A DNA stretch of 64,000 nucleotides from Anaerobutyricum hallii (GTDB taxonomy: Bacteria > Bacillota > Clostridia > Lachnospirales > Lachnospiraceae). Below are positions 1 to 64,000 of this stretch, piece by piece. How positions within the stretch are numbered: position 1 is the first letter of the stretch; every line of letters starts with the position of its first letter. The position numbers and the translations under genes were made by a program. The notes beneath the pieces are model-generated. The model made no database searches. It was not told the origin of the DNA and saw nothing but the letters and a program-made list of their open reading frames with translations. The stretch covers positions 1,733,219-1,797,218 of the forward strand of contig NZ_LT907978.1 in the NCBI RefSeq assembly GCF_900209925.1, written 5' to 3'.

Positions 1-382
1 TTATACGAAGATGATCGCCTCCTTTCCTGAAATTTGTGCTATTTGGGACAGTCAGCACAAGCTGAGATAACAGCACAAATATATGGCGGTACCTGTTTGT
101 CACAAATACCGCCACATGATTTCTACTGTCATCCTCTTTTTAGATTCAGACATTTTATTTTGATTTAAGATTTAAGCGTTTTCCTGTTTTCTTTCCCGGA
201 TCCGTTCCTATATCAGTTTCCATCTCTGATACGTTTTCTTCTGGCAGACACGCAGCTTTTCGCTCTATGCATGTTCAAATCAAATATCACTCCGGGCAGG
301 CTATTCATTTTTCAAGGTACATGAAGGTGTTCTATGCAAACCCTTCATATAACGAAACGCTCAGAGCCTGTTTTACAGTGGT
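1..382. other. Intergenic edge region with hairpin and repeat copy
   Basis: No complete gene is supported here. An AAAGGAGG site read on the minus strand at 25-18 implies that a minus-strand gene starts just outside the left edge. A perfect 8-bp stem (TGGCGGTA/TACCGCCA, 84-114, 15-nt loop) could be a terminator or regulatory hairpin. A 35-bp sequence at 347-381 is repeated at 1411-1445. A short minus-strand reading frame between about 290 and 160 has protein-like composition but no convincing start, so it is not called. Confidence 0.4.
347..381. repeat. 35-bp direct repeat, copy 1
   Basis: This segment and 1411-1445 match at 34 of 35 positions (ATATAACGAAACGCT shared at the left, CCTGTTTTACAGTGG at the right; the mismatch is C versus G). 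Both copies have the same orientation and bracket the sigma-like gene and the 39-residue ORF. Copy 1 abuts the stop codon of the sigma-like gene. The function is unknown; it may be a duplicated gene end, a recombination scar or a regulatory box. Confidence 0.75.
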
Positions 383-1027
383 CTAATTCAATTTTTTTGA
401 AATTTTTTTAAAATTCTTCGTTTTCCGCCTTTTTTTCATCGTTTTTAATGCTCTGTTCAGAAGGTCATTTACACTCTGTTGTTTGATTCCCAGATAATCT
501 GCGACATCCTGCTGACGCATTTCTTCGAAATAAACCAGATTGAGTACCATCTTTTGCCTCTCTGTCAATTCCTTGATCAGCGCATGCAGAATTTCTCTGT
601 CGATAACATCGTCAACAAAATCTTTTGAAGATCCTCTCATAATCTCCGCATCATCTGTAACATCGCTGTTAGAAAATACACCATGATTGGTGCTGATTTT
701 GCTCTGGCTGTATGTCATACGGTCTTCAGCCTCCATCAGCAGACGGATATACCAGTTCTCGTTATCAAAGAACTCTTTATTGAATTCCTTGTTATCGCCA
801 GTTACACTCACATATTCATAGTCATCACAACTATGAAGCGGAAATACGGTTGATTGATTTCCCGCTGTATAAAGCACATATCCGTGATCATAAACAGAGA
901 TCGTTGTATCTGCATTGATCATTTCTTTTACTACAACTTTGTGTTCTTTCAAGGATTTCACGCTTGGGATTCTTTTCTCCATATCAGCAACTTTCACGAT
1001 TTTCTTCAGTTCTTTTAATGTCAACAT
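383..1027 (-). CDS. Sigma-70-like regulator (region 4 HTH)
   Basis: The product is about 214 residues. Its C-terminal third resembles sigma-70 region 4: residues LTERQKMVLNLVYFEEM followed by QQDVADYLGIKQQSVNDLL form the helix-turn-helix that would contact a -35 element. Such small sigma-like proteins are common in Firmicute conjugative elements and may direct transcription of element genes; that role is inferred. The N-terminal half is not recognised. The start at 1027 is chosen because AAAGGTGG lies just upstream; an in-frame start at 1114 would add residues without an SD. A lysine-rich tail closes the protein. A stem-loop at 1120-1156 precedes it. Confidence 0.75.
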   Translation of the reverse strand: MLTLKELKKIVKVADMEKRIPSVKSLKEHKVVVKEMINADTTISVYDHGYVLYTAGNQSTVFPLHSCDDYEYVSVTGDNKEFNKEFFDNENWYIRLLMEAEDRMTYSQSKISTNHGVFSNSDVTDDAEIMRGSSKDFVDDVIDREILHALIKELTERQKMVLNLVYFEEMRQQDVADYLGIKQQSVNDLLNRALKTMKKRRKTKNFKKISKKLN

Positions 1028-1119
1028 AATGACCACCTTTCTGCCTTTCGGCTCCGGGTGGTCCATTCCATCTTTTATAAAATTCCTGCACAGACATAAA
1101 GAACTGCAGCACAAGAGAT

Positions 1120-1156
1120 CACGAACTCACCCGTTTTTTTTGAACGGGAGTCCGTG
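1120..1156. promoter_or_regulatory. Imperfect stem-loop upstream of sigma-like gene
   Basis: CACGAACTCACCCG and CGGGAGTCCGTG form an imperfect inverted repeat around a T-rich loop, located between the 39-residue ORF and the sigma-like gene. It could end or attenuate minus-strand transcription. No clear T-run follows the stem on the minus strand, so a terminator role is only possible. Confidence 0.4.
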
Positions 1157-1215
1157 ACTCCTTTGTAACGCATGTATCTGCGTTTAGATTAGGTTTGCCA
1201 GATTGCCTGGCTTAT

Positions 1216-1335
1216 TCAGTTGCTATGTGCACCTTCTGATTTATTCTCTGTTTGCTCTTTGCGAAACATGGAATAATCGCCCATAGCATCGTAAGGACAA
1301 TGCCTTACAAATTCCTGGTATTCGATTTCAGTCAT
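1216..1335 (-). CDS. Small hypothetical protein (39 aa)
   Basis: A short reading frame starts at an ATG at 1335, preceded by a strong AAAGGAGG ribosome-binding site with good spacing. It encodes 39 residues beginning MTEIEYQEFV and ending SEGAHSN, with a TGA stop. The protein is hydrophilic, contains one Cys-Pro pair and has no recognisable domain. It sits upstream of the sigma-like gene in the same direction, so the two may be co-transcribed. The strong SD is the main support for translation; the function is unknown. Confidence 0.6.
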   Translation of the reverse strand: MTEIEYQEFVRHCPYDAMGDYSMFRKEQTENKSEGAHSN

Positions 1336-1410
1336 CTTTGTTTCCTCCTTTGTGTCATATTATCAAAATCTCTATTTACAATTATTTTTGCAAAAAAGAA
1401 TTCAACCTCT

Positions 1411-1445
1411 ATATAACGAAACGCTGAGAGCCTGTTTTACAGTGG
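1411..1445. repeat. 35-bp direct repeat, copy 2
   Basis: This is the second copy of the repeat at 347-381, differing at one position. It lies upstream of the 39-residue ORF on the minus strand. Confidence 0.75.
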
Positions 1446-1483
1446 GGTACGACAAAAAATTTAAAAATCTTTCGAAATACGTC

Positions 1484-1575
1484 AAAAAAGCCCGACAAAA
1501 CAAATACTTCAACAATCTCCAAAACCAGAAAATACTTCTGATCTTGCAGTGTATCCGTAAATGTTTTGCCGGGCT
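1484..1575 (-). terminator. Long-loop terminator after zinc-ribbon gene
   Basis: On the minus strand, AGCCCGGCAAAACA pairs with TGTTTTGTCGGGCT across a loop of about 60 nt and is followed at once by a run of T (1489-1484). This is the expected layout of an intrinsic terminator for the 1686-1913 gene, although the loop is unusually long. Confidence 0.6.
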
Positions 1576-1685
1576 CTTAGTGATTCCAGTCAGGTTCAGC
1601 TCCTTGACAAACTCTTGCTGTCTGGTGCGTTCTTGATGGTTCCTGCCAAATCCAACGCTTACTACAGACAGCTCATTCTATTCTG

Positions 1686-1913
1686 TTATGATCCCTGATT
1701 CATCATCTTTCGGGAATACGTCCGCATCCTGGACTTTAATTGTTCATCTCGGATGTGGATCGGACGAACCGACACCATATCATCCTTTACAAATATTTCC
1801 AATGTACTGCGACATTTTTTGCACTCCACTTCTGAATCGCTTTGTGCGCTCTTTTCAATAAATGCTCCACATACAGAGCAGTGTACATGCCATTTAATAG
1901 CACCTGATCCCAT
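1686..1913 (-). CDS. Small zinc-ribbon protein
   Basis: The product is 75 residues with two CxxC knuckles, HCSVCGAF near residue 10 and ECKKCRST near residue 31, spaced as in rubredoxin-like or KTR-type zinc ribbons. A basic C-terminal tail (SRMRTYSRKMM) suggests nucleic-acid or protein binding. The start at 1913 is supported by AAAGGAGGAAG just upstream. Small zinc ribbons of this type recur in mobile elements next to YolD and Y-family polymerase genes. The role is unknown; a transcription or adaptor function is a guess from the fold. Confidence 0.7.
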   Translation of the reverse strand: MGSGAIKWHVHCSVCGAFIEKSAQSDSEVECKKCRSTLEIFVKDDMVSVRPIHIRDEQLKSRMRTYSRKMMNQGS

Positions 1914-1954
1914 ATAGGCTTCCTCCTTTAAGCAATAAGATATTTCTCCATTTA

Positions 1955-2110
1955 TTACTCAACGGACCAAAGGGAAATCAAATCCGCCTTATGAGCATCA
2001 TGCCATCCATTCCGTAAGTGCCAAAGCTGCACGAACAGCACGATTTCTATTCTGATCAGATCTGCTTTGTCAATCTGTGCATCCTTTTTTATCCTTCCAC
2101 CAGCTACCAC
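1955..2110 (-). CDS. Small hypothetical protein downstream of yolD
   Basis: A 51-codon frame opens with GTG at 2110 and stops at TAA (1957-1955). The sequence is protein-like: a charged segment (KDAQIDKADLIRIEIV) is followed by an amphipathic Trp-rich stretch (LWHLRNGWHDAHKADL). It follows the YolD-like gene by about 40 bp in the same direction, as expected for a third gene in the polymerase operon. The start codon is uncertain and the upstream SD is weak. The function is unknown. Confidence 0.45.
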   Translation of the reverse strand: MVAGGRIKKDAQIDKADLIRIEIVLFVQLWHLRNGWHDAHKADLISLWSVE

Positions 2111-2147
2111 TCACTCTTTCCAGTATAAAAAATTCCGCTGTGATTAA

Positions 2148-2564
2148 TTAACATGATATTTCTATAGTTTCAAATACATCCCCAGTCAGATCACAGATGT
2201 CCTGGATCTGAATCTCAGTATCATCGATCCGTAAGTGGACTGATGGATCAAAAAATTCTACGGTTCCAGATAATGTATGGTACTGACCAATTAATGGATC
2301 CTTCCAGGATTTTTGAAAATAAGTTGCCTGTATCTTCATTCCATATGCCAGGATTCTTAATTTCATATCCAGCTCATTTTTCTTTTCCTCAGATAAATCT
2401 CTTTTTGGTTCGTAAATGATTTCCTGTTGCCGGATCGTTTCATCCAGTCCACGAAGTGCCGCAAATGGAGCAAACTGTTTTGCCCTGCGTCCTACATCCA
2501 TGGGATGCCTCCTGGAAACCGGTCTTGGTAAATATAAATACGGTTGATATGCACTTGCCAGCAC
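2148..2564 (-). CDS. YolD-like protein
   Basis: The product is about 138 residues with the N-terminal YolD signature RRAKQFAPFAALRGLDETI, followed by a helical linker (SEEKKNELDMKL) and a beta-rich C-terminal half. YolD-like proteins are typically encoded next to Y-family polymerases in Firmicutes and are thought to regulate or assist UmuC/UvrX-type enzymes, much as UmuD does. Here the gene directly follows the polymerase gene, with the stop and start about 15 bp apart, so they form one operon. GTG at 2564 is preferred because GAGGAGG lies 8 nt upstream; GTG at 2573 is too close to it. Confidence 0.85.
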   Translation of the reverse strand: MLASAYQPYLYLPRPVSRRHPMDVGRRAKQFAPFAALRGLDETIRQQEIIYEPKRDLSEEKKNELDMKLRILAYGMKIQATYFQKSWKDPLIGQYHTLSGTVEFFDPSVHLRIDDTEIQIQDICDLTGDVFETIEISC

Positions 2565-2578
2565 TTTTTGCACCTCCT

Positions 2579-3853
2579 CTAAGCACGGTGACCACCAATC
2601 TGTTCATTGCGTTCTCTATAGGTGGAACACTCCAGCAGATTGGATCCACGCATGATCGCATTCTTTCCATAACGCTGCTTTACATTCAATACTGCTTCCT
2701 GTAAATGCCGTTCCTTATCGGTCTGTTTGGGATCATCAAACAGGCTGTACTGCACATAACTTTCAGGAGCAACCCTGTTCGCACACACCTCGATTCTTCG
2801 GATTCCGGTATATTTGTCTGCAATCCTGAGATATAAATCTGCCACTGCATCTATGATTTTTTTGGAACTGTTACTTCCTCTTTCAAGTTTTACGGTTCCT
2901 TTAGATACCTCATGCTCATACCTGTGGTCGTATGCAATCCATAAGGTGATAGAACTTGTCACCAGTCCCTTTTCAAACAGATCCAGGACCAGGTTGTCTG
3001 TCATTTCCCTTACGATCACAAGTGCATCTTCGAAAGAATAGTTTCGCATCAGCACCTGACCATTTGAAAGGCTGTGCTCTTCCGAATGATAGTTCTTGAT
3101 GTCACTCATCCGGCATGTTTCATAGCCCCATGCATGATCGATCAACAGCTCTGCATCAATCCCAAACATCTTATACAGCCAGTCTTCGGATCTTAAAGAA
3201 GCCATTGCAATATCGCCCATCGTATGGATTCCATAACCGGCCAGTTTTTTTTCAGTCCGGGATCCAATCCTCCAGAAGTCACTTAATGGTTTATGATCCC
3301 ATAGCTTCTCTCTGTAAGAGAATTCATCCAGGATTCCGATATGGTCATCCACATGCTTTGCTACGATATCCATTGCGATCTTAGCAAGATACAGATTGGT
3401 TCCCACACCTGCAGTTGCAGTGATGCCAGTTTCCTCCATGACTGCCTGCATAAGCTTTACCGCCATTTCTTTTGCAGTGAGATGATAAAGCTGCAGATAG
3501 TTTGTCACATCAATAAAACACTCATCAACACTGTACACATGGATATCTTCTTTTGAGATATACCGCAGATAGATTCCATAGATCTTTGCGGAATAATCCA
3601 TGTACAACTGCATCCTCGGCATGGCTGTAATGTACTTCACACAATCCGGTATCTCATGGATCCGGCACCGGTTCTTGATGCCAAGAGACTTCATAGCTGG
3701 AGTGATTGCCAGGCAGATTGTTGACTTTGATCTGGTCGGATCTGCAACCACCAGGTTTGCTTTAAACGGATCCAGTCCACGTTCTACGCATTCTACAGAA
3801 GCATAAAAGGACTTTAGATCAATACAGATAATAGAAGTCTGATCCTGACTCAC
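2579..3853 (-). CDS. Y-family DNA polymerase (UmuC/DinB type)
   Basis: This is a translesion DNA polymerase of about 424 residues, near the usual family length. The first metal-binding motif is in IDLKSFYASVECVERG at the N-terminus, the catalytic SVDE motif is in YSVDECFIDVT, and AGVGTNLYLAKIAMD is the conserved palm/fingers motif. The thumb helix-hairpin-helix and little-finger regions follow. The protein would copy damaged DNA during stress, probably with the downstream YolD-like partner. GTG at 3853 has GGAGG 7 nt upstream; ATG at 3868 is an alternative. Transcription is expected from the consensus promoter at 4061-4033, which overlaps repressor operators. Confidence 0.92.
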   Translation of the reverse strand: MSQDQTSIICIDLKSFYASVECVERGLDPFKANLVVADPTRSKSTICLAITPAMKSLGIKNRCRIHEIPDCVKYITAMPRMQLYMDYSAKIYGIYLRYISKEDIHVYSVDECFIDVTNYLQLYHLTAKEMAVKLMQAVMEETGITATAGVGTNLYLAKIAMDIVAKHVDDHIGILDEFSYREKLWDHKPLSDFWRIGSRTEKKLAGYGIHTMGDIAMASLRSEDWLYKMFGIDAELLIDHAWGYETCRMSDIKNYHSEEHSLSNGQVLMRNYSFEDALVIVREMTDNLVLDLFEKGLVTSSITLWIAYDHRYEHEVSKGTVKLERGSNSSKKIIDAVADLYLRIADKYTGIRRIEVCANRVAPESYVQYSLFDDPKQTDKERHLQEAVLNVKQRYGKNAIMRGSNLLECSTYRERNEQIGGHRA

Positions 3854-3970
3854 ATTGTCACCTCCCATACGTCTTTCCTCTTTTTGTAACATGTATCCCA
3901 TTTTAACTGTCAATGACTGTGCATCCTTTCTGTTTTCTTTAAAATATAGGAAATTCATTCCACATATTCA

Positions 3971-3999
3971 TTGACAAAAGAGGAAATATTGTGTATCTT
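3971..3999 (+). promoter_or_regulatory. Promoter of the XRE/ImmA operon
   Basis: TTGACA at 3971-3976 and TATCTT at 3994-3999 are 17 bp apart on the plus strand. Operator 1 (4003-4016) lies at the expected transcription start, so repression by steric block is plausible. Confidence 0.6.
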
Positions 4000-4002
4000 A
4001 TA

Positions 4003-4016
4003 GGAAAGATGTTTCC
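4003..4016. promoter_or_regulatory. Operator 1 (GGAAA-N4-TTTCC)
   Basis: Perfect dyad GGAAAGATGTTTCC. It is the first of three similar sites (others at 4039 and 4081) in the divergent region between the polymerase and XRE genes. The probable ligand is the XRE protein encoded at 4155. Confidence 0.7.
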
Positions 4017-4032
4017 CTTATCTGTGATTCAC

Positions 4033-4061
4033 ATTATAGGAGAGATATTTCCCTTTGTCAA
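4033..4061 (-). promoter_or_regulatory. Consensus promoter of the polymerase operon
   Basis: On the minus strand, TTGACA (4061-4056) and TATAAT (4038-4033) are separated by exactly 17 bp, a perfect consensus pair. Operator 2 fills the spacer, so a bound repressor would shut the promoter off. Confidence 0.8.
4039..4052. promoter_or_regulatory. Operator 2 (GGAGA-N4-TTTCC)
   Basis: GGAGAGATATTTCC lies in the spacer of the polymerase promoter and matches the dyad of operator 1 with one change. Confidence 0.7.
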
Positions 4062-4080
4062 GATTAATTTTTATTTTTTA

Positions 4081-4094
4081 GGAGACACATTTCC
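4081..4094. promoter_or_regulatory. Operator 3 (GGAGA-N4-TTTCC)
   Basis: GGAGACACATTTCC is the third site, 42 bp from operator 2, in the leader of the XRE gene. It suits autoregulation. Confidence 0.65.
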
Positions 4095-4154
4095 CGTTTT
4101 GCCTTGAAGCGGCTAATGAAACTTATAAGACAAGGCTTAGAAAGAGGTATGTTT

Positions 4155-4574
4155 ATGACATTCGGTGAAAAAGTAAGATCATTAAGAAAAGAAAAAAAGA
4201 TGAGTCAGCAGGAACTGGCCAGCATGGTTGGTGTTTCATATAGGACCATTCGATCCTGGGAAGTAGAAGGACGTTTCCCAAAACAAAATGTTCTGTATCA
4301 GAAACTGGCAGATGCATTACAGTGTGATGTTTCTTATCTCATGAGTGAGAATGAAGCTTTTATCACAGAGGCATCCGAACAGTTTGGTAACCGCGGTGCC
4401 AAACAGGCTCAGCAGATTCTGGAACAGGCTGCAGCTATGTTTGCTGGTGGATCACTGACAGACGAAGATAAAATAGCTTTTATGGATGAGATCCAGAGCC
4501 TTTATCTGGATTCCAAAAGACGTGCAAAGAAATTTACACCGAAAAAATATCTGAAAAACCAAGAGGAAAAATAA
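4155..4574 (+). CDS. XRE-family repressor (ImmR-like)
   Basis: The product is about 139 residues with an N-terminal XRE helix-turn-helix (VRSLRKEKKMSQQELASMV, then SYRTIRSWEVEGRFP) and a helical C-terminal region with LTDEDKIAFMDEI. It is followed by an ImmA/IrrE-type protease gene, and three matching dyads lie in its own promoter region and that of the divergent polymerase. By analogy with ImmR/ImmA of ICEBs1, the protein should repress both directions until cleaved. ATG at 4155 is preferred because AGAGG lies upstream; a start at 4104 would lack an SD and pass through operator-proximal sequence. Confidence 0.85.
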   Translation: MTFGEKVRSLRKEKKMSQQELASMVGVSYRTIRSWEVEGRFPKQNVLYQKLADALQCDVSYLMSENEAFITEASEQFGNRGAKQAQQILEQAAAMFAGGSLTDEDKIAFMDEIQSLYLDSKRRAKKFTPKKYLKNQEEK

Positions 4575-4666
4575 TAGAAGGCGGGATTATTGTACACCTA
4601 ATCTGTTACCTTATAGTTACAAGGATATTTCTGCCCTTTTTATTTTTTACTTTTGAGGTGATTTAT

Positions 4667-5182
4667 TTGAGAAACACTTACATATATACAGAAACAAAGA
4701 AATTAATCAAGAAATATGGAACCCGAGATCCATTTGAGATCATGGATCAGATGAACATTGTGGTCGGTGAAACTTCCAGATATAAGACACTGAAAGGATA
4801 CTGTTTTATGAGCTGTAAGACAATCTATGTCATGATCAACAGTTTCCTTTCAGAAGAAGAAAAGATGATCGTTGCCGCCCATGAATTAGGGCATATCATC
4901 CTGCATCGTTCCCAGCTGAAAATGGCTCCAATGCAAGATGATACCCTCTACAATATGACGGATAATACAGAATACCAGGCCAATCTGTTTGCTGCCGATC
5001 TTCTGATTAATGATGAGGAGATCGAAGATATGGTTCAGAACGAAGACCTGGATTATTTCGGACTCTGCAGCTCTTTGAATGCGACTCCGGAACTCATGAG
5101 CTTTAAACTATACAGCCTGACAAAACGAGGCCAGGCTTACCATATGCCTATGGAGATACAGAGTAATTTCCTGGCGAAATAA
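4667..5182 (+). CDS. ImmA/IrrE-family metallopeptidase
   Basis: The product is about 171 residues. The zinc-binding active site is in AAHELGHIILH near residue 79, with downstream acidic residues in NTEYQANLFAADLL supplying the third ligand, as in ImmA/IrrE proteins. Such proteases cleave a cognate XRE repressor after DNA damage or another signal. The gene follows the XRE gene in the same direction. TTG at 4667 is favoured because GAGGTGAT ends a few bases before it; GTG at 4658 overlaps that SD. The predicted effect of activation is derepression of the translesion polymerase. Confidence 0.85.
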   Translation: MRNTYIYTETKKLIKKYGTRDPFEIMDQMNIVVGETSRYKTLKGYCFMSCKTIYVMINSFLSEEEKMIVAAHELGHIILHRSQLKMAPMQDDTLYNMTDNTEYQANLFAADLLINDEEIEDMVQNEDLDYFGLCSSLNATPELMSFKLYSLTKRGQAYHMPMEIQSNFLAK

Positions 5183-5190
5183 AGTAAATA

Positions 5191-5232
5191 AAGATCCTGT
5201 TCTATATATCATAGTATGAACAGGATCTTTTT
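5191..5232 (+). terminator. Terminator after immA-like gene
   Basis: AAGATCCTGTTC and GAACAGGATCTT form a perfect 12-bp stem with a 15-nt loop followed by TTTT, just after the protease stop codon. Confidence 0.85.
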
Positions 5233-5359
5233 ATAATGATTTATTTTCTATCTAAAATTTTATTAAACCGACTAAAGACTCCATAGTTTGTGTGTTTGAC
5301 TTACTGTTTATATCTATCTTCTCCTAAATATTTTTCTAGTCATTGCAATATAAAATTGC

Positions 5360-5932
5360 TTATACAGTCTCTCCCTTAAGAGTCCTGGTATTCTGGATAA
5401 TATACAGAGCGACCGATATGACCATCATTATAGCGCACAAACCAATCAACAGATCTGATACCATAGGTGTAATGTGGAACCATATAATATGCACCGCTGC
5501 AGTTCCATATAATAAAAAGGTTACTATCTTTCCATGCCAGTCTGCACCGTGTACTTTTCCTGTCTTTCGTATCACAAGACATCCACTGACTGCCATATAC
5601 AGCTCCTTACCTGCCATTATTACGATTAAAAGAAGCATATGCGGAAACCGAGTAAACAGACAGATTAACATCGCTGCCTGTGTCAGCTTATCGGCCACCG
5701 GATCAAGTATTTTTCCCAAATTACTAATCATATGGAATCTTCTTGCGATATATCCATCAGCAAGATCCGTAAGACCAGACAGCAATAAGATTTCTCCAGC
5801 TAACAGAGGATTTTTCTTTACACAATAGCTCCATATAATTACCGGAATCAGGCAAAGCCGAAAAAAAGAAAGAAGATTAGGAACCGTAATAATTCTATTC
5901 AAATTTTCTTCCTGATTCACTTCACTCTGCAT
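5360..5932 (-). CDS. CDP-alcohol phosphatidyltransferase (PgsA-like)
   Basis: The product is about 190 residues with several membrane segments and the CDP-alcohol phosphotransferase signature DLADGYIARR followed by GKILDPVADK, giving the conserved DG..AR...G...D...D pattern. The family transfers a phosphatidyl group from CDP-diacylglycerol to an alcohol such as glycerol-3-phosphate at the cytoplasmic membrane. With cardiolipin synthases in island copy 2 it suggests a module for making anionic lipids. ATG at 5932 overlaps the end of the transporter gene by about 11 bp, indicating translational coupling. This is the only intact copy; in copy 2 all but the last 26 codons are deleted. Confidence 0.85.
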   Translation of the reverse strand: MQSEVNQEENLNRIITVPNLLSFFRLCLIPVIIWSYCVKKNPLLAGEILLLSGLTDLADGYIARRFHMISNLGKILDPVADKLTQAAMLICLFTRFPHMLLLIVIMAGKELYMAVSGCLVIRKTGKVHGADWHGKIVTFLLYGTAAVHIIWFHITPMVSDLLIGLCAIMMVISVALYIIQNTRTLKGETV

Positions 5933-6986
5933 GTACGGTCGCCTCACTTTCCTTTTTTTTTGACATAAACCAATAAAATATAACACAAAATGCTAATGCA
6001 AACACAACACCAAAAACATTTTGAATCACTCTAAGACTAACCGCTCCTTGTAGTCCATAAGTCTCTGCAGCAATGGCTAAAGCACCAAATGTGTTAAATA
6101 CTGCCTGCCAGCCATATTGTGCTGAAAGTCCTACACCGATTCCACCAAGAATTCCTATATATGCATAGATTGACGAAGGAAGCAGAAAATATAATACTGT
6201 AAAACATATAACACCTGCAATATTTCCGACAATCCTTTTACGGACTCTGTAGTGCATATCTTCCATAAATGGCAAAATCGCGGACATGGCCGCAATACCA
6301 GCCCACATTGCACGTGGCATATTACAAAGTTCTGCAATGCAAAGGACAATCGGTACGCATAAAATCTGACATATCTGCCATTTTGTTCTGGAAGAAGTGA
6401 TATCAAATTCTTGTATCAGATCTTTCAGATTTCTTTTATAAGTTCTGTTTTTATGATTTCGATAAAATACGAAGCAGGTAAGTGCTGCACCTAAAGCCAT
6501 TCCGACTAATCGCATCTGATAGCTTTTTCCCGTAACATCATAACCATATAGCAGCAGATACCCAAGAACCAATGTAGATTGATTAAACATGAATGGATTA
6601 TGGCATCCGAACAGAATCAACACAGCCAGTGCCGCAATATTTAACAGCATTCCCAATACCGGTGAAAACTGATTTGCTAAATGCGGACATACAGTCATAA
6701 TTACAAAGAACAAAGCCAAAAGCATCGTAGATTGTCCGGTGTGGATCCCCAGATCCGCATTCCGAAATACCATAAGGCATAATAAAACTACTACACCCAC
6801 AATACTATTCTCATTTCCAAATAAGATACTGAAAATAGTAACAAATAAAAAACAAAATGCCATTGTAACAGCTATCTTCACCAGATATACCCACATATGA
6901 TATGATTTTTCTTTCACTGTTTCACTCTTTTTCAACAGATTTTTAGAACCTGCCTGATTTAACTGCAATTCCTGATAAAATGTCAT
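5922..6986 (-). CDS. FUSC-family membrane transporter, copy 1
   Basis: The product is 354 residues with about ten hydrophobic segments in two blocks separated by a cytoplasmic linker (YRNHKNRTYKRNLKDLIQEF), the layout of FUSC/aromatic-acid-exporter-like proteins. These are proposed to export amphipathic organic acids. In this operon a bile acid or related amphipath is a reasonable but unproven substrate. It differs from copy 2 at about six residues (for example Leu/Pro, Met/Thr, Gly/Ser) and at the C-terminus, because copy 2 runs into the deletion junction. The gene lies 31 bp downstream of the kinase fragment. Confidence 0.8.
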   Translation of the reverse strand: MTFYQELQLNQAGSKNLLKKSETVKEKSYHMWVYLVKIAVTMAFCFLFVTIFSILFGNENSIVGVVVLLCLMVFRNADLGIHTGQSTMLLALFFVIMTVCPHLANQFSPVLGMLLNIAALAVLILFGCHNPFMFNQSTLVLGYLLLYGYDVTGKSYQMRLVGMALGAALTCFVFYRNHKNRTYKRNLKDLIQEFDITSSRTKWQICQILCVPIVLCIAELCNMPRAMWAGIAAMSAILPFMEDMHYRVRKRIVGNIAGVICFTVLYFLLPSSIYAYIGILGGIGVGLSAQYGWQAVFNTFGALAIAAETYGLQGAVSLRVIQNVFGVVFALAFCVIFYWFMSKKKESEATVHAE

Positions 6987-7017
6987 GTAATTCCTCCTCT
7001 ATCTGTTTTTCTTAAAC

Positions 7018-7500
7018 TTATATGGCCTCATCTTTCTGTATTGGAAGCTCTACAACAAATCTGCATCCACCATATTCACGGTTTTCTGCTTTGATTGTTC
7101 CTCCGGCACTATCTACAATCCGTTTTACAAGTGCAAGACCTAGGCCATTTCCTTCTGCTTTATGAGATCCATCTACCTGATAGAACTTGTCAAATATTCT
7201 GGATTTTACATCATCCTCTATTCCTGGTCCTTCATCTTCCAGAATGAACTTAACAGAATCCTGTTCTTGTTTCAGAAACATCGTAATTATCCCCTTTGAA
7301 GGGCTGAACTTAATCGCATTATCCAAAAGATTTATCCAGATATGCATAAAAAGTCCTTCATTCCCAGTATATTTAACTTCCTCCAATTCTACCTGAAAAC
7401 CAATTTCTTTTTCTGTCCATTTTGTTTCCAATGAAAGAAATGCCTGGCGGATCTGTTCATCCAGACGATATTCTGTTTTTTTCATTGGTATATTCTGATT
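7018..7500 (-). pseudogene. Histidine kinase C-terminal fragment
   Basis: Only the ATPase half of the kinase of island copy 2 is present. The N box (NLLDNAIKFSP), G1 (DEGPGIE) and G2 (GNGLGLAL) motifs remain, but the membrane, HAMP and phospho-acceptor His regions are gone. Sequence matching copy 2 stops at 7500, where it joins the interior of the BSH gene. An in-frame ATG at 7485 could allow translation of 155 residues, which could not act as a complete sensor. Confidence 0.9.
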
Positions 7501-7649
7501 GCATAATGATTTTTCATATCGCCAACATGGCGAAAATTAAACGCATAATTACGTGGTGTAATTACTATCTGATCACCATAAGAGAATTCATAATCGAGGG
7601 TTCGTCCAAAGTAAAAATCTTTTGTTTTATAAGTTGCTGCTGTACACAT
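7501..7649 (-). pseudogene. Bile salt hydrolase 5' fragment
   Basis: The first 50 codons of the BSH gene (MCTAATYKTK through MKNHYAI) are identical to the intact copy at 26668-27645. They then run into kinase DNA and stop at 7482 after five foreign residues. The catalytic Cys2 is present, but the rest of the Ntn-hydrolase fold is missing. The promoter and SD are also missing, since identity to copy 2 ends at 7657, eight bases before the ATG. Confidence 0.92.
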
Positions 7650-7911
7650 GATCGTTTGCAAATGCAATAGTTATTGCACCACATACAGGTATAATGCATG
7701 CATATATATATTTTGCATATTTCTCCAATTTCTTTTCAAATAATTTTGTTAAACCGGCAAACAAAATCATAATCAAAACCATACAATCTTTATTATTGCC
7801 GTTAATGAATAACATGACAAAAGCAAATGCAGCAATTGGCACTACAGCATTTGTCAGAAACATAATTGAATTCATAAATTTCTCTTCATTTTTTATGCTT
7901 TTTAATTCCAT
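7627..7911 (-). pseudogene. Small membrane protein, truncated by island junction
   Basis: The frame encodes 94 residues with three hydrophobic segments (around residues 13-34, 43-51 and 68-84). The last 10 or so residues (after TIAFAND) come from sequence shared with the BSH 5' region, so the native C-terminus is lost. A start at 7911 is supported by GAGGG upstream. A consensus promoter, short leader ORF and terminator lie upstream on the same strand (8199-7993), suggesting that this gene, or the one it replaced, was controlled by attenuation. I do not recognise the family. Confidence 0.55.
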
Positions 7912-7992
7912 AATGATACCCTCGCTTTTAAAATTTATTTACGACCATGTTTTTGTGCAATGAAATCAGTTTCTCACCAAACTGCTTCAAAC

Positions 7993-8031
7993 AAAAAAAG
8001 TCTTCTAACATACTAAAATATGTCAGAAGAC
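7993..8031 (-). terminator. Attenuator-like terminator in leader
   Basis: On the minus strand, GTCTTCTGACATA pairs with TATGTTAGAAGAC (one G-U) and is followed by seven T. It lies between a short leader ORF and the 7911 gene, so it would stop most transcripts before the gene. Confidence 0.75.
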
Positions 8032-8063
8032 GCTACGATACCTATTCAGATTTATAAAAGAAC

Positions 8064-8138
8064 CTAAATTAAAACACGGCAGAAAACAGCCTGTGCTGTG
8101 CTGTGCTGTGCTGTGCAAAGTCTAATTTCTTTTGCCAT
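8064..8138 (-). CDS. Putative leader peptide (24 aa)
   Basis: A 24-codon frame starts with ATG at 8138 and ends with TAG at 8066-8064. It begins MAKEIRLCTAQHSTAQ and ends VFCRVLI. It is the first ORF after a consensus promoter, with GGAAGGA about 10 nt upstream, and is followed 33 nt later by an intrinsic terminator. That is the layout of ribosome-mediated attenuation leaders. Five tandem CACAG units (CTGTG on the plus strand) lie inside the ORF; gain or loss of a unit would shift the frame. The inducer is unknown. Confidence 0.5.
   Translation of the reverse strand: MAKEIRLCTAQHSTAQAVFCRVLI
8091..8115. repeat. Pentanucleotide repeat (CTGTG)x5
   Basis: Five perfect tandem copies of CTGTG occur inside the putative leader ORF. 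Simple repeats of this kind mutate by slippage. Confidence 0.95.
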
Positions 8139-8170
8139 AGCTGTCAAGTCCTTCCTATTAGAATATTGTT

Positions 8171-8199
8171 ATTATATCAAAATTATACAGTTTTGTCAA
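8171..8199 (-). promoter_or_regulatory. Consensus promoter for the leader transcript
   Basis: TTGACA (8199-8194) and TATAAT (8176-8171) are separated by exactly 17 bp on the minus strand. It should be strong and would start transcription near 8164. Confidence 0.8.
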
Positions 8200-8299
8200 T
8201 TTATTTGTCATATCCGCCGATTTTTTGTTGATTTTAACCATATATCCCAATGTTTATTTATCTAACTTGAAATTCCATTACCTTCTTCGGAAACATTCG

Positions 8300-8328
8300 T
8301 TGAAGAAGTTACGCCATGCCTGTATAAT
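8300..8328 (+). promoter_or_regulatory. Promoter of the DUF5058/M20 operon
   Basis: TTGAAG (8300-8305) and TATAAT (8323-8328) are separated by 17 bp upstream of the 8386 gene, whose SD is AGGAGGA. An inverted CTTCTTC/GAAGAAG pair overlaps the -35 region. Confidence 0.65.
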
Positions 8329-8385
8329 TAGTAAGCAAGTAGTAAAGAAAATAAAGTTAAACAATACACTTAGGAGGAAATCTAT

Positions 8386-9132
8386 ATGTCTATTTTGAAT
8401 CAATTGAACAGCATACCAATGTATGCTATATGCGGATGCATTGTGGCATTTGTTGCAATTGTCTGTATCATTTTCCTTGTGCGGGCTTATCGGGCGGGAA
8501 AGGCAATCGGCATGGATACCACAAATATGAATCGGGCGATTATATCAAGTATCACCTTTTCCATACTGCCCAGTGTGGGAATTCTGCTTGGTGTGATTGC
8601 CTTGTCCGGTTGTCTGGGAACACCGTGGCCATGGCTTAGGTTATCGGTGATCGGTGCGCTTCATTATGAGACGCAGATTGCAGAGGCAGCGGCAGAGCAG
8701 GTAGGAATGTCATCCCTGTCCGCCGCGGAAATGACACCCACTGCCTTTACAACGATTGCGCTTCTGATGAGCGTATGCATCATCTGGGGAATGGTGCTTT
8801 CTATTTTCTTTAACAAAAAATACACCAGAAAACTCAGTGACCAGAAGAACAGTTCCGGGGCAGGATTTGGGGATATGGCCATGAAAGCAATGTTTATTGG
8901 TCTTGTCAGCACTTATGTGGGACGCTATCTGGGACAGTTTGTATCTGAAAATGGGGTATTTACATTTACCGGGGATTACATACCGATTATCGTTATGATT
9001 GTGTCGGCGGTTGTCATGGCAGTGTTTACGTTCTTTATCGAGAAAAAGAAAGTGGCCTGGCTGGACAGCTTTTCTCTGGCAGGAAGTATGCTACTTGGAA
9101 TGACAGCAGCCGTATTTGTTGCGCTATTATAA
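8386..9132 (+). CDS. DUF5058-type membrane protein
   Basis: The product is 248 residues with about six hydrophobic segments, beginning with an N-terminal helix (YAICGCIVAFVAIVCII). The composition and the SILPSVGILLGVIALSG segment fit what I know as DUF5058 proteins, which are usually paired with a second integral membrane protein and an M20-type hydrolase. The gene is the first of a three-gene operon and has a strong AGGAGGA site. I infer that it and the next gene form a two-subunit membrane transporter for the hydrolase substrate. No experimental function is known to me. Confidence 0.7.
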   Translation: MSILNQLNSIPMYAICGCIVAFVAIVCIIFLVRAYRAGKAIGMDTTNMNRAIISSITFSILPSVGILLGVIALSGCLGTPWPWLRLSVIGALHYETQIAEAAAEQVGMSSLSAAEMTPTAFTTIALLMSVCIIWGMVLSIFFNKKYTRKLSDQKNSSGAGFGDMAMKAMFIGLVSTYVGRYLGQFVSENGVFTFTGDYIPIIVMIVSAVVMAVFTFFIEKKKVAWLDSFSLAGSMLLGMTAAVFVALL

Positions 9133-9151
9133 TGGAAGGAAGGTAAACGAT

Positions 9152-9829
9152 ATGGAAGAGAAAAATATGGATTTATGGGAAAATTACAGGAAACGCACAC
9201 ATGTAATCGGGCGGATTACCAGCACAATCGTGCTGCTTATGCTTCTGGCTGCGCCGTTTCTGATTGGAAAATATTTGGGAGCATTTCCGGATCTGAAAGC
9301 TGTGGCAGGCGGCTTTTTGTCAGTTGGCTTAGTCTGGCTGGTGAGCAGCGTTGCGGAATTTTTGATTTATACTCCGATGCTTGGATCGGGCGGAGGATAT
9401 CTTGCATTTATCACCGGTAATCTCATCAACATGAAGATTCCCTGCGCAATGAATGCAAGGGATATGGTGGATGCCAAAAGCGGAACTCCGGAAAATGAGA
9501 TTATTTCCACCATTTCCATCGCAACCTCGTCTCTGGTGACGATCCTTGTTCTGGCACTGGGAGTGCTTCTTTTGGTACCTCTTCAGCCAATTCTGCAGAA
9601 CCCGGTGCTGCAGCCTGCATTTGAGAATGTGGTTCCTGCATTATTTGGAGCGATGGCATACAAATATTATCGTGGAAATATGAAAATTGCCCTTTTTCCG
9701 CTGGTGATCATGAGTGTGCTCTTTGTGCTACTTCCGAGCCTGATCGGTTCCACAAGTTTTATGATTATTCCATCGGGTGCTATCGCTATTGGGGTGGCTT
9801 ACTTAACATATAAAAAGGGAAGGAAATAA
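9152..9829 (+). CDS. Membrane protein, partner of DUF5058 gene
   Basis: The product is about 225 residues with at least five hydrophobic segments (for example STIVLLMLLAAPFLIG and TSSLVTILVLALGVLLL). ATG at 9152 is chosen because GGAAGG precedes it; an earlier ATG at 9116 overlaps the previous gene out of SD context. The soluble loop contains NMKIPCAMNARDMV. The gene lies 19 bp after the DUF5058-type gene and 4 bp before the M20 gene, so all three are one transcription unit. Probable role: second subunit of a transporter, by context only. Confidence 0.65.
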   Translation: MEEKNMDLWENYRKRTHVIGRITSTIVLLMLLAAPFLIGKYLGAFPDLKAVAGGFLSVGLVWLVSSVAEFLIYTPMLGSGGGYLAFITGNLINMKIPCAMNARDMVDAKSGTPENEIISTISIATSSLVTILVLALGVLLLVPLQPILQNPVLQPAFENVVPALFGAMAYKYYRGNMKIALFPLVIMSVLFVLLPSLIGSTSFMIIPSGAIAIGVAYLTYKKGRK

Positions 9830-9833
9830 GAAA

Positions 9834-11270
9834 ATGAAATATTTATTGTTAATACCTGTTCTGATCATTGCTTTACTGCTCATCGCCGTACTGCATACGC
9901 TGATGACACCGTCAAAAAAATCGGATTATGTTCCGAAGGAGGATGAAAAAGAAACCCTTCGTCTGGCGAAAAAACTGTCCAGAATGATTCAGTGTGACAC
10001 CACCTCATACCCTCATGTAGCGGACAGAGAACGATTTTTACAGTTCCACCAGCTATTGGAAGAGCTTTTCCCTCTGGTGCACAACCATCTGGAAAAAACA
10101 GAGATTGACGGCAATCTGCTCTACTACTGGAAGGGGAAAAGCAGTAAAAAACCAATTCTTCTGATGAGTCATCAGGATGTTGTTCCGGCAGAGGGAACCT
10201 GGACACACGAACCATTTTCGGGAGATATTGCCGATGGTAAGGTGTGGGGCAGAGGTGCTGCAGACACGAAGTGCTCACTGATGGCATTTTTTGAGGCTGT
10301 GGAACAATTGCTGGCAGAAAATTATGTGCCGGAAATGGATGTGTATCTGGCTTCCTCCTGCACAGAGGAATGGGCCGGTGATGGCGCACCAAAGATTGTA
10401 AAAGAACTGCAAAACCGTGGTGTTGAGCTTTTCCTTGTATGTGATGAGGGTGGTGGAATCATTACGGAGCCAATCGGCGGAATTCCAGGCAACTTTGCCA
10501 TGGTAGGTGTATTTGAAAAGGGTAAGGCAGATGTGAAATTTACTGCAAGAAGTACCGGTGGACATGCAAGCGCCCCGGCGCAAAATACACCAATTGCAAG
10601 GCTGGCCTCCTTCGTAAATGAGATGGAGCATCATTCACCATTCAAAAAGAAAATACTGCCGGAAGTGGCTGCAATGTTTAAAACTCTCGCACCATACGCA
10701 TCCTTTGGGTTGAAATTTGTGTTGGGAAATCTATGGCTGTTTGGACCACTGTTAAAGGTGGTGCTTCCAAAAATCAGTGCACAGGCCGGCGCAATGCTGA
10801 AAACGACCATTGCATTTACCAAACAGTCCGGTTCCGATGCGTACAATGTGATTCCGCAGGAGGCAACCCTTGGTGCCAATATGCGTTTTATCCCGCATCA
10901 GGGCGAGAAGGAAAGTCTGGAGCTTGTGGAAAAAGTTGCAAAGAAGCATGGTCTGAAGACCGAGGTGCTTTATTCCAATGATTATTCCAAGCCGGTGGAT
11001 CTGAATGGAGAGGCATTCCAAGTGGTGATGCATGTGATTGACGAGACATTTCCGGGACTGGCAGCAAGTCCTTATGTGGTGACGGGAGCTACGGATGCCT
11101 TTGTTTACCAGCAGGTCTGCAAAAGCTGTATCCGTTTTGCACCGGTGATCTACGGACCTGAGCAGATGAAGGGCATGCATGGACTGGATGAAAATATTGA
11201 GTATGACTGTCTTCCGGGAGCAGTTCGCTTTTATCAGAATTTGATAAAATTCCACGGACGATGCCAATGA
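9834..11270 (+). CDS. M20-family metallopeptidase/amidohydrolase
   Basis: The product is 478 residues. An N-terminal hydrophobic helix (LLLIPVLIIALLLIAV) would anchor it to the membrane. The M20 zinc site is visible in order: LMSHQDVVPAEG (first His-x-Asp), GRGAADTKCSLM (bridging Asp), SSCTEEWAGDGA (catalytic Glu-Glu), CDEGGG and a late His (KGMHGLDENIEYD). STGGHASAP belongs to the dimerisation domain. Family members cleave dipeptides or N-acyl amino acids. Its position 4 bp after two membrane-protein genes suggests that it processes a substrate they move. A terminator follows at 11334. Confidence 0.88.
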   Translation: MKYLLLIPVLIIALLLIAVLHTLMTPSKKSDYVPKEDEKETLRLAKKLSRMIQCDTTSYPHVADRERFLQFHQLLEELFPLVHNHLEKTEIDGNLLYYWKGKSSKKPILLMSHQDVVPAEGTWTHEPFSGDIADGKVWGRGAADTKCSLMAFFEAVEQLLAENYVPEMDVYLASSCTEEWAGDGAPKIVKELQNRGVELFLVCDEGGGIITEPIGGIPGNFAMVGVFEKGKADVKFTARSTGGHASAPAQNTPIARLASFVNEMEHHSPFKKKILPEVAAMFKTLAPYASFGLKFVLGNLWLFGPLLKVVLPKISAQAGAMLKTTIAFTKQSGSDAYNVIPQEATLGANMRFIPHQGEKESLELVEKVAKKHGLKTEVLYSNDYSKPVDLNGEAFQVVMHVIDETFPGLAASPYVVTGATDAFVYQQVCKSCIRFAPVIYGPEQMKGMHGLDENIEYDCLPGAVRFYQNLIKFHGRCQ

Positions 11271-11333
11271 AGCACAAACGCTTGCTGAATAAAACGGATT
11301 CTGAGGGAATAGTGGTGTGATAGTATGTTAAGT

Positions 11334-11380
11334 GGGAGTGTCTCGCGCAATTTTGAGCGAGACATTCCCATAAGCTTTTT
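11334..11380 (+). terminator. Terminator after M20 gene
   Basis: GGGAGTGTCTCGC (11334-11346) pairs with GCGAGACATTCCC (11357-11369), followed by a short T-run. It could also serve the converging ATPase gene. Confidence 0.7.
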
Positions 11381-11389
11381 CATAATTCA

Positions 11390-12430
11390 TTAAATCAGGC
11401 GAGCCTTCACGAAGTCATCAAACCGGGGTAGTGCCAGTGACAAATGTCCATATTCCTGCGTATTGACAACCCCTTTTCTTTTTAACCGGTCACGATATAC
11501 GGAAAATAATTCTGACTTCATTCCAAGTTTTTCCCGAATATTTTTTATCTTTGTTTCCCCACTAACCGACATTTCGTAAACAATTTTTTTATCCAGCTCC
11601 GACATTTCTGACCAGATTTTGCTGTAAACATATTCTTCGAGATACTGGTCATACTCAGGGAGAATTTCTTCAATGGTCATATGCTCTCTGTTCTCCCAAT
11701 AAAGATACCCCAGAACCTGAAATGCAAATGGATAACCTTTTGTCAGAAGTGCCATATATTCTGCATCCTGTACGCTTAACCCGAAAATGTCCATGTAATG
11801 CTTCTTAACTGCCGTATAATTGAGAGGATCCAGCACTATTTTGGGTGCACGATACAAAAAGGTGAGGGATTTCTCATTCTGCAAATCGTAGAGATTGTCA
11901 TAGAGACCGGTCATCAAAAGAAATACAGGGTAATCCTGCCTGAGGAATATCTGGAAAGAGCTGGCAAATACCCGTATGTTATCACTATTGGTGGCTTCAT
12001 CTATGGTAATGAGCAGACGTTTTCCCTCTTCTTTCAACACTCCCAGCATAAGGGAAATTGCCGTTTCTATATCTGTCACAGGAGCTGCATTCTCAATGGA
12101 TACCCCCAGCCCAAATGCGGAAAAATCAAATTTTGCCTTCAAAAAAAGCGTATGAAGCTCCGGAATTCCATACAATTTTGCGGCAAGACTTTGCAGAAGA
12201 TCCCGGGCTGGATTGAGTTCAAGCGTAATCCAATTATTATCTTCTGCAATTATATTTGATACAGTTGTCATCATCACCGTTTTACCGGAACCTCTGACTC
12301 CGGTAAGCATATAAATTTGATTCGATGGCACATCTGCTCTGAAATTCTCAACAATTTCATTTGTCTGCGTGATACGTGATATAAACTGTGCTGGTTTTTT
12401 CCCGAATGACAATGTAAATGGATTGCTCAT
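11390..12430 (-). CDS. AAA/STAND-type ATP-binding protein
   Basis: The product is 346 residues with a Walker A site (GVRGSGKT, near residue 44), a Walker B-like segment (LLITIDEATNS) and a sensor region (VFLLMTGLYDNLY). The C-terminal part resembles a winged helix (KNIREKLGMKSELFSVYRDRLKRKGVV). This arrangement is typical of single-gene ATPases of the archaeal-ATPase-like group with a DNA-binding tail. The promoter contains repeated TTATATAA motifs likely used for autoregulation. The cellular role is unknown; a mobile-element regulatory or defence role is possible. Confidence 0.7.
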   Translation of the reverse strand: MSNPFTLSFGKKPAQFISRITQTNEIVENFRADVPSNQIYMLTGVRGSGKTVMMTTVSNIIAEDNNWITLELNPARDLLQSLAAKLYGIPELHTLFLKAKFDFSAFGLGVSIENAAPVTDIETAISLMLGVLKEEGKRLLITIDEATNSDNIRVFASSFQIFLRQDYPVFLLMTGLYDNLYDLQNEKSLTFLYRAPKIVLDPLNYTAVKKHYMDIFGLSVQDAEYMALLTKGYPFAFQVLGYLYWENREHMTIEEILPEYDQYLEEYVYSKIWSEMSELDKKIVYEMSVSGETKIKNIREKLGMKSELFSVYRDRLKRKGVVNTQEYGHLSLALPRFDDFVKARLI

Positions 12431-12440
12431 CTTTGCCCCC

Positions 12441-12527
12441 TTATATAACTTTTATTATATTATATAGTCTTATATAAGTTTATATAACTTTTTCTTTATT
12501 ATATAAGTTTATATAACTTTTTGTCAA
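12441..12527 (-). promoter_or_regulatory. Promoter with TTATATAAGTTTATATAA operator repeats
   Basis: TTATATAAGTTTATATAACT occurs at about 12470 and again at about 12499, with a half-copy at 12441. On the minus strand TTGACA (12527-12522) and TATAAT (12503-12498) are 18 bp apart, overlapping the distal repeat. The repeats span the promoter and leader of the ATPase gene and suggest binding by its own winged helix or a dedicated regulator. Confidence 0.65.
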
Positions 12528-12725
12528 TATTCTAGTGATCCGAGATACATGCTCACATGCTTATAAAAAATGCATATCTTTACTTTGCAGAAGAACTTCC
12601 TGTATAATGCAAATATAGGGAATCGCAAGAGAATTTCTTTACAAAGTGGTAGAAGTGGCACAAAGAGAATGAACAATTTTGCAGAAAATAGGTAAAATGA
12701 GGTTGTTTTTGACAAGGAGAGGAAA

Positions 12726-13175
12726 ATGCAAATCATTAAATTAACAAACGAATACAAAGAGGAAGTATTTCGCATGATGAAAGTATTTTACGCTTCCTCT
12801 GCGGTCATTCATAAATCGTCTGATGCAATTCTTACGCAAGATATCGACGATTGCATATCGGATAATCCCTTCATAGAGGGGTATGTATTGAAAGAAAATG
12901 ATTCTGTGATTGGATATTCCATGATTTCCAAGAATTACACCACGGAATATGGCGGTCTCTGCATCTGGATAGAAGATCTTTACTTTAAGGAAAAGGCAAG
13001 AGGAAAGGGATATGCCTCCGTATATTTCAAGTTTCTTGAAGACACATACCGGGAGGCGGTAAGATTTAAGCTTCAGGTGGAGATGGAAAATACTTCCGCT
13101 ATCGAAGCATATCACAAGAGTGGATATGGGATGTCCGAATATCGTCTTATGACCAAAGAAATGGATAAGAATTAA
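12726..13175 (+). CDS. GNAT-family N-acetyltransferase
   Basis: The product is 149 residues with the GNAT acetyl-CoA motif: IEDLYFKEKARGKGYASV carries the beta4 strand and R-x-x-G-x-G/A loop, and NTSAIEAYHKSGYGMSE is the typical C-terminal motif. The enzyme should transfer an acetyl group from acetyl-CoA to an amine; the substrate cannot be read from sequence. CAAGGAGAGG just upstream sets the start at 12726. The gene stands alone between the ATPase promoter and a long non-coding structured region. Confidence 0.88.
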   Translation: MQIIKLTNEYKEEVFRMMKVFYASSAVIHKSSDAILTQDIDDCISDNPFIEGYVLKENDSVIGYSMISKNYTTEYGGLCIWIEDLYFKEKARGKGYASVYFKFLEDTYREAVRFKLQVEMENTSAIEAYHKSGYGMSEYRLMTKEMDKN

Positions 13176-13200
13176 GATTCATAAATTTCCGTTTGTCGAG

Positions 13201-13427
13201 ATTCTGCTTGCGGGTGTTTTTATGGATATAGGTTGTGGTAGGGCGGGGAGAGGCGGATGCTGATTCTCTCAGAAAAATTGCAAGTCAACCTCTAAAATCG
13301 ACCGGGCGTTACCGGCCGATTTCTTAACGGGGCAGTTGCAATTTTGTCCTCGAGAATCACATCCACCTCTCCCCGCCATTTACACAATCTATATTCGTAG
13401 GAAAAATTTTTGCGATGCAAGCAGAAT
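13201..13427. other. Large nested inverted-repeat structure A
   Basis: Outer arms ATTCTGCTTGC (13201) and GCAAGCAGAAT (13417-13427) enclose a 45-bp imperfect inverted repeat (13224-13268 with 13352-13396), whose shared core is GGCGGGGAGAGG. Inside are AAAATTGCAA/TTGCAATTTT and AATCGACCGG/CCGGCCGATT stems. The whole segment can fold as one long hairpin. No coding frame is supported. Confidence 0.75.
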
Positions 13428-13768
13428 TCCGACTTCACTACAGTAGCGAGCTACGCTCGCAGGTGATGTTTTAATCTTTGTACTTGTTATATTGCATGGT
13501 AAGAATTATTTTTTAGCTTATGCATGAGAGATTTTAATCTCTATGTTCATTATATGACTCTGCAAGGATTACTTTTGCTCTTAGATATAGGGAGGTTATA
13601 AGATATTTTAATCCTTAGATTCATTATGTTGTAGCATTAAGATTATTTTAGAGATTGAATATAGGATATTATAATCCCTATGCTCATTATGTTATATTTC
13701 AAAGATTACTTTTGATTATGTGCAACTTATATTTGCGAACGAAGTGAGCTATGGGAGTGAAGTCAGGA
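13427..13768. repeat. Inverted-repeat-bounded array of degenerate 63-74 bp repeats (structure B)
   Basis: The ends form a roughly 36-bp imperfect inverted repeat (13427-13463 with 13734-13768, shared core GACTTCACT). Between them lie four degenerate tandem units starting near 13465, 13528, 13602 and 13665. Each carries (G)AT-TTTTAATC, then a TTCATTAT-like block and an AAGATTA(C)TTTT-like block. No ORF is supported. It resembles a small non-autonomous element or an array of protein-binding sites. Confidence 0.65.
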
Positions 13769-13798
13769 TTTTTACAAATACATACAGCCAAGAACCAA

Positions 13799-14025
13799 GC
13801 TGAGAGGATGTCGCGGATTGCAGATTGTGACTCCGGAGGTGCTTACAGCTTCTTGGCAGGTCTTCGTTCTCAGCAAGCCCGGCCACGGATGGCCGGGGCT
13901 AGCGAGGATAGGCCATGGATGGCCGTCCGCAGCGGTGCGTCAAGAACCAGCCCATCGGCAGAGCTGCTTAGAAGCTGTTAGTGCCGTAGCCCGGAACAAA
14001 CAGCAATCCGCGGCATCCTCTCAGC
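13799..14025. other. Inverted-repeat structure C
   Basis: A 23-bp inverted repeat with one mismatch (13799-13821 with 14003-14025, core GCGGATTGC) encloses GC-rich DNA with further internal stems, including paired ACAGCTTCT segments and repeated ATGGCCGG-type boxes. It can fold as one long hairpin. Short frames across it look random. Confidence 0.65.
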
Positions 14026-14327
14026 GTAGCTTTTTACACTTACTTGAAACATCTCGACAAACTGGAATTGAACAAAATCGCTGCGCGATGGCCTGCCAAG
14101 GCTGTGGCGCAGTTTTTCTTTCTCTAAATCAAAAAGCAGTGGAAACCAAGTCCTAATAGTAGTATTGTTAAGTCACCACAACCAACAATCAAACAGGATC
14201 GACATTACCACTGCCTATGACAAGATTAACACCTTATCGCTTAATTAGCAAGCGGTTTTATTATTCCAATGCACCTCCATGTAAGCAGTGATACCTGAGA
14301 TTACTGACTTTACATGGAGGATTTATT

Positions 14328-15176
14328 ATGTACGAAAAATATTTATTACAGCTTGAAGAGGCCGGAAAGATCCGTAACCTTAAAGAGCGTTCTATCGATT
14401 GCTACAAAAACTATGTTTCCTATTTCCTTAACTACATGGGAAAGAACCCGGAAGAACTTACCTGTCAGGATGTCAGAGGCTTTCTTCTTGCCCGGAAGGA
14501 CGATGGCCTGAAAGCAACCACGCTTAATCTTTATAATTCTGCCATCCGTTTTTTCTATCGGAATGTACTTCATGTTCTGTGGGATGATATCACCGTTCCT
14601 CGCATGATGATAGAGCACAAGCTCCCTACCGTACTTTCTGTTGATGAAGTAGAGCGGCTTCTTGATGCTACGGATGACCTGAAATATAAAGCCATGTTTG
14701 CCACCATGTATTCTTCTGGAATGCGGGTCTCCGAAGTGATCCATCTTCACTATGATGATATTTCCCGCACTAACATGCAGATTCATATCAGGGATACAAA
14801 GAACCGGATGGACCGTTATACCATTCTGTCTGAAAGAAACCTTGCGCTTCTTACGGAATACTGGTTTCGGAAAGGAAGGCCAAAAGGCATTCTGTTTCCA
14901 AATCAGTTTACAGGACAGTATCTTACCGTAAGTACACTGGAACAGGTGATCCGCCGTTCTGCAGCGGCTGCCGGGTTATCCGGTGTCACACCCCACTGCC
15001 TCCGTCACAGCTTTGCCACTCACCTTATGGAGCAGGGAGTGGAACAGCGGAATATTCAGGCATTGCTTGGACACCGTGATCCGAAATCCACAGAAGTTTA
15101 TCTTCATGTCAGCAACAAATCCCTTATGGGCATCCGTAGCCCTTTTGACAAAAAGGATGGTACAGTCAATGGATAA
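14328..15176 (+). CDS. Tyrosine recombinase of IS91-like element 1
   Basis: The product is 282 residues with an N-terminal SAM-like core-binding domain and a C-terminal catalytic domain. The active-site residues are visible: Arg in SSGMRVSEV, HCLRHSFATHL giving the H-x-x-R box, His in LLGHRDPKST and the nucleophile Tyr in EVYLHVS. Recombinase genes of this kind precede the HUH transposase in many IS91-like elements. The reading frame overlaps the transposase start by 8 bp. It is about two-thirds identical to its counterpart at 16862, so the two elements are related but not recent duplicates. Confidence 0.88.
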   Translation: MYEKYLLQLEEAGKIRNLKERSIDCYKNYVSYFLNYMGKNPEELTCQDVRGFLLARKDDGLKATTLNLYNSAIRFFYRNVLHVLWDDITVPRMMIEHKLPTVLSVDEVERLLDATDDLKYKAMFATMYSSGMRVSEVIHLHYDDISRTNMQIHIRDTKNRMDRYTILSERNLALLTEYWFRKGRPKGILFPNQFTGQYLTVSTLEQVIRRSAAAAGLSGVTPHCLRHSFATHLMEQGVEQRNIQALLGHRDPKSTEVYLHVSNKSLMGIRSPFDKKDGTVNG

Positions 15177-16320
15177 ACCCACAGTACAGGATATTTTTCA
15201 CCGTTTTTATCCGGCATACCTCGATCAGTATTCACCTTCCCCTGTACAGGCAAAGGTTGCACATAACATCATGAACTGTAAAACCGGTGCCTATGGTGCA
15301 AATGTATGTATATGTGAGGATTGTGGTTCCGTACAGATTCATTATAATTCCTGCCGCAACCGCTGCTGTCCCATGTGTCAGGCCGTTCCCAAAGAGATGT
15401 GGATGGACGCACGCAGGGAGGATGTCCTTGATGCTCCCTATTTTCATCTGGTTTTTACTGTTCCCGATCTTTTAAATCCGGTCATTTACAGCAACCAGAA
15501 GCTTCTTTATGATACCTTATACCATGCAGCTTCTGCAACCATCAGCGAACTGGCTGCCGACCGGGAACATCTCGGTGCAAAGGTTGGATACATCTGCATC
15601 TTACATACCTGGGGCTCTGAAATGAATTTTCATCCCCACATTCATACCATTCTGCTCGGTGGCGGTCTGACCTCTGACAATCAATGGAAGGACAAAGGAG
15701 AAAATTTCTTTCTTCCCATTCAAGTCATTTCCAAAGTGTTCCGCGGAAAATATCTGGAGGAGCTGAAAAAACTGTGGGAAGAGGATCAGCTGGTTTTTCA
15801 TGGTACTGCCGAAAAGTTCCGTAACCATTATGAATTCAAGGAACTCCTGGATTCCTGTTATGGTACGGACTGGGTCCCTCATTGTAAAAAGACTTTCAAT
15901 GGTGCCGGGTCAGTAATTAATTACCTTGGCAAGTATACTCACCGCATTGCTGTCAGCAATCACCGTATTATCCGCATGGATGATGATACCGTTACATTCT
16001 CAGTAAAGGATTACCGTAATGAGGGGCAGTGGAAGGAACTGACCATTTCCGGTGTGGAGTTTGTCCGGCGGTTCCTCATGCATGTACCACCAAGGCGTTT
16101 TGTCCGTATCAGGCACTATGGGCTGCTGTGTTCCCGTACTAAGAATCAGAAGCTCACTCTTTGCAGAAATCTCCTTGGATGCAAGAAATATCTTTCAAAG
16201 CTTCGTAACATGGAAATGCCGGAAGTACTGGAACATCTTTACGGCATCAAAGTCTGTGTGTGTAAAGCATGTGGCGGACATCTTGGAAAACCGCAGATGA
16301 AAATACCGCTACGCTGCTAA
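15169..16320 (+). CDS. IS91-family HUH (Y2) transposase, element 1
   Basis: The product is 383 residues. An N-terminal zinc-binding domain (CEDCGS, then CRNRCCPMC) is followed by the HUH metal motif in NFHPHIHTILLGG and the paired catalytic tyrosines in YLGKYTHRIA. These are the hallmarks of IS91-type single-strand rolling-circle transposases. ATG at 15169 overlaps the recombinase stop, implying translational coupling; upstream in-frame codons belong to the recombinase gene. Confidence 0.92.
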   Translation: MDKPTVQDIFHRFYPAYLDQYSPSPVQAKVAHNIMNCKTGAYGANVCICEDCGSVQIHYNSCRNRCCPMCQAVPKEMWMDARREDVLDAPYFHLVFTVPDLLNPVIYSNQKLLYDTLYHAASATISELAADREHLGAKVGYICILHTWGSEMNFHPHIHTILLGGGLTSDNQWKDKGENFFLPIQVISKVFRGKYLEELKKLWEEDQLVFHGTAEKFRNHYEFKELLDSCYGTDWVPHCKKTFNGAGSVINYLGKYTHRIAVSNHRIIRMDDDTVTFSVKDYRNEGQWKELTISGVEFVRRFLMHVPPRRFVRIRHYGLLCSRTKNQKLTLCRNLLGCKKYLSKLRNMEMPEVLEHLYGIKVCVCKACGGHLGKPQMKIPLRC

Positions 16321-16513
16321 AGAGCAGTTTCCATACTTTCAAATGCCTCAGTTTCTGAGGTTTTATTGTCATGCCTATTTTCCGGGAGTCCATGAATTAT
16401 TGTAGCTTTCATACTGAAAATCCTATATACTCATGAATGGGAACAAAGAATTGAAAGTCCATAGTATACAGCTAACAGGACGCTCACTTTGTTCAATTAG
16501 GTCAAATCGCAAA

Positions 16514-16571
16514 TGGTGTAAACGAAGGGGCAGTTCACTGCAATGTCAAAACTGCTTTTTCGTTTACACCA
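16514..16571 (+). other. oriIS-like hairpin of element 1
   Basis: TGGTGTAAACGAA pairs with TTCGTTTACACCA around an inner GGGCAGT/ACTGC stem near the 3' end. The equivalent structure occurs in element 2 (19051-19110) with compensated sequence changes. Confidence 0.6.
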
Positions 16572-16861
16572 TCAGCGATTGTAACCTAAAGAATTGAACA
16601 AAATCGCTGCGCGATGGCCTGCCAAGGCTGTGGCGCAGTTTTCTACTTTTTCTAAAAAAGGCAGTGACAGGATTGTCCCAAGATAGTATTGTTAAAGCAC
16701 GACCTAAAAACAAACTTCAAACACGGGCTTAGTCCCAGCAACTGCCTATGAAAAGAATATCATCTTTAGGCTGCTTTCACAAGCAGTTTTATTTTGCAAA
16801 TGCGCCTCCATGATAGGTAGTTACTGTTATTATTACTACTTTTATTTCATGGAGGTTTTTT

Positions 16862-17713
16862 ATGTACGAATCATATATTAATAAAATCGAAGATGTCGGA
16901 AAGCTTAGAAATCTTAAGCCTAAAACTATTACGCTTTACCAGAAAAATGTTTCTCGTTTTTTGAATTACATCCAAAAAAATCCCGAAGAACTGACTTGCG
17001 AAGATGCCAGAAATTATCTTCTCCATTTACAAGGCAAAGGAGACAAAGCTTCTACACTTAACAATAACAATGGTTCGCTTGTATTTTTTTATAAACGTGT
17101 CTTAGGTAAGCTATGGGATGATAACTTAGTACCTAGAGCCATTAACGATTATGCTGTTCCGGAAGTTCTTTCTTTTCATGATGTTGAGAAACTTTTAAAT
17201 GCAACGGAAGATTTAAAATACAAAGCTATTTTTGCAATCATGTATTCCTCCGGCTTACGCATTTCAGAAGTATTACATTTGCACTATGAAGATATTTCAA
17301 GAAAAAATATGCAGATTTATATACGAGACTCTAAAACTCATACAGCTCGTTATGCACTATTGTCCAAGAGAGCTCTCGATATTCTTACTGAATATTGGTT
17401 CACTTGTGGAAGACCTACCGGAATTCTTTTTCCCAACAAGTGGACTGGTGAATATCTCACAACTTCCGGTCCAAGACTTGTTTTCAAAAAGTCTTTAAAG
17501 ATTGCCGGCCTTCCACACAGTATACGCATGCATTCTCTGCGACACAGCTATGCAACTCATCTTTTGGAAGATGGTGTTGATATAAGATATATTCAAACCT
17601 TGTTAGGACATCGTTCCCCTAAGTCCACCGAAATCTATCTTCATGTTAGCAACAAGGCATTATTAGGTGTTCAGAGCCCTTTTGATAAGAGAGCTGGTGA
17701 AATAAATGGTTAA
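16862..17713 (+). CDS. Tyrosine recombinase of IS91-like element 2
   Basis: The product is 283 residues with the same domain order as the copy at 14328. Catalytic residues are visible in SSGLRISEV (Arg), HSLRHSYATHL (His-x-x-Arg), LLGHRSPKST (His) and EIYLHVS (Tyr). The stop overlaps the transposase ATG. The gene appears intact. Confidence 0.88.
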   Translation: MYESYINKIEDVGKLRNLKPKTITLYQKNVSRFLNYIQKNPEELTCEDARNYLLHLQGKGDKASTLNNNNGSLVFFYKRVLGKLWDDNLVPRAINDYAVPEVLSFHDVEKLLNATEDLKYKAIFAIMYSSGLRISEVLHLHYEDISRKNMQIYIRDSKTHTARYALLSKRALDILTEYWFTCGRPTGILFPNKWTGEYLTTSGPRLVFKKSLKIAGLPHSIRMHSLRHSYATHLLEDGVDIRYIQTLLGHRSPKSTEIYLHVSNKALLGVQSPFDKRAGEING

Positions 17714-18857
17714 TCCTACAGTACAGGATATATTTCACCGGTTTTATCCACTCTATTTAGAGCAGTATTCTCCTTCTCCTCAGCAAGCAAAGGTGGCTCA
17801 TTGTATTATCAATTGCAAAACCGGAGCTTATGGTGCTAACGTACAATTCTGTGAAGACTGTGGACATCCACAGATTCACTATAATTCCTGTCGTAATAGA
17901 TGCTGTCCCATGTGCCAGGCGCTCCCAAAAGAAAAATGGATGGATAAACGTCGTGAAGATGTTCTCGAAGCTCCTTACTTCCATGTGGTATTTACAGTCC
18001 CACAGGAATTAAACTCTTTAATCTACAGCAACCAGCAACTTCTGTATGATGCACTGTATCATTCTGTTTCTGCAACTATCAATGAGTTAACAGCCGATAC
18101 AAAGCATCTCGGTGCAAGGGTGGGATATATTTGTGTGTTACACACCTGGGGATCTGAAATGAATTATCATCCTCATATTCATGTTATCCTTCTTGGCGGT
18201 GGACTGACTGCTAAAAATCAGTGGCGTGATAAAGGTGAAGAATTCTTCCTTCCGGTAAAAATTTTGTCAAAGCTGTTCCGTGGTAAATATATGGATGAGC
18301 TGAAACGCTTGTGGAATGAGAAGAAGCTTCAGTTTCATGGGAGTAGTGAAAAATATCGCAATCATTATGCTTTCAAAGAATTGCTGAATACCTGTTATGA
18401 AAAAGACTGGATTCCCCATTGCAAGAAAACCTTCAATGGGGCACAGTCTGTCATTAACTATCTCGGTAAGTATACACATAGAATTGCCATCAGCAATCAT
18501 CGTATCATTCGCATGGACGAAAATACTGTTACTTACTATGTGAAGGATTATCGTGAAGAAGGTAAATGGAAAGAATATACCATTTCCGGAATCGAATTTA
18601 TCCGCAGATTTCTTATGCATGTGCCGCCAAAGCGCTTCGTAAGAATTAGACACTACGGTTTACTTTGTACCAGAAGCAAGACCAAGCACATTACATTATG
18701 CCGAAACCTGCTTGGCTGCAAACAATATCTTTCAAAACTTAAAGATATGGAAGCACCCCAGATACTTGAAACACTCTATGGTATCAATGTCACTGTTTGT
18801 AAATGTTGTGGCGGACATCTTGGCAAACCACAGCAGAGAATACCTCTACGGATTTAA
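17706..18857 (+). CDS. IS91-family HUH (Y2) transposase, element 2
   Basis: The product is 383 residues, the same length as in element 1. It keeps the zinc-binding cysteines (CEDCGH, CRNRCCPMC), the HUH motif (NYHPHIHVILLGG) and the YLGKYTHRIA tyrosine pair. The ATG overlaps the recombinase stop. All key residues are present, so the element may be active. Confidence 0.92.
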   Translation: MVNPTVQDIFHRFYPLYLEQYSPSPQQAKVAHCIINCKTGAYGANVQFCEDCGHPQIHYNSCRNRCCPMCQALPKEKWMDKRREDVLEAPYFHVVFTVPQELNSLIYSNQQLLYDALYHSVSATINELTADTKHLGARVGYICVLHTWGSEMNYHPHIHVILLGGGLTAKNQWRDKGEEFFLPVKILSKLFRGKYMDELKRLWNEKKLQFHGSSEKYRNHYAFKELLNTCYEKDWIPHCKKTFNGAQSVINYLGKYTHRIAISNHRIIRMDENTVTYYVKDYREEGKWKEYTISGIEFIRRFLMHVPPKRFVRIRHYGLLCTRSKTKHITLCRNLLGCKQYLSKLKDMEAPQILETLYGINVTVCKCCGGHLGKPQQRIPLRI

Positions 18858-19050
18858 AGAGCTCTATTTATATTTTTTCAAAAACCTCAGCGATGAGGTC
18901 TATTTGTCGTGCCTTGATTTTGCAAAAAACAACCTGAAGTTTTACAATCCGCACAGGAACTTCATAATCTTCGTGAAAAGAGCAAGAATTGAAAGTCCAT
19001 ACAGATCGGCTACACAGACGCTTACTTTGTTCACTTTGGCAAAATCAAAC

Positions 19051-19110
19051 GCAGCGCAAACGAAAGGGCAGTTTTTCTATATTTCAAGACTGCTTTTTCG
19101 TTTACGCTGC
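19051..19110 (+). other. oriIS-like hairpin of element 2
   Basis: GCAGCGCAAACGAA pairs with TTCGTTTACGCTGC around a GGGCAGT/ACTGC inner stem, close to the 3' end of element 2. It matches the position and shape of the 16514-16571 hairpin. Confidence 0.6.
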
Positions 19111-19143
19111 TATTGATTGTAGCCTAAAGAAGTTTTGCATACG

Positions 19144-19635
19144 CTATTCTTCTAATATTTTTGTAGGGTTCGCATCCGTTACAAATATCATACTATCATA
19201 AAGCACCGCAGGAGGTTGAAACATTCGATAACTTGGAGGAAGAAATCGCATAATGATTGAGTAGCTTTCTCCAAGTGTTCCCATATAGGTGTATTCAGAA
19301 GCCTGCCTACCCAGTTCAGAATTTTCCGGGACTTTAGTAAAATCCAACCAACAAATATCAAATCCCGCCAGTTTTGCCGCCTTTGCTAAAGGGTCATGGG
19401 AATAAAACACCTGAATTGTACGCTTTTCACTTTCATTGTACTGGCGCATATAGGAGATAAGTTCTGCCATCTCTTCCGTTCTATAAATGGAAAATCCAAT
19501 CGCTGCAGCTGCTTCCTGTGCTGTCCCCTCACCGCCGTGTATATATCGGTTTACCTGCCCGCAGCCGCCGTAGTCACCTTCAAGGGCAAACGCCCTAACA
19601 CCATTATTTTTTACCATCTGCTTTATATTTTCCAC
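19144..19635 (-). pseudogene. Erythromycin-esterase-like remnant
   Basis: The frame is 163 residues, whereas family members are around 400. It starts in conserved sequence (VRAFALEGDYGGCGQVNRYI, where the ALEGD motif is near the active site), continues through a helical segment and then jumps to the C-terminal region (GFDICWLDFTKVP). An upstream in-frame stop removes the N-terminus, and a large internal part is missing. The family hydrolyses the macrolide lactone or related esters; this copy cannot be functional. It sits between IS91-like element 2 and bile island copy 2. Confidence 0.75.
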
Positions 19636-19749
19636 GAGTTCAGCATAAGCTAAAAACTCTTCTTGTCTTTTTATTCTTCATATCTGATAGCCCTTTATAA
19701 TGAATCAGTTCTCCTAAATATTTTTCTAGTCATTGCAATATAAAATTGC

Positions 19750-19827
19750 TTATACAGTCTCTCCCTTAAGAGTCCTGGTATTCTGGATAATATACAGAGC
19801 GACCAATATGACCATCATTATAGCGCA
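19750..19827 (-). pseudogene. Phosphatidyltransferase 3' remnant
   Basis: The last 26 codons of the gene intact at 5360-5932 remain here. All upstream codons, including the catalytic DG..AR motif, were removed by the deletion joining 19828 to the transporter end. Confidence 0.85.
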
Positions 19828-20867
19828 CTTTCCTTTTTTTTAGACATAAACCAATAAAATATAACACAAAATGCTAAAGCAAACACAACACCAAAAACAT
19901 TTTGAATCACTCTAAGACTAACCGCTCCTTGTAGTCCATAAGTCTCTGCAGCAATGGCTAAAGCACCAAATGTGTTAAATACTGCCTGCCAGCCATATTG
20001 TGCTGAAAATCCTACACCGATTCCACCAAGAATTCCTATATATGCATAGATTGACGAAGGAAGCAGAAAATATAATACTGTAAAACATATAACACCTGCA
20101 ATATTTCCGACAATCCTTTTACGGACTCTGTAGTGCATATCTTCCCTAAACGGCAAAATCGCGGACATGGCCGCAATACTAGCCCACATTGCACGTGGCA
20201 TATTACAAAGTTCTGCAATGCAAAGGACAATCGGTACGCATAAAATCTGACATATCTGCCATTTTGTTCTGGAAGAAGTGATATCAAATTCTTGTATCAG
20301 ATCTTTCAGATTTCTTTTATAAGTTTTGTTTTTATGATTTCGATAAAATACGAAGCAGGTAAGTGCTGCACCTAAAGCCATTCCGACTAATCGCGTCTGA
20401 TAGCTTTTTCCCGTAACATCATAACCATATGGCAGCAGATACCCAAGAACCAATGTAGATTGATTAAACATGAATGGATTATGGCATCCGAACAGAATCA
20501 ACACAGCCAGTGCCGCAATATTTAACAGCATTCCCAATACCGGTGAAAACTGATTTGCTAAATGCGGACATACAGTCATAATTACAAAGAACAAAGCCAA
20601 AAGCATCGTAGATTGTCCGGTGTGGATCCCCAGATCCGCATTCCGAAATACCATAAGGCATAATAAAACTACTACACCCACAATACTATTCTCATTTCCA
20701 AATAAGATACTGAAAATAGTAACAAATAAAAAACAAAATGCCATTGTAACAGCTATCTTCACCAGATATACCCACATATGATATGATTTTTCTTTCACTG
20801 TTTCACTCTTTTTCAACAGATTTTTAGAACCTGCCTGATTTAACTGCAATTCCTGATAAAATGTCAT
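19818..20867 (-). CDS. FUSC-family membrane transporter, copy 2
   Basis: The product is 349 residues and near-identical to 5922-6986. About six substitutions lie in or near membrane helices, including a Leu-to-Pro in GYLLPYGYD and a Met-to-Arg in LPFREDMHY, which could matter for function. The C-terminus ends KKKESAL because translation runs into the deletion junction. The family is proposed to export amphipathic or aromatic acids; its place behind a bile-linked two-component system suggests an efflux role in bile stress. It lies 31 bp after the kinase gene in the same operon. Confidence 0.8.
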   Translation of the reverse strand: MTFYQELQLNQAGSKNLLKKSETVKEKSYHMWVYLVKIAVTMAFCFLFVTIFSILFGNENSIVGVVVLLCLMVFRNADLGIHTGQSTMLLALFFVIMTVCPHLANQFSPVLGMLLNIAALAVLILFGCHNPFMFNQSTLVLGYLLPYGYDVTGKSYQTRLVGMALGAALTCFVFYRNHKNKTYKRNLKDLIQEFDITSSRTKWQICQILCVPIVLCIAELCNMPRAMWASIAAMSAILPFREDMHYRVRKRIVGNIAGVICFTVLYFLLPSSIYAYIGILGGIGVGFSAQYGWQAVFNTFGALAIAAETYGLQGAVSLRVIQNVFGVVFALAFCVIFYWFMSKKKESAL

Positions 20868-20898
20868 GTAATTCCTCCTCTATCTGTTTTTCTTAAAC

Positions 20899-21942
20899 TT
20901 ATATGGCCTCATCTTTCTGTATTGGAAGCTCTACAACAAATCTGCATCCACCATATTCACGGTTTTCTGCTTTGATTGTTCCTCCGGCACTATCTACAAT
21001 CCGTTTTACAAGTGCAAGACCTAGGCCATTTCCTTCTGCTTTATGAGATCCATCTACCTGATAGAACTTGTCAAATATTCTGGATTTTACATCATCCTCT
21101 ATTCCTGGTCCTTCATCTTCCAGAATGAACTTAACAGAATCCTGTTCTTGTTTCAGAAACATCGTAATTATCCCCTTTGAAGGGCTGAACTTAATCGCAT
21201 TATCCAAAAGATTTATCCAGATATGCATAAAAAGTCCTTCATTCCCAGTATATTTAACTTCCTCCAATTCTACCTGAAAACCAATTTCTTTTTCTGTCCA
21301 TTTTGTTTCCAATGAAAGAAATGCCTGGCGGATCTGTTCATCCAGACGATATTCTGTTTTTTTCATTGGTATATTCTGATTCTCTAACTTGGATAACAGC
21401 AAAATATTACCAACCAATCCGGAAAGTCTTTGGGTGTTAAATAAGATTTTTTCTACATATTCCTCTTGATCCGGAGACAGTTCTTCTCCCTGAAGCAGCA
21501 TTGTATATCCTTCAATGGCATTAATCGGGGTCTTAAACTCATGAGAAACATTAGATACAAAATCCATCTGCAGCACCTCTGTTGCACGAAGTTCTTTTGT
21601 CATAACGTTAAAACTTTGATAAGATTCTCCAACTTCTGCTATACGGCTGTTCGTTTCCAAATGCTGTTCAAAATCTCCCCGAGAAACTTCCTTCATTGCT
21701 TTACTAAGCCTAGTAATTGGTTCCAGTAACTTTGCATTAATAAAGGAAGTGATCAGCCCTGCAATCAATGTATTGAAAATCAAAAGCCAGCCAAGCACAG
21801 GTATGCTGCCCGGCAGATTAAAAAAATGATTCAAAAAAGCAAATAATAAAGCAGATATAACTGTTGAAAATACAAGTGCCAGCCAGATTGCACCAGTCAG
21901 ACAGGATCGGATCCGCAATCCTTTTTCTTTCTTTTGTTCCAT
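20899..21942 (-). CDS. Sensor histidine kinase
   Basis: The product is 347 residues. Two N-terminal membrane helices with almost no external loop (LALVFSTVISALLFAFL and LGWLLIFNTLIAGLITSF) are followed by a HAMP-like linker, the H-box FVSNVSHEFKTPINAIEGY with the phospho-acceptor His, and the ATPase N, G1 and G2 boxes. A short extracytoplasmic loop is typical of intramembrane-sensing kinases that respond to envelope-active compounds such as antimicrobial peptides or bile. The start overlaps the response-regulator stop. The truncated homologue in copy 1 has an identical C-terminal half. Confidence 0.92.
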   Translation of the reverse strand: MEQKKEKGLRIRSCLTGAIWLALVFSTVISALLFAFLNHFFNLPGSIPVLGWLLIFNTLIAGLITSFINAKLLEPITRLSKAMKEVSRGDFEQHLETNSRIAEVGESYQSFNVMTKELRATEVLQMDFVSNVSHEFKTPINAIEGYTMLLQGEELSPDQEEYVEKILFNTQRLSGLVGNILLLSKLENQNIPMKKTEYRLDEQIRQAFLSLETKWTEKEIGFQVELEEVKYTGNEGLFMHIWINLLDNAIKFSPSKGIITMFLKQEQDSVKFILEDEGPGIEDDVKSRIFDKFYQVDGSHKAEGNGLGLALVKRIVDSAGGTIKAENREYGGCRFVVELPIQKDEAI

Positions 21943-22613
21943 TATTTTTTCACCACCTTGTATCCAATTCCACGCATTGTTACAATTTCAAAATCCGGGT
22001 TATCTTTAAAACGCTCTCTGATTCTTCCTATATGTACCTCTATCGTATGTGGGTCTGCCTCCGTCTCGTATCCCCATACTTCATCCATCAACTGTTGTTT
22101 TGTAAATGTTCTGCCTGGCGAAGTTGCAAGCTTATATAAAAGCAGGAATTCTTTTTTAGGCAAAACAAGACTTTCCTTATCAGTTGTAACCGTCATTGCA
22201 TCATAATCAAACTCTGTTGAACCGATCACAATTTTGTGTTCATTCAGTATCTGTGCACGGCGAAGCAGTGCTCCGACTCTTAAAACCATTTCATTCACAT
22301 TTACCGGTTTTACCATATAATCGTCACTTCCCGAAAGAAATCCCTGGCGCATATCATCAAAGGAACCTTTCGCAGTGATCATAAGCACTGGTATCTGATA
22401 TCCTGCTGAGCGAAGTTCTGACACCAGTTCATAGCCATCCATAACCGGCATCATAATATCAGAAATGATCAGATCAATATATTCCTTATCCAATACTTCT
22501 AATGCCTGTGCTCCATCCGATGCACTTTTGACTTGATATCCATTCTTCTCAAGCACTTTTTGGAATAGCTGGCTTAATTCTTTATCATCTTCTACAATCA
22601 ATATTTGAAACAC
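21942..22613 (-). CDS. OmpR/PhoB-family response regulator
   Basis: The product is about 223 residues. The receiver domain has the acidic pocket (LIVEDDKEL), the phosphorylated Asp in ISDIMMPVMDGYEL and the Lys in DYMVKPVNV. The winged-helix effector domain includes EFLLLYKLATSPGRTFTKQQ and IEVHIGRIRERF. GTG at 22613 is chosen because AAGGAGG lies just upstream. It overlaps the kinase gene, confirming a two-component pair. Two 11-bp direct repeats upstream of the PLD gene (24132-24111) are the likely binding site. Confidence 0.92.
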   Translation of the reverse strand: MFQILIVEDDKELSQLFQKVLEKNGYQVKSASDGAQALEVLDKEYIDLIISDIMMPVMDGYELVSELRSAGYQIPVLMITAKGSFDDMRQGFLSGSDDYMVKPVNVNEMVLRVGALLRRAQILNEHKIVIGSTEFDYDAMTVTTDKESLVLPKKEFLLLYKLATSPGRTFTKQQLMDEVWGYETEADPHTIEVHIGRIRERFKDNPDFEIVTMRGIGYKVVKK

Positions 22614-22630
22614 GTTTTCCTTCCTCCTTA

Positions 22631-24064
22631 TTAAAACAGATACCTTGCCCATCCAAGCAGATGCTGTACCAAAAATATTTTTCTCTGACGTTTCTTTGTT
22701 AATTCGATTGGCTCTACATGATATGGATCACGATAGGTTCCATCTTCCAATACCTGGCGGGACACTCTTTCATATTCCATCATGCCCTCTTCCAACTGTT
22801 TATTAATATCTTTACTGCGTATTACAAGCATCAGTTCCGTATCCAGATATGCACTTCTCATGTCCATATTAAAGGAACCGATTACAGACAGATCATCGTC
22901 AATCAGAATACTTTTTCCGTGGTATGAATAACCGCCTTCATATTCCCAGATATTAATTCCTGTACTTAAGATTCTATTTCTGTTTTTCGCATAATCGGCA
23001 GACCCAAATGGATTCCCATTATTCGCAACTGAATTTGTCATGATAGAAAAATCTGAAACGTTCTCTGCAATCTCCTCCCATGTATTATACATCATATCAT
23101 TACAGATAATATATGGCGTGTGGATCTTCACACGATTTTTTGCATTTTTCATCAATTCTCCCAACTGATACCACACTACTGGTTCTTTGGAACCTGTGTG
23201 AATAGGATTTGACACTAATGCAATCTTTTCTGTCTCAAAAGTTTCGTCCGTGTAATCAGTATCGCAGATTCTTTCCTTATTCTCTTCAAAATATTTCTGA
23301 TAGCCGTTCTGCAGCTCTAAAACTGCGTTCTTTACAGATTTTCTATTTGCCAGTTTTTTATTGTCATGAAAATAATCACTGTCTTCCTGATTCCATATGG
23401 TTTCAAAATACTCTGACAACTGGTTAACTGAATTTTCTTTCTCAGGTTCATCGCAAACCACTAACACGTCTCTGTCATAGTTCTTATGTCCCGGAAAATC
23501 ACCCAGGAAATAATTGTATGTATTTCTTCCCCCAAGAATATATCTCTTTCCATCTGCAATCAAATATTTATCATGCATTCTACCCATCATTTTCCACGGT
23601 TTCAACGGATTGGCCTTATTATACAGTTTAATTTCAACATTCTCATGGGAAGATAATCCATAGAAATACGGATTTCCTTCCATATCAATCCAGCTCTCCA
23701 TTCCATCTACTAACAGACGAATATGTACACCTCTGTCTGCCGCATCATGCAGTGCTCCTAAAATCAATTTTCCACTTTCATCGGATTGAAATGCAAAAGT
23801 AGAAAGAATAATTTCCTTTTTTGCATTCTTAATCAAACGCACTCTTTGTAAAAGCGCTTCTGGATTCTTTTCTATGATTACTGCCCGTTCTGTATTTTCA
23901 CTGCATTCGTTCCATGACCCATTTTTTGTTTCTTTTTTGGTTGTATTGGACACTTCCGGCTGCTTTTTATATGCAACGCAGATTCCGAGCAATTCATAAA
24001 AAGCCACACATAAAAAAATTGCCAGTATAACAAGAAGGATTTTACATATTTTATGCTTTTTCAT
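22631..24064 (-). CDS. PLD-family phospholipid synthase (ClsC-like)
   Basis: The product is 477 residues. One N-terminal membrane helix (ILLVILAIFLCVAFYELLG) precedes two HKD catalytic motifs, HDKYLIADGKRYILGGRN and HGKSILIDDDLSVIGSFN, which form the phosphatidyl-transfer active site. The closest layout is the ClsC/YmdC type, which makes cardiolipin from phosphatidylglycerol and a second phospholipid. It is the first gene of the second transcription unit of the island, directly ahead of the response regulator (17-bp gap). It should raise anionic lipid content in response to the kinase signal. Confidence 0.85.
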   Translation of the reverse strand: MKKHKICKILLVILAIFLCVAFYELLGICVAYKKQPEVSNTTKKETKNGSWNECSENTERAVIIEKNPEALLQRVRLIKNAKKEIILSTFAFQSDESGKLILGALHDAADRGVHIRLLVDGMESWIDMEGNPYFYGLSSHENVEIKLYNKANPLKPWKMMGRMHDKYLIADGKRYILGGRNTYNYFLGDFPGHKNYDRDVLVVCDEPEKENSVNQLSEYFETIWNQEDSDYFHDNKKLANRKSVKNAVLELQNGYQKYFEENKERICDTDYTDETFETEKIALVSNPIHTGSKEPVVWYQLGELMKNAKNRVKIHTPYIICNDMMYNTWEEIAENVSDFSIMTNSVANNGNPFGSADYAKNRNRILSTGINIWEYEGGYSYHGKSILIDDDLSVIGSFNMDMRSAYLDTELMLVIRSKDINKQLEEGMMEYERVSRQVLEDGTYRDPYHVEPIELTKKRQRKIFLVQHLLGWARYLF

Positions 24065-24095
24065 TGTACATCACCTGATTCCTTTTTATTTCATA

Positions 24096-24132
24096 CTTAT
24101 ACAATACAAAGTCAATCTCAATTTAACCTCAA
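24096..24132 (-). promoter_or_regulatory. Candidate response-regulator box and promoter
   Basis: On the minus strand TTGAGGTTAAA (24132-24122) is followed directly by TTGAGATTGAC (24121-24111), two 11-bp direct repeats in phase. A TATAAG -10 element lies at 24101-24096 and there is no good -35. This is the usual design of a PhoB/OmpR-activated promoter and suggests autoregulation of the PLD-RR-HK-FUSC unit. Confidence 0.6.
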
Positions 24133-24284
24133 CAAAATTTATTTTTCATAAAAAATATGACCGGCTTCTTTTTAATGAAACAGTCATATTTTTATTCTAA
24201 TATATGAAGGAGCTTTTCTTACTCCGTTGTATTAATCACTATCCATGCAAAATCTTCTTTGTACAACAGACTGTTAGATATAGC

Positions 24285-24342
24285 AAAAACGGCCTTTCAA
24301 AAACAGTTAACTTCTAAATCAACTGTTTTTTGAAAGGTCGTT
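24285..24342 (-). terminator. Terminator after clsA-like gene
   Basis: A stem of about 20 bp (24289-24308 with 24321-24342, allowing wobble), with a 12-nt loop, is followed by TTTTT on the minus strand. It separates the bsh-synthetase-cls unit from the PLD-RR-HK-FUSC unit. Confidence 0.8.
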
Positions 24343-24353
24343 TCATCAGATTC

Positions 24354-25913
24354 TTATAGCAATCCAGCAAATAATCTCATAAATAATTGTCCCAGTCGCA
24401 AATATGCACTTCGTCCGGTTTGATATTGGTCTGTCACATCACGACATTCTCCCATCGTTCTTATCAGATCATTTTTTATTTCCACAACTGCCTGACAATC
24501 TGCCATAAAACAGCCGTTTTCAAAATGGTGATATAAACTTCGATAATCCAGATTAATTGTTCCACAAGTTGCCATACAGTCATCTGCCACACTCATTTTT
24601 GCATGGCAGAAACCAGGAGTCCACTCATAAACACGAACACCATGTTTAACTAATCCATGATAAAAAGAACGAGTTATATTATAAATGAATTTTTTATCAG
24701 GGATACCAGGTGTGATAATTCTTACGTCTACCCCTCGCTTAGCAGCCAGACATAACGCATGCGTCATTTCATCTGTTATGATTAGATATGGAGTCATAAA
24801 CCAACAATATTTTTCAGCTTTATTTATCATACTGATATAAACTTCTTCTCCTACTTGCTCATTATCCATAGGGCTGTCTGCATAAGGTTGAACAAACCCA
24901 GTTTGCTGTGCCGCATAATCATAATGGAAAAGATATTTACTAAAATCAGAATCATTAGCATCCTTATCACTTACTGCATTCCACATTTCCAAAAATGTCA
25001 CCGTAAGCGACTGAACAGCATCTCCTTCTAAACGAATACCTGTATCTTTCCACTGTCCATACGGGTGTGTGTAATTAAAATATTCGTTTGCTAGATTATA
25101 TCCACCTGTAAATCCGACTTTTCCATCAATAACTGTTATTTTTCTATGATCACGATTGTTCAAAAACAGATTTAAACCTGGCATAAACGGATTGAATACA
25201 CGGCAATGAATTCCTATTGCTTCCATCTTTTTCACAAAATCTGTGTTAATAAAGCCTATAGAACCCATATCATCGTAGAATACTCTAACTTCCACACCTG
25301 CTTTTACTCGCTCTTCCAGAACATCTTGAATCTTATGCCATGCTTCAGCGTCTTCTATCGCATGATATTCCATAAAGATAAACTTCTGTGCTTTCTCCAA
25401 ATCCTTAAGCTGTGCCTCTAGTCCTTTCACTGCTTTATCAAAATACACAATGTCCGTATTCTGATAGATTGGATACTGCGAATTTCTTTGTATGTAACTT
25501 GCTATATTTCCTGCTTTCGGAATTGTTTCTTTTATTTTGCTCAAACACTCCTGACTGTCCGGAAGCATTGGTAACAATTTGCTATCAATTTCTGCGTATC
25601 GCTCACGCATTTTATGTGTGCCACCATTCAAACCAATCAACAAATACAGGCCTACACCCATAATTGGGAAAATTAGAATTAAGATGACCCAAGGCATTTT
25701 CATAGAGGATGTCTTATTTGATGCGTACAATCCCAAAACCAAGATCCCACTCAAAATCCTTGTAAATAAATTTATGATTTCTGCATATTCATTCAAGCGT
25801 GTTACGATAGTAATAATAAAAATCACTTCCAGAAGAATGCAGATTATGGAAAAACACAGCCGTTTTACCCCATTTTTTGTTTTTGCTTTGCCTTCTAAAG
25901 TATCTTGTTTCAT
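24354..25913 (-). CDS. cls: Cardiolipin synthase (ClsA type)
   Basis: The product is 519 residues, the usual length. Two N-terminal helices (SIICILLEVIFIITIV and WVILILIFPIMGVGLYLLI) are followed by two PLD domains with HRKITVIDGKVGFTGGYN and HAKMSVADDCMATCGTIN as the HKD motifs. The enzyme condenses two phosphatidylglycerol molecules to cardiolipin in the membrane. It follows the alarmone-synthetase-like gene by 35 bp and ends at a terminator. Having two different PLD synthases in one bile operon suggests strong membrane remodelling, which is inferred. Confidence 0.9.
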   Translation of the reverse strand: MKQDTLEGKAKTKNGVKRLCFSIICILLEVIFIITIVTRLNEYAEIINLFTRILSGILVLGLYASNKTSSMKMPWVILILIFPIMGVGLYLLIGLNGGTHKMRERYAEIDSKLLPMLPDSQECLSKIKETIPKAGNIASYIQRNSQYPIYQNTDIVYFDKAVKGLEAQLKDLEKAQKFIFMEYHAIEDAEAWHKIQDVLEERVKAGVEVRVFYDDMGSIGFINTDFVKKMEAIGIHCRVFNPFMPGLNLFLNNRDHRKITVIDGKVGFTGGYNLANEYFNYTHPYGQWKDTGIRLEGDAVQSLTVTFLEMWNAVSDKDANDSDFSKYLFHYDYAAQQTGFVQPYADSPMDNEQVGEEVYISMINKAEKYCWFMTPYLIITDEMTHALCLAAKRGVDVRIITPGIPDKKFIYNITRSFYHGLVKHGVRVYEWTPGFCHAKMSVADDCMATCGTINLDYRSLYHHFENGCFMADCQAVVEIKNDLIRTMGECRDVTDQYQTGRSAYLRLGQLFMRLFAGLL

Positions 25914-25948
25914 ATATATTCCACCTTCCTACTTGCTCAGTTTTCACC

Positions 25949-26629
25949 CTAAATTTCGTGGAACATACCAATTTTGTCTTTTATTCTCTGCATTTCATTA
26001 TCTGCTTCAATGATAGCTCTTGCAGAATGAAGTAATTCTTCACTTATCTCATCATAGCCAGGCATTTCTTCAATTCCTTTTTTATAGCGAAGTTGATGTT
26101 CCAATGTTGCCCAGAAATCCATACCATTGGTTCGAATCTGTAATTCTACACGCATAGGTGTTTTACCCTTAGCAAAAAATACTGGTATTTCAACAATCAT
26201 ATGATAGCTTCGATAACCATTCGATTTTGGATTTTTTATATAATCTTTTATTTCAATAACTTTAATATCATCCTGTTGGGTAATCAAATCTGATATCATA
26301 TAAATATCGTCAATAAACGCACAAACTATTCGAACGCCTGCTACATCATTGAGATATGTCTGTATATTTTCTGTTGTAAATTCATATCCCATCTTCTGTA
26401 GTTTATCGTAAATACTATTGGGCTGCTTAATTCTTGTTTTTATAAAAGAAATAGGATTTCGATTGTTCTCAACTGAAAATTCATCATCCAAAACCTCAAG
26501 TTTAGTTTGTATCTCCCGAATAGCACAACGATACATCATCATTAAATTATAAAATTTTGTAGCATTATTTAAAAACTGTAGTGATTCCGGACTGTTCATC
26601 CTGAGTTTTTTTACTTCATCTTTTGTCAT
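25949..26629 (-). CDS. RelA/SpoT-domain (p)ppGpp synthetase-like protein
   Basis: The product is 226 residues, the size of small alarmone synthetases. Synthetase motifs are visible: RIKQPNSIYDKLQKMG, VAGVRIVCAFIDDIY, NGYRSYHMIVEI and VELQIRTNGMDFWATLEHQL, including the conserved substrate-binding and Glu-x-Gln-Ile-Arg-Thr residues. No hydrolase or regulatory domain is present. It would pyrophosphorylate GDP/GTP from ATP and is encoded 38 bp after bsh, before cls. Coupling an alarmone enzyme to bile hydrolysis and lipid synthesis is unusual and may slow growth during envelope stress. Confidence 0.85.
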   Translation of the reverse strand: MTKDEVKKLRMNSPESLQFLNNATKFYNLMMMYRCAIREIQTKLEVLDDEFSVENNRNPISFIKTRIKQPNSIYDKLQKMGYEFTTENIQTYLNDVAGVRIVCAFIDDIYMISDLITQQDDIKVIEIKDYIKNPKSNGYRSYHMIVEIPVFFAKGKTPMRVELQIRTNGMDFWATLEHQLRYKKGIEEMPGYDEISEELLHSARAIIEADNEMQRIKDKIGMFHEI

Positions 26630-26667
26630 GGAACTTTCCTTTCTACCTCATCCCTGATTTCAAAACA

Positions 26668-27645
26668 TTATTTATTTTGATAGTTGATTCGTTCTCCTTG
26701 AATTACTGGATAACAAATCATTTTATCACTATCCAGATTTTCTACATGCATATCTACTGCACTGATCTGATGGTTTTCATAAGTATTGTAATAATAAATA
26801 CCTTTTGTAACATTACAACACGACGTATACAATGTGATTTCATATTTTCCATCCGCTACTTCGCAACATCCTCGTTGCTGATCCACAGATCCGAGAATGT
26901 GGAAGAATTGGCTAACGCTTTCTTCCTCTGATTCACCTGAAATTGCATTTACCTTTGTAAAAGCTACACGTACAAAGCGTGAGGAAGATGAGAGATCTCC
27001 CGGAAGACCTAATCCTCCCATACCTCTACTATATGCATCAAGAGCCAAATTTTCGCAGAAAGTATTTCTGGGCTGTTTAGGAGATAAATACATATAATTA
27101 TTTAGTTGAAACATCTGCTGTGGAAATGGCGGATTATTCGTAAGCACTCCTACTGGATTATCATAAATATGCAAACCATCTGACATAGATTCTACCGTAA
27201 TTGACTCATTCTCATCAGAAATGATCCAGTGTAATTGTGCTAATGGTAATTGCTCGCTGAAAGGAGTATTAACAATATTAATTCGTTCAAGAAGCTCGCG
27301 AACTTCAACTAAAGAAGAACACTGACTTAAAATCCACGGAATAAATTCAAACTGTGCAATATTTTCCACATCTGGCTTAATCGCGGCGTAAACAGCATTT
27401 CCGACAAAATTCAGTCCTGCCATTGCCACTCCTTTTTCATTCATAGCATCATAATACAAAGGATAATCCTCAGCAACATGAGCCATTCCAATAATTGCAT
27501 AATGATTTTTCATATCGCCAACATGGCGAAAATTAAACGCATAATTACGTGGTGTAATTACTATCTGATCACCATAAGAGAATTCATAATCGAGGGTTCG
27601 TCCAAAGTAAAAATCTTTTGTTTTATAAGTTGCTGCTGTACACAT
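26668..27645 (-). CDS. bsh: Bile salt hydrolase (choloylglycine hydrolase)
   Basis: The product is 325 residues, the family length. It begins MCTAATYK, so Met removal exposes the nucleophile Cys2. Further active-site residues are present: Arg16 and Asp19 (YFGRTLD), Asn in MAGLNFVGNA, Asn in LTNNPPFPQQ and Arg in SSSSRFVRVAF. The enzyme hydrolyses the amide bond of glycine- or taurine-conjugated bile salts in the cytoplasm. TAGGAGG precedes the ATG at 27645. It heads the island. A 50-codon fragment identical to its 5' end lies at 7501-7649. Confidence 0.94.
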   Translation of the reverse strand: MCTAATYKTKDFYFGRTLDYEFSYGDQIVITPRNYAFNFRHVGDMKNHYAIIGMAHVAEDYPLYYDAMNEKGVAMAGLNFVGNAVYAAIKPDVENIAQFEFIPWILSQCSSLVEVRELLERINIVNTPFSEQLPLAQLHWIISDENESITVESMSDGLHIYDNPVGVLTNNPPFPQQMFQLNNYMYLSPKQPRNTFCENLALDAYSRGMGGLGLPGDLSSSSRFVRVAFTKVNAISGESEEESVSQFFHILGSVDQQRGCCEVADGKYEITLYTSCCNVTKGIYYYNTYENHQISAVDMHVENLDSDKMICYPVIQGERINYQNK

Positions 27646-27779
27646 GATCGTTTATCCTCCTAAATAGATTGAAATATGTCAATGAGCTTTTTCTTGAACA
27701 ATATTATATCACAATTCTTTTATTTTGTTCCAACTTCATACATGATCATAACATGTAAACTTTAAACTATTTTCCTAGA

Positions 27780-28178
27780 TTATTTCTCCATCAGTTTTTC
27801 AAACCAGGTATCCATAGCTAGGATGAATTGACCTACGTCTGGCAATTCTTGCAGCATTTCGTTTAGGGTTTTGTGCTTCACATATTTCTGCACATACACC
27901 CAACAGGCAACGCTACTGGCTTCTGATACAATGTCAGCTATGGTTTTGCGCATAAGCTCTTCAAATTCAGCAATTTCTTCTTTTGGGACAACATCATACA
28001 GTGTTGGTGCCTGATGACTTAATTTTACGCCATTTTCATTTGCATCTTTAAGCAGATTCTTAACTTTTTCTCTTGAATCCTCCGGTACTTTCATGTACTC
28101 CCACATAAATGCTATCACATCGGACGGTGTGTCTTTTTTAAGTGGTGGTAACTGAATATAATCATTGTTTTCGCTCAT
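27780..28178 (-). CDS. Hypothetical element protein (about 132 aa)
   Basis: The product is acidic and mostly helical, with SENNDYIQLPPLKKDTPSDV at the N-terminus and a conserved-looking stretch SVACWVYVQKYVKHKTL. No catalytic motif is visible. ATG at 28178 is preferred since GAGGAGG is 8 nt upstream; the earlier ATG at 28184 is too close. It is the last gene of the parB-parA-parB-repA direction and lies just upstream of the BSH island. It probably belongs to the element backbone; the function is unknown. Confidence 0.6.
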   Translation of the reverse strand: MSENNDYIQLPPLKKDTPSDVIAFMWEYMKVPEDSREKVKNLLKDANENGVKLSHQAPTLYDVVPKEEIAEFEELMRKTIADIVSEASSVACWVYVQKYVKHKTLNEMLQELPDVGQFILAMDTWFEKLMEK

Positions 28179-28191
28179 TTTCATGTCCTCC

Positions 28192-28488
28192 TCACGATAT
28201 AATAAAATCAATAATACGTTCTCTTGTCATGTCCAGTACAGTATCTACGAACACTCCTGCAAAAAGGATCAGATACAGAATTACACTCAGCGAAAACAGA
28301 AATGCAACCTGTGCCCAGTCATGGTAACAGTATGCAGTCGCTATAATCAACAAAGTGAATATAAACCCAAGGATCCCTCTGACAACCGCATAAGTCTGTA
28401 CTGTCATCTTTACTGCCAGGCCGATCACAAAAAGGATCAGCCATACCGGCAGTAATAATATCTTCCCAGCAAGTTTTAAAATAAACAT
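28192..28488 (-). CDS. Small integral membrane protein (element backbone)
   Basis: The product is 98 residues with three hydrophobic segments (LLLPVWLILFVIGLAV, ILGFIFTLLIIATAY and FLFSLSVILYLILFAGVF). AGGAGGTG precedes the ATG at 28488. It follows repA by 9 bp in the same direction. Small membrane proteins at this position are typical of Lachnospiraceae conjugative elements. The function is unknown. Confidence 0.65.
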   Translation of the reverse strand: MFILKLAGKILLLPVWLILFVIGLAVKMTVQTYAVVRGILGFIFTLLIIATAYCYHDWAQVAFLFSLSVILYLILFAGVFVDTVLDMTRERIIDFIIS

Positions 28489-28497
28489 GTGCACCTC

Positions 28498-29496
28498 CTA
28501 TCTTGCCAGTCCTGGCATATCATGGTTCACCTCTGCCTGATAATACCCGTTCATCGTTGACGGTGCATTAAACAGGGCTGCTAATAAATATTTCTTGATG
28601 TTCTTCACCTTTGTGGTGTTACCACTCATACAGTGTAAGACATACTCGATATGTGAATAGGTCAGCATCAGAAATTTTTTCTTCACCAGTGATGCCGGAT
28701 ACCAGTTGCTGGCAATCAAGATCTTGTCATTTTTACACATCACAGTCTCTACAATCAGGTTCACGATTTCATCTACCTGCCGCATATCGTCATGATGGGT
28801 TACTTCCAGTGATTCATAATCAATGGTCTCTTTGACAAGGTTTTCATAAGCCTGATAATCCTCAGAGCGGTTATCGCTATCAAATCTTTTCTCATCCACA
28901 GATATGATATGATTAGATTTATTATCATTCATTTCAGTATCACTAAGATTAGTATTATTAGGGTTTGAAATGTAAACTTCTTGAAGTTTGTTTTCGGGAC
29001 TTCTAGAAGTTTGATTTTGGGACTTCATGAAGTTTGAATTGTAAACTTCTGTAGGTTCCTCATTTTCCAAAGAAGTTTGTTTTTTAAACTTCTTTAATTC
29101 CTCTTCAAATTTTTTCTCATCTGTTTTCTCGGGCATAAAGGTTTTCACGTAGATAACGTTCACCTTTCCAAATCCCTGTCTGCGTTTTTCAATCAAACCA
29201 ATTCCTGTTTCGTCATCCAGTTCTCTCATGGATTTGATGGCTTTATTTCTGCCACAGTTCAGTAATTCCATGATATCTTCGATGGAAAAATAGATATATG
29301 CTCTGTTTTTGTCATCAAACCACTGATTCTTGATGGAAAGAGACATTCGATCCAACATCAGTCCATATAAAATTTTAGCATCGCTCGATAAATCTTTAAA
29401 GTAACTGTCTGTAAATAATGCTTTTGGTATGCGGTAGAAGCTGAACTGATCAGCTTCGGTACCGTAAAAATAATTAAATGTCATTTTTTTCTCCAT
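28498..29496 (-). CDS. repA: RepA_N-type replication initiator
   Basis: The product is 332 residues. The N-terminal domain (QFSFYRIPKALFTDSYFKDL and LSSDAKILYGLMLDRMSLS) is the classic RepA_N/RepA fold with a winged helix (SIEDIMELLNCGRNKAIKSM). A low-complexity, Asn-rich linker and a C-terminal domain follow. Family members start theta replication of Firmicute plasmids and some conjugative elements. The origin usually lies inside the gene; here palindromic repeats at 28974-29094 fill the linker-coding part. AAAGGAGG precedes the ATG. Confidence 0.88.
   Translation of the reverse strand: MEKKMTFNYFYGTEADQFSFYRIPKALFTDSYFKDLSSDAKILYGLMLDRMSLSIKNQWFDDKNRAYIYFSIEDIMELLNCGRNKAIKSMRELDDETGIGLIEKRRQGFGKVNVIYVKTFMPEKTDEKKFEEELKKFKKQTSLENEEPTEVYNSNFMKSQNQTSRSPENKLQEVYISNPNNTNLSDTEMNDNKSNHIISVDEKRFDSDNRSEDYQAYENLVKETIDYESLEVTHHDDMRQVDEIVNLIVETVMCKNDKILIASNWYPASLVKKKFLMLTYSHIEYVLHCMSGNTTKVKNIKKYLLAALFNAPSTMNGYYQAEVNHDMPGLAR
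28974..29094. repeat. Iteron-like palindromes inside repA (candidate origin)
   Basis: AAACTTCTTGAAGTTT (28974), ACTTCTAGAAGTTT (28999) and ACTTCATGAAGTTT (29022) are near-identical palindromes. Half-sites follow at 29043, then AGAAGTTT...AAACTTCT at about 29070-29093. They lie between the two domain-coding parts of repA, where RepA_N origins are normally found. A related pair lies just upstream of repA near 29520-29550. Confidence 0.75.
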
Positions 29497-29574
29497 AATT
29501 TCCTCCTTTCATTTTCTGCTAAGAAGTCCTCTTTTTAAACTTCTTTGACTTTGTTTTCTTAGCTTTTTCTATCC

Positions 29575-30486
29575 TTAATAGGACTGTTCCTGCATCCATT
29601 TTTCTAATAATGATTCAATCACCTGCTCCATATCTTTGGCTGTATAATCATCCGGAAAGTACTTTGTCAGTTTCTTTTCTGAGAAAGTGAGAGACCTGGA
29701 TACTTTCTTTGCCATCACACAGTTATTGAAAATTGATAACATCTGGATCTGATTGATTGGTCCATCATTCAGCTGATTTCTGAGTGCTGCAATCTGTTTT
29801 GGCTTGATAAATCCGGTGTCGCTGATATATTCATAAATCCATTCCTGTACTTCCTTATCGATGTAGGAAATATCTACGGCAACCGTGAACTGAAGCTTTT
29901 TGTTATCTACCAGATCAAGAAGTTCTGGTATTAACTCTGTCAGTCGGATGTAACGCTGAATCTGCTTAGAACTTTCTCCAACTTGATCTGCAAGTATATT
30001 TCTCGATATTACTGGTTTCAACTTCTGGTCATTTTGACCAGAAGTTATATCTGTCCTGCTTCCTTGTCTTTTCATTGCCTCAAGTTTCATCTTATAAGCA
30101 AAAGCTTTCTCACTTGGCAACAGTTCCTCTCGCTGAATGTTAGCGTCCACCATGGCCACAATGGCATCATCATCCGATAATTCTCTTACGATTGCCGGAA
30201 TAGTCGTAAGTCCTGCAAGCTGTGCTGCATGCATTCTTCTATGACCGGATACCATTTCATATTCTTCATTATCATCCATTCGAAGCAGTACCGGTGTCAG
30301 TACTCCATTGATCCTTACACTTTCAACCAGATCCTGCATCTTTTCATCATCCAGCACCTTGAACGGATGATTTTTAAACGGATGGATCTTACTGATTTCT
30401 ATCTCCATTGCAGATTCTTCATTTACCACACCCAGCAGTTCATCAATGCTTGCCAGTTTAATCTTTTCGCCACTTCTATTTTTCAT
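29575..30486 (-). CDS. parB: ParB/RepB-family partition protein 2
   Basis: The product is 303 residues. The ParB N-terminal nuclease-like domain shows SGHRRMHAAQLAG and the arginine-patch region VDANIQREEL; a central helix-turn-helix (NILADQVGESSKQIQRYIRL) follows. It would bind centromere repeats and load onto DNA as a CTP-dependent clamp. It overlaps the parA stop by 11 bp, indicating coupling. A second ParB-like gene precedes parA, an unusual but recurrent layout in large elements. Confidence 0.88.
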   Translation of the reverse strand: MKNRSGEKIKLASIDELLGVVNEESAMEIEISKIHPFKNHPFKVLDDEKMQDLVESVRINGVLTPVLLRMDDNEEYEMVSGHRRMHAAQLAGLTTIPAIVRELSDDDAIVAMVDANIQREELLPSEKAFAYKMKLEAMKRQGSRTDITSGQNDQKLKPVISRNILADQVGESSKQIQRYIRLTELIPELLDLVDNKKLQFTVAVDISYIDKEVQEWIYEYISDTGFIKPKQIAALRNQLNDGPINQIQMLSIFNNCVMAKKVSRSLTFSEKKLTKYFPDDYTAKDMEQVIESLLEKWMQEQSY

Positions 30487-31261
30487 TTTTCAAAACCTCC
30501 TGTGTTAAGTTCTTATATGCTTCGGCAACTTTTCCTTTCGGGCAGTGCATGTAGATGCTTTTTCCCTCTGCACTGGTCTCAGCAGCTTTTACAGACATCG
30601 GGATCACATTTTCAAATACCTCGATCTGACTTCCGTAGGTTGTATGTACTCTCGATGCAATATCCCTTGCGTAATTGGTTCTGAAATCTACCATGGTCAG
30701 GAGAATGCCCTCAATCGCCAGTTTCCGGTTCAGTCTTTTCTTTACTGTAAGAATGGTCTTGATCAGCTGCTGAAGTCCTTTCACCGGCAGATATGCGGCT
30801 TGCACAGGTATCAACACAGAATCGGAAGAGACCAGTGCATTGATTGTTATCATACCAAGGCTCGGCATACAGTCGATCAGGATATAATCGTATCGGCATC
30901 GTATCGCATCGATATATTCTTTCATGATCATTTCTCTGCTCATAACATTTCCCATCGTTACTTCCAGTGCGGAAAGCTCAATATTTGCCGGGAGAAAATC
31001 TACATTTTCCTGGTGATGTAAAATCCCATCTTCCAGAGAGATTTCTTCTTCGTTGATGACATCCATCATGATCGTTGCCAATGTGATGCGAAGATCATCC
31101 GGTTCCTCATATCCAAGACTTGCGGTTAAACTTCCCTGTGGATCCGCGTCGATCAGCAACACTTTCTTACCTTCTCTTGCCAGTCCAATGCCTACATTTA
31201 CGGTTGTGGTGGTCTTTCCGACGCCACCTTTCTGGTTTACTACGGATATAACTTTACACAT
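30476..31261 (-). CDS. parA: ParA-family partition ATPase
   Basis: The product is about 261 residues with the deviant Walker A motif NQKGGVGKTTTTVN, Walker A' (VLLIDADPQGSLT) and Walker B (YILIDCMPSLGMITINAL). The protein forms ATP-dependent gradients on the nucleoid that position plasmid or element copies. ATG at 31261 is supported by AAAGGAGGAAG; the longer frame to 31303 lacks an SD. It lies between two ParB-like genes. Confidence 0.92.
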   Translation of the reverse strand: MCKVISVVNQKGGVGKTTTTVNVGIGLAREGKKVLLIDADPQGSLTASLGYEEPDDLRITLATIMMDVINEEEISLEDGILHHQENVDFLPANIELSALEVTMGNVMSREMIMKEYIDAIRCRYDYILIDCMPSLGMITINALVSSDSVLIPVQAAYLPVKGLQQLIKTILTVKKRLNRKLAIEGILLTMVDFRTNYARDIASRVHTTYGSQIEVFENVIPMSVKAAETSAEGKSIYMHCPKGKVAEAYKNLTQEVLKNEK

Positions 31262-31275
31262 GATTTCTTCCTCCT

Positions 31276-32145
31276 TTAACTTTCCCATGATTCTTTTTTC
31301 CATAATTTCAACAGTGCCAGTATTTCCCGTTTCATCATTGCCGGTGTATAAGAATTTGGAAAATACTTGTGCAACTGCTCGTTTGTGAATGCCACTCTTG
31401 TGATCTCACCCTTTTTCACTTCACACATGATCTCTTCCATCTTTTCCAGTGACAACTGTTTTTCTTTACTCAGTTGCCGGATCCTCTGGGCCTGTGAGAG
31501 TGATGGGATTGCCTGTGCATACTCCATTGCTACAAGCAGTTCTCTTTGTTCTTTTTCACTCAATGCAGCTATCTCTACAGCCGGACAAAAAGAAATAATC
31601 TCATCATCCAGTTTCTGCAACATTTCCGGTATCAGCTTTGTCAGTGAAATATAACGCTGCACTTGTTTTGGGCTATCACCACAATCCTCACTGATAATAT
31701 CTATCGAACGTTTTCTTGTTTTTTTGTGGTCAACTTGGCTCTTTTTTCGACCACTTTTTCTTTTTAATACGTCATTCTTCAGTTTGTAAGCAAAAGCTTT
31801 TTCACTGTAACTAATCCGTTCTCTGTGAAGATTGGAATCTACCATGCTCAAGATGGAATCATCTTCACTTAATACCCGGATGATTACCGGTACTTTACGG
31901 TATCCCAGTTTCTCCGCAGCATGTTTTCTTCTGTGACCGGATATGATCTCATAGTATCCATCCGGTACTGGTCTGACGATTAGCGGATTTAAAATTCCAT
32001 ACTTCTCAATGCTTTCCTGCAAAAGAAACATTTCCTTATCATCTTTTACCTGAAACGGGTGCTCTTTGAACGGACGAAGACGCTCAATCTCAATTTCTAT
32101 GATTCTTTCTTCGTTTTCTCCTGATTGTCTATTTGGCTCATTCAT
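31276..32145 (-). CDS. ParB-family protein 1
   Basis: The product is about 289 residues with the ParB fold (ISGHRRKHAAEKLG, VDSNLHRERISYSEKAFAY) and a helix-turn-helix (IISEDCGDSPKQVQRYISL). It resembles the second ParB protein in outline but is diverged, so the two may recognise different sites. AAAGGAG precedes the ATG at 32145. It is the first gene of the partition/replication operon, just after an attenuator-like terminator and an array of TTAGCTG repeats. Confidence 0.88.
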   Translation of the reverse strand: MNEPNRQSGENEERIIEIEIERLRPFKEHPFQVKDDKEMFLLQESIEKYGILNPLIVRPVPDGYYEIISGHRRKHAAEKLGYRKVPVIIRVLSEDDSILSMVDSNLHRERISYSEKAFAYKLKNDVLKRKSGRKKSQVDHKKTRKRSIDIISEDCGDSPKQVQRYISLTKLIPEMLQKLDDEIISFCPAVEIAALSEKEQRELLVAMEYAQAIPSLSQAQRIRQLSKEKQLSLEKMEEIMCEVKKGEITRVAFTNEQLHKYFPNSYTPAMMKREILALLKLWKKESWES

Positions 32146-32172
32146 CTCGACTCCTTTCCTCCAGGATTCAGG

Positions 32173-32228
32173 AAATAAAAAATGCCTGCCTGGAACTTTT
32201 ATAGATAGTAAAGTTCCAAACAGACATT
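32173..32228 (-). terminator. Leader terminator ahead of parB-parA-parB-repA
   Basis: On the minus strand AATGTCTG..GGAACTTT pairs with AAAGTTCC..CAGGCATT and is followed by TTTTTATTT, just 28 bp before the parB start. A terminator between promoter region and first gene suggests copy-number control by attenuation. Confidence 0.65.
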
Positions 32229-32240
32229 GCTGTTTGACCA

Positions 32241-32546
32241 TTAGCTGTAGCTAATAGAATTGAATACTGTTTCAGCTAATTCATGTTTGCAAGTTTGGGA
32301 GAGATTGTTTCTTTTCCCGCCTTTTCTCTGATTTACATCCCCGAATAAGGGGTGACAACGGAGCGGAACCCAAATGTTAGCTGGACTTCTTAAAACCTAT
32401 GTTTGCAAACCGGTAATTTTGATTAGCTGTCAGCTAACAAAAATCGGATTGCGTTAGCTGGAAATTGATCATTTTGAATGGAATTTTGTGTCACGAACGT
32501 GATTTGAAAATAACAAAAGCGTTCGTTGTCAGCTAATCCAGCTAAC
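32241..32546. repeat. TTAGCTG repeat array (candidate centromere or operator)
   Basis: TTAGCTG or its complement CAGCTAA recurs at 32241-32254 (dyad), 32273, 32376, 32423-32438 (TTAGCTGTCAGCTAAC), 32453 and 32530-32546 (two sites). The spacing and dyads fit ParB-like binding sites or operators upstream of the partition operon. A further inverted repeat (AAAGCGTTCG/CGAACGCTTT) brackets the last pair. Confidence 0.7.
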
Positions 32547-32567
32547 ATTTTCGAACGCTTTGAAGCC

Positions 32568-32609
32568 CGTCGCCAAGAGGATTTGAACCTCCGACCCCTC
32601 GCTTAGGAG
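32568..32609 (-). tRNA. 3' half of tRNA-Arg(CCU), attachment-site scar
   Basis: Read on the minus strand, the sequence runs from an anticodon loop CTCCTAA through a 3' anticodon stem GCGAG, a five-base variable loop, a T arm (GGAGG-TTCAAAT-CCTCT) and an acceptor strand TGGCGAC. The 5' half is absent, and neighbouring bases cannot pair with GCGAG. This is the classic footprint of an integrase target in a tRNA gene, so it marks an element boundary rather than a working tRNA. Confidence 0.65.
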
Positions 32610-33032
32610 TTCGCGTCCGCACAGGAAACCTATATAATTTTGAGTTAATACAAGTCAAGGAAAGCCTTGATTTTACTAACTATTCTGTCATTTCATGTCA
32701 AAATAAGAAAACCCGAATTCATCTTAGTAAATCATCTTTCGGTGCTCGTCCGATGCTCGGAGCAACCGGAGGATGTAACTATTGCGTTCCATCGAGTTCA
32801 CTTGGTTGGCCACGATTACGATTCGGCATCGCAACAATACTCACTTGGTTTTCTTATTAGATTAACTATATTATAACGTGCATGGGGTTGGATGTCGATG
32901 ATTTTTTGACCATATTTTACTCGGATTTACTTACTGCTACTTCTAGATAAAAAGATTGAAGCAGTTGCTCCGTACTTCCCCATTTTACTGATTCAGCCAT
33001 ACATCATTTTTGCTCATACTATTTTCCCCATA
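32610..33032. other. Gene-poor boundary region
   Basis: No convincing gene is present. A small stem TCAAGG/CCTTGA lies at about 32654-32669. A short minus-strand frame encoding MPNRNRGQPSELDGTQ at its end looks protein-like but is only about 20 codons, so it could be the tail of a deleted gene next to the attachment scar. Confidence 0.4.
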
Positions 33033-33872
33033 TTATTTTTCAAACTCTGGTTTCCAGTTTGCAAACTGTACAAGCTGTTCATCCGTGCGGTGATAATATC
33101 TTTCATTCTTGTCCAGCTTTGCAATCTGTTCCATTTCTTCATCTGTTAATGCAAAATCAAAGATATCCATATTGTCCTTAATGTGTTCTGCATTTTTACT
33201 TCCAGGAATTACAACAAATCCCATCTGAGTATGCCAACGGAGAATAACCTGTGCAGGTGTTTTTCCATATTTTTTGCCAAGTCCTGCAAATACCAACTCA
33301 TTCATTAATGCTGTATCTCCATGTCCCAGCGGATACCAGCTCATAAGCTTAATTCCATATTTGTCTAAAGTTACACGAAGTTCTTTCTGTGTGAAATATG
33401 GATGTGCTTCCACCTGAATAAACTGAGGTACAATTTCCCACTTTGTTTCCAACTCTTCCATATATTTTCCTTCAAAATTCGAGATACCAATGGATTTTGC
33501 TTTGCCCTCTCTATACGCTTTTTCAAGCATTCTGTATCCGGCAAGCCAGTTGCCTGCAGGCTGGTGTATATAAAGTAAATCCACATAATCAACACCAAGT
33601 CTTTCTAGAGTTTCTTCTACAGTATTCTCATTTTCATATTCACTAGCCCATATTTTTGTTGATAGAAATATATTTTTTCTGTCAATTCCACTATCCTTGA
33701 TTGCTCTTCCAACTGCACGCTCATTTACATAAGCATTTGCTGTATCAATTAGGGAATATCCCATTTTTAATGCCTCTAATGTACTTGTGTAGGCATCCTC
33801 TGGTGATAACATAAAAGTTCCTAGTCCAAGCATTGGACATTCCAAATTGTTATTCAACTTCATATTTTCCAT
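33033..33872 (-). CDS. Aldo/keto reductase
   Basis: The product is about 279 residues, the normal size for a short AKR. The family pattern is clear: GLGTFMLSPEDAYTSTLEAL, SLIDTANAYVNERAVGRAI (catalytic Asp and Tyr), LSTKIWASEY (Lys), DLLYIHQPAG (His) and the NADPH-binding VVIPGSKNAEHIKDN near the end. It reduces carbonyl compounds with NAD(P)H; the substrate cannot be predicted. GGAGGACT precedes the ATG at 33872. It is adjacent to a truncated sugar acetyltransferase gene in the same direction. Confidence 0.9.
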   Translation of the reverse strand: MENMKLNNNLECPMLGLGTFMLSPEDAYTSTLEALKMGYSLIDTANAYVNERAVGRAIKDSGIDRKNIFLSTKIWASEYENENTVEETLERLGVDYVDLLYIHQPAGNWLAGYRMLEKAYREGKAKSIGISNFEGKYMEELETKWEIVPQFIQVEAHPYFTQKELRVTLDKYGIKLMSWYPLGHGDTALMNELVFAGLGKKYGKTPAQVILRWHTQMGFVVIPGSKNAEHIKDNMDIFDFALTDEEMEQIAKLDKNERYYHRTDEQLVQFANWKPEFEK

Positions 33873-33876
33873 CTTT

Positions 33877-34329
33877 TTAGTCCTCCTGAAATTTTTCTTT
33901 ATCAAACATTTTTATTACTTTTGCCGGATTTCCAACTGCTACTGCATAATCCGGTACATCCTTTGTCACTACAGATCCAGCTCCCACAATTGCGTGTCTT
34001 CCGATACATACTCCCGGAAGTATCGTAGCTCCAGCTCCTACCCAGGCATATTCTCTTATCAGAACAGGCTTACAAGTCAGAGTACACAAATCATATGGAT
34101 CATGATTATTGGAAATAAGCTGTACATTTGCAGCAATCATAGCATTATCTTCAATTGTTATTCCACCTCTTGCCATTGCAAGAAGATTACAATTGATAAA
34201 TACATTCCTGCCAATCTTTACGCTTCCAACACATGCTCCATTAAGCGGTGGTGATATCATACTCCCATCTCCTAGGTTATTTCCAAACAATTCCTTTAAT
34301 AAATGATTATATTCATCAGTAAAAGGCAT
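33877..34329 (-). pseudogene. Maltose/galactoside O-acetyltransferase, 5'-truncated
   Basis: The frame holds a left-handed beta-helix with hexapeptide repeats (VGSVKIGRNVFINC, AWVGAGATILPGVCIG, AIVGAGSVVTKDVP) and the family NHDPYD active-site His. The usual N-terminal helical domain is incomplete. In-frame family-like sequence (ILFQINHT) continues upstream of the first ATG and then runs into unrelated phage-like DNA near 34380-34440 without a start. Translation from 34329 might still give a partial protein. Confidence 0.7.
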
Positions 34330-34424
34330 TGTATGATTAATCTGAAATAATATTTTTGTCTGACGTTGCCCTTCTGTACTTTCTTTTATTGACGCAGTTC
34401 TTACATCAACACGTATTTCCTTAT

Positions 34425-34736
34425 GACAAGAAATCAGACTATCAAATTAAAATAAATGGGAATGGAGTATATAGTTTTCAAACTCGCCTCCATGTTAATT
34501 CTCCAACTGGAAATAAGAGAGTTGAAGTTGCGTTATTTAAAAATGGAGATAGATACGCAGCATATGCATCAGGTTATACTACCCCAGTTAATTATACAAT
34601 GACTTATTTAAACAACTATATACTATATTTATCCGAGGGAGATACTATAGATTTCAGAATTGCTCCTATAGATGGCTATTCTGTTAATGTTCAGATGGGG
34701 GATATTTTAATTTATGCTTTGGATTATGATCTTTGA
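34425..34736 (+). pseudogene. Tail-fibre/C1q-like C-terminal remnant
   Basis: The frame encodes about 100 residues of beta-rich sequence (YSFQTRLHVNSPTGNKRVEV, LFKNGDRYAAYASGY, LYLSEGDTIDFRIAP) typical of the TNF/C1q-like jelly-roll ending of phage tail fibres and spore-surface proteins. Nothing upstream provides the rest of a fibre protein; the 5' side is the truncated acetyltransferase. With the lysis genes further right, it suggests a decayed prophage. Confidence 0.6.
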
Positions 34737-34811
34737 TGATACTGAATTATTATAATAAATAAAATTAGATAACAATAGGAGTTCTTTTTTTGAACCCCTA
34801 TCAATAGATTA

Positions 34812-35366
34812 TTATTTAACTTTTATCGTAATTTTAGCTTTCTTTCCAGTATTCGTTTTTAATGTAATTACAGATTTTCCCTTTTTGATCCCCTTTACTT
34901 TACCATTTTTGAGAATTTTTACAACTTTTGGTTTGGATGATTTCCAAGACAATATATCCTGAGCGTTTACAGGTTTTCTTGTATATTTAAGTTTTATGGA
35001 TTTTCCTTTTTTAATTGTAATGGATTTTTTCTTAAATTTAAGCTTAGATGTAGGGGTTAATTTAAGCTTGGATGTAGATATTAATTTGGGGATAGTTTGT
35101 GATTGTAAAACAACTCCACATCTATTACATATTTTTTCTTTAAGTCCATTCTGTGAAGATGTAGGATTATTTACCACTATCCAATCACTAATATCATGTC
35201 CAAGAGCAGGAATAATTTTCCGATATACAACTTGGTGGCAAATATTACAACTTATAGTTTTATCCCAACTTTCAGTACAGGGGAAAAGAGGTTTTCTAAA
35301 GTATTTGATTGTCAAAAAATCAAAATTGTAGGAGGAAGTATGAATGTAGATTACATGAAAAAACAT
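34812..35366 (-). pseudogene. Ig-like (BIG2) surface-protein C-terminal fragment
   Basis: The C-terminal part has a bacterial Ig-like domain 2 pattern (KKGKSIKLKYTRKPVN, ILSWKSSKPKVVKILKNGKV, GIKKGKSVITLKTNTGKKA). Before it lie Cys-rich repeats of the CNICHQ...ALGHD...CNRCG type seen in large adhesins. The N-terminal 25 or so residues look random and overlap the plus-strand gene at 35341. Most of a large surface protein is therefore missing. It is a remnant, though it could be translated. Confidence 0.6.
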
Positions 35367-35816
35367 TATAACATAATAAAACCAACTCCTAATAACTGTC
35401 CTGTTAAATTTAGAAATGAAACAAATAAATATTTAATAACATTGCAACTGATGTTAGAAAATTACTGTCATTTCTTAGCTCTTCATAACGCTAAAGGTAG
35501 AATTGTATATGAGCATATTAGTGAAATAGACAATGAACGAATTACCTCTAAATTTTATCAAATAAAACTGATGGGTTCAATGTATATTACTAAACAGGCA
35601 ATGGACGATCATTTGTTGGGAATCAATTTCATAAAGAAAGAAGAAAACAATATAGGTTTGCAAATAGCAGATTTTATCCCTAATGCTTTTGCTAGAGAAC
35701 ACGCAGGATTTGAACAATTAGATTCAGATAAAACCTTAATAAATAAATTGAAATATTATCGCTATGGAGGAGTAGATGGAAATCAAGACCGTTATGGAGT
35801 AAAATATATGCCATAA
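35341..35816 (+). CDS. DUF3800-like protein, partial
   Basis: The product is 158 residues with C-terminal features of DUF3800 proteins (FYQIKLMGSMYITKQAMDD, IGLQIADFIPNAFAREH). Full family members have an additional N-terminal part with an acidic motif that is missing here. GGAGGAAGT immediately precedes the ATG at 35341, so a shortened protein may be made. DUF3800 proteins are common on prophages and mobile elements; their role is unknown to me. A terminator follows at 35971. Confidence 0.55.
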
Positions 35817-35970
35817 TTTAAAAAAGCATATTGACAAAAGTAATTACATATATTAATATATGTGTAGGGATTGGGAGGTGGTTTTGTCATGCTTTGTCAT
35901 GTATCAAAACTAGAGCCTAAAGCTCGAATATACTAATAAGTATATAGCTGTAATCGAACCCTATACCAAG

Positions 35971-35998
35971 AGAGTCACCGTATTAGGTGGCTCTTTTG
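35971..35998 (+). terminator. Intrinsic terminator
   Basis: AGAGTCACC pairs with GGTGGCTCT (one G-U) around a six-base loop and runs into TTTT. It ends the DUF3800-like transcript. Confidence 0.75.
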
Positions 35999-36302
35999 TG
36001 TTATAAGAATGTTTAATATAGTTTTATTCATGTTCATTTCTTATTAATCATACAATTTCTTATCTTTATTTGCTATATATATATATATATATTAATCAAT
36101 TTCTTTATTGTTATTGACCTCTTAAAATAGCGTAATAATGATTAGCTTGCGTGTCTCTGGATTGTTCTGTATACTGTCATTAGTTTACAGAAAGAAAAAA
36201 GTCTCAGAGCACCTTCCCTGGAAAGTCGTGTACTCTGAGACCTGGTCGCTAAAACCATGGTTATTATATCAGACTATACGTTAACCCTCAAGGGGAATTC
36301 AG
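35999..36302. other. Intergenic region with TA microsatellite and hairpin
   Basis: No gene is seen. A run of about nine TA units lies at 36074-36092. A perfect 9-bp stem, GTCTCAGAG/CTCTGAGAC, lies at 36201-36241 and probably belongs to the left end of the transposon that follows. Confidence 0.5.
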
Positions 36303-36571
36303 GTGTTTTTTGTTGAGAGCAGTGTGACCAGCCATATATGTCCCAGATGTCAGGGGATTCTTGCCTACCGGGATTCACGCGTACGTATCCGAAGGAAAGA
36401 AGGCGGACGTAAGGAGCGTCTGATGATACGACGTTTCAGATGTAAAAACTGCCATTATAGTGGCTCAGTTGTCAAGACAAAAATCTAAGATTTTTATAAT
36501 GAACTGATATGGTGGACAAGTTACAAGGAACATGGAGAGAACAGTGGAGCACTCCCCAGATCCAATATATG

Positions 36572-37462
36572 CTAAGCTACATATGGCATCAACATTGCCG
36601 GATAGTAGCATTCAGCCGGTGTTTGGTAATCAAGTGCAGAATGGCGTCGCTCAAAGTTGTAGGTGTGGATATACTGTCTGATAGCAGCCCTTGCTTCCCT
36701 GATGTTGTTGTACTGTGTCAGATAGGCTTCCTCATACTTGAAGCTGCGGAACCAGCGCTCAATCATGATGTTGTCTGCCCAGCGGCTTTTTCCATCCATA
36801 CTCTGGCGGATACCGTTTTCCTTTACAAAGTCAATGTATTGCTGACTTGTAAACTGACAACCCTGATCTGAATTCAAGATCTGAGGTTTTGCCACTTTGA
36901 AAGCTTTTTTCAGGGCACTGATAACCATTCTGGTATCAAGTGTGTCATCCACTTCCCAGCCGACAATACAACGGCTATACCAGTCGATCACGGCTGTCAG
37001 ATACAGAAATCCGCGCTTGATCGGAATATATGTAATGTCAATAGACCATGCCTGATTTGGTTTGTCTATGACCGCATTACGAAGAAGATATGGACATACT
37101 TTCGCCTGCTGCATTCGCTTGGAAAGATTCATCTTTGGATAAATCGGGTAAATATCCATCTCATTCATGTAGCGTCTTGCCTTGCGGCGTCCAACCTGGT
37201 AACCACGGGTTTTTAACTGTGCAGACATTTGTCTTGCGCCCCAAGTGGGATTATCTGTATGGAGATGATCAATGATCTCTTTGCAGGCCAGTTCCTCATC
37301 TGAAATAGGGGCACCCTTGTAATAAATGCTTGTACGGTTGATGTCAAGCAACCTGGCGCCAACAGAAGCCGGAATTTCCTTAGTCGTCAAAAGGTTTTGG
37401 ACTAAACTTACTCTCGTAGTCAGGTCCACAAATTTCTTCAGATTTTTTTTTGAGCCAGTCAA
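36572..37462 (-). CDS. IS3 transposase OrfB, copy A
   Basis: The product is 296 residues with an HTH_21-like region (PTWGARQMSAQLKTRGYQVG) and the rve DDE integrase core: IDITYIP (first Asp), NSDQGCQFTS (second Asp) and the Glu in YIHTYNFERRHSALDYQTP context. It is expressed as an OrfAB fusion by frameshifting at an A9 run (minus strand, 37451-37443) in the overlap with orfA. Confidence 0.9.
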   Translation of the reverse strand: MTGSKKNLKKFVDLTTRVSLVQNLLTTKEIPASVGARLLDINRTSIYYKGAPISDEELACKEIIDHLHTDNPTWGARQMSAQLKTRGYQVGRRKARRYMNEMDIYPIYPKMNLSKRMQQAKVCPYLLRNAVIDKPNQAWSIDITYIPIKRGFLYLTAVIDWYSRCIVGWEVDDTLDTRMVISALKKAFKVAKPQILNSDQGCQFTSQQYIDFVKENGIRQSMDGKSRWADNIMIERWFRSFKYEEAYLTQYNNIREARAAIRQYIHTYNFERRHSALDYQTPAECYYPAMLMPYVA

Positions 37463-37727
37463 CCTGCATGGTTAACTGACCAACCTTTTTGGCATACTCC
37501 GCTTTCTCCTTACGCTCTTCGGCAAGCTTTTCTTTGAGGTTTTCCTCACGCTTGTCGTCGAACACAACCGAAGCATTGTTCAAGAACTCTTTTTTCCAGT
37601 TGCGGAGCAGATTTGGTTGGATGTTATTTTCAGTTGCAAGGGTATTGAGATCTTTCTCACCCTTAAGCAGCTCAATTACAAGGTCTGATTTGAATTTGGC
37701 ATTAAAATTTCTTCTTTGTCTGGACAT
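37380..37727 (-). CDS. IS3 OrfA, copy A
   Basis: The product is 115 residues with an N-terminal helix-turn-helix (FKSDLVIELLKGEKDLNTLA, IQPNLLRNWKKEF) and a C-terminal leucine-zipper-like coiled coil. It binds the IS ends and limits transposition. It overlaps orfB by 83 bp, in the region holding the A9 slippery site. Confidence 0.88.
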   Translation of the reverse strand: MSRQRRNFNAKFKSDLVIELLKGEKDLNTLATENNIQPNLLRNWKKEFLNNASVVFDDKREENLKEKLAEERKEKAEYAKKVGQLTMQVDWLKKKSEEICGPDYESKFSPKPFDD

Positions 37728-38242
37728 GATAATGGATCCTTTCTTTCATACTGGTTTAAGTATATCAGATTCATTAAAAACTGTCCGAAAAAGTGTCTTA
37801 ATTTATGAGACCATTATACATTCCTATCATAATGAACTTCCGGATTGCCTCTCCCCGTATAAGCATTATGAAACTGAGGTTATATCAGGAGTTCTTGATG
37901 GAGTTGTCACTCCTGAAGATGCTGATTCCGAGGACTATCCGTCCATGCAGACCATGCAGCGCTGGCTCCTGTGGTTGCAGGTCAATCTGACCAACATAGA
38001 AGGCTACCTTAGAAGTGCCGGCTACAGTATCTTCAGACTTGGGGAAGGAGTCCTCTTCTCCAAAGGTTCACTGCTCGAAGCTATACGAAAAAAATATCAA
38101 AGCTGGCTGGAGATCATTCTCCGCCTGATCTATAACAGCGGGGGATTCCTGGTGCCGATCCCCTGGTAGCACTGTGCACCTACTTTGGTTCGTCTGTCAC
38201 CGGCTGCTTCTGTATAGTGGTCTCAAAGGAGGTCGCTATACT

Positions 38243-39661
38243 ATGAATACAAGCAAAAATCTTATGAAACAACAGTGGCAGGAACAGGAAGCACTCAAAC
38301 GCTTTCAGCTTATATCTCCCCTTCTCAGGGAAGATATGGATGACGCAAAACGTCTGCAGCTGCGCAGGCAGATTGCACAGGAGAATAACATCTCCGTCCG
38401 CTCTCTTTATCGTTACGAGAAAGCATATGCAGAAAGCCAGTTCTCTGGACTCAAACCGGCAGACCGGCAAAAACACAGATCCCAGAGACTTCCGGACAAT
38501 TTCGATTTTCTTCTGGAACAGGCAATCCAGCTCAGGAAAGAGGTCCCGGAACGGTCTGTTGCACAGATCATCTTCATTCTGGAAGCAGAAGGCTTTGTAG
38601 CACCGGGGGTATTAAAACGCCCAACCCTGGAAAGACATCTTTATAAAGCAGGGTTTGGCCGTGAACATATGCAGATGTACAGAGAAGCCCGTGAGAGTTC
38701 ATCGAAACGCTTCTGCAAACCACACCGCATGATGCTGATCCAGGGAGATATCAAGTATGGTCCCAAACTTCCTATTGGAAAAAACGGTGCCAAAGTACAG
38801 ACCTATCTGTCCTCGGCTATTGATGACCATTCCAGACGGCTGCTATTCTCCCGGTTCTATGATAATCAGGAAGAAGCGATCATCGAGGATACCTTTCACC
38901 AGGCGATCCTGCGTCACGGAACTTTTGATGCCTGTTACTTTGATAACGGATCACAGTATATCGCAAAGCAAATCCGTTTTTCCCTTTCCAAACTCGGCAT
39001 CCGTGTCATTCATGCAAAGCCGAGAAGCGGAAAAAGCAAAGGCAAGATCGAAAAGTTCCACCAGGTCGTGGATGATTTTATCCGCGAATCGAAGCTGAAG
39101 GGTATCAAAAGCCTGGATGAATTAAACCGTCTCTGGGAGATCTTCGCAGACGAGTATTATCACAAGAAATCTCATGAAGGGATCAGTGAGTACTATGAAA
39201 GCCTTGGAGCTGCGGTCCCGGAAGAAGGGATCACACCTCTTCAGGAGTGGAACCGCGACAGCCGCCCGCTCACTTTCCTGGATGTTTCAGTCGTAGCGGA
39301 AGCTTTCCTTCATCACGAAGAACGCAAAGTTGACAAAGGCGGATGTATCAGTTTCCGCGGAATAAAATACGAGACAAAACCATCACTGATTGGGCATAAA
39401 GTTGAAATTTCTTATGACCCTGCCGCGCCTGAAACGATCACGGTTTCTTATCCAGGCTATGAACCTTTTACAGCACAGCCTATAAAAATCAGCTCATACT
39501 GTGACAAACGTCCCGTATTACCGGCATCCATGCAGGAACAGAAACCGAGCACATCCCGTTTTCTTGATGCTTTAGAAAACCGCCATGCACAGACACAGCG
39601 TCACATAGCTGACGCGATTTCATTTGCATCCTATCGGAAGGAGGCGAATGACAATGTATGA
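38243..39661 (+). CDS. DDE transposase (Mu/IS481-like)
   Basis: The product is about 472 residues. An N-terminal HTH block (NNISVRSLYRYEKAYAESQF) precedes an rve catalytic core: LIQGDIKYGPKLP (Asp), DACYFDNGSQYIA (Asp) and GKSKGKIEKFHQVVDDF (Glu). A Mu-type C-terminal barrel (GCISFRGIKYETKPSLIGHK) follows. It would cut and join transposon ends with its ATPase partner. The start at 38243 (MNTSKNLM) is preferred over an upstream ATG. The 3' end overlaps the ATPase gene. Confidence 0.88.
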   Translation: MNTSKNLMKQQWQEQEALKRFQLISPLLREDMDDAKRLQLRRQIAQENNISVRSLYRYEKAYAESQFSGLKPADRQKHRSQRLPDNFDFLLEQAIQLRKEVPERSVAQIIFILEAEGFVAPGVLKRPTLERHLYKAGFGREHMQMYREARESSSKRFCKPHRMMLIQGDIKYGPKLPIGKNGAKVQTYLSSAIDDHSRRLLFSRFYDNQEEAIIEDTFHQAILRHGTFDACYFDNGSQYIAKQIRFSLSKLGIRVIHAKPRSGKSKGKIEKFHQVVDDFIRESKLKGIKSLDELNRLWEIFADEYYHKKSHEGISEYYESLGAAVPEEGITPLQEWNRDSRPLTFLDVSVVAEAFLHHEERKVDKGGCISFRGIKYETKPSLIGHKVEISYDPAAPETITVSYPGYEPFTAQPIKISSYCDKRPVLPASMQEQKPSTSRFLDALENRHAQTQRHIADAISFASYRKEANDNV

Positions 39662-40472
39662 GGCATTCTTCGGTATGGAACACACACCCTTTGTCCGTGA
39701 TGTTCCGCCTGAAAAGCTGTATGAATCATCTGCTTTTCGCGAGACATTAGGGCGTTTATCCTATGTGGCAGACCGCCAGATGTTTGCGGTTGTAACCGCT
39801 GATTCCGGATGTGGGAAATCAACGCTGATCCGCCGGTTTTACTCAGAGCTTCCTAAAGAGGATTACATCGTTCTTTATCTTTCAGACTCAAAGCTGACTC
39901 CAAGATGGTTTTATAAGGGGCTGCTGGATCAGCTCGGTCTGGAATCAAGGTTTTATCGGGGAGATTCCGAACGCCAGCTACAGCAGGAAATTGAAATCAT
40001 CCGTGGAGTACAGCACAAGAAAGTTGTCTGTATCCTTGATGAAGCTCATCTATTGGAAAAAGAAACGCTGGAAGAATTCCGATTTCTTTTGAATTACAAA
40101 TTTGATTCTGTCAGTCCCATGGCAGTAGTCCTTGTCGGGCAGACAGAACTTTGGGAAAACAAACTGAAGTTACAGCGTTACGCTGCTATTCGCCAGAGAA
40201 TCGATATGTATTGTACGCTTCCACATCTGGACAGATCGGAAACAGAACAGTACATCGGAAGTCATATGGCGTATTCTGGATGTTCTCAGGAGGTTTTTAC
40301 TGAAAAAGCAGTGGATGAGATCCACAAGGCATCTGCCGGAATTCCCCGTATGATCAACCGGATCTGCGAAAAGGCACTGATGTATGCCTTCCAACAGCAG
40401 AGACGTCTGGTCGATGACTATATGATCAAGTTTGTAGTAGAGCATGAAATGCTCACGGTCACAACTAAGTAA
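39654..40472 (+). CDS. AAA ATPase, ExeA/TniB-like transposition helper
   Basis: The product is about 272 residues with Walker A (TADSGCGKSTLIRRF), Walker B (VVCILDEAHLLEKET), sensor 1 (MAVVLVGQTEL) and an arginine finger region (AAIRQRIDMYCTLP). Such ATPases choose targets and activate DDE transposases, as TniB, TnsC or MuB do. ATG at 39654 sits 9 nt after GGAGG and overlaps the transposase stop. A GC-rich terminator follows. Confidence 0.88.
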   Translation: MYEAFFGMEHTPFVRDVPPEKLYESSAFRETLGRLSYVADRQMFAVVTADSGCGKSTLIRRFYSELPKEDYIVLYLSDSKLTPRWFYKGLLDQLGLESRFYRGDSERQLQQEIEIIRGVQHKKVVCILDEAHLLEKETLEEFRFLLNYKFDSVSPMAVVLVGQTELWENKLKLQRYAAIRQRIDMYCTLPHLDRSETEQYIGSHMAYSGCSQEVFTEKAVDEIHKASAGIPRMINRICEKALMYAFQQQRRLVDDYMIKFVVEHEMLTVTTK

Positions 40473-40478
40473 AAGTCA

Positions 40479-40500
40479 GCCGCCCGTTTTCGGGCGGCGA
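40479..40500 (+). terminator. Terminator after ATPase gene
   Basis: GCCGCCCG and CGGGCGGC form a perfect stem with a TTTT loop just after the ATPase stop. No long T-run follows. Confidence 0.65.
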
Positions 40501-40507
40501 ATCCACC

Positions 40508-40574
40508 ATTATCTATGACAGGCAGTTAAGCAATCTGATGACAATTCGTGTGAGCAGTCTGGTGACAGCTCATG
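40508..40574. repeat. Transposon right-end boxes
   Basis: GCAATCTGATGACAATTCGTG (40530-40550) and a matching 21-bp box at 40554-40574 (15 of 21 positions) are 24 bp apart. A weaker match ATCTATGACAGGCAG lies at about 40511. These are probable transposase-binding sites at the end of the element. Confidence 0.55.
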
Positions 40575-41041
40575 AAATCATTAACACTTTATGTTTCAGA
40601 AAGCAGGTGATTCAAACGCATAACATTAAAATCTTTATTAAATACCTTATACTCTTTCTGCTTGGAGGTTATACATATTACGGCATTGAAATCCTCTGGC
40701 GCGGCTATTCTCACTATAGCATGATTATATGCGGAGGAATCTGCTTTATTTACGCAGGGTTACAGAATGAACAAGTTGAATGGGATTATCCGTTCTGGAA
40801 ACAAGTATTAAGAGTTGAAGCGTTTATACTAAGTGCTGAGTTTATTACAGGGTGTATTGTAAATCTTTGGCTTGGGTTGAATGTATGGGATTATAGCGAT
40901 TTGCCGGGAAATATTTTGGGTCAGACTTGTCCGCAGTTTGCTCTGTTGTTTTTACCGTTAAGTGCGATTGCTATTATTGTTGATGATTTTATTAGATGGA
41001 AATGGTTTGGCGAAGAAAAGCCGAGATATAAATGGAGGTGA
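40538..41041 (+). CDS. CmpB-like membrane protein of phage lysis region
   Basis: The frame encodes up to 167 residues with four hydrophobic segments (for example IFIKYLILFLLGGYTYYGI and FALLFLPLSAIAIIVDDFI), resembling the putative ABC-transporter type IV/CmpB family often found next to phage lysis genes. The first 30 or so residues overlap transposon-end boxes, so the native start was probably lost on insertion; the native protein should begin near THNIKIFIKY. Expression is uncertain. Confidence 0.6.
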   Translation: MTIRVSSLVTAHEIINTLCFRKQVIQTHNIKIFIKYLILFLLGGYTYYGIEILWRGYSHYSMIICGGICFIYAGLQNEQVEWDYPFWKQVLRVEAFILSAEFITGCIVNLWLGLNVWDYSDLPGNILGQTCPQFALLFLPLSAIAIIVDDFIRWKWFGEEKPRYKWR

Positions 41042-41048
41042 TGTGGGT

Positions 41049-41150
41049 ATGCTGAAAAGATTGTGGGATAAATTCATACAGAAGATTGCGAAAGATGTGA
41101 AAAAGGAATTGGTGAAGGATCTTGAAAGAGTTGGATATAGAAATAAATAA
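41049..41150 (+). CDS. Small amphipathic protein (33 aa)
   Basis: A short frame starts at ATG 41049, 10 nt after GGAGGTG, and encodes a Lys-rich helix (LKRLWDKFIQKIAKDVKKEL). It lies between the CmpB-like and SH3 genes of the lysis module. The function is unknown. Confidence 0.5.
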   Translation: MLKRLWDKFIQKIAKDVKKELVKDLERVGYRNK

Positions 41151-41211
41151 TGATTTAATGGCTCTACTTTTTGGTAGAGTCTTTTTTATTATATAAAGGA
41201 TGGTGATTATT

Positions 41212-41604
41212 ATGGTTTTACAAACAATTTCTCGAATTAATCTTCGACAGTCGGCTTCTAAAACTGCGCCTGTTAAATATATTGTTCCTGCAAATACAGA
41301 TGTTACAATTATCGGAACTAAAATCATTTGGAAAGATAATGTTCCATTTGTAAAAGCGACATATAATGGACATCAAGGATTTATTAACGGCAGATATCTT
41401 AGAGGTTTAGTTCTAAAGGTAAAAGGTCGAGATAATGCGAAATATCCTAAGTTAGCGGTTATTGCATCTGGACGAGCTTCACGAAGGATTAAGATTCCAC
41501 AGCAAACTAAATTTGGTGCGTTCTGTCAGAAACATGGATGTTCTATGGCAGCTGCTACTATCGCTTTGCAATTTAGAGGAATTTTGAAATCTCCTGCGGA
41601 TATA
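41212..41604 (+). pseudogene. SH3-domain protein truncated by IS3 copy B
   Basis: A bacterial SH3 domain (RINLRQSASKTAPVKYIV, VPFVKATYNGHQGFINGRYL) is followed by the beginning of what looks like a C39-like peptidase domain (KHGCSMAAATIALQFRGIL). The frame is cut at 41604 by the IS and ends in IS sequence at 41652. No matching 3' part is seen after the IS, where the holin gene begins at once, so part of the gene was deleted. Confidence 0.7.
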
Positions 41605-41716
41605 GTGGCTCAGTTGTCAAGACAAAAATCTAAGATTTTTATAATGAACTGATATGGTGGACAAGTTACAAGGAACATGGAGAGAACAGTGGAGCACTCC
41701 CCAGATCCAATATATG

Positions 41717-42607
41717 CTAAGCTACATATGGCATCAACATTGCCGGATAGTAGCATTCAGCCGGTGTTTGGTAATCAAGTGCAGAATGGCGTCGCTCAAA
41801 GTTGTAGGTGTGGATATACTGTCTGATAGCAGCCCTTGCTTCCCTGATGTTGTTGTACTGTGTCAGATAGGCTTCCTCATACTTGAAGCTGCGGAACCAG
41901 CGCTCAATCATGATGTTGTCTGCCCAGCGGCTTTTTCCATCCATACTCTGGCGGATACCGTTTTCCTTTACAAAGTCAATGTATTGCTGACTTGTAAACT
42001 GACAACCCTGATCTGAATTCAAGATCTGAGGTTTTGCCACTTTGAAAGCTTTTTTCAGGGCACTGATAACCATTCTGGTATCAAGTGTGTCATCCACTTC
42101 CCAGCCGACAATACAACGGCTATACCAGTCGATCACGGCTGTCAGATACAGAAATCCGCGCTTGATCGGAATATATGTAATGTCAATAGACCATGCCTGA
42201 TTTGGTTTGTCTATGACCGCATTACGAAGAAGATATGGACATACTTTCGCCTGCTGCATTCGCTTGGAAAGATTCATCTTTGGATAAATCGGGTAAATAT
42301 CCATCTCATTCATGTAGCGTCTTGCCTTGCGGCGTCCAACCTGGTAACCACGGGTTTTTAACTGTGCAGACATTTGTCTTGCGCCCCAAGTGGGATTATC
42401 TGTATGGAGATGATCAATGATCTCTTTGCAGGCCAGTTCCTCATCTGAAATAGGGGCACCCTTGTAATAAATGCTTGTACGGTTGATGTCAAGCAACCTG
42501 GCGCCAACAGAAGCCGGAATTTCCTTAGTCGTCAAAAGGTTTTGGACTAAACTTACTCTCGTAGTCAGGTCCACAAATTTCTTCAGATTTTTTTTTGAGC
42601 CAGTCAA
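41717..42607 (-). CDS. IS3 transposase OrfB, copy B
   Basis: The 296-residue protein is identical to copy A, with the same DDE residues and expected frameshift expression from orfA. Confidence 0.9.
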   Translation of the reverse strand: MTGSKKNLKKFVDLTTRVSLVQNLLTTKEIPASVGARLLDINRTSIYYKGAPISDEELACKEIIDHLHTDNPTWGARQMSAQLKTRGYQVGRRKARRYMNEMDIYPIYPKMNLSKRMQQAKVCPYLLRNAVIDKPNQAWSIDITYIPIKRGFLYLTAVIDWYSRCIVGWEVDDTLDTRMVISALKKAFKVAKPQILNSDQGCQFTSQQYIDFVKENGIRQSMDGKSRWADNIMIERWFRSFKYEEAYLTQYNNIREARAAIRQYIHTYNFERRHSALDYQTPAECYYPAMLMPYVA

Positions 42608-42872
42608 CCTGCATGGTTAACTGACCAACCTTTTTGGCATACTCCGCTTTCTCCTTACGCTCTTCGGCAAGCTTTTCTTTGAGGTTTTCCTCACGCTTGT
42701 CGTCGAACACAACCGAAGCATTGTTCAAGAACTCTTTTTTCCAGTTGCGGAGCAGATTTGGTTGGATGTTATTTTCAGTTGCAAGGGTATTGAGATCTTT
42801 CTCACCCTTAAGCAGCTCAATTACAAGGTCTGATTTGAATTTGGCATTAAAATTTCTTCTTTGTCTGGACAT
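42525..42872 (-). CDS. IS3 OrfA, copy B
   Basis: The 115-residue helix-turn-helix and coiled-coil protein is identical to copy A and overlaps orfB by 83 bp. Confidence 0.88.
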   Translation of the reverse strand: MSRQRRNFNAKFKSDLVIELLKGEKDLNTLATENNIQPNLLRNWKKEFLNNASVVFDDKREENLKEKLAEERKEKAEYAKKVGQLTMQVDWLKKKSEEICGPDYESKFSPKPFDD

Positions 42873-42989
42873 GATAATGGATCCTTTCTTTCATACTGGT
42901 TTAAGTATATCAGATTCATTAAAAACTGTCCGAAAAAGTGTCTTAATTTATGAGACCATTATACTTTTTTGTTTTTAGGAGGAATTATC

Positions 42990-43403
42990 ATGAATAAAGT
43001 AAAGAATTTTTTAGAACAGATTAATGTAAAAGATATTAAGGCGAGTACATATGTCAGTGCTGTTGTTCTTATTTTTACGATGGTGAATTATGTGTTAAAT
43101 ATTATGGGGAAACCTGTAATCAATATCAATGAAAATGAAATTGCCGCATGGGTCACTGCTATTGTTGGTGTTGTCGGCATTATTTATTCTTGGTATAAAA
43201 ATCAAAGTATTACTCACCCTGCGCAGGTAGCTGATGATATTATGAAAATCCTTAAAGACGGAAGAATCACTATTTCTGAATTAGAGGATTTTATTGCAAG
43301 ATATTCCGAAACAGATTTAGATACAGAAGCAGATTTTGATGATATTGAAAAAGTACCAGAAGATGATGTGGATGATGAGATTGATGAAGGAAGTGATGAA
43401 TAA
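42990..43403 (+). CDS. Phage holin
   Basis: The product is about 137 residues with two hydrophobic helices (TYVSAVVLIFTMVNYVLNI and EIAAWVTAIVGVVGIIYSWY) and a highly acidic C-terminal tail, the outline of phi-LC3-type holins. It would form membrane lesions that release the endolysin. AGGAGGAATTATC precedes the ATG at 42990. The stop overlaps the endolysin start (TAATG). Confidence 0.8.
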   Translation: MNKVKNFLEQINVKDIKASTYVSAVVLIFTMVNYVLNIMGKPVININENEIAAWVTAIVGVVGIIYSWYKNQSITHPAQVADDIMKILKDGRITISELEDFIARYSETDLDTEADFDDIEKVPEDDVDDEIDEGSDE

Positions 43404-44716
43404 TGGCACTTACTGAAAAACAGAAAAATTTTATTAAAGTGATTGGAGAGTCTGCAAAAAAAGATATGCAGACTTCCCATATCTTAGCTTCTATTACAAC
43501 TGCTCAAGCCATTTTGGAATCAGGTTATGGTACAAGTGAATTGGCTAAAAAAGCAAATGCATTATTTGGCATTAAAAAGAACGGATGGACAGGTAAAACA
43601 TATACTGTTAAATCTAAAGAAGAGATAAATGGAAAGCTTGTATGGAAGACGTCTGTGTTTAGAAAATATGATTCTTATGCAGATAGTATTACGGATCATA
43701 GTCTTTATTTAATGACAAGAAAAGTAGATGGTAAGAATTTAACTTATAGTAAAGTAGTTGGTGAATGTAATTATAAGAAAGCAACACAAGCTTTACAAAA
43801 TGCAGGATATAGCTCATATAGTAATTATGCGAATATGTTATGTAATCTTATTGAAAAATATAAATTGACACAATATGATGTACTCACAGTTACTCCTACT
43901 GCTGTATCAAATAAATCTGATAGAATTGATGTTCAGTGGCTTCAAAAGCGATTAAATGCTTGTTATAAGGGAAATTTAGATAAGTTATCTACGGATGGAA
44001 TTTGGGGTACAAAAACTGCTGAAATGTTCAAAGCATATCTCAAACAAGTTGGACTTCCTGTAAAGAATACTGCGAATAAACAGGCTTGTAATTATTTAAA
44101 GAAGGGTATTGTTAAAAAAGTTTCTACATCTACCACTGTTTCTGTAAATACAGCAAATCCTGTTACTTCAAATAAAAAAGTGAATAAGAAAATCGCACTT
44201 AGCATCGGACATAGTATTTTAAAAAATGGTGAATGTACTTCTGCCAGTGGTGTTGTAAATGAATATAAATACAATAAAAAGCTTGCGCCATATATCAAGA
44301 AATATCTTGAAAAAGTTGGATGCACAGTTGACATTATTAATGTTCCAGAAAAGAAATATACAAGCAAAAGTTCTGAAAAGACATATAAGCTTGAGAAGAT
44401 TAATGGACATAAATATGATATGGCTATCGAATTACATTTGAATTGTGCAAACGGTAAAGCACATGGATGTGAAGTATATTATGTGAGTTCTAAAGGTAAG
44501 GAAATTGCCCAGAGAATTGATAAAAAATTAGGTACGGTATTTACAGATAGAGGTGTTAAAACGGCACAGTTATATTTCTTAACGAAAACAGATTGCCCAT
44601 CAGCATTAGTAGAATCCTTCTTCTGTGATTCAAAATCTGACTATAAGATTGGTAAGAATTATGATAAGATTGGTAAGTTGATTGCTGAGGGTATTGCAGG
44701 GGTAAATATCAATTAA
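43403..44716 (+). CDS. Bifunctional endolysin (glucosaminidase plus amidase)
   Basis: The product is 437 residues. The N-terminal domain (residues 5-150) is a GH73 glucosaminidase with AQAILESGYGTSELA, which includes the catalytic Glu, and NALFGIKKNGW. A peptidoglycan-binding segment (VQWLQKRLNACY) follows, then an amidase_3 domain with the zinc ligands in IALSIGHSI, GVVNEYKYN and MAIELHLNCANG, ending near ALVESFFCDSKSD. It would cut both glycan and peptide bonds during lysis. It is coupled to the holin gene. Confidence 0.88.
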   Translation: MALTEKQKNFIKVIGESAKKDMQTSHILASITTAQAILESGYGTSELAKKANALFGIKKNGWTGKTYTVKSKEEINGKLVWKTSVFRKYDSYADSITDHSLYLMTRKVDGKNLTYSKVVGECNYKKATQALQNAGYSSYSNYANMLCNLIEKYKLTQYDVLTVTPTAVSNKSDRIDVQWLQKRLNACYKGNLDKLSTDGIWGTKTAEMFKAYLKQVGLPVKNTANKQACNYLKKGIVKKVSTSTTVSVNTANPVTSNKKVNKKIALSIGHSILKNGECTSASGVVNEYKYNKKLAPYIKKYLEKVGCTVDIINVPEKKYTSKSSEKTYKLEKINGHKYDMAIELHLNCANGKAHGCEVYYVSSKGKEIAQRIDKKLGTVFTDRGVKTAQLYFLTKTDCPSALVESFFCDSKSDYKIGKNYDKIGKLIAEGIAGVNIN

Positions 44717-44742
44717 GTAAAAAGAAAATGGGGATAGTATAT

Positions 44743-44892
44743 ATGGCAGCAGTAACAAAACCTATAAATAGAATGACTATCATTAAAACTAAGGAATCTG
44801 CTGAATTTATTAAAAAATTTAACAAGAATAAAGTCTCACAAGAGTTTTTAGAGTCTTGTAAAAAGGCAGGTAAGTTATTGTCAATTAGATAA
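44743..44892 (+). CDS. Small hypothetical phage-region protein (49 aa)
   Basis: ATG at 44743 follows GGGGA by about 8 nt. The 49 residues (MAAVTKPINRM at the start, EFLESCKKAGKLLSIR at the end) form two charged helices without a recognised domain. The gene lies between the endolysin and a terminator that has been split by IS256. The function is unknown. Confidence 0.55.
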   Translation: MAAVTKPINRMTIIKTKESAEFIKKFNKNKVSQEFLESCKKAGKLLSIR

Positions 44893-44926
44893 AATATACA
44901 TTAATATTTAAGGGAAGAATCTATTT

Positions 44927-46465
44927 GAGACTGTAATTAATTCTGTGTAAACTCTAAAAGAGCTGTATATCCTCTTGGATTGATGTTAAAATAAATATCA
45001 ATTCAGGAGGATTTTTTATGGCACGAAGAAGAAAAATGGATCCAGAACGCAAAGCGTTCATCAACAGCTTGTTGGAACACTATCAACCAAAGGATGCTCA
45101 GGATATCCAGGACATGCTCAAGGATTTGTTAGGCGAAACGCTGCAAGGTATGTTAGAAGCTGAAATGGATGATCACCTTGGATATTCCAAGTATGACTAC
45201 AAGAACAAAGAGACAGACGATAGCCGTAATGGTTATAGTCCTAAAACAGTCACCTCTTCAATGGGAACGATCGATCTGGATATACCACGAGATCGAAAGG
45301 GAGATTTTGAACCGCAGATTGTGAAAAAGAATCAGACAGATATCTCAAACATTGAAGATCAGGTACTCTCTATGTATGCGAAGGGAATGACGACAAGGGA
45401 TATCTCCTCTCATCTCAAAGATGTTTATGGTGTGGATGCATCAGCAGAAATGATATCACATATGACAGATCGAATCCTTCCTATCGCAAAAGAATGGCAA
45501 AATCGGCCGCTGGAAAGAAAATATGCCATTGTTTTTATGGATGCGGTACATTTCCATGTTCGAGAAGACAATCGAACGGTAAAAAAAGCGGTTTACGTTG
45601 CTATAGGTGTTAAACTGAATGGAAAACGTGAGGTTCTCGGCATGTGGGTAGGAGGAAATGAAAGTGCGAAATACTGGTTGTCCGTTCTCAACGAGATAAA
45701 AAACAGAGGTGTGGAAGATATCATGATCGTATCCGTAGATGGATTGACCGGATTCGGGGATGCAATTCATGCAGTATTCCCACAGGCGGAGATCCAAAGG
45801 TGTATTGTGCATCAGATCCGTTATTCTACAAAATTTATCTCTTACAAAGATTTAAAACCATTTATGGCGGATTTAAAGCTGGTTTACAAAGCGGATACAG
45901 AAGATCTTGCACTCACAGCCTTGGAAGATCTGGAAGAAAAATGGGGCAAAAAATCCCCTGCTTCCATTGGATCCTGGAGAAATAACTGGACACAATTATC
46001 CACATATTTTAAATATCCATCTGAGATACGTAAATTAATATACACTACAAATTCCATCGAAAATTTTAACCGCCAGCTACGCAAGGTTACGAAATCCAAG
46101 ACTATTTTTCCGACGGATGATGCACTTTTCAAGATGCTCTATCTGGCAATGATGGATGCTACAAAAAAATGGACCGGAAAGGCTTGGGACTGGGGTCTGA
46201 CACTGGATCAGTTATGCATTTATTTTGGGGATCGGATCCAGCCAGAGGATATCGATTAAGCACAGATTCAATCGCATATCAAGGGTAAATAAACGCCCGA
46301 TTTTCTCGGGCGCCCTTGACATGCAATAGAATCCATGCTACGAAATAAACAACAGGCTGAATAGCAAAGTATGCCATTCAGCCCATTACATTATATTTTT
46401 GTATTCTATAAACCTATGATTTTATCATCAATCTGAGAGGTTTACACAGAATAATTTACACTACC
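44927..46465 (+). mobile_element. IS256-family element (1,539 bp)
   Basis: The inverted ends share ATTCTGTGTAAAC (left about 44940-44952, right about 46442-46454 inverted). An exact 8-bp duplication ATCTATTT flanks it at 44919-44926 and 46466-46473, fixing the boundaries. It carries one intact transposase gene and an internal terminator after it. Confidence 0.93.
45018..46259 (+). CDS. IS256-family transposase
   Basis: The product is 413 residues. N-terminal binding region (LLGETLQGMLEAEMDDHLGY) and a DDE domain with VFMDAVHFHVRED (Asp), MIVSVDGLTGFGDAIHAVFP (Asp) and the Glu in YTTNSIENFNRQLRKVTKSK are the MULE/IS256 hallmarks. AGGAGG precedes the ATG. The gene appears intact. Confidence 0.95.
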   Translation: MARRRKMDPERKAFINSLLEHYQPKDAQDIQDMLKDLLGETLQGMLEAEMDDHLGYSKYDYKNKETDDSRNGYSPKTVTSSMGTIDLDIPRDRKGDFEPQIVKKNQTDISNIEDQVLSMYAKGMTTRDISSHLKDVYGVDASAEMISHMTDRILPIAKEWQNRPLERKYAIVFMDAVHFHVREDNRTVKKAVYVAIGVKLNGKREVLGMWVGGNESAKYWLSVLNEIKNRGVEDIMIVSVDGLTGFGDAIHAVFPQAEIQRCIVHQIRYSTKFISYKDLKPFMADLKLVYKADTEDLALTALEDLEEKWGKKSPASIGSWRNNWTQLSTYFKYPSEIRKLIYTTNSIENFNRQLRKVTKSKTIFPTDDALFKMLYLAMMDATKKWTGKAWDWGLTLDQLCIYFGDRIQPEDID

Positions 46466-46503
46466 ATCTATTTCGGTTCTTCCCTATTTTTTACGATTTA
46501 AAA

Positions 46504-46728
46504 TTATTTAATTCTTTTATTTGAACGTGATATTAAATCAAGAACTTCTTGAAAACTGAGATTCTTCTCCTTTGCGGCAGAAAAAATCTGTTCCATTTCA
46601 ATACTTTCCCGTTCTTTATTTAATGCAATCAACTCTGTTTCACATATAGATATTTTTTCTTTTAACTTATTTATTTGAGCAGTTTTTTCTTCAATTCTAG
46701 TATATACACTTTTAGGTTTTCTAGGCAT
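46504..46728 (-). CDS. Small coiled-coil protein
   Basis: The product is 74 residues: a basic start (MPRKPKSVYTRI), a long heptad-like helix (EKTAQINKLKEKISICETEL) and an acidic C-terminal helix (FQEVLDLISRSNKR). The pattern resembles DUF4315-like small proteins of conjugative elements. GGAGAACAT precedes the ATG. It converges on the phage-side terminator. The function is unknown. Confidence 0.55.
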   Translation of the reverse strand: MPRKPKSVYTRIEEKTAQINKLKEKISICETELIALNKERESIEMEQIFSAAKEKNLSFQEVLDLISRSNKRIK

Positions 46729-46790
46729 ATTATGTTCTCCATTCTTTTATTTATTAAGGTACATCTGGAATGGAATTTATTTAATAAATT

Positions 46791-46827
46791 AAAAATATAA
46801 GGGATAGAATGTTCTCCTATCCCTTAT
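46791..46827 (-). terminator. Terminator downstream of ppdK
   Basis: On the minus strand ATAAGGGATAG and CTATCCCTTAT pair around a nine-base loop and are followed by ATATTTTT. It probably ends ppdK transcription. Confidence 0.75.
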
Positions 46828-46953
46828 ATTAAGTAGACTTTTATTTCCATTTTATCGGGGATATTAAACTGAGAATTCTTATAATAATACTCAAGAGTAT
46901 CTTTTGTAAGATTTCTTGGAATAGTAAATGCCCCGATAAATAAAGGATTTTTG
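46824..46953 (-). other. Possible gene remnant after ppdK
   Basis: An open frame with protein-like composition (NPLFIGAFTIPRNLTKDTLE, then FNIPDKMEIKVYLI) ends at TAA 46826-46824. It has no start codon of its own and begins at the ppdK stop, so it may be the tail of a deleted gene at the mobile DNA/chromosome junction. Confidence 0.3.
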
Positions 46954-46954
46954 A

Positions 46955-49582
46955 TTAATGTTTCATGCTTATCGCTGCCTGTGCTGCTGCTAATCTTGCG
47001 ATAGGTACACGGAATGGTGAACAGGAAACGTAATCTAATCCAATTCTATGACAGAATTCTACGGATGATGGGTCTCCACCATGTTCTCCACAGATACCAC
47101 AGTGTAATTCAGGTCTCTGACCTTTTCCTAATTTAACTGCCATATCCATTAACTTACCAACACCATTCTGATCAAGTTTAGCAAATGGATCGTTCTCGAA
47201 AATCTTAGCATCATAGTAAGCGTCTAAGAACTTACCAGCATCATCTCGTGAGAAACCGAATGTCATCTGTGTTAAGTCGTTTGTACCAAAGCAGAAGAAC
47301 TCAGCTTCTTTAGCGATTTCGTCAGCTAATAATGCTGCACGAGGAATCTCAATCATAGTACCAACTTCGTATTTCATGTCAGAACCAGCAGCTTTGATTT
47401 CTTCGTCTGCTGTCTTAACAACGATCTTCTTAACGTATTTTAATTCTTTTTCTTCACCTACTAATGGAATCATGATTTCTGGAACGATTGTCCAGTCAGC
47501 ATGTTTAGCCTGTACAGCTAATGCTGCACGGATAACTGCTTTTGTCTGCATAACAGCGATTTCTGGATATGTTACTGTCAGACGGCATCCACGATGTCCC
47601 ATCATAGGGTTGAACTCTTTCAGACTTTCAATAATAGCCTTAATAGTTTCTACCGATTTACCCTGTGCATCTGCAAGTTTTTTAATGTCTTCTTCTGTCT
47701 GAGGTACGAACTCATGCAGTGGTGGATCTAAGAAACGAATTGTTACAGGATTACCTTCCATAGCTTCAAATAACTGCTCAAAGTCTCCCTGCTGATATGG
47801 AAGAATCTTATCGAGTGCAGCTTCTCTTTCTTCTACTGTATCAGAACAGATCATTTCACGGAATGCATCGATTCTGTTACCTTCAAAGAACATATGCTCA
47901 GTACGGCAAAGACCAATACCTTCTGCTCCAAGCTCACGAGCCTTCTTAGCATCTGAAGGTGTATCAGCGTTTGTACGAACCCCCATTGTTCTGTATTTAT
48001 CTGCCCAAGCCATAATACGGCCAAATTCACCAGCAATTGTAGCATCTACTGTAGGGATAATTCCATCGTAGATATTACCTGTAGAACCATCAAGAGAAAT
48101 AGAATCTCCTTCATGGAATTCTTTTCCTGCTAATGTGAATTTCTTATTTGCTTCATCCATTACGATGTCACCACATCCGGATACACAGCAAGTACCCATA
48201 CCACGAGCAACTACTGCTGCGTGAGATGTCATACCACCACGAACTGTCAGGATACCCTGAGCGCTCTTCATACCTTCGATATCTTCTGGGGATGTCTCAA
48301 GACGAACAAGAACAACTTTTTCCCCTCTCTCTGCCCAAGCTTTGGCATCTTCAGCAGTGAAGACAATCTTACCACAAGCAGCTCCAGGAGAAGCTCCAAG
48401 TGCTTTACCCATTGGTGTTGCAGCCTTTAATGCAGCAGCATCAAACTGTGGATGTAATAATGTATCAAGGTTACGAGGGTCGATCATTGCAACAGCTTCT
48501 TCTTCTGTTCTCATTCCCTCATCTACTAAATCACAAGCAATCTTTAAAGCAGCCTGTGCTGTTCTCTTACCATTACGTGTCTGAAGCATGTATAACTTCT
48601 TGTTCTCAACAGTAAACTCCATATCCTGCATATCTCTATAATGATCTTCAAGAGTCTGACAAACCTGTTTGAACTGTTCAAATGCTTCTGGGAATTTTTC
48701 TTCCATCTGAGCGATTGGCATTGGTGTACGAACACCAGCAACTACGTCCTCACCCTGTGCATTTGTAAGGAATTCTCCCATAAGCTTCTTCTCACCTGTA
48801 GCAGGGTCACGAGTAAATGCAACACCAGTACCACAGTCATCTCCCATGTTACCAAATGCCATACTCTGTACGTTAACAGCAGTACCCCAGCTATAAGGAA
48901 TATCGTTGTCACGACGGTAAACATTAGCACGTGGGTTATCCCATGAACGGAATACGGCTTTGATAGCTCCCATTAACTGTTTCTTAGGATCATCTGGGAA
49001 ATCTTCACCGATTTTCTCTTTATATTCAGCCTTAAACTGAGATGCCAGCTCTTTTAAATCTTCTGCTGTAAGATCAACGTCCTGACTTACACCTTTTTTA
49101 GCTTTCATCTCATCGATTAATTCTTCAAAATACTTTTTACCAACTTCCATAACTACATCAGAATACATCTGAATAAATCTTCTGTAGCAATCCCAAGCCC
49201 AACGTGGGTTTCCGGATTTAGCGGCAATAGTCTCTACTACTGTCTCATTAAGACCTAAGTTAAGGATAGTATCCATCATACCTGGCATGGAAGCACGAGC
49301 ACCTGAACGAACTGATACAAGAAGTGGATTCTCTTTATCACCAAATTTCTTTCCTGTAATCTCCTCCATCTTCTCAATGTACTCATTAATCTGTCCCTGA
49401 ATCTCATCATTGATCTCACGACCATCTTCATAATACTGAGTACAAGCCTCTGTTGTAATTGTGAATCCCTGTGGTACAGGTAATCCAATATTTGTCATCT
49501 CAGCCAGATTGGCTCCTTTACCACCAAGAAGATTTCTCATTGTGGCATCGCCTTCTGTAAACAGATATACCCATTTTGCCAT
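46955..49582 (-). CDS. ppdK: Pyruvate, phosphate dikinase
   Basis: The product is 875 residues, full length. The N-terminal ATP-grasp domain starts GGKGANLAEMTNIGLPVPQG, the swivelling domain holds the phospho-His in GGMTSHAAVVARGMG, and the C-terminal TIM barrel holds EGIGLCRTEHMFF, IEIPRAALLADEIA, FCFGTNDLTQMTFGFSRDD and the catalytic Cys in HCGICGEHGGDP. It interconverts pyruvate, ATP and phosphate with phosphoenolpyruvate, AMP and pyrophosphate. An extended -10 (TGCTATACT, near 49647) and GAAGGAGG precede the start. It is the first clearly chromosomal housekeeping gene in the window. Confidence 0.97.
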   Translation of the reverse strand: MAKWVYLFTEGDATMRNLLGGKGANLAEMTNIGLPVPQGFTITTEACTQYYEDGREINDEIQGQINEYIEKMEEITGKKFGDKENPLLVSVRSGARASMPGMMDTILNLGLNETVVETIAAKSGNPRWAWDCYRRFIQMYSDVVMEVGKKYFEELIDEMKAKKGVSQDVDLTAEDLKELASQFKAEYKEKIGEDFPDDPKKQLMGAIKAVFRSWDNPRANVYRRDNDIPYSWGTAVNVQSMAFGNMGDDCGTGVAFTRDPATGEKKLMGEFLTNAQGEDVVAGVRTPMPIAQMEEKFPEAFEQFKQVCQTLEDHYRDMQDMEFTVENKKLYMLQTRNGKRTAQAALKIACDLVDEGMRTEEEAVAMIDPRNLDTLLHPQFDAAALKAATPMGKALGASPGAACGKIVFTAEDAKAWAERGEKVVLVRLETSPEDIEGMKSAQGILTVRGGMTSHAAVVARGMGTCCVSGCGDIVMDEANKKFTLAGKEFHEGDSISLDGSTGNIYDGIIPTVDATIAGEFGRIMAWADKYRTMGVRTNADTPSDAKKARELGAEGIGLCRTEHMFFEGNRIDAFREMICSDTVEEREAALDKILPYQQGDFEQLFEAMEGNPVTIRFLDPPLHEFVPQTEEDIKKLADAQGKSVETIKAIIESLKEFNPMMGHRGCRLTVTYPEIAVMQTKAVIRAALAVQAKHADWTIVPEIMIPLVGEEKELKYVKKIVVKTADEEIKAAGSDMKYEVGTMIEIPRAALLADEIAKEAEFFCFGTNDLTQMTFGFSRDDAGKFLDAYYDAKIFENDPFAKLDQNGVGKLMDMAVKLGKGQRPELHCGICGEHGGDPSSVEFCHRIGLDYVSCSPFRVPIARLAAAQAAISMKH

Positions 49583-49815
49583 TGTTGTGTTCCTCCTTCA
49601 ATTAACTATCAACATTACTTTATGCGCTTTCCTCACGCGCAATATGAGTATAGCACAAACGAATAAAAAATGCTATAATTTTCCGTCATTTTTTTGCAAA
49701 AATTTATCATGGACTATATTTTTTTGCAACATTCACGATAATTTTAATTTTTTTATACAAAAGAGACTATTTGATGGGGTGTTTGCCGTTTAATTCGTTG
49801 GGTGGACAATCAGAT

Positions 49816-50108
49816 ATTTCAATCCACGCCTCCGCGAAGGAGGCGACTCAAGACTGGCTTGCAGTATTCATTGATGTAGCATTTCAATCCACGCCTCCGC
49901 GAAGGAGGCGACAAGGAGCCTTACATCTTGGCGAAACAAGATGATGTTTCAATCCACGCCTCCGCGAAGGAGGCGACGTTCCTCCCCACTTTTTATTAGG
50001 GTCAAAACTTGTTTCAATCCACGCCTCCGCGAAGGAGGCGACGCAAGAACGACAAATAGATATGTAGAGCAAAAGCGTTTCAATCCACGCCTCCGCGAAG
50101 GAGGCGAC
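49816..50108 (-). CRISPR. Type I-C CRISPR array, 5 repeats and 4 spacers
   Basis: The 32-bp repeats lie at 49816, 49881, 49946, 50011 and 50077, with spacers of 33, 33, 33 and 34 bp. In transcript orientation (minus strand) the repeat begins GTCGCCTCCTTCGCGGAGGC and ends TGGATTGAAAC, with T as last base in the two leader-distal copies. Its GCCTCC/GGAGGC stem and ATTGAAAY end are typical of type I-C. The leader lies to the right, next to cas2. Confidence 0.97.
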
Positions 50109-50427
50109 CGCAACATATTGTGATATTTCAGCTATCATGTACATATCTAGTCTCAACAACTTTTTTGTCCGCTATTTTTAGCTTTATATCGCAATATGTT
50201 GTACTATTCTTTCTTTTTTAAGTGCGAATGCCCTGCGTTTTTTGCGTAGCTTATGATTCGCACTATGTTTAATTTTTAATATTTTCTATATTTTATTTCA
50301 AGGTATTCCTTTTTAACGAAGATAATAAGAAACTTTTTCTTTCTACATTTAACTATATCTAAATTTAGAAAGATTTTTGAAAAAGGGATTTTGTCGCAGA
50401 TACGATTGTTTATTTTGTAACCTGGAA
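50109..50427 (-). promoter_or_regulatory. CRISPR leader with two inverted repeats
   Basis: This AT-rich region between cas2 and the first repeat should contain the array promoter and integration signals. CAACATATTGTGATAT (50111-50126) and ATATCGCAATATGTTG (50186-50201) form a 16-bp inverted repeat with one mismatch, starting two bases from the first repeat. A second stem, AGTGCGAAT/ATTCGCACT, spans 50221-50264. No ORF is supported. Confidence 0.7.
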
Positions 50428-50718
50428 TCAGATAATTAAGGTTTCTTCTAAGTCAATACTTGTTTTTGTTCCGTAGTGTTCTACTTTATTTTTGTAAGCA
50501 TTGCCTAGATAATAGAATCTTAGGCTATCTTTATCCATATCAATTATTTCGAGTAGTTTTGCTTTTACCACCTTTGTTTTTGCATTATCCATAATGCATT
50601 CAAAAACAGAATTTTGAACTCTTTGTCCGTAATTCTGACATTCTTTTGCTACTTTCCTTAAACGTTTTTTTCCTGAAGCTGTCTCTGTATTTACATCATA
50701 TGTTATTAATACAAGCAT
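50428..50718 (-). CDS. cas2: CRISPR-associated Cas2
   Basis: The product is 96 residues with the ferredoxin-like Cas2 pattern: MLVLITYDVNTET (first strand with Asp), GQRVQNSVFECIMD and SLRFYYLGN. It pairs with Cas1 to integrate new spacers. It lies 10 bp after cas1 and just before the leader. It appears intact. Confidence 0.95.
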   Translation of the reverse strand: MLVLITYDVNTETASGKKRLRKVAKECQNYGQRVQNSVFECIMDNAKTKVVKAKLLEIIDMDKDSLRFYYLGNAYKNKVEHYGTKTSIDLEETLII

Positions 50719-50728
50719 TTCTCACCTC

Positions 50729-51760
50729 TTATTTCCACAAAAACACAGGATATTCATCCAAATCCCCGCGAATAAGTCTGGCTAACAATAACGCCTGAAC
50801 ATGAGGTAGGAGACCCCATTCTATTTTATCACCGAGAAATGGATGTTTGATTTTATCTCGTTTTCTGCCCTGCCACGCACTAATCATTGTTTTGCGTCCT
50901 GTATCGTTCATTAAGACCGCTCCATTTTCCTTTTTTACAAAATGCTCCGGTTTAATCGTCTTTTTATTAATTAATGTTAATACAAAACGGTCTGCATATA
51001 CAGCTCTTAATTCTTCCATTAAATCTAATGCTAAAGAGGTTCTTCCCGGTCGGTCTGTATGAAGAAAACCAACATAAGCATCTAAACCGACTGCAGTTAA
51101 AGCTGCGGCACATTCATTTGCCAATAATGTGTATGCAAATGATAACATGGCATTGACATTATCTAATGGCGGACGTCGATTTCTGTTTTCAAAGAAAAAT
51201 TCTTCTTTATTTTGTAGAATCAATTGGTCGAATGCAGAAAAATACTGACTTGCCGCATTGCCCTCAATTCCTCGAATGCTATCCATTGAATCACATTCTA
51301 ATAACTGCCGAATGTGCTCATCCAGATTGGCGGTCACTTTTTTGATGGCATCCACATCAACCTGCAGGGCATGGTCTCTTGTTGCTCTTTCTAATACCCA
51401 TTTACTGTTGTATATTTTACCAATAATCATATTTCTGGCAATAGGGATACTATCTTCTAGCGAATCTGAAATTCTATACTGCTGTTTTCTTAAAATAACA
51501 TTTCCCCTGTTCTCTCCGCTTACGGATGCTAAAAACTGTCCATTTTGATTCATAAAGCTTAGGGAAATTCCTCTTTTCGCACAGGCTCCCATTAATGCAG
51601 GACTTGCTCCAGTGTAGCCAAAGGTCACAATTCCTTCGAGATTATGTAGTGGAAGCCGGATAAGTATCTTCTTTTCCTCCAGAACCAGCACATTTTCTCC
51701 ATCTAATGCAAGATAACGTTCTGGAGTTGTTACATATAGTGTATTTAATAATTTTCTCAT
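50729..51760 (-). CDS. cas1: CRISPR-associated Cas1 (type I-C)
   Basis: The product is about 343 residues, normal for type I-C. Metal-binding residues are in RGIEGNAASQYF (Glu), AYVGFLHTDRPGRTSLALDL (His and Asp) and the preceding Asn-rich region (LLANECAAAL). It cuts and inserts spacer DNA with Cas2. GGGGAG precedes the ATG at 51760, which overlaps the cas4 stop; the frame upstream of it is cas4-overlapping and not used. Confidence 0.95.
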   Translation of the reverse strand: MRKLLNTLYVTTPERYLALDGENVLVLEEKKILIRLPLHNLEGIVTFGYTGASPALMGACAKRGISLSFMNQNGQFLASVSGENRGNVILRKQQYRISDSLEDSIPIARNMIIGKIYNSKWVLERATRDHALQVDVDAIKKVTANLDEHIRQLLECDSMDSIRGIEGNAASQYFSAFDQLILQNKEEFFFENRNRRPPLDNVNAMLSFAYTLLANECAAALTAVGLDAYVGFLHTDRPGRTSLALDLMEELRAVYADRFVLTLINKKTIKPEHFVKKENGAVLMNDTGRKTMISAWQGRKRDKIKHPFLGDKIEWGLLPHVQALLLARLIRGDLDEYPVFLWK

Positions 51761-52434
51761 AACTCCCCGTCTTTTATCGTTTTTAAAATGTAAGTGTGTA
51801 CTGACTTTTTCTTTGAAAGCTGTGGCAGACATATATTTTTCAGTGAACAGGCATTGCAGGACTTTGTTCTTTTAATGTTTGGTGTATACTGCCTGTCAAA
51901 ATACTGATGCATCTGTAGACATATATTTTCCACTTCTTGACGAAGAGAATCTGTTATTTCCACATGTTCTCTCCGTTTTGTTGTCCCGTAATATAAGTCA
52001 CCTTCTTCTATTTTTGTGCACATCATTTCTTCAAGGCATATTGCCTGCGCCACAAGCTGTAATCGGTCAGCATTATTTTCTTTTGGCTCTCCCTTTTTGT
52101 ATTCTACCGGATGTACTTTATAGAGTCCTTCTCTTTCATATAGATGTACGCCTTCTTCTCCTTTTTTGCATTTTTTAAATTCTACCACATCACAGATTCC
52201 ACTAATCCCAAGATATTTAGAATATACTCTCATCTGACGAGAAACAACCAGATTCTTTCTCGTTTCTATCTGCGGGCCATCATGTGCCCGCTTGTGCATA
52301 ATGTTTCCCTCTACTGTCCGTACATTCTCTTCCCATTGATTTTCGATATGAATTAATGCCCACTGTCTTGTACAAAATACAAAATGCTGGATTCCAGAAA
52401 GCATCAAATAATCTTCTTCATTATAAACCTTCAT
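51757..52434 (-). CDS. cas4: CRISPR-associated Cas4
   Basis: The product is about 225 residues with a RecB-type nuclease core (VHPVEYKKGEPKENNADRLQ) and the four iron-sulphur Cys: one in FVFCTRQWAL and three in SCNACSLKNICLP. Cas4 trims spacer precursors and selects those next to a correct PAM. ATG at 52434 lies inside the cas7 3' end, a 14-bp overlap. Confidence 0.93.
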   Translation of the reverse strand: MKVYNEEDYLMLSGIQHFVFCTRQWALIHIENQWEENVRTVEGNIMHKRAHDGPQIETRKNLVVSRQMRVYSKYLGISGICDVVEFKKCKKGEEGVHLYEREGLYKVHPVEYKKGEPKENNADRLQLVAQAICLEEMMCTKIEEGDLYYGTTKRREHVEITDSLRQEVENICLQMHQYFDRQYTPNIKRTKSCNACSLKNICLPQLSKKKSVHTYILKTIKDGEL

Positions 52435-53281
52435 ATTCTTCCACCGCCAGTCCAGGTAACTCGTGGCAGATAATCTCATAATCTTCTATCTTTCTTGGAT
52501 TACGAACTCCTTCTTTCTTCTTAATCTCAATACTATTATGCACTTTGTGAGAAGAATACTGTCCAATCTTGCAGTTGTGCTTCCACCAGTATAACTTATG
52601 CATTACCATACTTCCGTCTGGTCTTGCAGAGGAACTGTCGTTTACAAACAGAGTGCGGATAGCTTCTTTAATTTTTTCCGCATCTTCTTCGGTAAAACCT
52701 GTCTTTTCAGAAAGCTGTACATTAATACTTCCCTTTAATATGTAAACACCAAAGTCTACTCGATGCTTCATTCCCATTGTATCAGAGGATTTTCCTTCTT
52801 TATCTTCACTATTTACACTTTTTGTAATCTGCATGCTTGTGATATCTATTGGATCTACACTGAAAGCTGGCTGAACAGATACTGGACCACGAATACCTAA
52901 AGATAAGTCAGAACCTTTAAATGCAAATACCTGTCCAAAACTTCTAACATCCATCCACTCTTTACAGGCAATTTCATATCCTCTTTGTGCATCTGCTTTC
53001 TTTCCTTTTTTAAGTTCTGCTCCAAAAGCTTCATTCGCTTCTGCTCTTGCTTTTAAGCTCTTGTATCCATCTGTATTTTTATCATCGGACTGAACAAAAA
53101 TATTTTCTCCTGCATCTAAAAGACGGTTTCGTATCTTTCTTTTAATGCAGACATCGGACATTTCTCCGTATCCTTCATAGGTAACTCGCGGCATGTTCCC
53201 GTTTAAAGGGTCCCCATTACAATTAGCATTCTCTACTACGATAATTCCTTCAAAATCAATCTTGTTCTGTAATACACCCAT
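52421..53281 (-). CDS. cas7c: Cas7c (Csd2) Cascade backbone
   Basis: The product is 286 residues with the RAMP-fold N-terminus NKIDFEGIIVVENANCNGDP, glycine-rich SLGIRGPVSVQPAFSVDP and a C-terminal HNCKIGQYSSHKVHNSIEIK. Six or seven copies coat the crRNA in type I-C Cascade. The gene is intact and begins right after the cas8c stop. Confidence 0.94.
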   Translation of the reverse strand: MGVLQNKIDFEGIIVVENANCNGDPLNGNMPRVTYEGYGEMSDVCIKRKIRNRLLDAGENIFVQSDDKNTDGYKSLKARAEANEAFGAELKKGKKADAQRGYEIACKEWMDVRSFGQVFAFKGSDLSLGIRGPVSVQPAFSVDPIDITSMQITKSVNSEDKEGKSSDTMGMKHRVDFGVYILKGSINVQLSEKTGFTEEDAEKIKEAIRTLFVNDSSSARPDGSMVMHKLYWWKHNCKIGQYSSHKVHNSIEIKKKEGVRNPRKIEDYEIICHELPGLAVEEYEGL

Positions 53282-53686
53282 TTACTTTTCCTCCTCTTCT
53301 AACTTTTTTATTTTTTTCTCATCATTCTCTTTTTTGATTCGCTTTGCTTCCTCAATAGTTTCATATCTCTGACTGTCAAATCCCAAACAAAATGTACCAT
53401 CTAAATTTCGTTTTTGCTGGAATTCTTCTTCAGAAATAGCTGCTGAAATTTCTCCAAGTAATGTCTGAAGGTTTCGGGCTCTCCCTCTTAACTTCATTTC
53501 ATATGGTTTTAAATTTCTCTGAATAATCACCCATGTATCACATGGATTTTCACAAAACTTTGTGTAGTAACGCATTGCCGTTGTGGTTCTGTCTATCTTC
53601 TCCTCACGCAATACCCACGCTTCAATCGAATCTGCGATAGCTAACATTCTTCCGCACTTTGCGTCTAAACTCTCTGGTGATTTCAT
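53282..53686 (-). CDS. cas11c: Internal Cas11c start within cas8c
   Basis: Within the 3' part of cas8c, ATG at 53686 is preceded by AAAGGAGAGGAG with 9-nt spacing, a far better SD than expected by chance inside a gene. It would give 134 residues, starting MKSPESLDAKCGRMLAIADS and ending in a Lys/Glu-rich tail. Type I-C systems are known to make the small subunit Cas11c by internal initiation in cas8c. This frame lies downstream of the cas8c frameshift and stays open. Confidence 0.65.
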   Translation of the reverse strand: MKSPESLDAKCGRMLAIADSIEAWVLREEKIDRTTTAMRYYTKFCENPCDTWVIIQRNLKPYEMKLRGRARNLQTLLGEISAAISEEEFQQKRNLDGTFCLGFDSQRYETIEEAKRIKKENDEKKIKKLEEEEK

Positions 53687-55185
53687 AACCAAACACTCCT
53701 CTCCTTTTTCTATCAAATGCTTTCTTGTCAACGCACAAGCTACTGATAATACCTGTTGCCATAAAGTTTTACTTTTATAATTTTGCGGATGCTGTGCCCG
53801 ATGCACAACCTCTCTCATAATATCTACCGGCACAATTTTTCCATCAACAATGCATGGCAGAATTCTTTCTACCGCATTCGCAATCACTTTATCTGTTCCT
53901 TTTATAGAATTTCCCTGCTCTCTTCCATAAGTACATAATGCGATTTCATATGGAGAAGGTGCTCCTGTAAAATAAACTCGTTTCTGCAGTTTCTTATTAT
54001 AAGAAGAAACATTCCATGCACAGTCTCTGTGCCACTGCTCGATTCGTTCAATCAGTTCATTTCCATCTGTTCCAAAGTACTCTCTGCTAAATATCACAGA
54101 TAATCTTCCTGTCGTTGCTGCATCTACTCCTAACAATACAAAATGGCTGTCTGCCCGCACATTTCCATGATATCCTCTGATCGCTCTGTTAAATCGTTCA
54201 GCTACATCTTCCTGTATTGATACTGTCTTATCCTCTTCTTCTCCATAAAAAGCTGCAAAAATATCTTCCCCTTAGATGCAACACCCTCTGTACTTTCCAG
54301 AATAGATGGTACATTCTCTGATTTCACTCCCCACAGAACAAACTCTTTATCTCCTACTTTAACTCCTTGCCTTTCTATAAGCCACTTTAACGCATTATGA
54401 ACTTTCTGTGAAGCTTCATAACTGATAGTATATGCTTCTCCGACATCATGAAAACGTCCACGATAAGTAAAGTTTGTCTTATCATTAGAAGATATCATCT
54501 TTGCTTTATCGCCGCTGTTTCTTATTTTAGAAGGGTGATTTACACATAACCTTTCTTCCCTTCCTGTTACCTGACAAAAGCCAATCTCTCCTCCATTACC
54601 CAGATAGTAATGGATATAATTTTCCTGCAGCTTAGTATCTTCCCATAAGTTAACTGCATCAACCTGGAAACGAATAAAGGCATCTTTTTGATCACCTACT
54701 ATTAATTTCTCGCTTGCATTCTCCCATTTTTTAGTCAAATGCTGTTTTTCATCCAGAGAAAAGATTCCTCTTTCTATAAGATCATGTATTAGTCGATTTT
54801 CTTGCAAATATTTATAAAGAACTTCTATCTTATAATCGCCATACCCTGGGTCACACCACTTTTTTAAGTTCTCCATGTATTTTTGATGATGCTCCTCATT
54901 CCTTTCTCCCGTATATAATTCGTAATCACCAGCAAGATACTTTATCTTATCAAAAAGAGGATGCGGAGCCGCTCCCGAACTACGGCTTGCTGATTCTTCT
55001 GTTACAGGAATTACTGTATCTGAATCTTTTACTGGAAGAAAGCTTACGGCAATCACTTTCCCTTCTTTTGACAACTGCACTTCAAGATGTGCTTTTTGTG
55101 TGGAATGTGCTATCTTTAACAATCCCTCTTTTTCCTGTAATTCCAGATTATCATAAGTATCATACAACGCTCTCATCCAGCTCAT
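53282..55185 (-). pseudogene. cas8c: Cas8c (Csd1), frameshifted
   Basis: The N-terminal part (55185-54202 frame) runs through recognisable Cas8c sequence, with zinc-binding-like FCQVTGREERLCVNH and an FTYRGRF motif, until a run of four G (minus strand, 54271-54268). Beyond it the family sequence (GEDIFAAFYGEEEDKT, then NVRADSHFVLLGVDA) continues in another frame to 53282. The locus is 1,904 bp, one short of 635 codons, matching loss of one G. Full-length Cas8c, needed for PAM recognition, would not be made unless frameshifting or a sequencing error is involved. Confidence 0.88.
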
Positions 55186-55910
55186 TGTAGCTCACCACCT
55201 TCCTGATATCCAGAAAGAAGTTCCTCCTTGTCCACTCCTAAGATTGGAATATTACTAAGTTCTTTTTTCGTACCTTTTCTTAAGAAAATGGTATTTTCAC
55301 ATTCTTCTGGGCGGCAAAAATGAATAATACCGTTCTCCATCTGTGGATGCCAGAATCTTGAATATAAATTTCCCTCGTCATTCTGATTAGGATAGCATAA
55401 AGAATGATACATTAATCCAAAAGAAAGAGTCCCTTTATCATCATAGTATCCCAGCTCAGACATATCTCCTGGTTCAATATAGGCGGGACATTCTCTTGCC
55501 CCTAAAAATATATCTCTTCTTCCTCCTTTTTCAAGAGCACGCTTTGCCACGTAATAATGCTTGTTTTCATTCCAATCTTCCTGTAAATCGGGTCTTCTCT
55601 TATTAAACTCAAAATGGGCAGAAATAATATAGACAACATCAGACAAATATGTATAATAAGAAAGATCATTCCCTCCATTATACTTAATCGGTCGGATTCC
55701 TTTTCTTTCTGTACGAATTGGATTTAAAACCTTAACAGATTCTATGATCCAATTGATAGAGGGTTTCCAATAATTTCCACACACAACCCCTTTCAATGTC
55801 TCATAACTTGGAATCATCATGCTGCTTTTTTCTCCACCTATCTTTGTCATGGGGTCTGTAAATAATGCGTATTTCCCATAGACTTTCATAACAATTCTAT
55901 TTGGTTTCAT
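55182..55910 (-). CDS. cas5c: Cas5c (crRNA-processing subunit)
   Basis: The product is about 242 residues with the Cas5 opening MKVYGKYALFTDPMTKIGGEK and SYETLKGVVCGNYWKPSI, and a conserved REC motif (GARECPAYIEPGD). In type I-C, which has no Cas6, this subunit cleaves the precursor crRNA in the repeat. AAAGGAGG precedes the ATG at 55910. The stop overlaps the cas8c start (ATGAG). The gene looks intact. Confidence 0.93.
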   Translation of the reverse strand: MKPNRIVMKVYGKYALFTDPMTKIGGEKSSMMIPSYETLKGVVCGNYWKPSINWIIESVKVLNPIRTERKGIRPIKYNGGNDLSYYTYLSDVVYIISAHFEFNKRRPDLQEDWNENKHYYVAKRALEKGGRRDIFLGARECPAYIEPGDMSELGYYDDKGTLSFGLMYHSLCYPNQNDEGNLYSRFWHPQMENGIIHFCRPEECENTIFLRKGTKKELSNIPILGVDKEELLSGYQEGGELQ

Positions 55911-55999
55911 ACTTCCTCCTTTCAAATTTATCTTCTATAGGCGTTTGCGAAACGCCACAAGTCGCATAAATACGTCATTTTTTTGTTGTTAAAAATAAA

Positions 56000-57565
56000 A
56001 ATCTCCTCACGGTTTGTGATATAATGGAGTTGACTAGAAACCATAAATCACGCCCCGAAAGGAGATATGTCTATGATACCACAAAAACAACTCTCTTTGG
56101 CAGATATTTTTGAAGATTGTAAAGATATTTATGAATCTGACAAACCTCATTTCCTTACTCTGCTCGAAAATCACATTGACCTTGATAAAATTATTCCGAC
56201 TTCTTTTTACAAGCATTACTACGCATCCACTGGAAGAAATCGTAAATATCCTTTGCATGCAATGCTTTGGGCTTTGATTATTCAACGCCTCTTTTCTATT
56301 CCAACAGATTCCCTCCTGTTAATCTTCCTTCATTATTCCAGACATCTGAGGGAATTCTGTGGCTTTACTAAAGTTCCTGACGCTTCAAAAATCACTCGTT
56401 TCAAACAGGATTTTTTAATGGACTTACAATCAGTTTTTGATAATCTCGTAGATATCACAGAACCAATCTGCCAGGACATTAACGGTAATCTCGCCTCTAT
56501 GCTTTTGTTTGATACTTCAGGGATTAAAGCATATGTGACTGAAAACAATCCCAAATACGCCAACCGCATTATTAAACAGCTTAAGTCCTATGCTAAAGCT
56601 CATAACTTCGATGATTCTTATGATCCTTACAAGGCAGCCTATGCCTCTATGCCTGCATCCGCCGCTGCTAACCATGAAGTAAAGCAACAGTATGTGAATG
56701 GTCATTTCTGCTATGCTTATAAATTTGGCATTACGACCAATGGACTTGGCATTGTTCGCTCCATTGATTTTTATAACAAGGATTATCTGGATTCTCACCC
56801 TGACATCATTGTTGAAAAGAAATCAAAATCTCCTGATGAAGATAAATCACTTGCCGATTCGAAAGCCTTGATTCCAACCCTTAAAGATTTCAAAGAACGG
56901 CACCCTCTTATCAATCCCAAGATATTTCTTGGTGATGCTGCCTTTGATACGATTGAAATCTACAAATCCTTATTTGAAGATTTTAAATTTCAAAAAGCAT
57001 TTATTCCTTTAAAGGTAAAACTTTCACTGGATAACGTGGATTATACATTCAATGAAAATGGTATTCCCTGCTGTCCTCATGATCCTTCACTCCCTATGAA
57101 ACGGGAAGGTAGTAAGTCTCACTTAAGAAGTAATCTTCCGACCATGAAATTTGTGTGTCCCAAAATGAAATGGGAATACAATCGTGAAGACAAATCAAAA
57201 CGACGGGTGTGCCACTGCGATAATCCATGTACAACTTCTTCCTGTGGCAGAATGATTTACGTTTATCCCGAAAAAAACCTTAGAGCATACCCCGGCGTGG
57301 AGCGTGGCTCACAGGAATGGGATGACACTTACAAAATCCGAGTAAATGTTGAAAAATCAATCAACCACTTTAAAGACAGTTTTTGTGTCGCTAACCGAAA
57401 AACAACAAACGAAAAAACACTTCATGCAGATTTACTTCTTGCTGGTATATCACAGTTATTAACTGTAGTTGTTGCCGACAAAATCCATCAACGACAATAC
57501 ATCAGAAGTTTAAAATCTTTCATAGCCTAGGACTTACCAACTCCATAAAACCGAGGGCTTATTAA
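56000..57565 (+). mobile_element. IS (IS1182-like) between cas3 and cas5
   Basis: One transposase gene is flanked by related ends, ATGGAGTTGACTAG near 56023 on the left and the inverted form of ATGGAGTTGGTAAG near 57552 on the right. It is oriented against the cas operon and would be expected to uncouple cas3 from the rest. No target duplication could be assigned, so ends are approximate. Confidence 0.7.
56073..57530 (+). CDS. DDE transposase (IS1182-like)
   Basis: The product is about 485 residues. An N-terminal DUF772-like domain (YPLHAMLWALIIQRLFSIPT) is followed by a DDE_Tnp core with ASMLLFDTSGIKAYV (Asp), PKIFLGDAAFDTIEIYKSLF (Asp) and a late Glu in RVNVEKSINHFKDSFCVANR. A Cys-rich insert (CHCDNPCTTSSCGRM) is typical of the family. 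AGGAG precedes the ATG at 56073. The gene appears intact. Confidence 0.85.
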   Translation: MIPQKQLSLADIFEDCKDIYESDKPHFLTLLENHIDLDKIIPTSFYKHYYASTGRNRKYPLHAMLWALIIQRLFSIPTDSLLLIFLHYSRHLREFCGFTKVPDASKITRFKQDFLMDLQSVFDNLVDITEPICQDINGNLASMLLFDTSGIKAYVTENNPKYANRIIKQLKSYAKAHNFDDSYDPYKAAYASMPASAAANHEVKQQYVNGHFCYAYKFGITTNGLGIVRSIDFYNKDYLDSHPDIIVEKKSKSPDEDKSLADSKALIPTLKDFKERHPLINPKIFLGDAAFDTIEIYKSLFEDFKFQKAFIPLKVKLSLDNVDYTFNENGIPCCPHDPSLPMKREGSKSHLRSNLPTMKFVCPKMKWEYNREDKSKRRVCHCDNPCTTSSCGRMIYVYPEKNLRAYPGVERGSQEWDDTYKIRVNVEKSINHFKDSFCVANRKTTNEKTLHADLLLAGISQLLTVVVADKIHQRQYIRSLKSFIA

Positions 57566-57604
57566 AGTGCGCCTAAAATGTCCGGTTATCCACTTTTTAT
57601 TCCA

Positions 57605-57676
57605 GGATTCGTGCTAAGCACGAATCCTTCCCTGTTTAAGTTCAAGATTGCGAACGAGCATCGCGAGTTTCGCAAT
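57605..57676. other. Two hairpins between cas3 and the IS
   Basis: GGATTCGTGCT/AGCACGAATCC (57605-57627) is a perfect 11-bp stem with a one-base loop, and ATTGCGAAC/GTTTCGCAAT (57647-57676) is a second stem. A further GGCGTTTGCGAAACGCC dyad lies on the other side of the IS near 55938-55954. They may be remnants of a cas3-cas5 intergenic element. Confidence 0.5.
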
Positions 57677-57708
57677 TACCTATTATCTTCTATCTATTTA
57701 TGTTAAAT

Positions 57709-60252
57709 TTATAATTTATCAGGGTCTGCTTCCAATAAAATTCCCATTTCTTTTTCATCATAAAAAGCATAATTAAGGAGGTACACTCCCATATCTTCTT
57801 TAAATGTAATTCCACCAGCATCATAAATTTGTCTAAACTTATACCGATTAATATTTAAAGAATATTTTTTTGCTTTTTCTAACAGCTCCTTTCTTTCCGC
57901 CATACTCGTATATACTGTCACATCTTCTATCTGCCTCATTAACTCCTGTCCTTCTTCGAGATATGGAACAAGAACTATTGTCATATCCTCATCAATGACT
58001 TTAAAGTTTTCTGCCGCCCTTTTAAATTGAATCTTCCAGTTCAGTTTCGGACCTGTTTGATTTCTTTTAAGAGTCAACAACTCATAGATACTTCTTCTGC
58101 CTCCATCTATTGGATATTTAAAATTCCCACTACATTCGCTATCATTATAATAATCATCGAAATATTCTTTCATAAGTTCTGGTAATAAAATGTTCTTTTT
58201 CTCCTGTTCTGCCTTATAAAAAATAACATTACTCCACTTTTGACCAAGACGAATTTCCGACATATGTTCGTAGCTGCCCTCTTCTAAATTAATGACATAA
58301 CAATAGCCCAGGCCTCTTTCACCATTTCGATTGACACGTCCTGCGGTCTGTACAATAGAATCTAATTTGGTCATATTTCTGATTGCCGCTTGAAAACTGA
58401 TATCTACCCCTGCCTCAATTAAAGAAGTACTGATACAGAGCACCTGCTCTTCTTTCTTTAAAGCTTTCAATAATTCGTCTAAAACATCTTTTTTGTGTTC
58501 CGGACACTGATCTCCTGTTAAAAGGAATAATCGGGTATCCTGGGCTAAAACACCTTTTGTACTTTCTATATTTTGAGTTTCAACATCCTCCTCATTCTTC
58601 TGTAAATATCGGAATAAATCTTTCGCTGTCTTTATTTTATTTACGACAACTAAAAGACTGTTTACCTGTGCTTTTCTTTCCCATATAAAAGTCGCTGCAT
58701 TTTTAATTGTATATGGTTCCATGGCACAGCAATTCTTTATTTCAACTCTTTTTAACTGCGTGAAATTTCCCTCTACCGCATTTATCAGTTCCCCTTTTAC
58801 ATTTTCCAGACTTATATCTTTAGAAATATTACTGAAATCCGGCTGTGTTGCTGTACATAAAATCGTTGTGGTATTCCCCACCCGATTCAAAAAATTAATC
58901 GCCCCGTTAAATAAAGCCATACATTTGACAGGAACCGTCTGAATCTCATCAAATATAATAACCGCATTCAACAGATGATGCATTCTTCACATATCTCTCG
59001 TTCCTTTTCCATAAAAGGTATTTAAAAACTGCACCATTGTTGTAAATACAATGCGGTTTTCCCATCGTTCTGTAAGCAGTCTGCAGTCCCGTTCCTCTCC
59101 CAAACTGTCCAACATTCTTTTATCATCTTCTGTTACATTAGAGTGATGTTCAAGCAAATCACAGTTTCCTCCTAAAACCTCTCTTATAACCTTTGCATTT
59201 TGTTCAATAATCGTTGTATAAGGAAGAACAAAAATAATTCTTTCCTTATTTGTTCTCTCACTATGCTCTAACGCATATCGCATACTCGATAAGGTCTTTC
59301 CTCCACCTGTCGGAACAGTTAATGTATAAATGCCACTCTCCTTCCTGCCTGCTTCAAAACATTCATCCGATATTCTCTGACGGATTGCATTCACTCTTTT
59401 TTTACCTGTATCTTCTAAAGCCTCTGACTTCTTTTGCAATCCAGAAAGGTACTCTTCAAACTTTTGCTTATATGCTTTCCAGGTCATTTGAATTTCGTCT
59501 TGTGCCTTTTCATAAGAAGTAAAATCCTCACCAGTCTCATAGCACATACTACTTAATCGGTCGGCATCTATCAACATACTGTAAATTAGCTTTATAAAGA
59601 GATTGGGCATAAAGTTGGCATCATTTTTTCTCTTATTTTTTTCTTCACTTCCTGTAGAAGATTTCAGAATAAGCAGTTTTATCTCTTCAATAGATTCCTT
59701 AAAAAGCTGTTCTATCTCCTGCTCCGTAATCTGTAAATCCTTAAAAAAAGTTACTTTTACCTGTTCATAATCAGCAAGTCTGTTTTCACCCTGAAGTCTC
59801 ATCAACAATGGGCTGTCTCCATTAAAATCTTCTGCATCTGGGAGTCCTCCATGATGATAGCAAATAACATTTGCGAGTAGTTCACCCACTATCCTTCCAT
59901 TCGGTCCGTACTTTCCTGATAAATCATAAATATATTTTGCTCCGTAAACACCATGATCAATACCAGATTGTCTTTTACTTTCTATCCCCTCTTTTGCCCG
60001 TCTCCATTCTTCGTGAATAAACCTCTGAAACTTAATGCTGTATTTTCCAAAATCATGAAGTAAGCCTGCAAGAGAAAGCGTATTTTCCAAAGTAGCTTTT
60101 TTATCAGAATGTAGCTCTTTTTAGCTAACAGGTCTCCTCAAGTCAACTCTTTTTCCCATAGCTGCTGCTAATTTCTGCACTTCTCTGATATGTTCTTTTA
60201 ACTCCTGTTTTTCGAAATCATTTACACGAAATCTAGCTATATAATCGTTCAT
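57709..60252 (-). pseudogene. cas3: Cas3 helicase-nuclease with two in-frame stops
   Basis: The locus spans 848 codons in one frame. The start at 60252 gives MNDYIARFRVNDFEKQEL; TAA at 60123-60121 stops codon 44. The frame resumes with the HD motif LLHDFGKYSIKF, helicase Walker A (TVPTGGGKTLSSMRYALEHS) and motif Ia. TGA at 58989-58987 then falls between GTRDM and RMHHLLNAV, where CGA is likely the ancestral codon. DEIQ (Walker B-like DExH), SLIEAGVDISFQ and QTAGRVNRNGE follow. Target DNA destruction should be lost. Confidence 0.9.
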
Positions 60253-60289
60253 CTTATGAATCCTCTTCTCCTCATTTTTCTATTCTTTA

Positions 60290-62134
60290 TTATCTTTTCA
60301 ATATTTCCCGGTAAACCTTTAACCGGAATTTATCCGTTTCTGTCGATTTCCGCATTTTTACTAATACCTTGAACTCCTTTGGTGCTTTTTTTAGGAAACG
60401 AAAGATCTCATCCTGATATACACAGAAGAAGGATCTGTCCTCAAAAATAAGGTCAAGAAGTTCCAGATATTGCTTAATGCCTGTTTCTTTTTTCTGGTAT
60501 CTCTGAAAATGCTTTTCACTATCTATGCTCCCGCCTTTTTTTATCAAAGGGATAGAGGAAAGACATCTTTCCCCGTCCAGTGTCATCTTTAAAAGGTAAT
60601 ATACTCCATAATAACCATCAATCCGTTTTCTCGTCAGGAGATTCTCTTTTAATAATCGAACAATGACTGTCGTTATCTCCTCTTTTGAAAAACTGTTGTA
60701 CCGTCCAGCATTTTCAATATATCGGGGGTTCTGTAAATTGACTTTGGTACCACGAAGCATGGCACAGACCACATTTTCTGTGATATAATCCTCGTTCAAC
60801 GCAACTGTCTTTAAGATGTCCTGAGTTAAAAAGTCAGACAACAGTTTCTCGTATTTTTCTATTAGTGCTTTTTCCTGCTCCCGAATCCGGACTTCCATTT
60901 CTTTATCGAGCCGCTTTATTTCTTTTTTTAGCTGTTTCCGCCAGACGGTAAGGGAGTTTTTGTAACACGGAACGTGGATGACACCGATGGATGTAATCCC
61001 GGATCTTGCTGCAAAGACTTTGGTATCTCCCTGTAACACACCTTTCCCGGAAACATAATGATAGCTACCCAGCAGTTCTTTTGCATCATGAAATGCTGTT
61101 TGGAAGCGTTTTTTCTCAAATTCTTTCTCTATCCCATCAGCAAAACGAATCTGCCCGTTTTTGATTAGAATCCCAGAGCCGACAAAGACCGTGGAAAAGT
61201 CATCCCCTTTTATCTGGCATTTCGGTGTCGTGTTATAAGTACTGGTGAAGCCGGATGGGTAGTTAACAGCATCAAGCCGTTTATCTAACCACTGCTGGTA
61301 TCTGTTTACATACTTTTTCACTTCGGTATACATCCTGGATGACAAACAGACATCCTTCCGGCATATGGTCTTACGCATTTCTTCTTTTATGATGGCTAGT
61401 GCAGCCGGTTTGATGTAGGGAGTACGTATCAAGCCGTTTCCGGCATATTCTACGGAAAAACATTTGCTGCTGTCTGCCTGGCAGGGAATCTTTGCCTCCG
61501 CTTTTTTAAGGCAGATGTAAAAGCCCTGCGTAGGATGTGCTGTATAAGAGTGGGTATTCCCTTCCTGGATATATAAGGCATGCATGTTCTTTTTGACTGC
61601 TTTTTCATAGGCTTTCTCTATATTCCGGAGATTTTTCTTTATATGCCTAAGAACATAGGAGGTAAACGTAGCGTTGTCTTTCTTTTCATAGCCATCTGTG
61701 TAAAAAGAAAGCGGAATCTGGTATACAGCTAGGCTTTTTTTCAAACTGTCTCTGTTCTTTGCATAAATCAGATTAATCTCTGTCTGGGACGGTTTCTGGT
61801 TTGATAAGGATAGTTTCATAAACAATGGATTATCTTCTTTTAGCAGCATCTCTATATGCGGTTTTGCCCTGTTGTAATCTTCTTGAAATGTTTCTCTTTC
61901 TGTTTTCCGTTTTTCCCTTTTTTCTGATTTTCTTAATCTTTTTGTTTTTCTGGGAAGGACATCGTCTGAAAGGAGTTCTCCCTGTTTTGAAAATACTAAT
62001 TGTTTCATGTTATAGGAAAACTTATAATTACCAGATTTAGATTCTCCAATATATTCCGCTATCTTGGGCAGGTAACCAAACCTATTCATGTTTTTAATGA
62101 TATTTTCTTCTGTATGCACATCAAGATACCACAT
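60290..62134 (-). CDS. Unknown 614-residue protein of MoxR-VWA cluster
   Basis: I do not recognise the family. The protein is strongly basic. Residues about 60-90 form a Lys/Arg-rich stretch (KTKRLRKSEKREKRKTERET), the middle contains a predicted coiled coil (KKEIKRLDKEMEVRIREQEK) and residues about 490-540 look like a winged helix (FSKEEITTVIVRLLKENLLT, then GYYGVYYLLKMTLDGERCL). TAGGAGGGG precedes the ATG, and the start is 11 bp from the VWA gene stop. It ends 37 bp before cas3 in the same direction. By position it is the third member of a MoxR-VWA system, perhaps the effector or DNA-binding component. Confidence 0.6.
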   Translation of the reverse strand: MWYLDVHTEENIIKNMNRFGYLPKIAEYIGESKSGNYKFSYNMKQLVFSKQGELLSDDVLPRKTKRLRKSEKREKRKTERETFQEDYNRAKPHIEMLLKEDNPLFMKLSLSNQKPSQTEINLIYAKNRDSLKKSLAVYQIPLSFYTDGYEKKDNATFTSYVLRHIKKNLRNIEKAYEKAVKKNMHALYIQEGNTHSYTAHPTQGFYICLKKAEAKIPCQADSSKCFSVEYAGNGLIRTPYIKPAALAIIKEEMRKTICRKDVCLSSRMYTEVKKYVNRYQQWLDKRLDAVNYPSGFTSTYNTTPKCQIKGDDFSTVFVGSGILIKNGQIRFADGIEKEFEKKRFQTAFHDAKELLGSYHYVSGKGVLQGDTKVFAARSGITSIGVIHVPCYKNSLTVWRKQLKKEIKRLDKEMEVRIREQEKALIEKYEKLLSDFLTQDILKTVALNEDYITENVVCAMLRGTKVNLQNPRYIENAGRYNSFSKEEITTVIVRLLKENLLTRKRIDGYYGVYYLLKMTLDGERCLSSIPLIKKGGSIDSEKHFQRYQKKETGIKQYLELLDLIFEDRSFFCVYQDEIFRFLKKAPKEFKVLVKMRKSTETDKFRLKVYREILKR

Positions 62135-62145
62135 AACATCCCCTC

Positions 62146-63759
62146 CTATCGTATTTGGCTGATAAAACGGATTAGGTCAGCCGGAGTCTGTATCTCGTAC
62201 ATTGGTGCGAACGCTGCGTATACCGATGCGATCGAATCCCCCTGATTCCATTTGGCAGCCTGTTCTGTGTTCAGAAAAAACATTTTCTTTGCCCTTGCGT
62301 GGATGTTTTTCATCCATTCTGTTCCCGATGGGTTCTTATTGTTACGGTAATCGCCAAGAAACAGGATAAAACTGTCCTTTTTCAGATACTTCCGATTCTT
62401 TTTCCATAGCATCTCTAACGGACGGTTGTAATCGGAATACACCCCTTTTGCCGGGACAGCCTGCAGGACACTCTGAACAGCTTTATCAATACTATCCGTC
62501 TCCATGATTTCCGTTACATCATAGAGGGAGTTAACAAATACATATACCCGACAGCCTCCGGCAAACACATCTTTTAATAGGTACATGAACCCCAGCATCA
62601 TTTCTGAAGCTTCTTTACATGAACCAGAAATGTCAAGAATAAGAATGAGATTTGACCTGTTGCGTTTTGACTTCGCAAAACAGACCTCAAACGGGATACC
62701 GCCGGTCTTGCAGGCAGCCTGTATCGTCTTTCCCATATCAATCTTCCGTCTTTCCTGTGTGTTTAAATATCTTCCGAGCCTTGTCTTAAAGGAAACGATA
62801 TTCTGGCGGATGTATTGGTAGATATATTCTTTTTCTTTCTTGTCCAGTTTTTTAAACGGTTTCTCCATAAATTCCGGCAGAGTTTCCTCTAAAAGCTGTA
62901 CAGCTCCCCCGCCGATAAAATTCTTCCGGTGTATTTTGGAGACCGATTTTTCGGTAAATTGCCTTGTCAGTGCAAAGAGCCGGCTATCTAGTTCTACTTG
63001 AATCCGTTTCTCTTCCCGTTCCAGTCTTTGAAGTTTATTTTCCAGTTCTATCTGCTGATTTTTCAATTCTTTTGTTTCCCGTGCAATCTTATCTTCGATA
63101 TATTTTTCATAGTATATGACCTGTATCTTTGCTTTTTCCAGTATCTTAAATATATTCTGGTAGATTTCAAAAGCATCCATTTTTCCGGATAATAACGCTT
63201 TTTCTGCTTTTTCCGGCAGTTTTTTTCGAAGGGACTGAAAAGTTTTCTTGGAGTCCTCAGAAAGTTCTGTTTGGTCTTTGGACAGGGAAAGTAGCAGATT
63301 CTTCTCCTGTTTTGTAAAATACTGTTTGAATTTAACTTCCTGTTTTTTTAGGTAATTTTTCTGTGTTTTGGGGATATGAAGCATTTCCTTTTCTTCTAAG
63401 ACTGCTTTCCTTTTCTCTTCGATTTCCTGTCTGACACCGGTAATCTCTTTTTGTATCTTTTCTTTTTGGGACTTACTGTATTCTATCTGTTCTTGGTGTT
63501 CTTTCCGAATCCGTTGTTTTTCTCTTGCATAGGATCCTTTGTAATCTTTTATATATTGGTAAAAATAGTCGGAAAAAGAATCGGCTTCTTCCTTGTTCCG
63601 ACAGAAACACAGTTTCATTAATGGAATGATCTCCGCTTCTCTTGTAAAATCTGTCTCTTCATTTTTTAAAGATAAAAAGCGGCTGATCTTATTCTGTGTG
63701 ACAGCATATCCCCTGTCATTTAAGTATCCAGCAAATTCTGTTATATAGTCAAAAATCAT
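62146..63759 (-). CDS. VWA-domain (CoxE-like) protein
   Basis: The product is 537 residues. The N-terminal two-thirds are helical with long coiled coils (for example RIRKEHQEQIEYSKSQKEKI and KELKNQQIELENKLQRLERE). The C-terminal third is a von Willebrand A domain with the MIDAS motif in LILILDISGSCKEASEMM, a Thr-lacking second loop (PAKGVYSDYNRPLEML) and FILFLGDYRNNKNPSG. CoxE-like VWA proteins work with MoxR AAA ATPases as metal-dependent chaperone or remodelling pairs. GAGGTGG precedes the ATG. The gene lies 42 bp after the MoxR stop. Confidence 0.8.
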   Translation of the reverse strand: MIFDYITEFAGYLNDRGYAVTQNKISRFLSLKNEETDFTREAEIIPLMKLCFCRNKEEADSFSDYFYQYIKDYKGSYAREKQRIRKEHQEQIEYSKSQKEKIQKEITGVRQEIEEKRKAVLEEKEMLHIPKTQKNYLKKQEVKFKQYFTKQEKNLLLSLSKDQTELSEDSKKTFQSLRKKLPEKAEKALLSGKMDAFEIYQNIFKILEKAKIQVIYYEKYIEDKIARETKELKNQQIELENKLQRLEREEKRIQVELDSRLFALTRQFTEKSVSKIHRKNFIGGGAVQLLEETLPEFMEKPFKKLDKKEKEYIYQYIRQNIVSFKTRLGRYLNTQERRKIDMGKTIQAACKTGGIPFEVCFAKSKRNRSNLILILDISGSCKEASEMMLGFMYLLKDVFAGGCRVYVFVNSLYDVTEIMETDSIDKAVQSVLQAVPAKGVYSDYNRPLEMLWKKNRKYLKKDSFILFLGDYRNNKNPSGTEWMKNIHARAKKMFFLNTEQAAKWNQGDSIASVYAAFAPMYEIQTPADLIRFISQIR

Positions 63760-63801
63760 TTTTTACCACCTCTAAAAAGAATTCGATTCTGCAAGACACT
63801 A

Positions 63802-64000
63802 TTAATGCAAATCTTTGATATTCGGCAGAATACCTGCATCCCGTACCCTCATCTGGTCTTCTTTGTTCTTGCACAACATGCACAGGGAATCTGCAATATT
63901 AAAATCTTTATCATCCATCAGTTTCTGCAGATAGCTAGCCCATGTGATGCCTTCTGAAATAGACGGAATCTGTTTCAGGCACAGGCTCTGCAACTGGTAA
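63802..64000 (-). CDS. MoxR-family AAA ATPase, C-terminal end (partial)
   Basis: Only the last 65 codons are in the window. The sequence SLCLKQIPSISEGITWASYL, with an Arg/Lys-x-x-x-Pro-Ser-x-Ser-Glu...W pattern, is the C-terminal lid of MoxR/CoxD ATPases (usually RLRALxLxKxPSVSEALDWA). The ATPase core lies beyond the right edge. The gene is followed by the VWA gene on the same strand, the standard MoxR-VWA order. Confidence 0.7.
   Translation of the reverse strand, partial: YQLQSLCLKQIPSISEGITWASYLQKLMDDKDFNIADSLCMLCKNKEDQMRVRDAGILPNIKDLH

Follow-up and report, generated by a model that had tools for sequence, protein, structure and literature searches.

Membrane remodelling in Enterococcus involves LiaFSR-type systems, and kinases of the LiaS/BceS type sense membrane perturbation. 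The locus described here likewise appears to place membrane lipid composition under two-component control, but it has no LiaF or LiaX, its regulator is of the OmpR type, and its lipid enzymes sit beside the sensor and move together with it. For enterococcal membrane remodelling under daptomycin, two-component control is announced in the title of one report (PMC13123819). In Bacteroides fragilis, cardiolipin synthases contribute to fitness in bile (PMC10790697), and there are two such enzymes (ClsA and ClsB), comparable to the ClsA-type and ClsC-like proteins of the present locus; the parts of these reports covered here describe no link to a bile salt hydrolase (BSH), an alarmone synthetase or a two-component system (PMC10790697, PMC12132519). 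BSH genes are documented as mobile-element cargo of gut bacteria in ImmeDB, with 18 examples and extensive transfer within phyla, and the main text of that work (its element table S3 lying outside the comparison) contains no mention of cardiolipin, two-component, histidine kinase, fusaric or GTP pyrophosphokinase (PMC6907783); single elements listed there may still coincide with the one described here. A similar gene series is annotated in Lachnospira eligens ATCC 27750 (NC_012780.1, EUBELI_RS13365-13415), where genes for GTP pyrophosphokinase, cls, citrate synthase, MarR, PLD, response regulator, histidine kinase, FUSC and CDP-alcohol phosphatidyltransferase are followed by bsh and ftsH. There, however, the bsh is a lineage about 71% identical to ours (BSH') at the other end of the series, and the BSH found here is reduced to a 3′ fragment. 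In the covered part of the results of open-access literature searches, no description of the exact gene combination was found.

ORF reading and profile searches across the 64-kb stretch of DNA analysed (the window) placed all eight functions on one strand (minus), split over two copies. Copy 2 (19709-27653) carries, in minus-strand order, a BSH, a YwaC-like alarmone synthetase with a RelA/SpoT domain, a ClsA-type synthase, a ClsC-like PLD protein with two HKD motifs, an OmpR-type regulator, a HAMP/HisKA histidine kinase and a FUSC_2 protein. The eighth function, a PgsA-like CDP-alcohol phosphatidyltransferase, is supplied by a broken second copy (copy 1, 5319-7657). The eight co-directional functions proposed in an earlier note are thus confirmed, with families assigned by Pfam and NCBIfam and coordinates matching the repeated unit. 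The features of copy 2 are:

26668..27645, minus strand: bile salt hydrolase (choloylglycine hydrolase), Cys2 nucleophile; NCBIfam NF038245, 505 bits (cut-off 350).
25949..26629, minus strand: small alarmone synthetase, YwaC (RelP/SAS2)-like; PF04607 as sole domain match.
24354..25913, minus strand: ClsA-type cardiolipin synthase; TIGR04265, 310 bits (cut-off 290); HKD at 256 and 437.
24287..24343, minus strand: terminator-like hairpin 3′ of clsA; RNA fold of 24270-24352, -27.6 kcal/mol, z -5.49.
24147..24242, minus strand: scar of a lost citrate synthase and MarR pair (about 95 bp), beginning at the MarR stop codon.
24117..24132, minus strand: candidate response-regulator box TTGAGGTTAAATTGAG (TTGAG-N6-TTGAG), a direct repeat with an 11-bp period.
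22631..24064, minus strand: PLD-superfamily protein, ClsC/YmdC-like; PF13091 twice; HKD at 164 and 382.
21942..22652, minus strand: OmpR-family response regulator; PF00072 and PF00486.
20899..21942, minus strand: histidine kinase with HAMP, two hydrophobic helices and an external loop of ~10 aa; PF00672, PF00512, PF02518.
19818..20867, minus strand: FUSC_2 membrane protein; PF13515, 61 bits; C-terminus altered by the pgsA deletion.
19709..19828, minus strand: remaining 3′ end of the unit after the pgsA deletion; 120 nt, 99% identical to 5319-5438.

Copy 1 comprises:

7498..7657, minus strand: first 160 bp of the BSH end, joined to the kinase remnant; 100% identical to 27494-27653.
7018..7485, minus strand: C-terminal kinase half; no HisKA match.
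5922..6986, minus strand: FUSC_2 protein; ORF intact.
5360..5932, minus strand: PgsA-like CDP-alcohol phosphatidyltransferase; PF01066, 116 bits.

The ends of the repeated unit are equivalent (27653 to 7657 and 19709 to 5319), and the listed repeats are 99-100% identical. Copy 1 is a remnant in which 160 bp of the BSH end have been fused to the C-terminal kinase half, followed by FUSC and PgsA, and in copy 2 a deletion of ~0.5 kb has removed most of pgsA. A discrete transposon bounded at 19709-27653 was rejected, because these ends coincide with the local duplication and other loci break at many different points.

At the BSH end, the hydrolase scored 238.8 with the penicillin V amidase profile NF058572, under its cut-off of 600, and its nearest PDB chain was 4wl3 (E 6e-138). 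Cys2, Arg16, Asp19 and the NN and SRF positions, which we take to be catalytic, can all be read in the sequence, and the product is accordingly a predicted Cys2 Ntn-hydrolase matching a BSH-specific profile. No hydrolase domain was found by Pfam search in the alarmone synthetase, which scored 173 and 172 bits with chains 6ewz and 6fgj (presumably RelP proteins) and 159 bits with 6fgk (YwaC), versus 122-123 bits with YjbM chains. Its top NCBIfam match was the YjbM equivalog NF053588, under cut-off (182 vs 320). The lone synthetase domain and the closer relationship to YwaC than to YjbM suggest a YwaC/RelP (SAS2)-type enzyme, and the profile score of the next gene, together with its two HKD motifs, points to a ClsA-type synthase. 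The PLD protein scored under the cardiolipin-synthase cut-offs (TIGR04265, 109.9 vs 290; ClsB, 79.7 vs 281), so that of the earlier 'ClsC-type' assignment the two-HKD PLD architecture stands and the ClsC label denotes resemblance only; no ClsC-named model was among the eight NCBIfam families listed for it. A 23.6% identical relative of the PLD protein occurs on a Salmonella plasmid, in a match that also includes ymdB. The kinase, described beforehand as having almost no external loop, indeed shows one of just ~10 aa by sequence and hydropathy (about residues 39-48), and with its two transmembrane helices would fit an intramembrane-sensing layout. For FUSC, no PDB relative was detected by sequence at E up to 1.

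The gap between clsA and PLD measures about 290 nt and contains the hairpin, the scar and the candidate box. The hairpin was not among the terminators listed by a consensus scan, and a consensus promoter scan gave 36 sites against a shuffle mean of 36.6, i.e. no better than shuffles. In 8 of the 37 loci compared, a citrate synthase and MarR pair sits at the clsA-PLD point. An initial reading of this 1.9-kb DNA as an insertion sequence was dropped because it encodes citrate synthase and a MarR-family protein. The candidate box precedes PLD in 33 of 36 loci, precedes citrate synthase too, and is kept where the citrate synthase/MarR pair was lost; relatives diverged by 11-17% also keep it, with the differing base falling in the spacer. 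It is absent upstream of BSH. TTGAG-N6-TTGAG occurs once in the window and has a single exact match in its own genome, where a search allowing up to two mismatches returned 2 matches versus 4 for a reversed control. With one exact match and no excess over the control, the regulator may act only locally. The genes therefore probably form two units rather than one operon, since the hairpin separates them and the box is not found before BSH.

The gene set lies at one end of a ~92-kb ICE-like element at tRNA-Arg(CCT), the flanks of the cargo and the near end of the element being:

4104..5182, plus strand: HTH (4104-4574) and M78 peptidase (4658-5182) genes, forming the opposite flank of the cargo.
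27780..28494, minus strand: two small ORFs between BSH and RepA; no Pfam match.
28498..29496, minus strand: RepA_N/DUF6017 replication initiator; Pfam.
29575..32241, minus strand: ParB-like, ParA-like and ParB-like genes; ParA with NF041546 at 113 bits, under the cut-off of 180, the ParB-like pair by reading.
32527..32609 (G000:1765745-1765827), minus strand: left attachment repeat, the 3′ part of tRNA-Arg(CCT), 83 bp, identical to the right end.

The two small ORFs are kept beside BSH in loci L041, L043 and L059, and also in L060 with one of them broken; the M78 part of the other flank is common to L052 (to 4782) and L060 (to 4663). Of the replication/partition module proposed next to the genes, the RepA_N/DUF6017 initiator is thus assigned by Pfam, whereas the ParA match stays under the NCBIfam cut-off and the ParB-like pair was recognized by reading alone. 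The right attachment repeat lies at G000:1673737-1673819, giving 83-bp direct repeats ~92 kb apart; the left repeat includes no intact tRNA (no intact 5′ half), and the native tRNA-Arg(CCT) is at 3500153. An integrase (L095:9326-10771, PF00589) lies about 3.5 kb from the right repeat, and between the repeats it is accompanied by a relaxase (PF03432), VirD4 (PF02534/PF12696), PrgI, TrbL_2/VirB6-like, TopB, NlpC/P60 and ArdC. A VirB4-like ORF was weakly matched (none at 1e-5; DUF87 24.2 vs 23.2) and is adjoined by a reverse-transcriptase ORF, and ORFs read as transposase-like lie near the integrase. Flanking direct repeats, an integrase inside one end, and a relaxase, coupling protein and type IV channel parts together argue for an ICE-like element. 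It resembles the Tn1549/CTn-type ICEs of Firmicutes, with which it shares a tyrosine integrase, MobA-type relaxase, VirD4, PrgI, VirB6-like protein, TopB, NlpC/P60 and ArdC, and from which it differs in carrying a membrane/bile island as cargo and in its attachment at tRNA-Arg(CCT). In genomes G138 and G102 repeats likewise bracket the cargo, but no relaxase or VirD4 match was obtained between them. A phage or plasmid as general vehicle was unsupported, as megablast returned two plasmid records and one phage record covering 2% of the query; both plasmid records are L. eligens replicons of ~627-629 kb, typed as non-mobilizable.

Copies of the core (PLD, regulator, kinase, FUSC and PgsA) are 99.3-99.5% identical between Faecalibacterium and Brotaphodocola, which belong to different families, and 99.0% identical between Faecalibacillus (Erysipelotrichia) and Hominisplanchenecus, which belong to different classes, indicating recent transfer. 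Gene order is fixed across classes wherever the genes are present, and the comparison with the 88%-identical L078 gives dN/dS values of 0.018-0.10 in seven genes, which indicates purifying selection. Content varies by locus, with citrate synthase and MarR, MATE, P-type ATPase/AI-2E/DegV, or BSH′-FtsH in some, and with many deletions and fusions from locus to locus. Among the 37 loci the response regulator and FUSC are each intact in 33, clsA in 26, the 190-aa PgsA form in 23 (window included), the synthetase in 17 and BSH in 11; BSH′ occurs in five further loci, bringing BSH or BSH′ to 16. Several transferred copies (Faecalibacterium, Faecalibacillus, Hominisplanchenecus) are without BSH in the DNA seen. 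The earlier note had read the locus as a mobile operon encoding a complete bile-defence programme. Its mobility is strongly supported by the ICE-like setting (83-bp repeats, relaxase, VirD4) and by the near-identical core copies between families and classes; the single operon is not supported, given the strong hairpin and a candidate box present only at the second unit, and 'complete' overstates a set that varies, with regulator, kinase and FUSC intact together in 31 of 37 loci and BSH in the minority just given. These counts suggest that BSH is a frequent yet dispensable partner of a self-regulated lipid-remodelling core.

A link to bile is nevertheless supported by the position of the BSH genes. 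Of 12 genomes that carry the core, 7 have a BSH or BSH′ no more than 10 kb away from it (with a frame break in one). Chance would give roughly 0.1 of 12, taking 28 kb out of about 3.3 Mb and some 1.1 BSH genes in each genome, although the copies are not independent. The two lineages sit at opposite ends of the core. They need not have been recruited independently, since in the tree BSH and BSH′ come out as possible sisters, if weakly supported (83/93). Around other, chromosomal BSH genes (67-77% identical; at most ~9 kb of flank, less where a contig ended), none of 26 loci had Cls, PLD, FUSC or FtsH; small alarmone synthetase was a neighbour in 2, PgsA in 1, citrate synthase in 1 and MATE in 5, and 20 control stretches gave MATE in 3, ClsA and FtsH in 1 each, and none of the rest. 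There is hence no convincing enrichment over controls, and BSH genes elsewhere, which the earlier note had named as a possible refutation, do lack part of this neighbourhood, Cls, PLD and FUSC being missing from 26 of 26. With flanks of about 1.5 kb, 16 BSH loci, mostly from the same genomes, gave one PgsA neighbour.

The explanation that we favour, at a probability of roughly one half, is a transferable membrane-stress island, cargo of the tRNA-Arg(CCT) ICE-like element, which in the gut would most likely be selected by bile acids and comparable amphiphiles that act on membranes. Beyond the observed gene identities and order, conserved box, inter-unit hairpin, ICE-like setting, wide transfer and purifying selection, we infer a signal, regulator binding, substrates and a protective effect, as follows. 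The constant part would be a self-regulated unit in which a kinase of intramembrane-sensing layout is paired with the OmpR-type regulator, and the regulator would bind the TTGAG-N6-TTGAG box before its own unit and switch on the ClsC-like PLD, the FUSC membrane protein and the PgsA-like enzyme, which together may increase the anionic lipid content and export amphipathic acids. The second unit, with its own upstream region, would add BSH, the YwaC-like synthetase and ClsA, and with them the means to hydrolyse conjugated bile salts, slow growth and make cardiolipin. Bile defence is plausible on these grounds, and the role of cardiolipin synthases in bile in B. fragilis (PMC10790697) agrees with it; the rarity of intact BSH, the transferred copies seen without it, the chromosomal BSH genes without Cls, PLD or FUSC, and the lack of the box before BSH weaken it.

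Its main rival is a general cell-envelope stress island, directed at lipopeptides, cationic peptides, long-chain fatty acids or solvents, in which the kinase would sense membrane perturbation, PLD, PgsA and FUSC would restore the membrane, and BSH would be an incidental neighbour. The much greater constancy of regulator, kinase and FUSC (31 loci) than of BSH (11) speaks for it, as do the MATE, P-type ATPase and DegV genes added in some variants. So does the synthetase, closest to YwaC-type proteins, since in S. aureus two small synthetases reportedly mediate tolerance to cell-envelope stress. The title cited above for enterococci, whose membranes it describes as remodelled under two-component control when daptomycin is present (PMC13123819), points the same way. 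A BSH near the core in 7 of 12 genomes, far from the rough chance figure even if the copies are not independent, and drawn from two lineages, speaks against an incidental neighbour, and we regard this rival as possible, on the unlikely side. Improbable, in our judgement, is that the genes have no functional unity and are chance cargo of a mobile-element end prone to recombination, retained individually for separate reasons: shifting content, deletions and fusions, and separate upstream regions for the BSH and PLD units with a hairpin between would agree with it, but the fixed order across classes, the joint integrity of regulator, kinase and FUSC, the low dN/dS in all seven genes tested and the common assignment of ClsA, PLD and PgsA to phospholipid enzyme families would not. 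As for a bile-acid-responsive single operon of eight genes under one promoter, the co-directional genes and short gaps within each unit are outweighed by the gap of about 290 nt with its hairpin, the restriction of the box to PLD and citrate synthase, and a copy 2 without most of pgsA, which leave it very improbable.

If the favoured reading holds and the transferable membrane-stress island protects against bile acids, commensal Lachnospiraceae and Faecalibacterium would owe part of their bile tolerance to horizontal acquisition, as a trait of strains and not of species. Differences between strains in how they colonise and in their bile-acid chemistry might then be accounted for. More tentatively, PLD-regulator-kinase-FUSC-PgsA may constitute a mobile fitness unit in its own right among human-gut Bacillota, with its own operator box and recent crossings of genus, family and class at 97-99% identity. 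Commensals would thereby hold a transferable determinant of resistance to bile or detergents, much like a resistance cassette that brings its regulator along. Through the conserved candidate operator the regulon can be tested directly, and the near-identical copies in unrelated hosts, with and without BSH, are natural comparisons. On this view the interchangeable partners picked up by the core would comprise the two BSH lineages, the YwaC-like synthetase, ClsA, citrate synthase/MarR, MATE, P-type ATPase/DegV and FtsH.

The gene set occurs twice in the window (G000:C1:1733219-1797218, from a single-contig genome of 3.52 Mb). Copy 2 (27653-19709, minus strand) comprises the eight-function set without most of pgsA, in the following order:

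27653-19709, minus strand, 1st: bile salt hydrolase (BSH), a choloylglycine hydrolase
27653-19709, minus strand, 2nd: RelA/SpoT-domain synthetase
27653-19709, minus strand, 3rd: ClsA-type cardiolipin synthase
27653-19709, minus strand, 4th: PLD protein with two HKD motifs
27653-19709, minus strand, 5th: OmpR-family regulator (RR)
27653-19709, minus strand, 6th: HAMP/HisKA kinase (HK)
27653-19709, minus strand, 7th: FUSC_2 protein

Copy 1 (7657-5319) is partial: of the BSH end it retains 160 bp and of the kinase the C-terminal half, followed by FUSC and a PgsA-like CDP-alcohol phosphatidyltransferase. The joints at the losses in both copies share few bases, resembling in this what illegitimate deletions would leave. 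The ~12 kb between the copies holds two units of an IS91-type transposase and a tyrosine integrase (14328-18857; ~2.5 kb each, ~72-76% alike among the repeats listed), in which the integrase overlaps the IS91-type Y2 transposase ORF; a TwoAYGGAY RNA (13831-13992; 77.9 bits) adjoins them.

The earlier note had read the eight functions as a single operon, a view disfavoured by a terminator-like hairpin with a T-rich tail 3′ of clsA (-27.6 kcal/mol by RNA folding versus -10.97 on average for shuffled sequences; z -5.49) and by the separate upstream region of the PLD gene, which carries the direct repeat TTGAGGTTAAATTGAG with an 11-bp period. Sites of OmpR-family regulators are direct repeats with an 11-bp period, and we regard this repeat as a candidate regulator box. 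The gene set is probably organized as two transcription units. With up to two mismatches allowed, the box was found 5′ of PLD in 33 of 36 non-redundant loci (L090 lying outside this set), and the three loci missing it (L056, L058 and L066) are distant relatives at 66%, 66% and 41%, respectively. In loci L077/L078 and L061, which are ~11-17% diverged, the differing base of the box is a spacer position. In the 64-kb window TTGAG-N6-TTGAG is present just once, and the full box has one exact match in the whole genome. Furthermore, a second box precedes the citrate synthase gene that accompanies the set, together with MarR, in 8 of 37 loci (7/7 examined loci with that gene), and loci without the pair retain the box 5′ of PLD. 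The break points of this loss vary among the loci compared, which suggests that the pair was lost more than once.

Each part of the set is a known family and the vehicle is of a known kind, BSH on gut mobile elements having been described before (18 examples; PMC6907783). As far as checked, what is new is how the genes are combined, their arrangement in two units with a candidate operator of its own, and how widely the set has recently been transferred. Among the matches listed from the open-access full-text literature, none described the combination; in L. eligens ATCC 27750 the cluster is annotated gene by gene, and the whole carries no note. The core of the set is present, own genome included, in 12/299 genomes of the family, 2/24 of the genus and 2/391 across the class. 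A PLD-protein scan of named genomes yielded 29 loci, with an amino-acid identity of 94-99% at 25 of these, and the topology of a 4.3-kb core tree of 33 loci departs from host taxonomy. The cores of Faecalibacterium (Oscillospiraceae) and Brotaphodocola (Lachnospiraceae) are 99.3-99.5% identical (two compared), and that of Faecalibacillus (Erysipelotrichia) is 99.0% identical to that of Hominisplanchenecus.

Such near-identity across families and classes (99.0-99.5%), together with an ICE-like setting, upholds the proposal that the set is mobile. Identical 83-bp repeats in the same orientation, each made up of a 3′ segment of tRNA-Arg(CCT) plus the bases after it, lie ~92 kb apart (window 32527-32609 and G000:1673737-1673819) and enclose genes for a tyrosine integrase, relaxase, TopB, NlpC/P60, PrgI, VirB6-like protein, VirD4 and ArdC, plus a weakly matching VirB4-like ORF. 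Judging from these repeats and genes, the set is the cargo of an ICE-like element, placed at one of its ends next to RepA_N/ParA/ParB-like genes. At loci L043, L046 and L048, matching left-end DNA starts directly at an intact tRNA-Arg(CCT). The att pattern was found in 9 of the 12 other core-bearing genomes searched and was absent in three; in four of the nine (G263, G118, G027 and G102) it lies no more than 5 kb from the cargo, in G138 ~12 kb away and in four others elsewhere in the genome. In G138 and G102 the repeats bracket the cargo, and no relaxase or VirD4 match was found between them. Given this variety, the tRNA-Arg(CCT) ICE is one setting of the cargo among others. Since the 5′ half of the tRNA is missing from the left repeat, this element may now be displaced or immobile. 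At the native tRNA-Arg(CCT) (G000:3500153; L094) the DNA after the tRNA resembles the left end of the element, so that a second element may sit there. The element also bears a candidate anti-phage system: three adjoining genes (L096:4742-8208) match the PADLOC candidate models PDC-M33A/B/C (738, 324 and 274 bits), and close by are a methyltransferase fragment and weak matches to type II restriction enzymes. A 1753-aa surface protein of the element (L098:191-5452) contains ten SpaA stretches besides a thioester domain.

In favour of a link to bile, BSH or BSH′ (a 71%-identical second lineage at the opposite end of the core) lies within 10 kb of the core in 7 of the 12 core-bearing genomes, counting G138, whose BSH has a frame break. 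As BSH is present in 92/299 family genomes, chance proximity would be rare, but owing to transfer the copies are not independent of one another. Cardiolipin synthases, moreover, matter for the fitness of B. fragilis in bile (PMC10790697, PMC12132519). Against bile as the selecting agent, the core often occurs without BSH, the box was not found in the BSH upstream regions compared, and none of 26 chromosomal BSH loci (67-77% identity; flanks up to ~9 kb) had Cls, PLD or FUSC. Neighbours there were alarmone synthetase (2), PgsA (1), citrate synthase (1) and MATE (5), and in 20 control stretches MATE (3), ClsA (1) and FtsH (1). On balance bile is the likeliest, though unproven, selecting agent, with general envelope stress close behind. 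Within L085:6608-11350, one chromosomal BSH (74%) has MATE on one side and, one gene off on the other, an alarmone synthetase of 37% identity, which may point to a separate link between BSH and synthetase.

In profile searches BSH exceeded the curated family cut-off by a wide margin and missed that of penicillin V amidase, whereas the PLD protein scored below the cardiolipin-synthase cut-offs and is therefore called only ClsC-like, by resemblance; its 23.6% relative on a Salmonella plasmid has a match extending onto ymdB. Among solved structures the YwaC chain outscored YjbM chains as a match for the synthetase, and sequence comparison at E values up to 1 found no relative of FUSC. In the kinase, ~10 residues separate two hydrophobic helices.

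The 37 non-redundant loci compared comprised 29 named and 6 unnamed ones, that of L. eligens and the window. Intact genes among them numbered 33 for RR, 33 for FUSC, 32 for PLD (a biased count, because the 29 named loci were retrieved with PLD and not with the other genes), 31 for HK, 26 for ClsA, 23 for PgsA, 17 for the synthetase and 11 for BSH, with BSH′ in 5; some loci stop at contig ends, so that 'absent' partly means 'not seen'. Against the 88%-identical locus L078, dN/dS was 0.018-0.10 for seven genes; BSH, left out because it is broken in L078, gave 0.21 over 55 close pairs. Extra partners include MATE 3′ of PgsA (4/37 loci), FtsH 3′ of BSH′ (L055, L065 and L090) and, 3′ of PgsA at L067:626-5420 and L070:487-5281, a P-type cation ATPase, an AI-2E family transporter and a DegV-family protein (HMM-tested in L067 alone); in both of these genomes BSH′ lies ~8.5 kb from the core.

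A second clsA of the same genome, 90-91% identical (L079:10628-13553; G000:1492613-1495566), is split by a pair of ORFs that look like an IS3-type transposase, and a 49%-identical FUSC gene lies ~3 kb away. Elsewhere in the window, outside the ICE-like element, type I CRISPR-Cas genes occupy 50729-58983 on the minus strand (Cas1, Cas4, Cas7 and a Cas3-like C-terminal helicase). Within 36449-42607, Mu/Tn7-like transposition genes (38174-40472; a TniB-like AAA ATPase and an rve + Mu-transpos_C transposase) lie between two repeats with 99% identity across the listed 300 nt, of which the one HMM-tested bears an IS3-type transposase.
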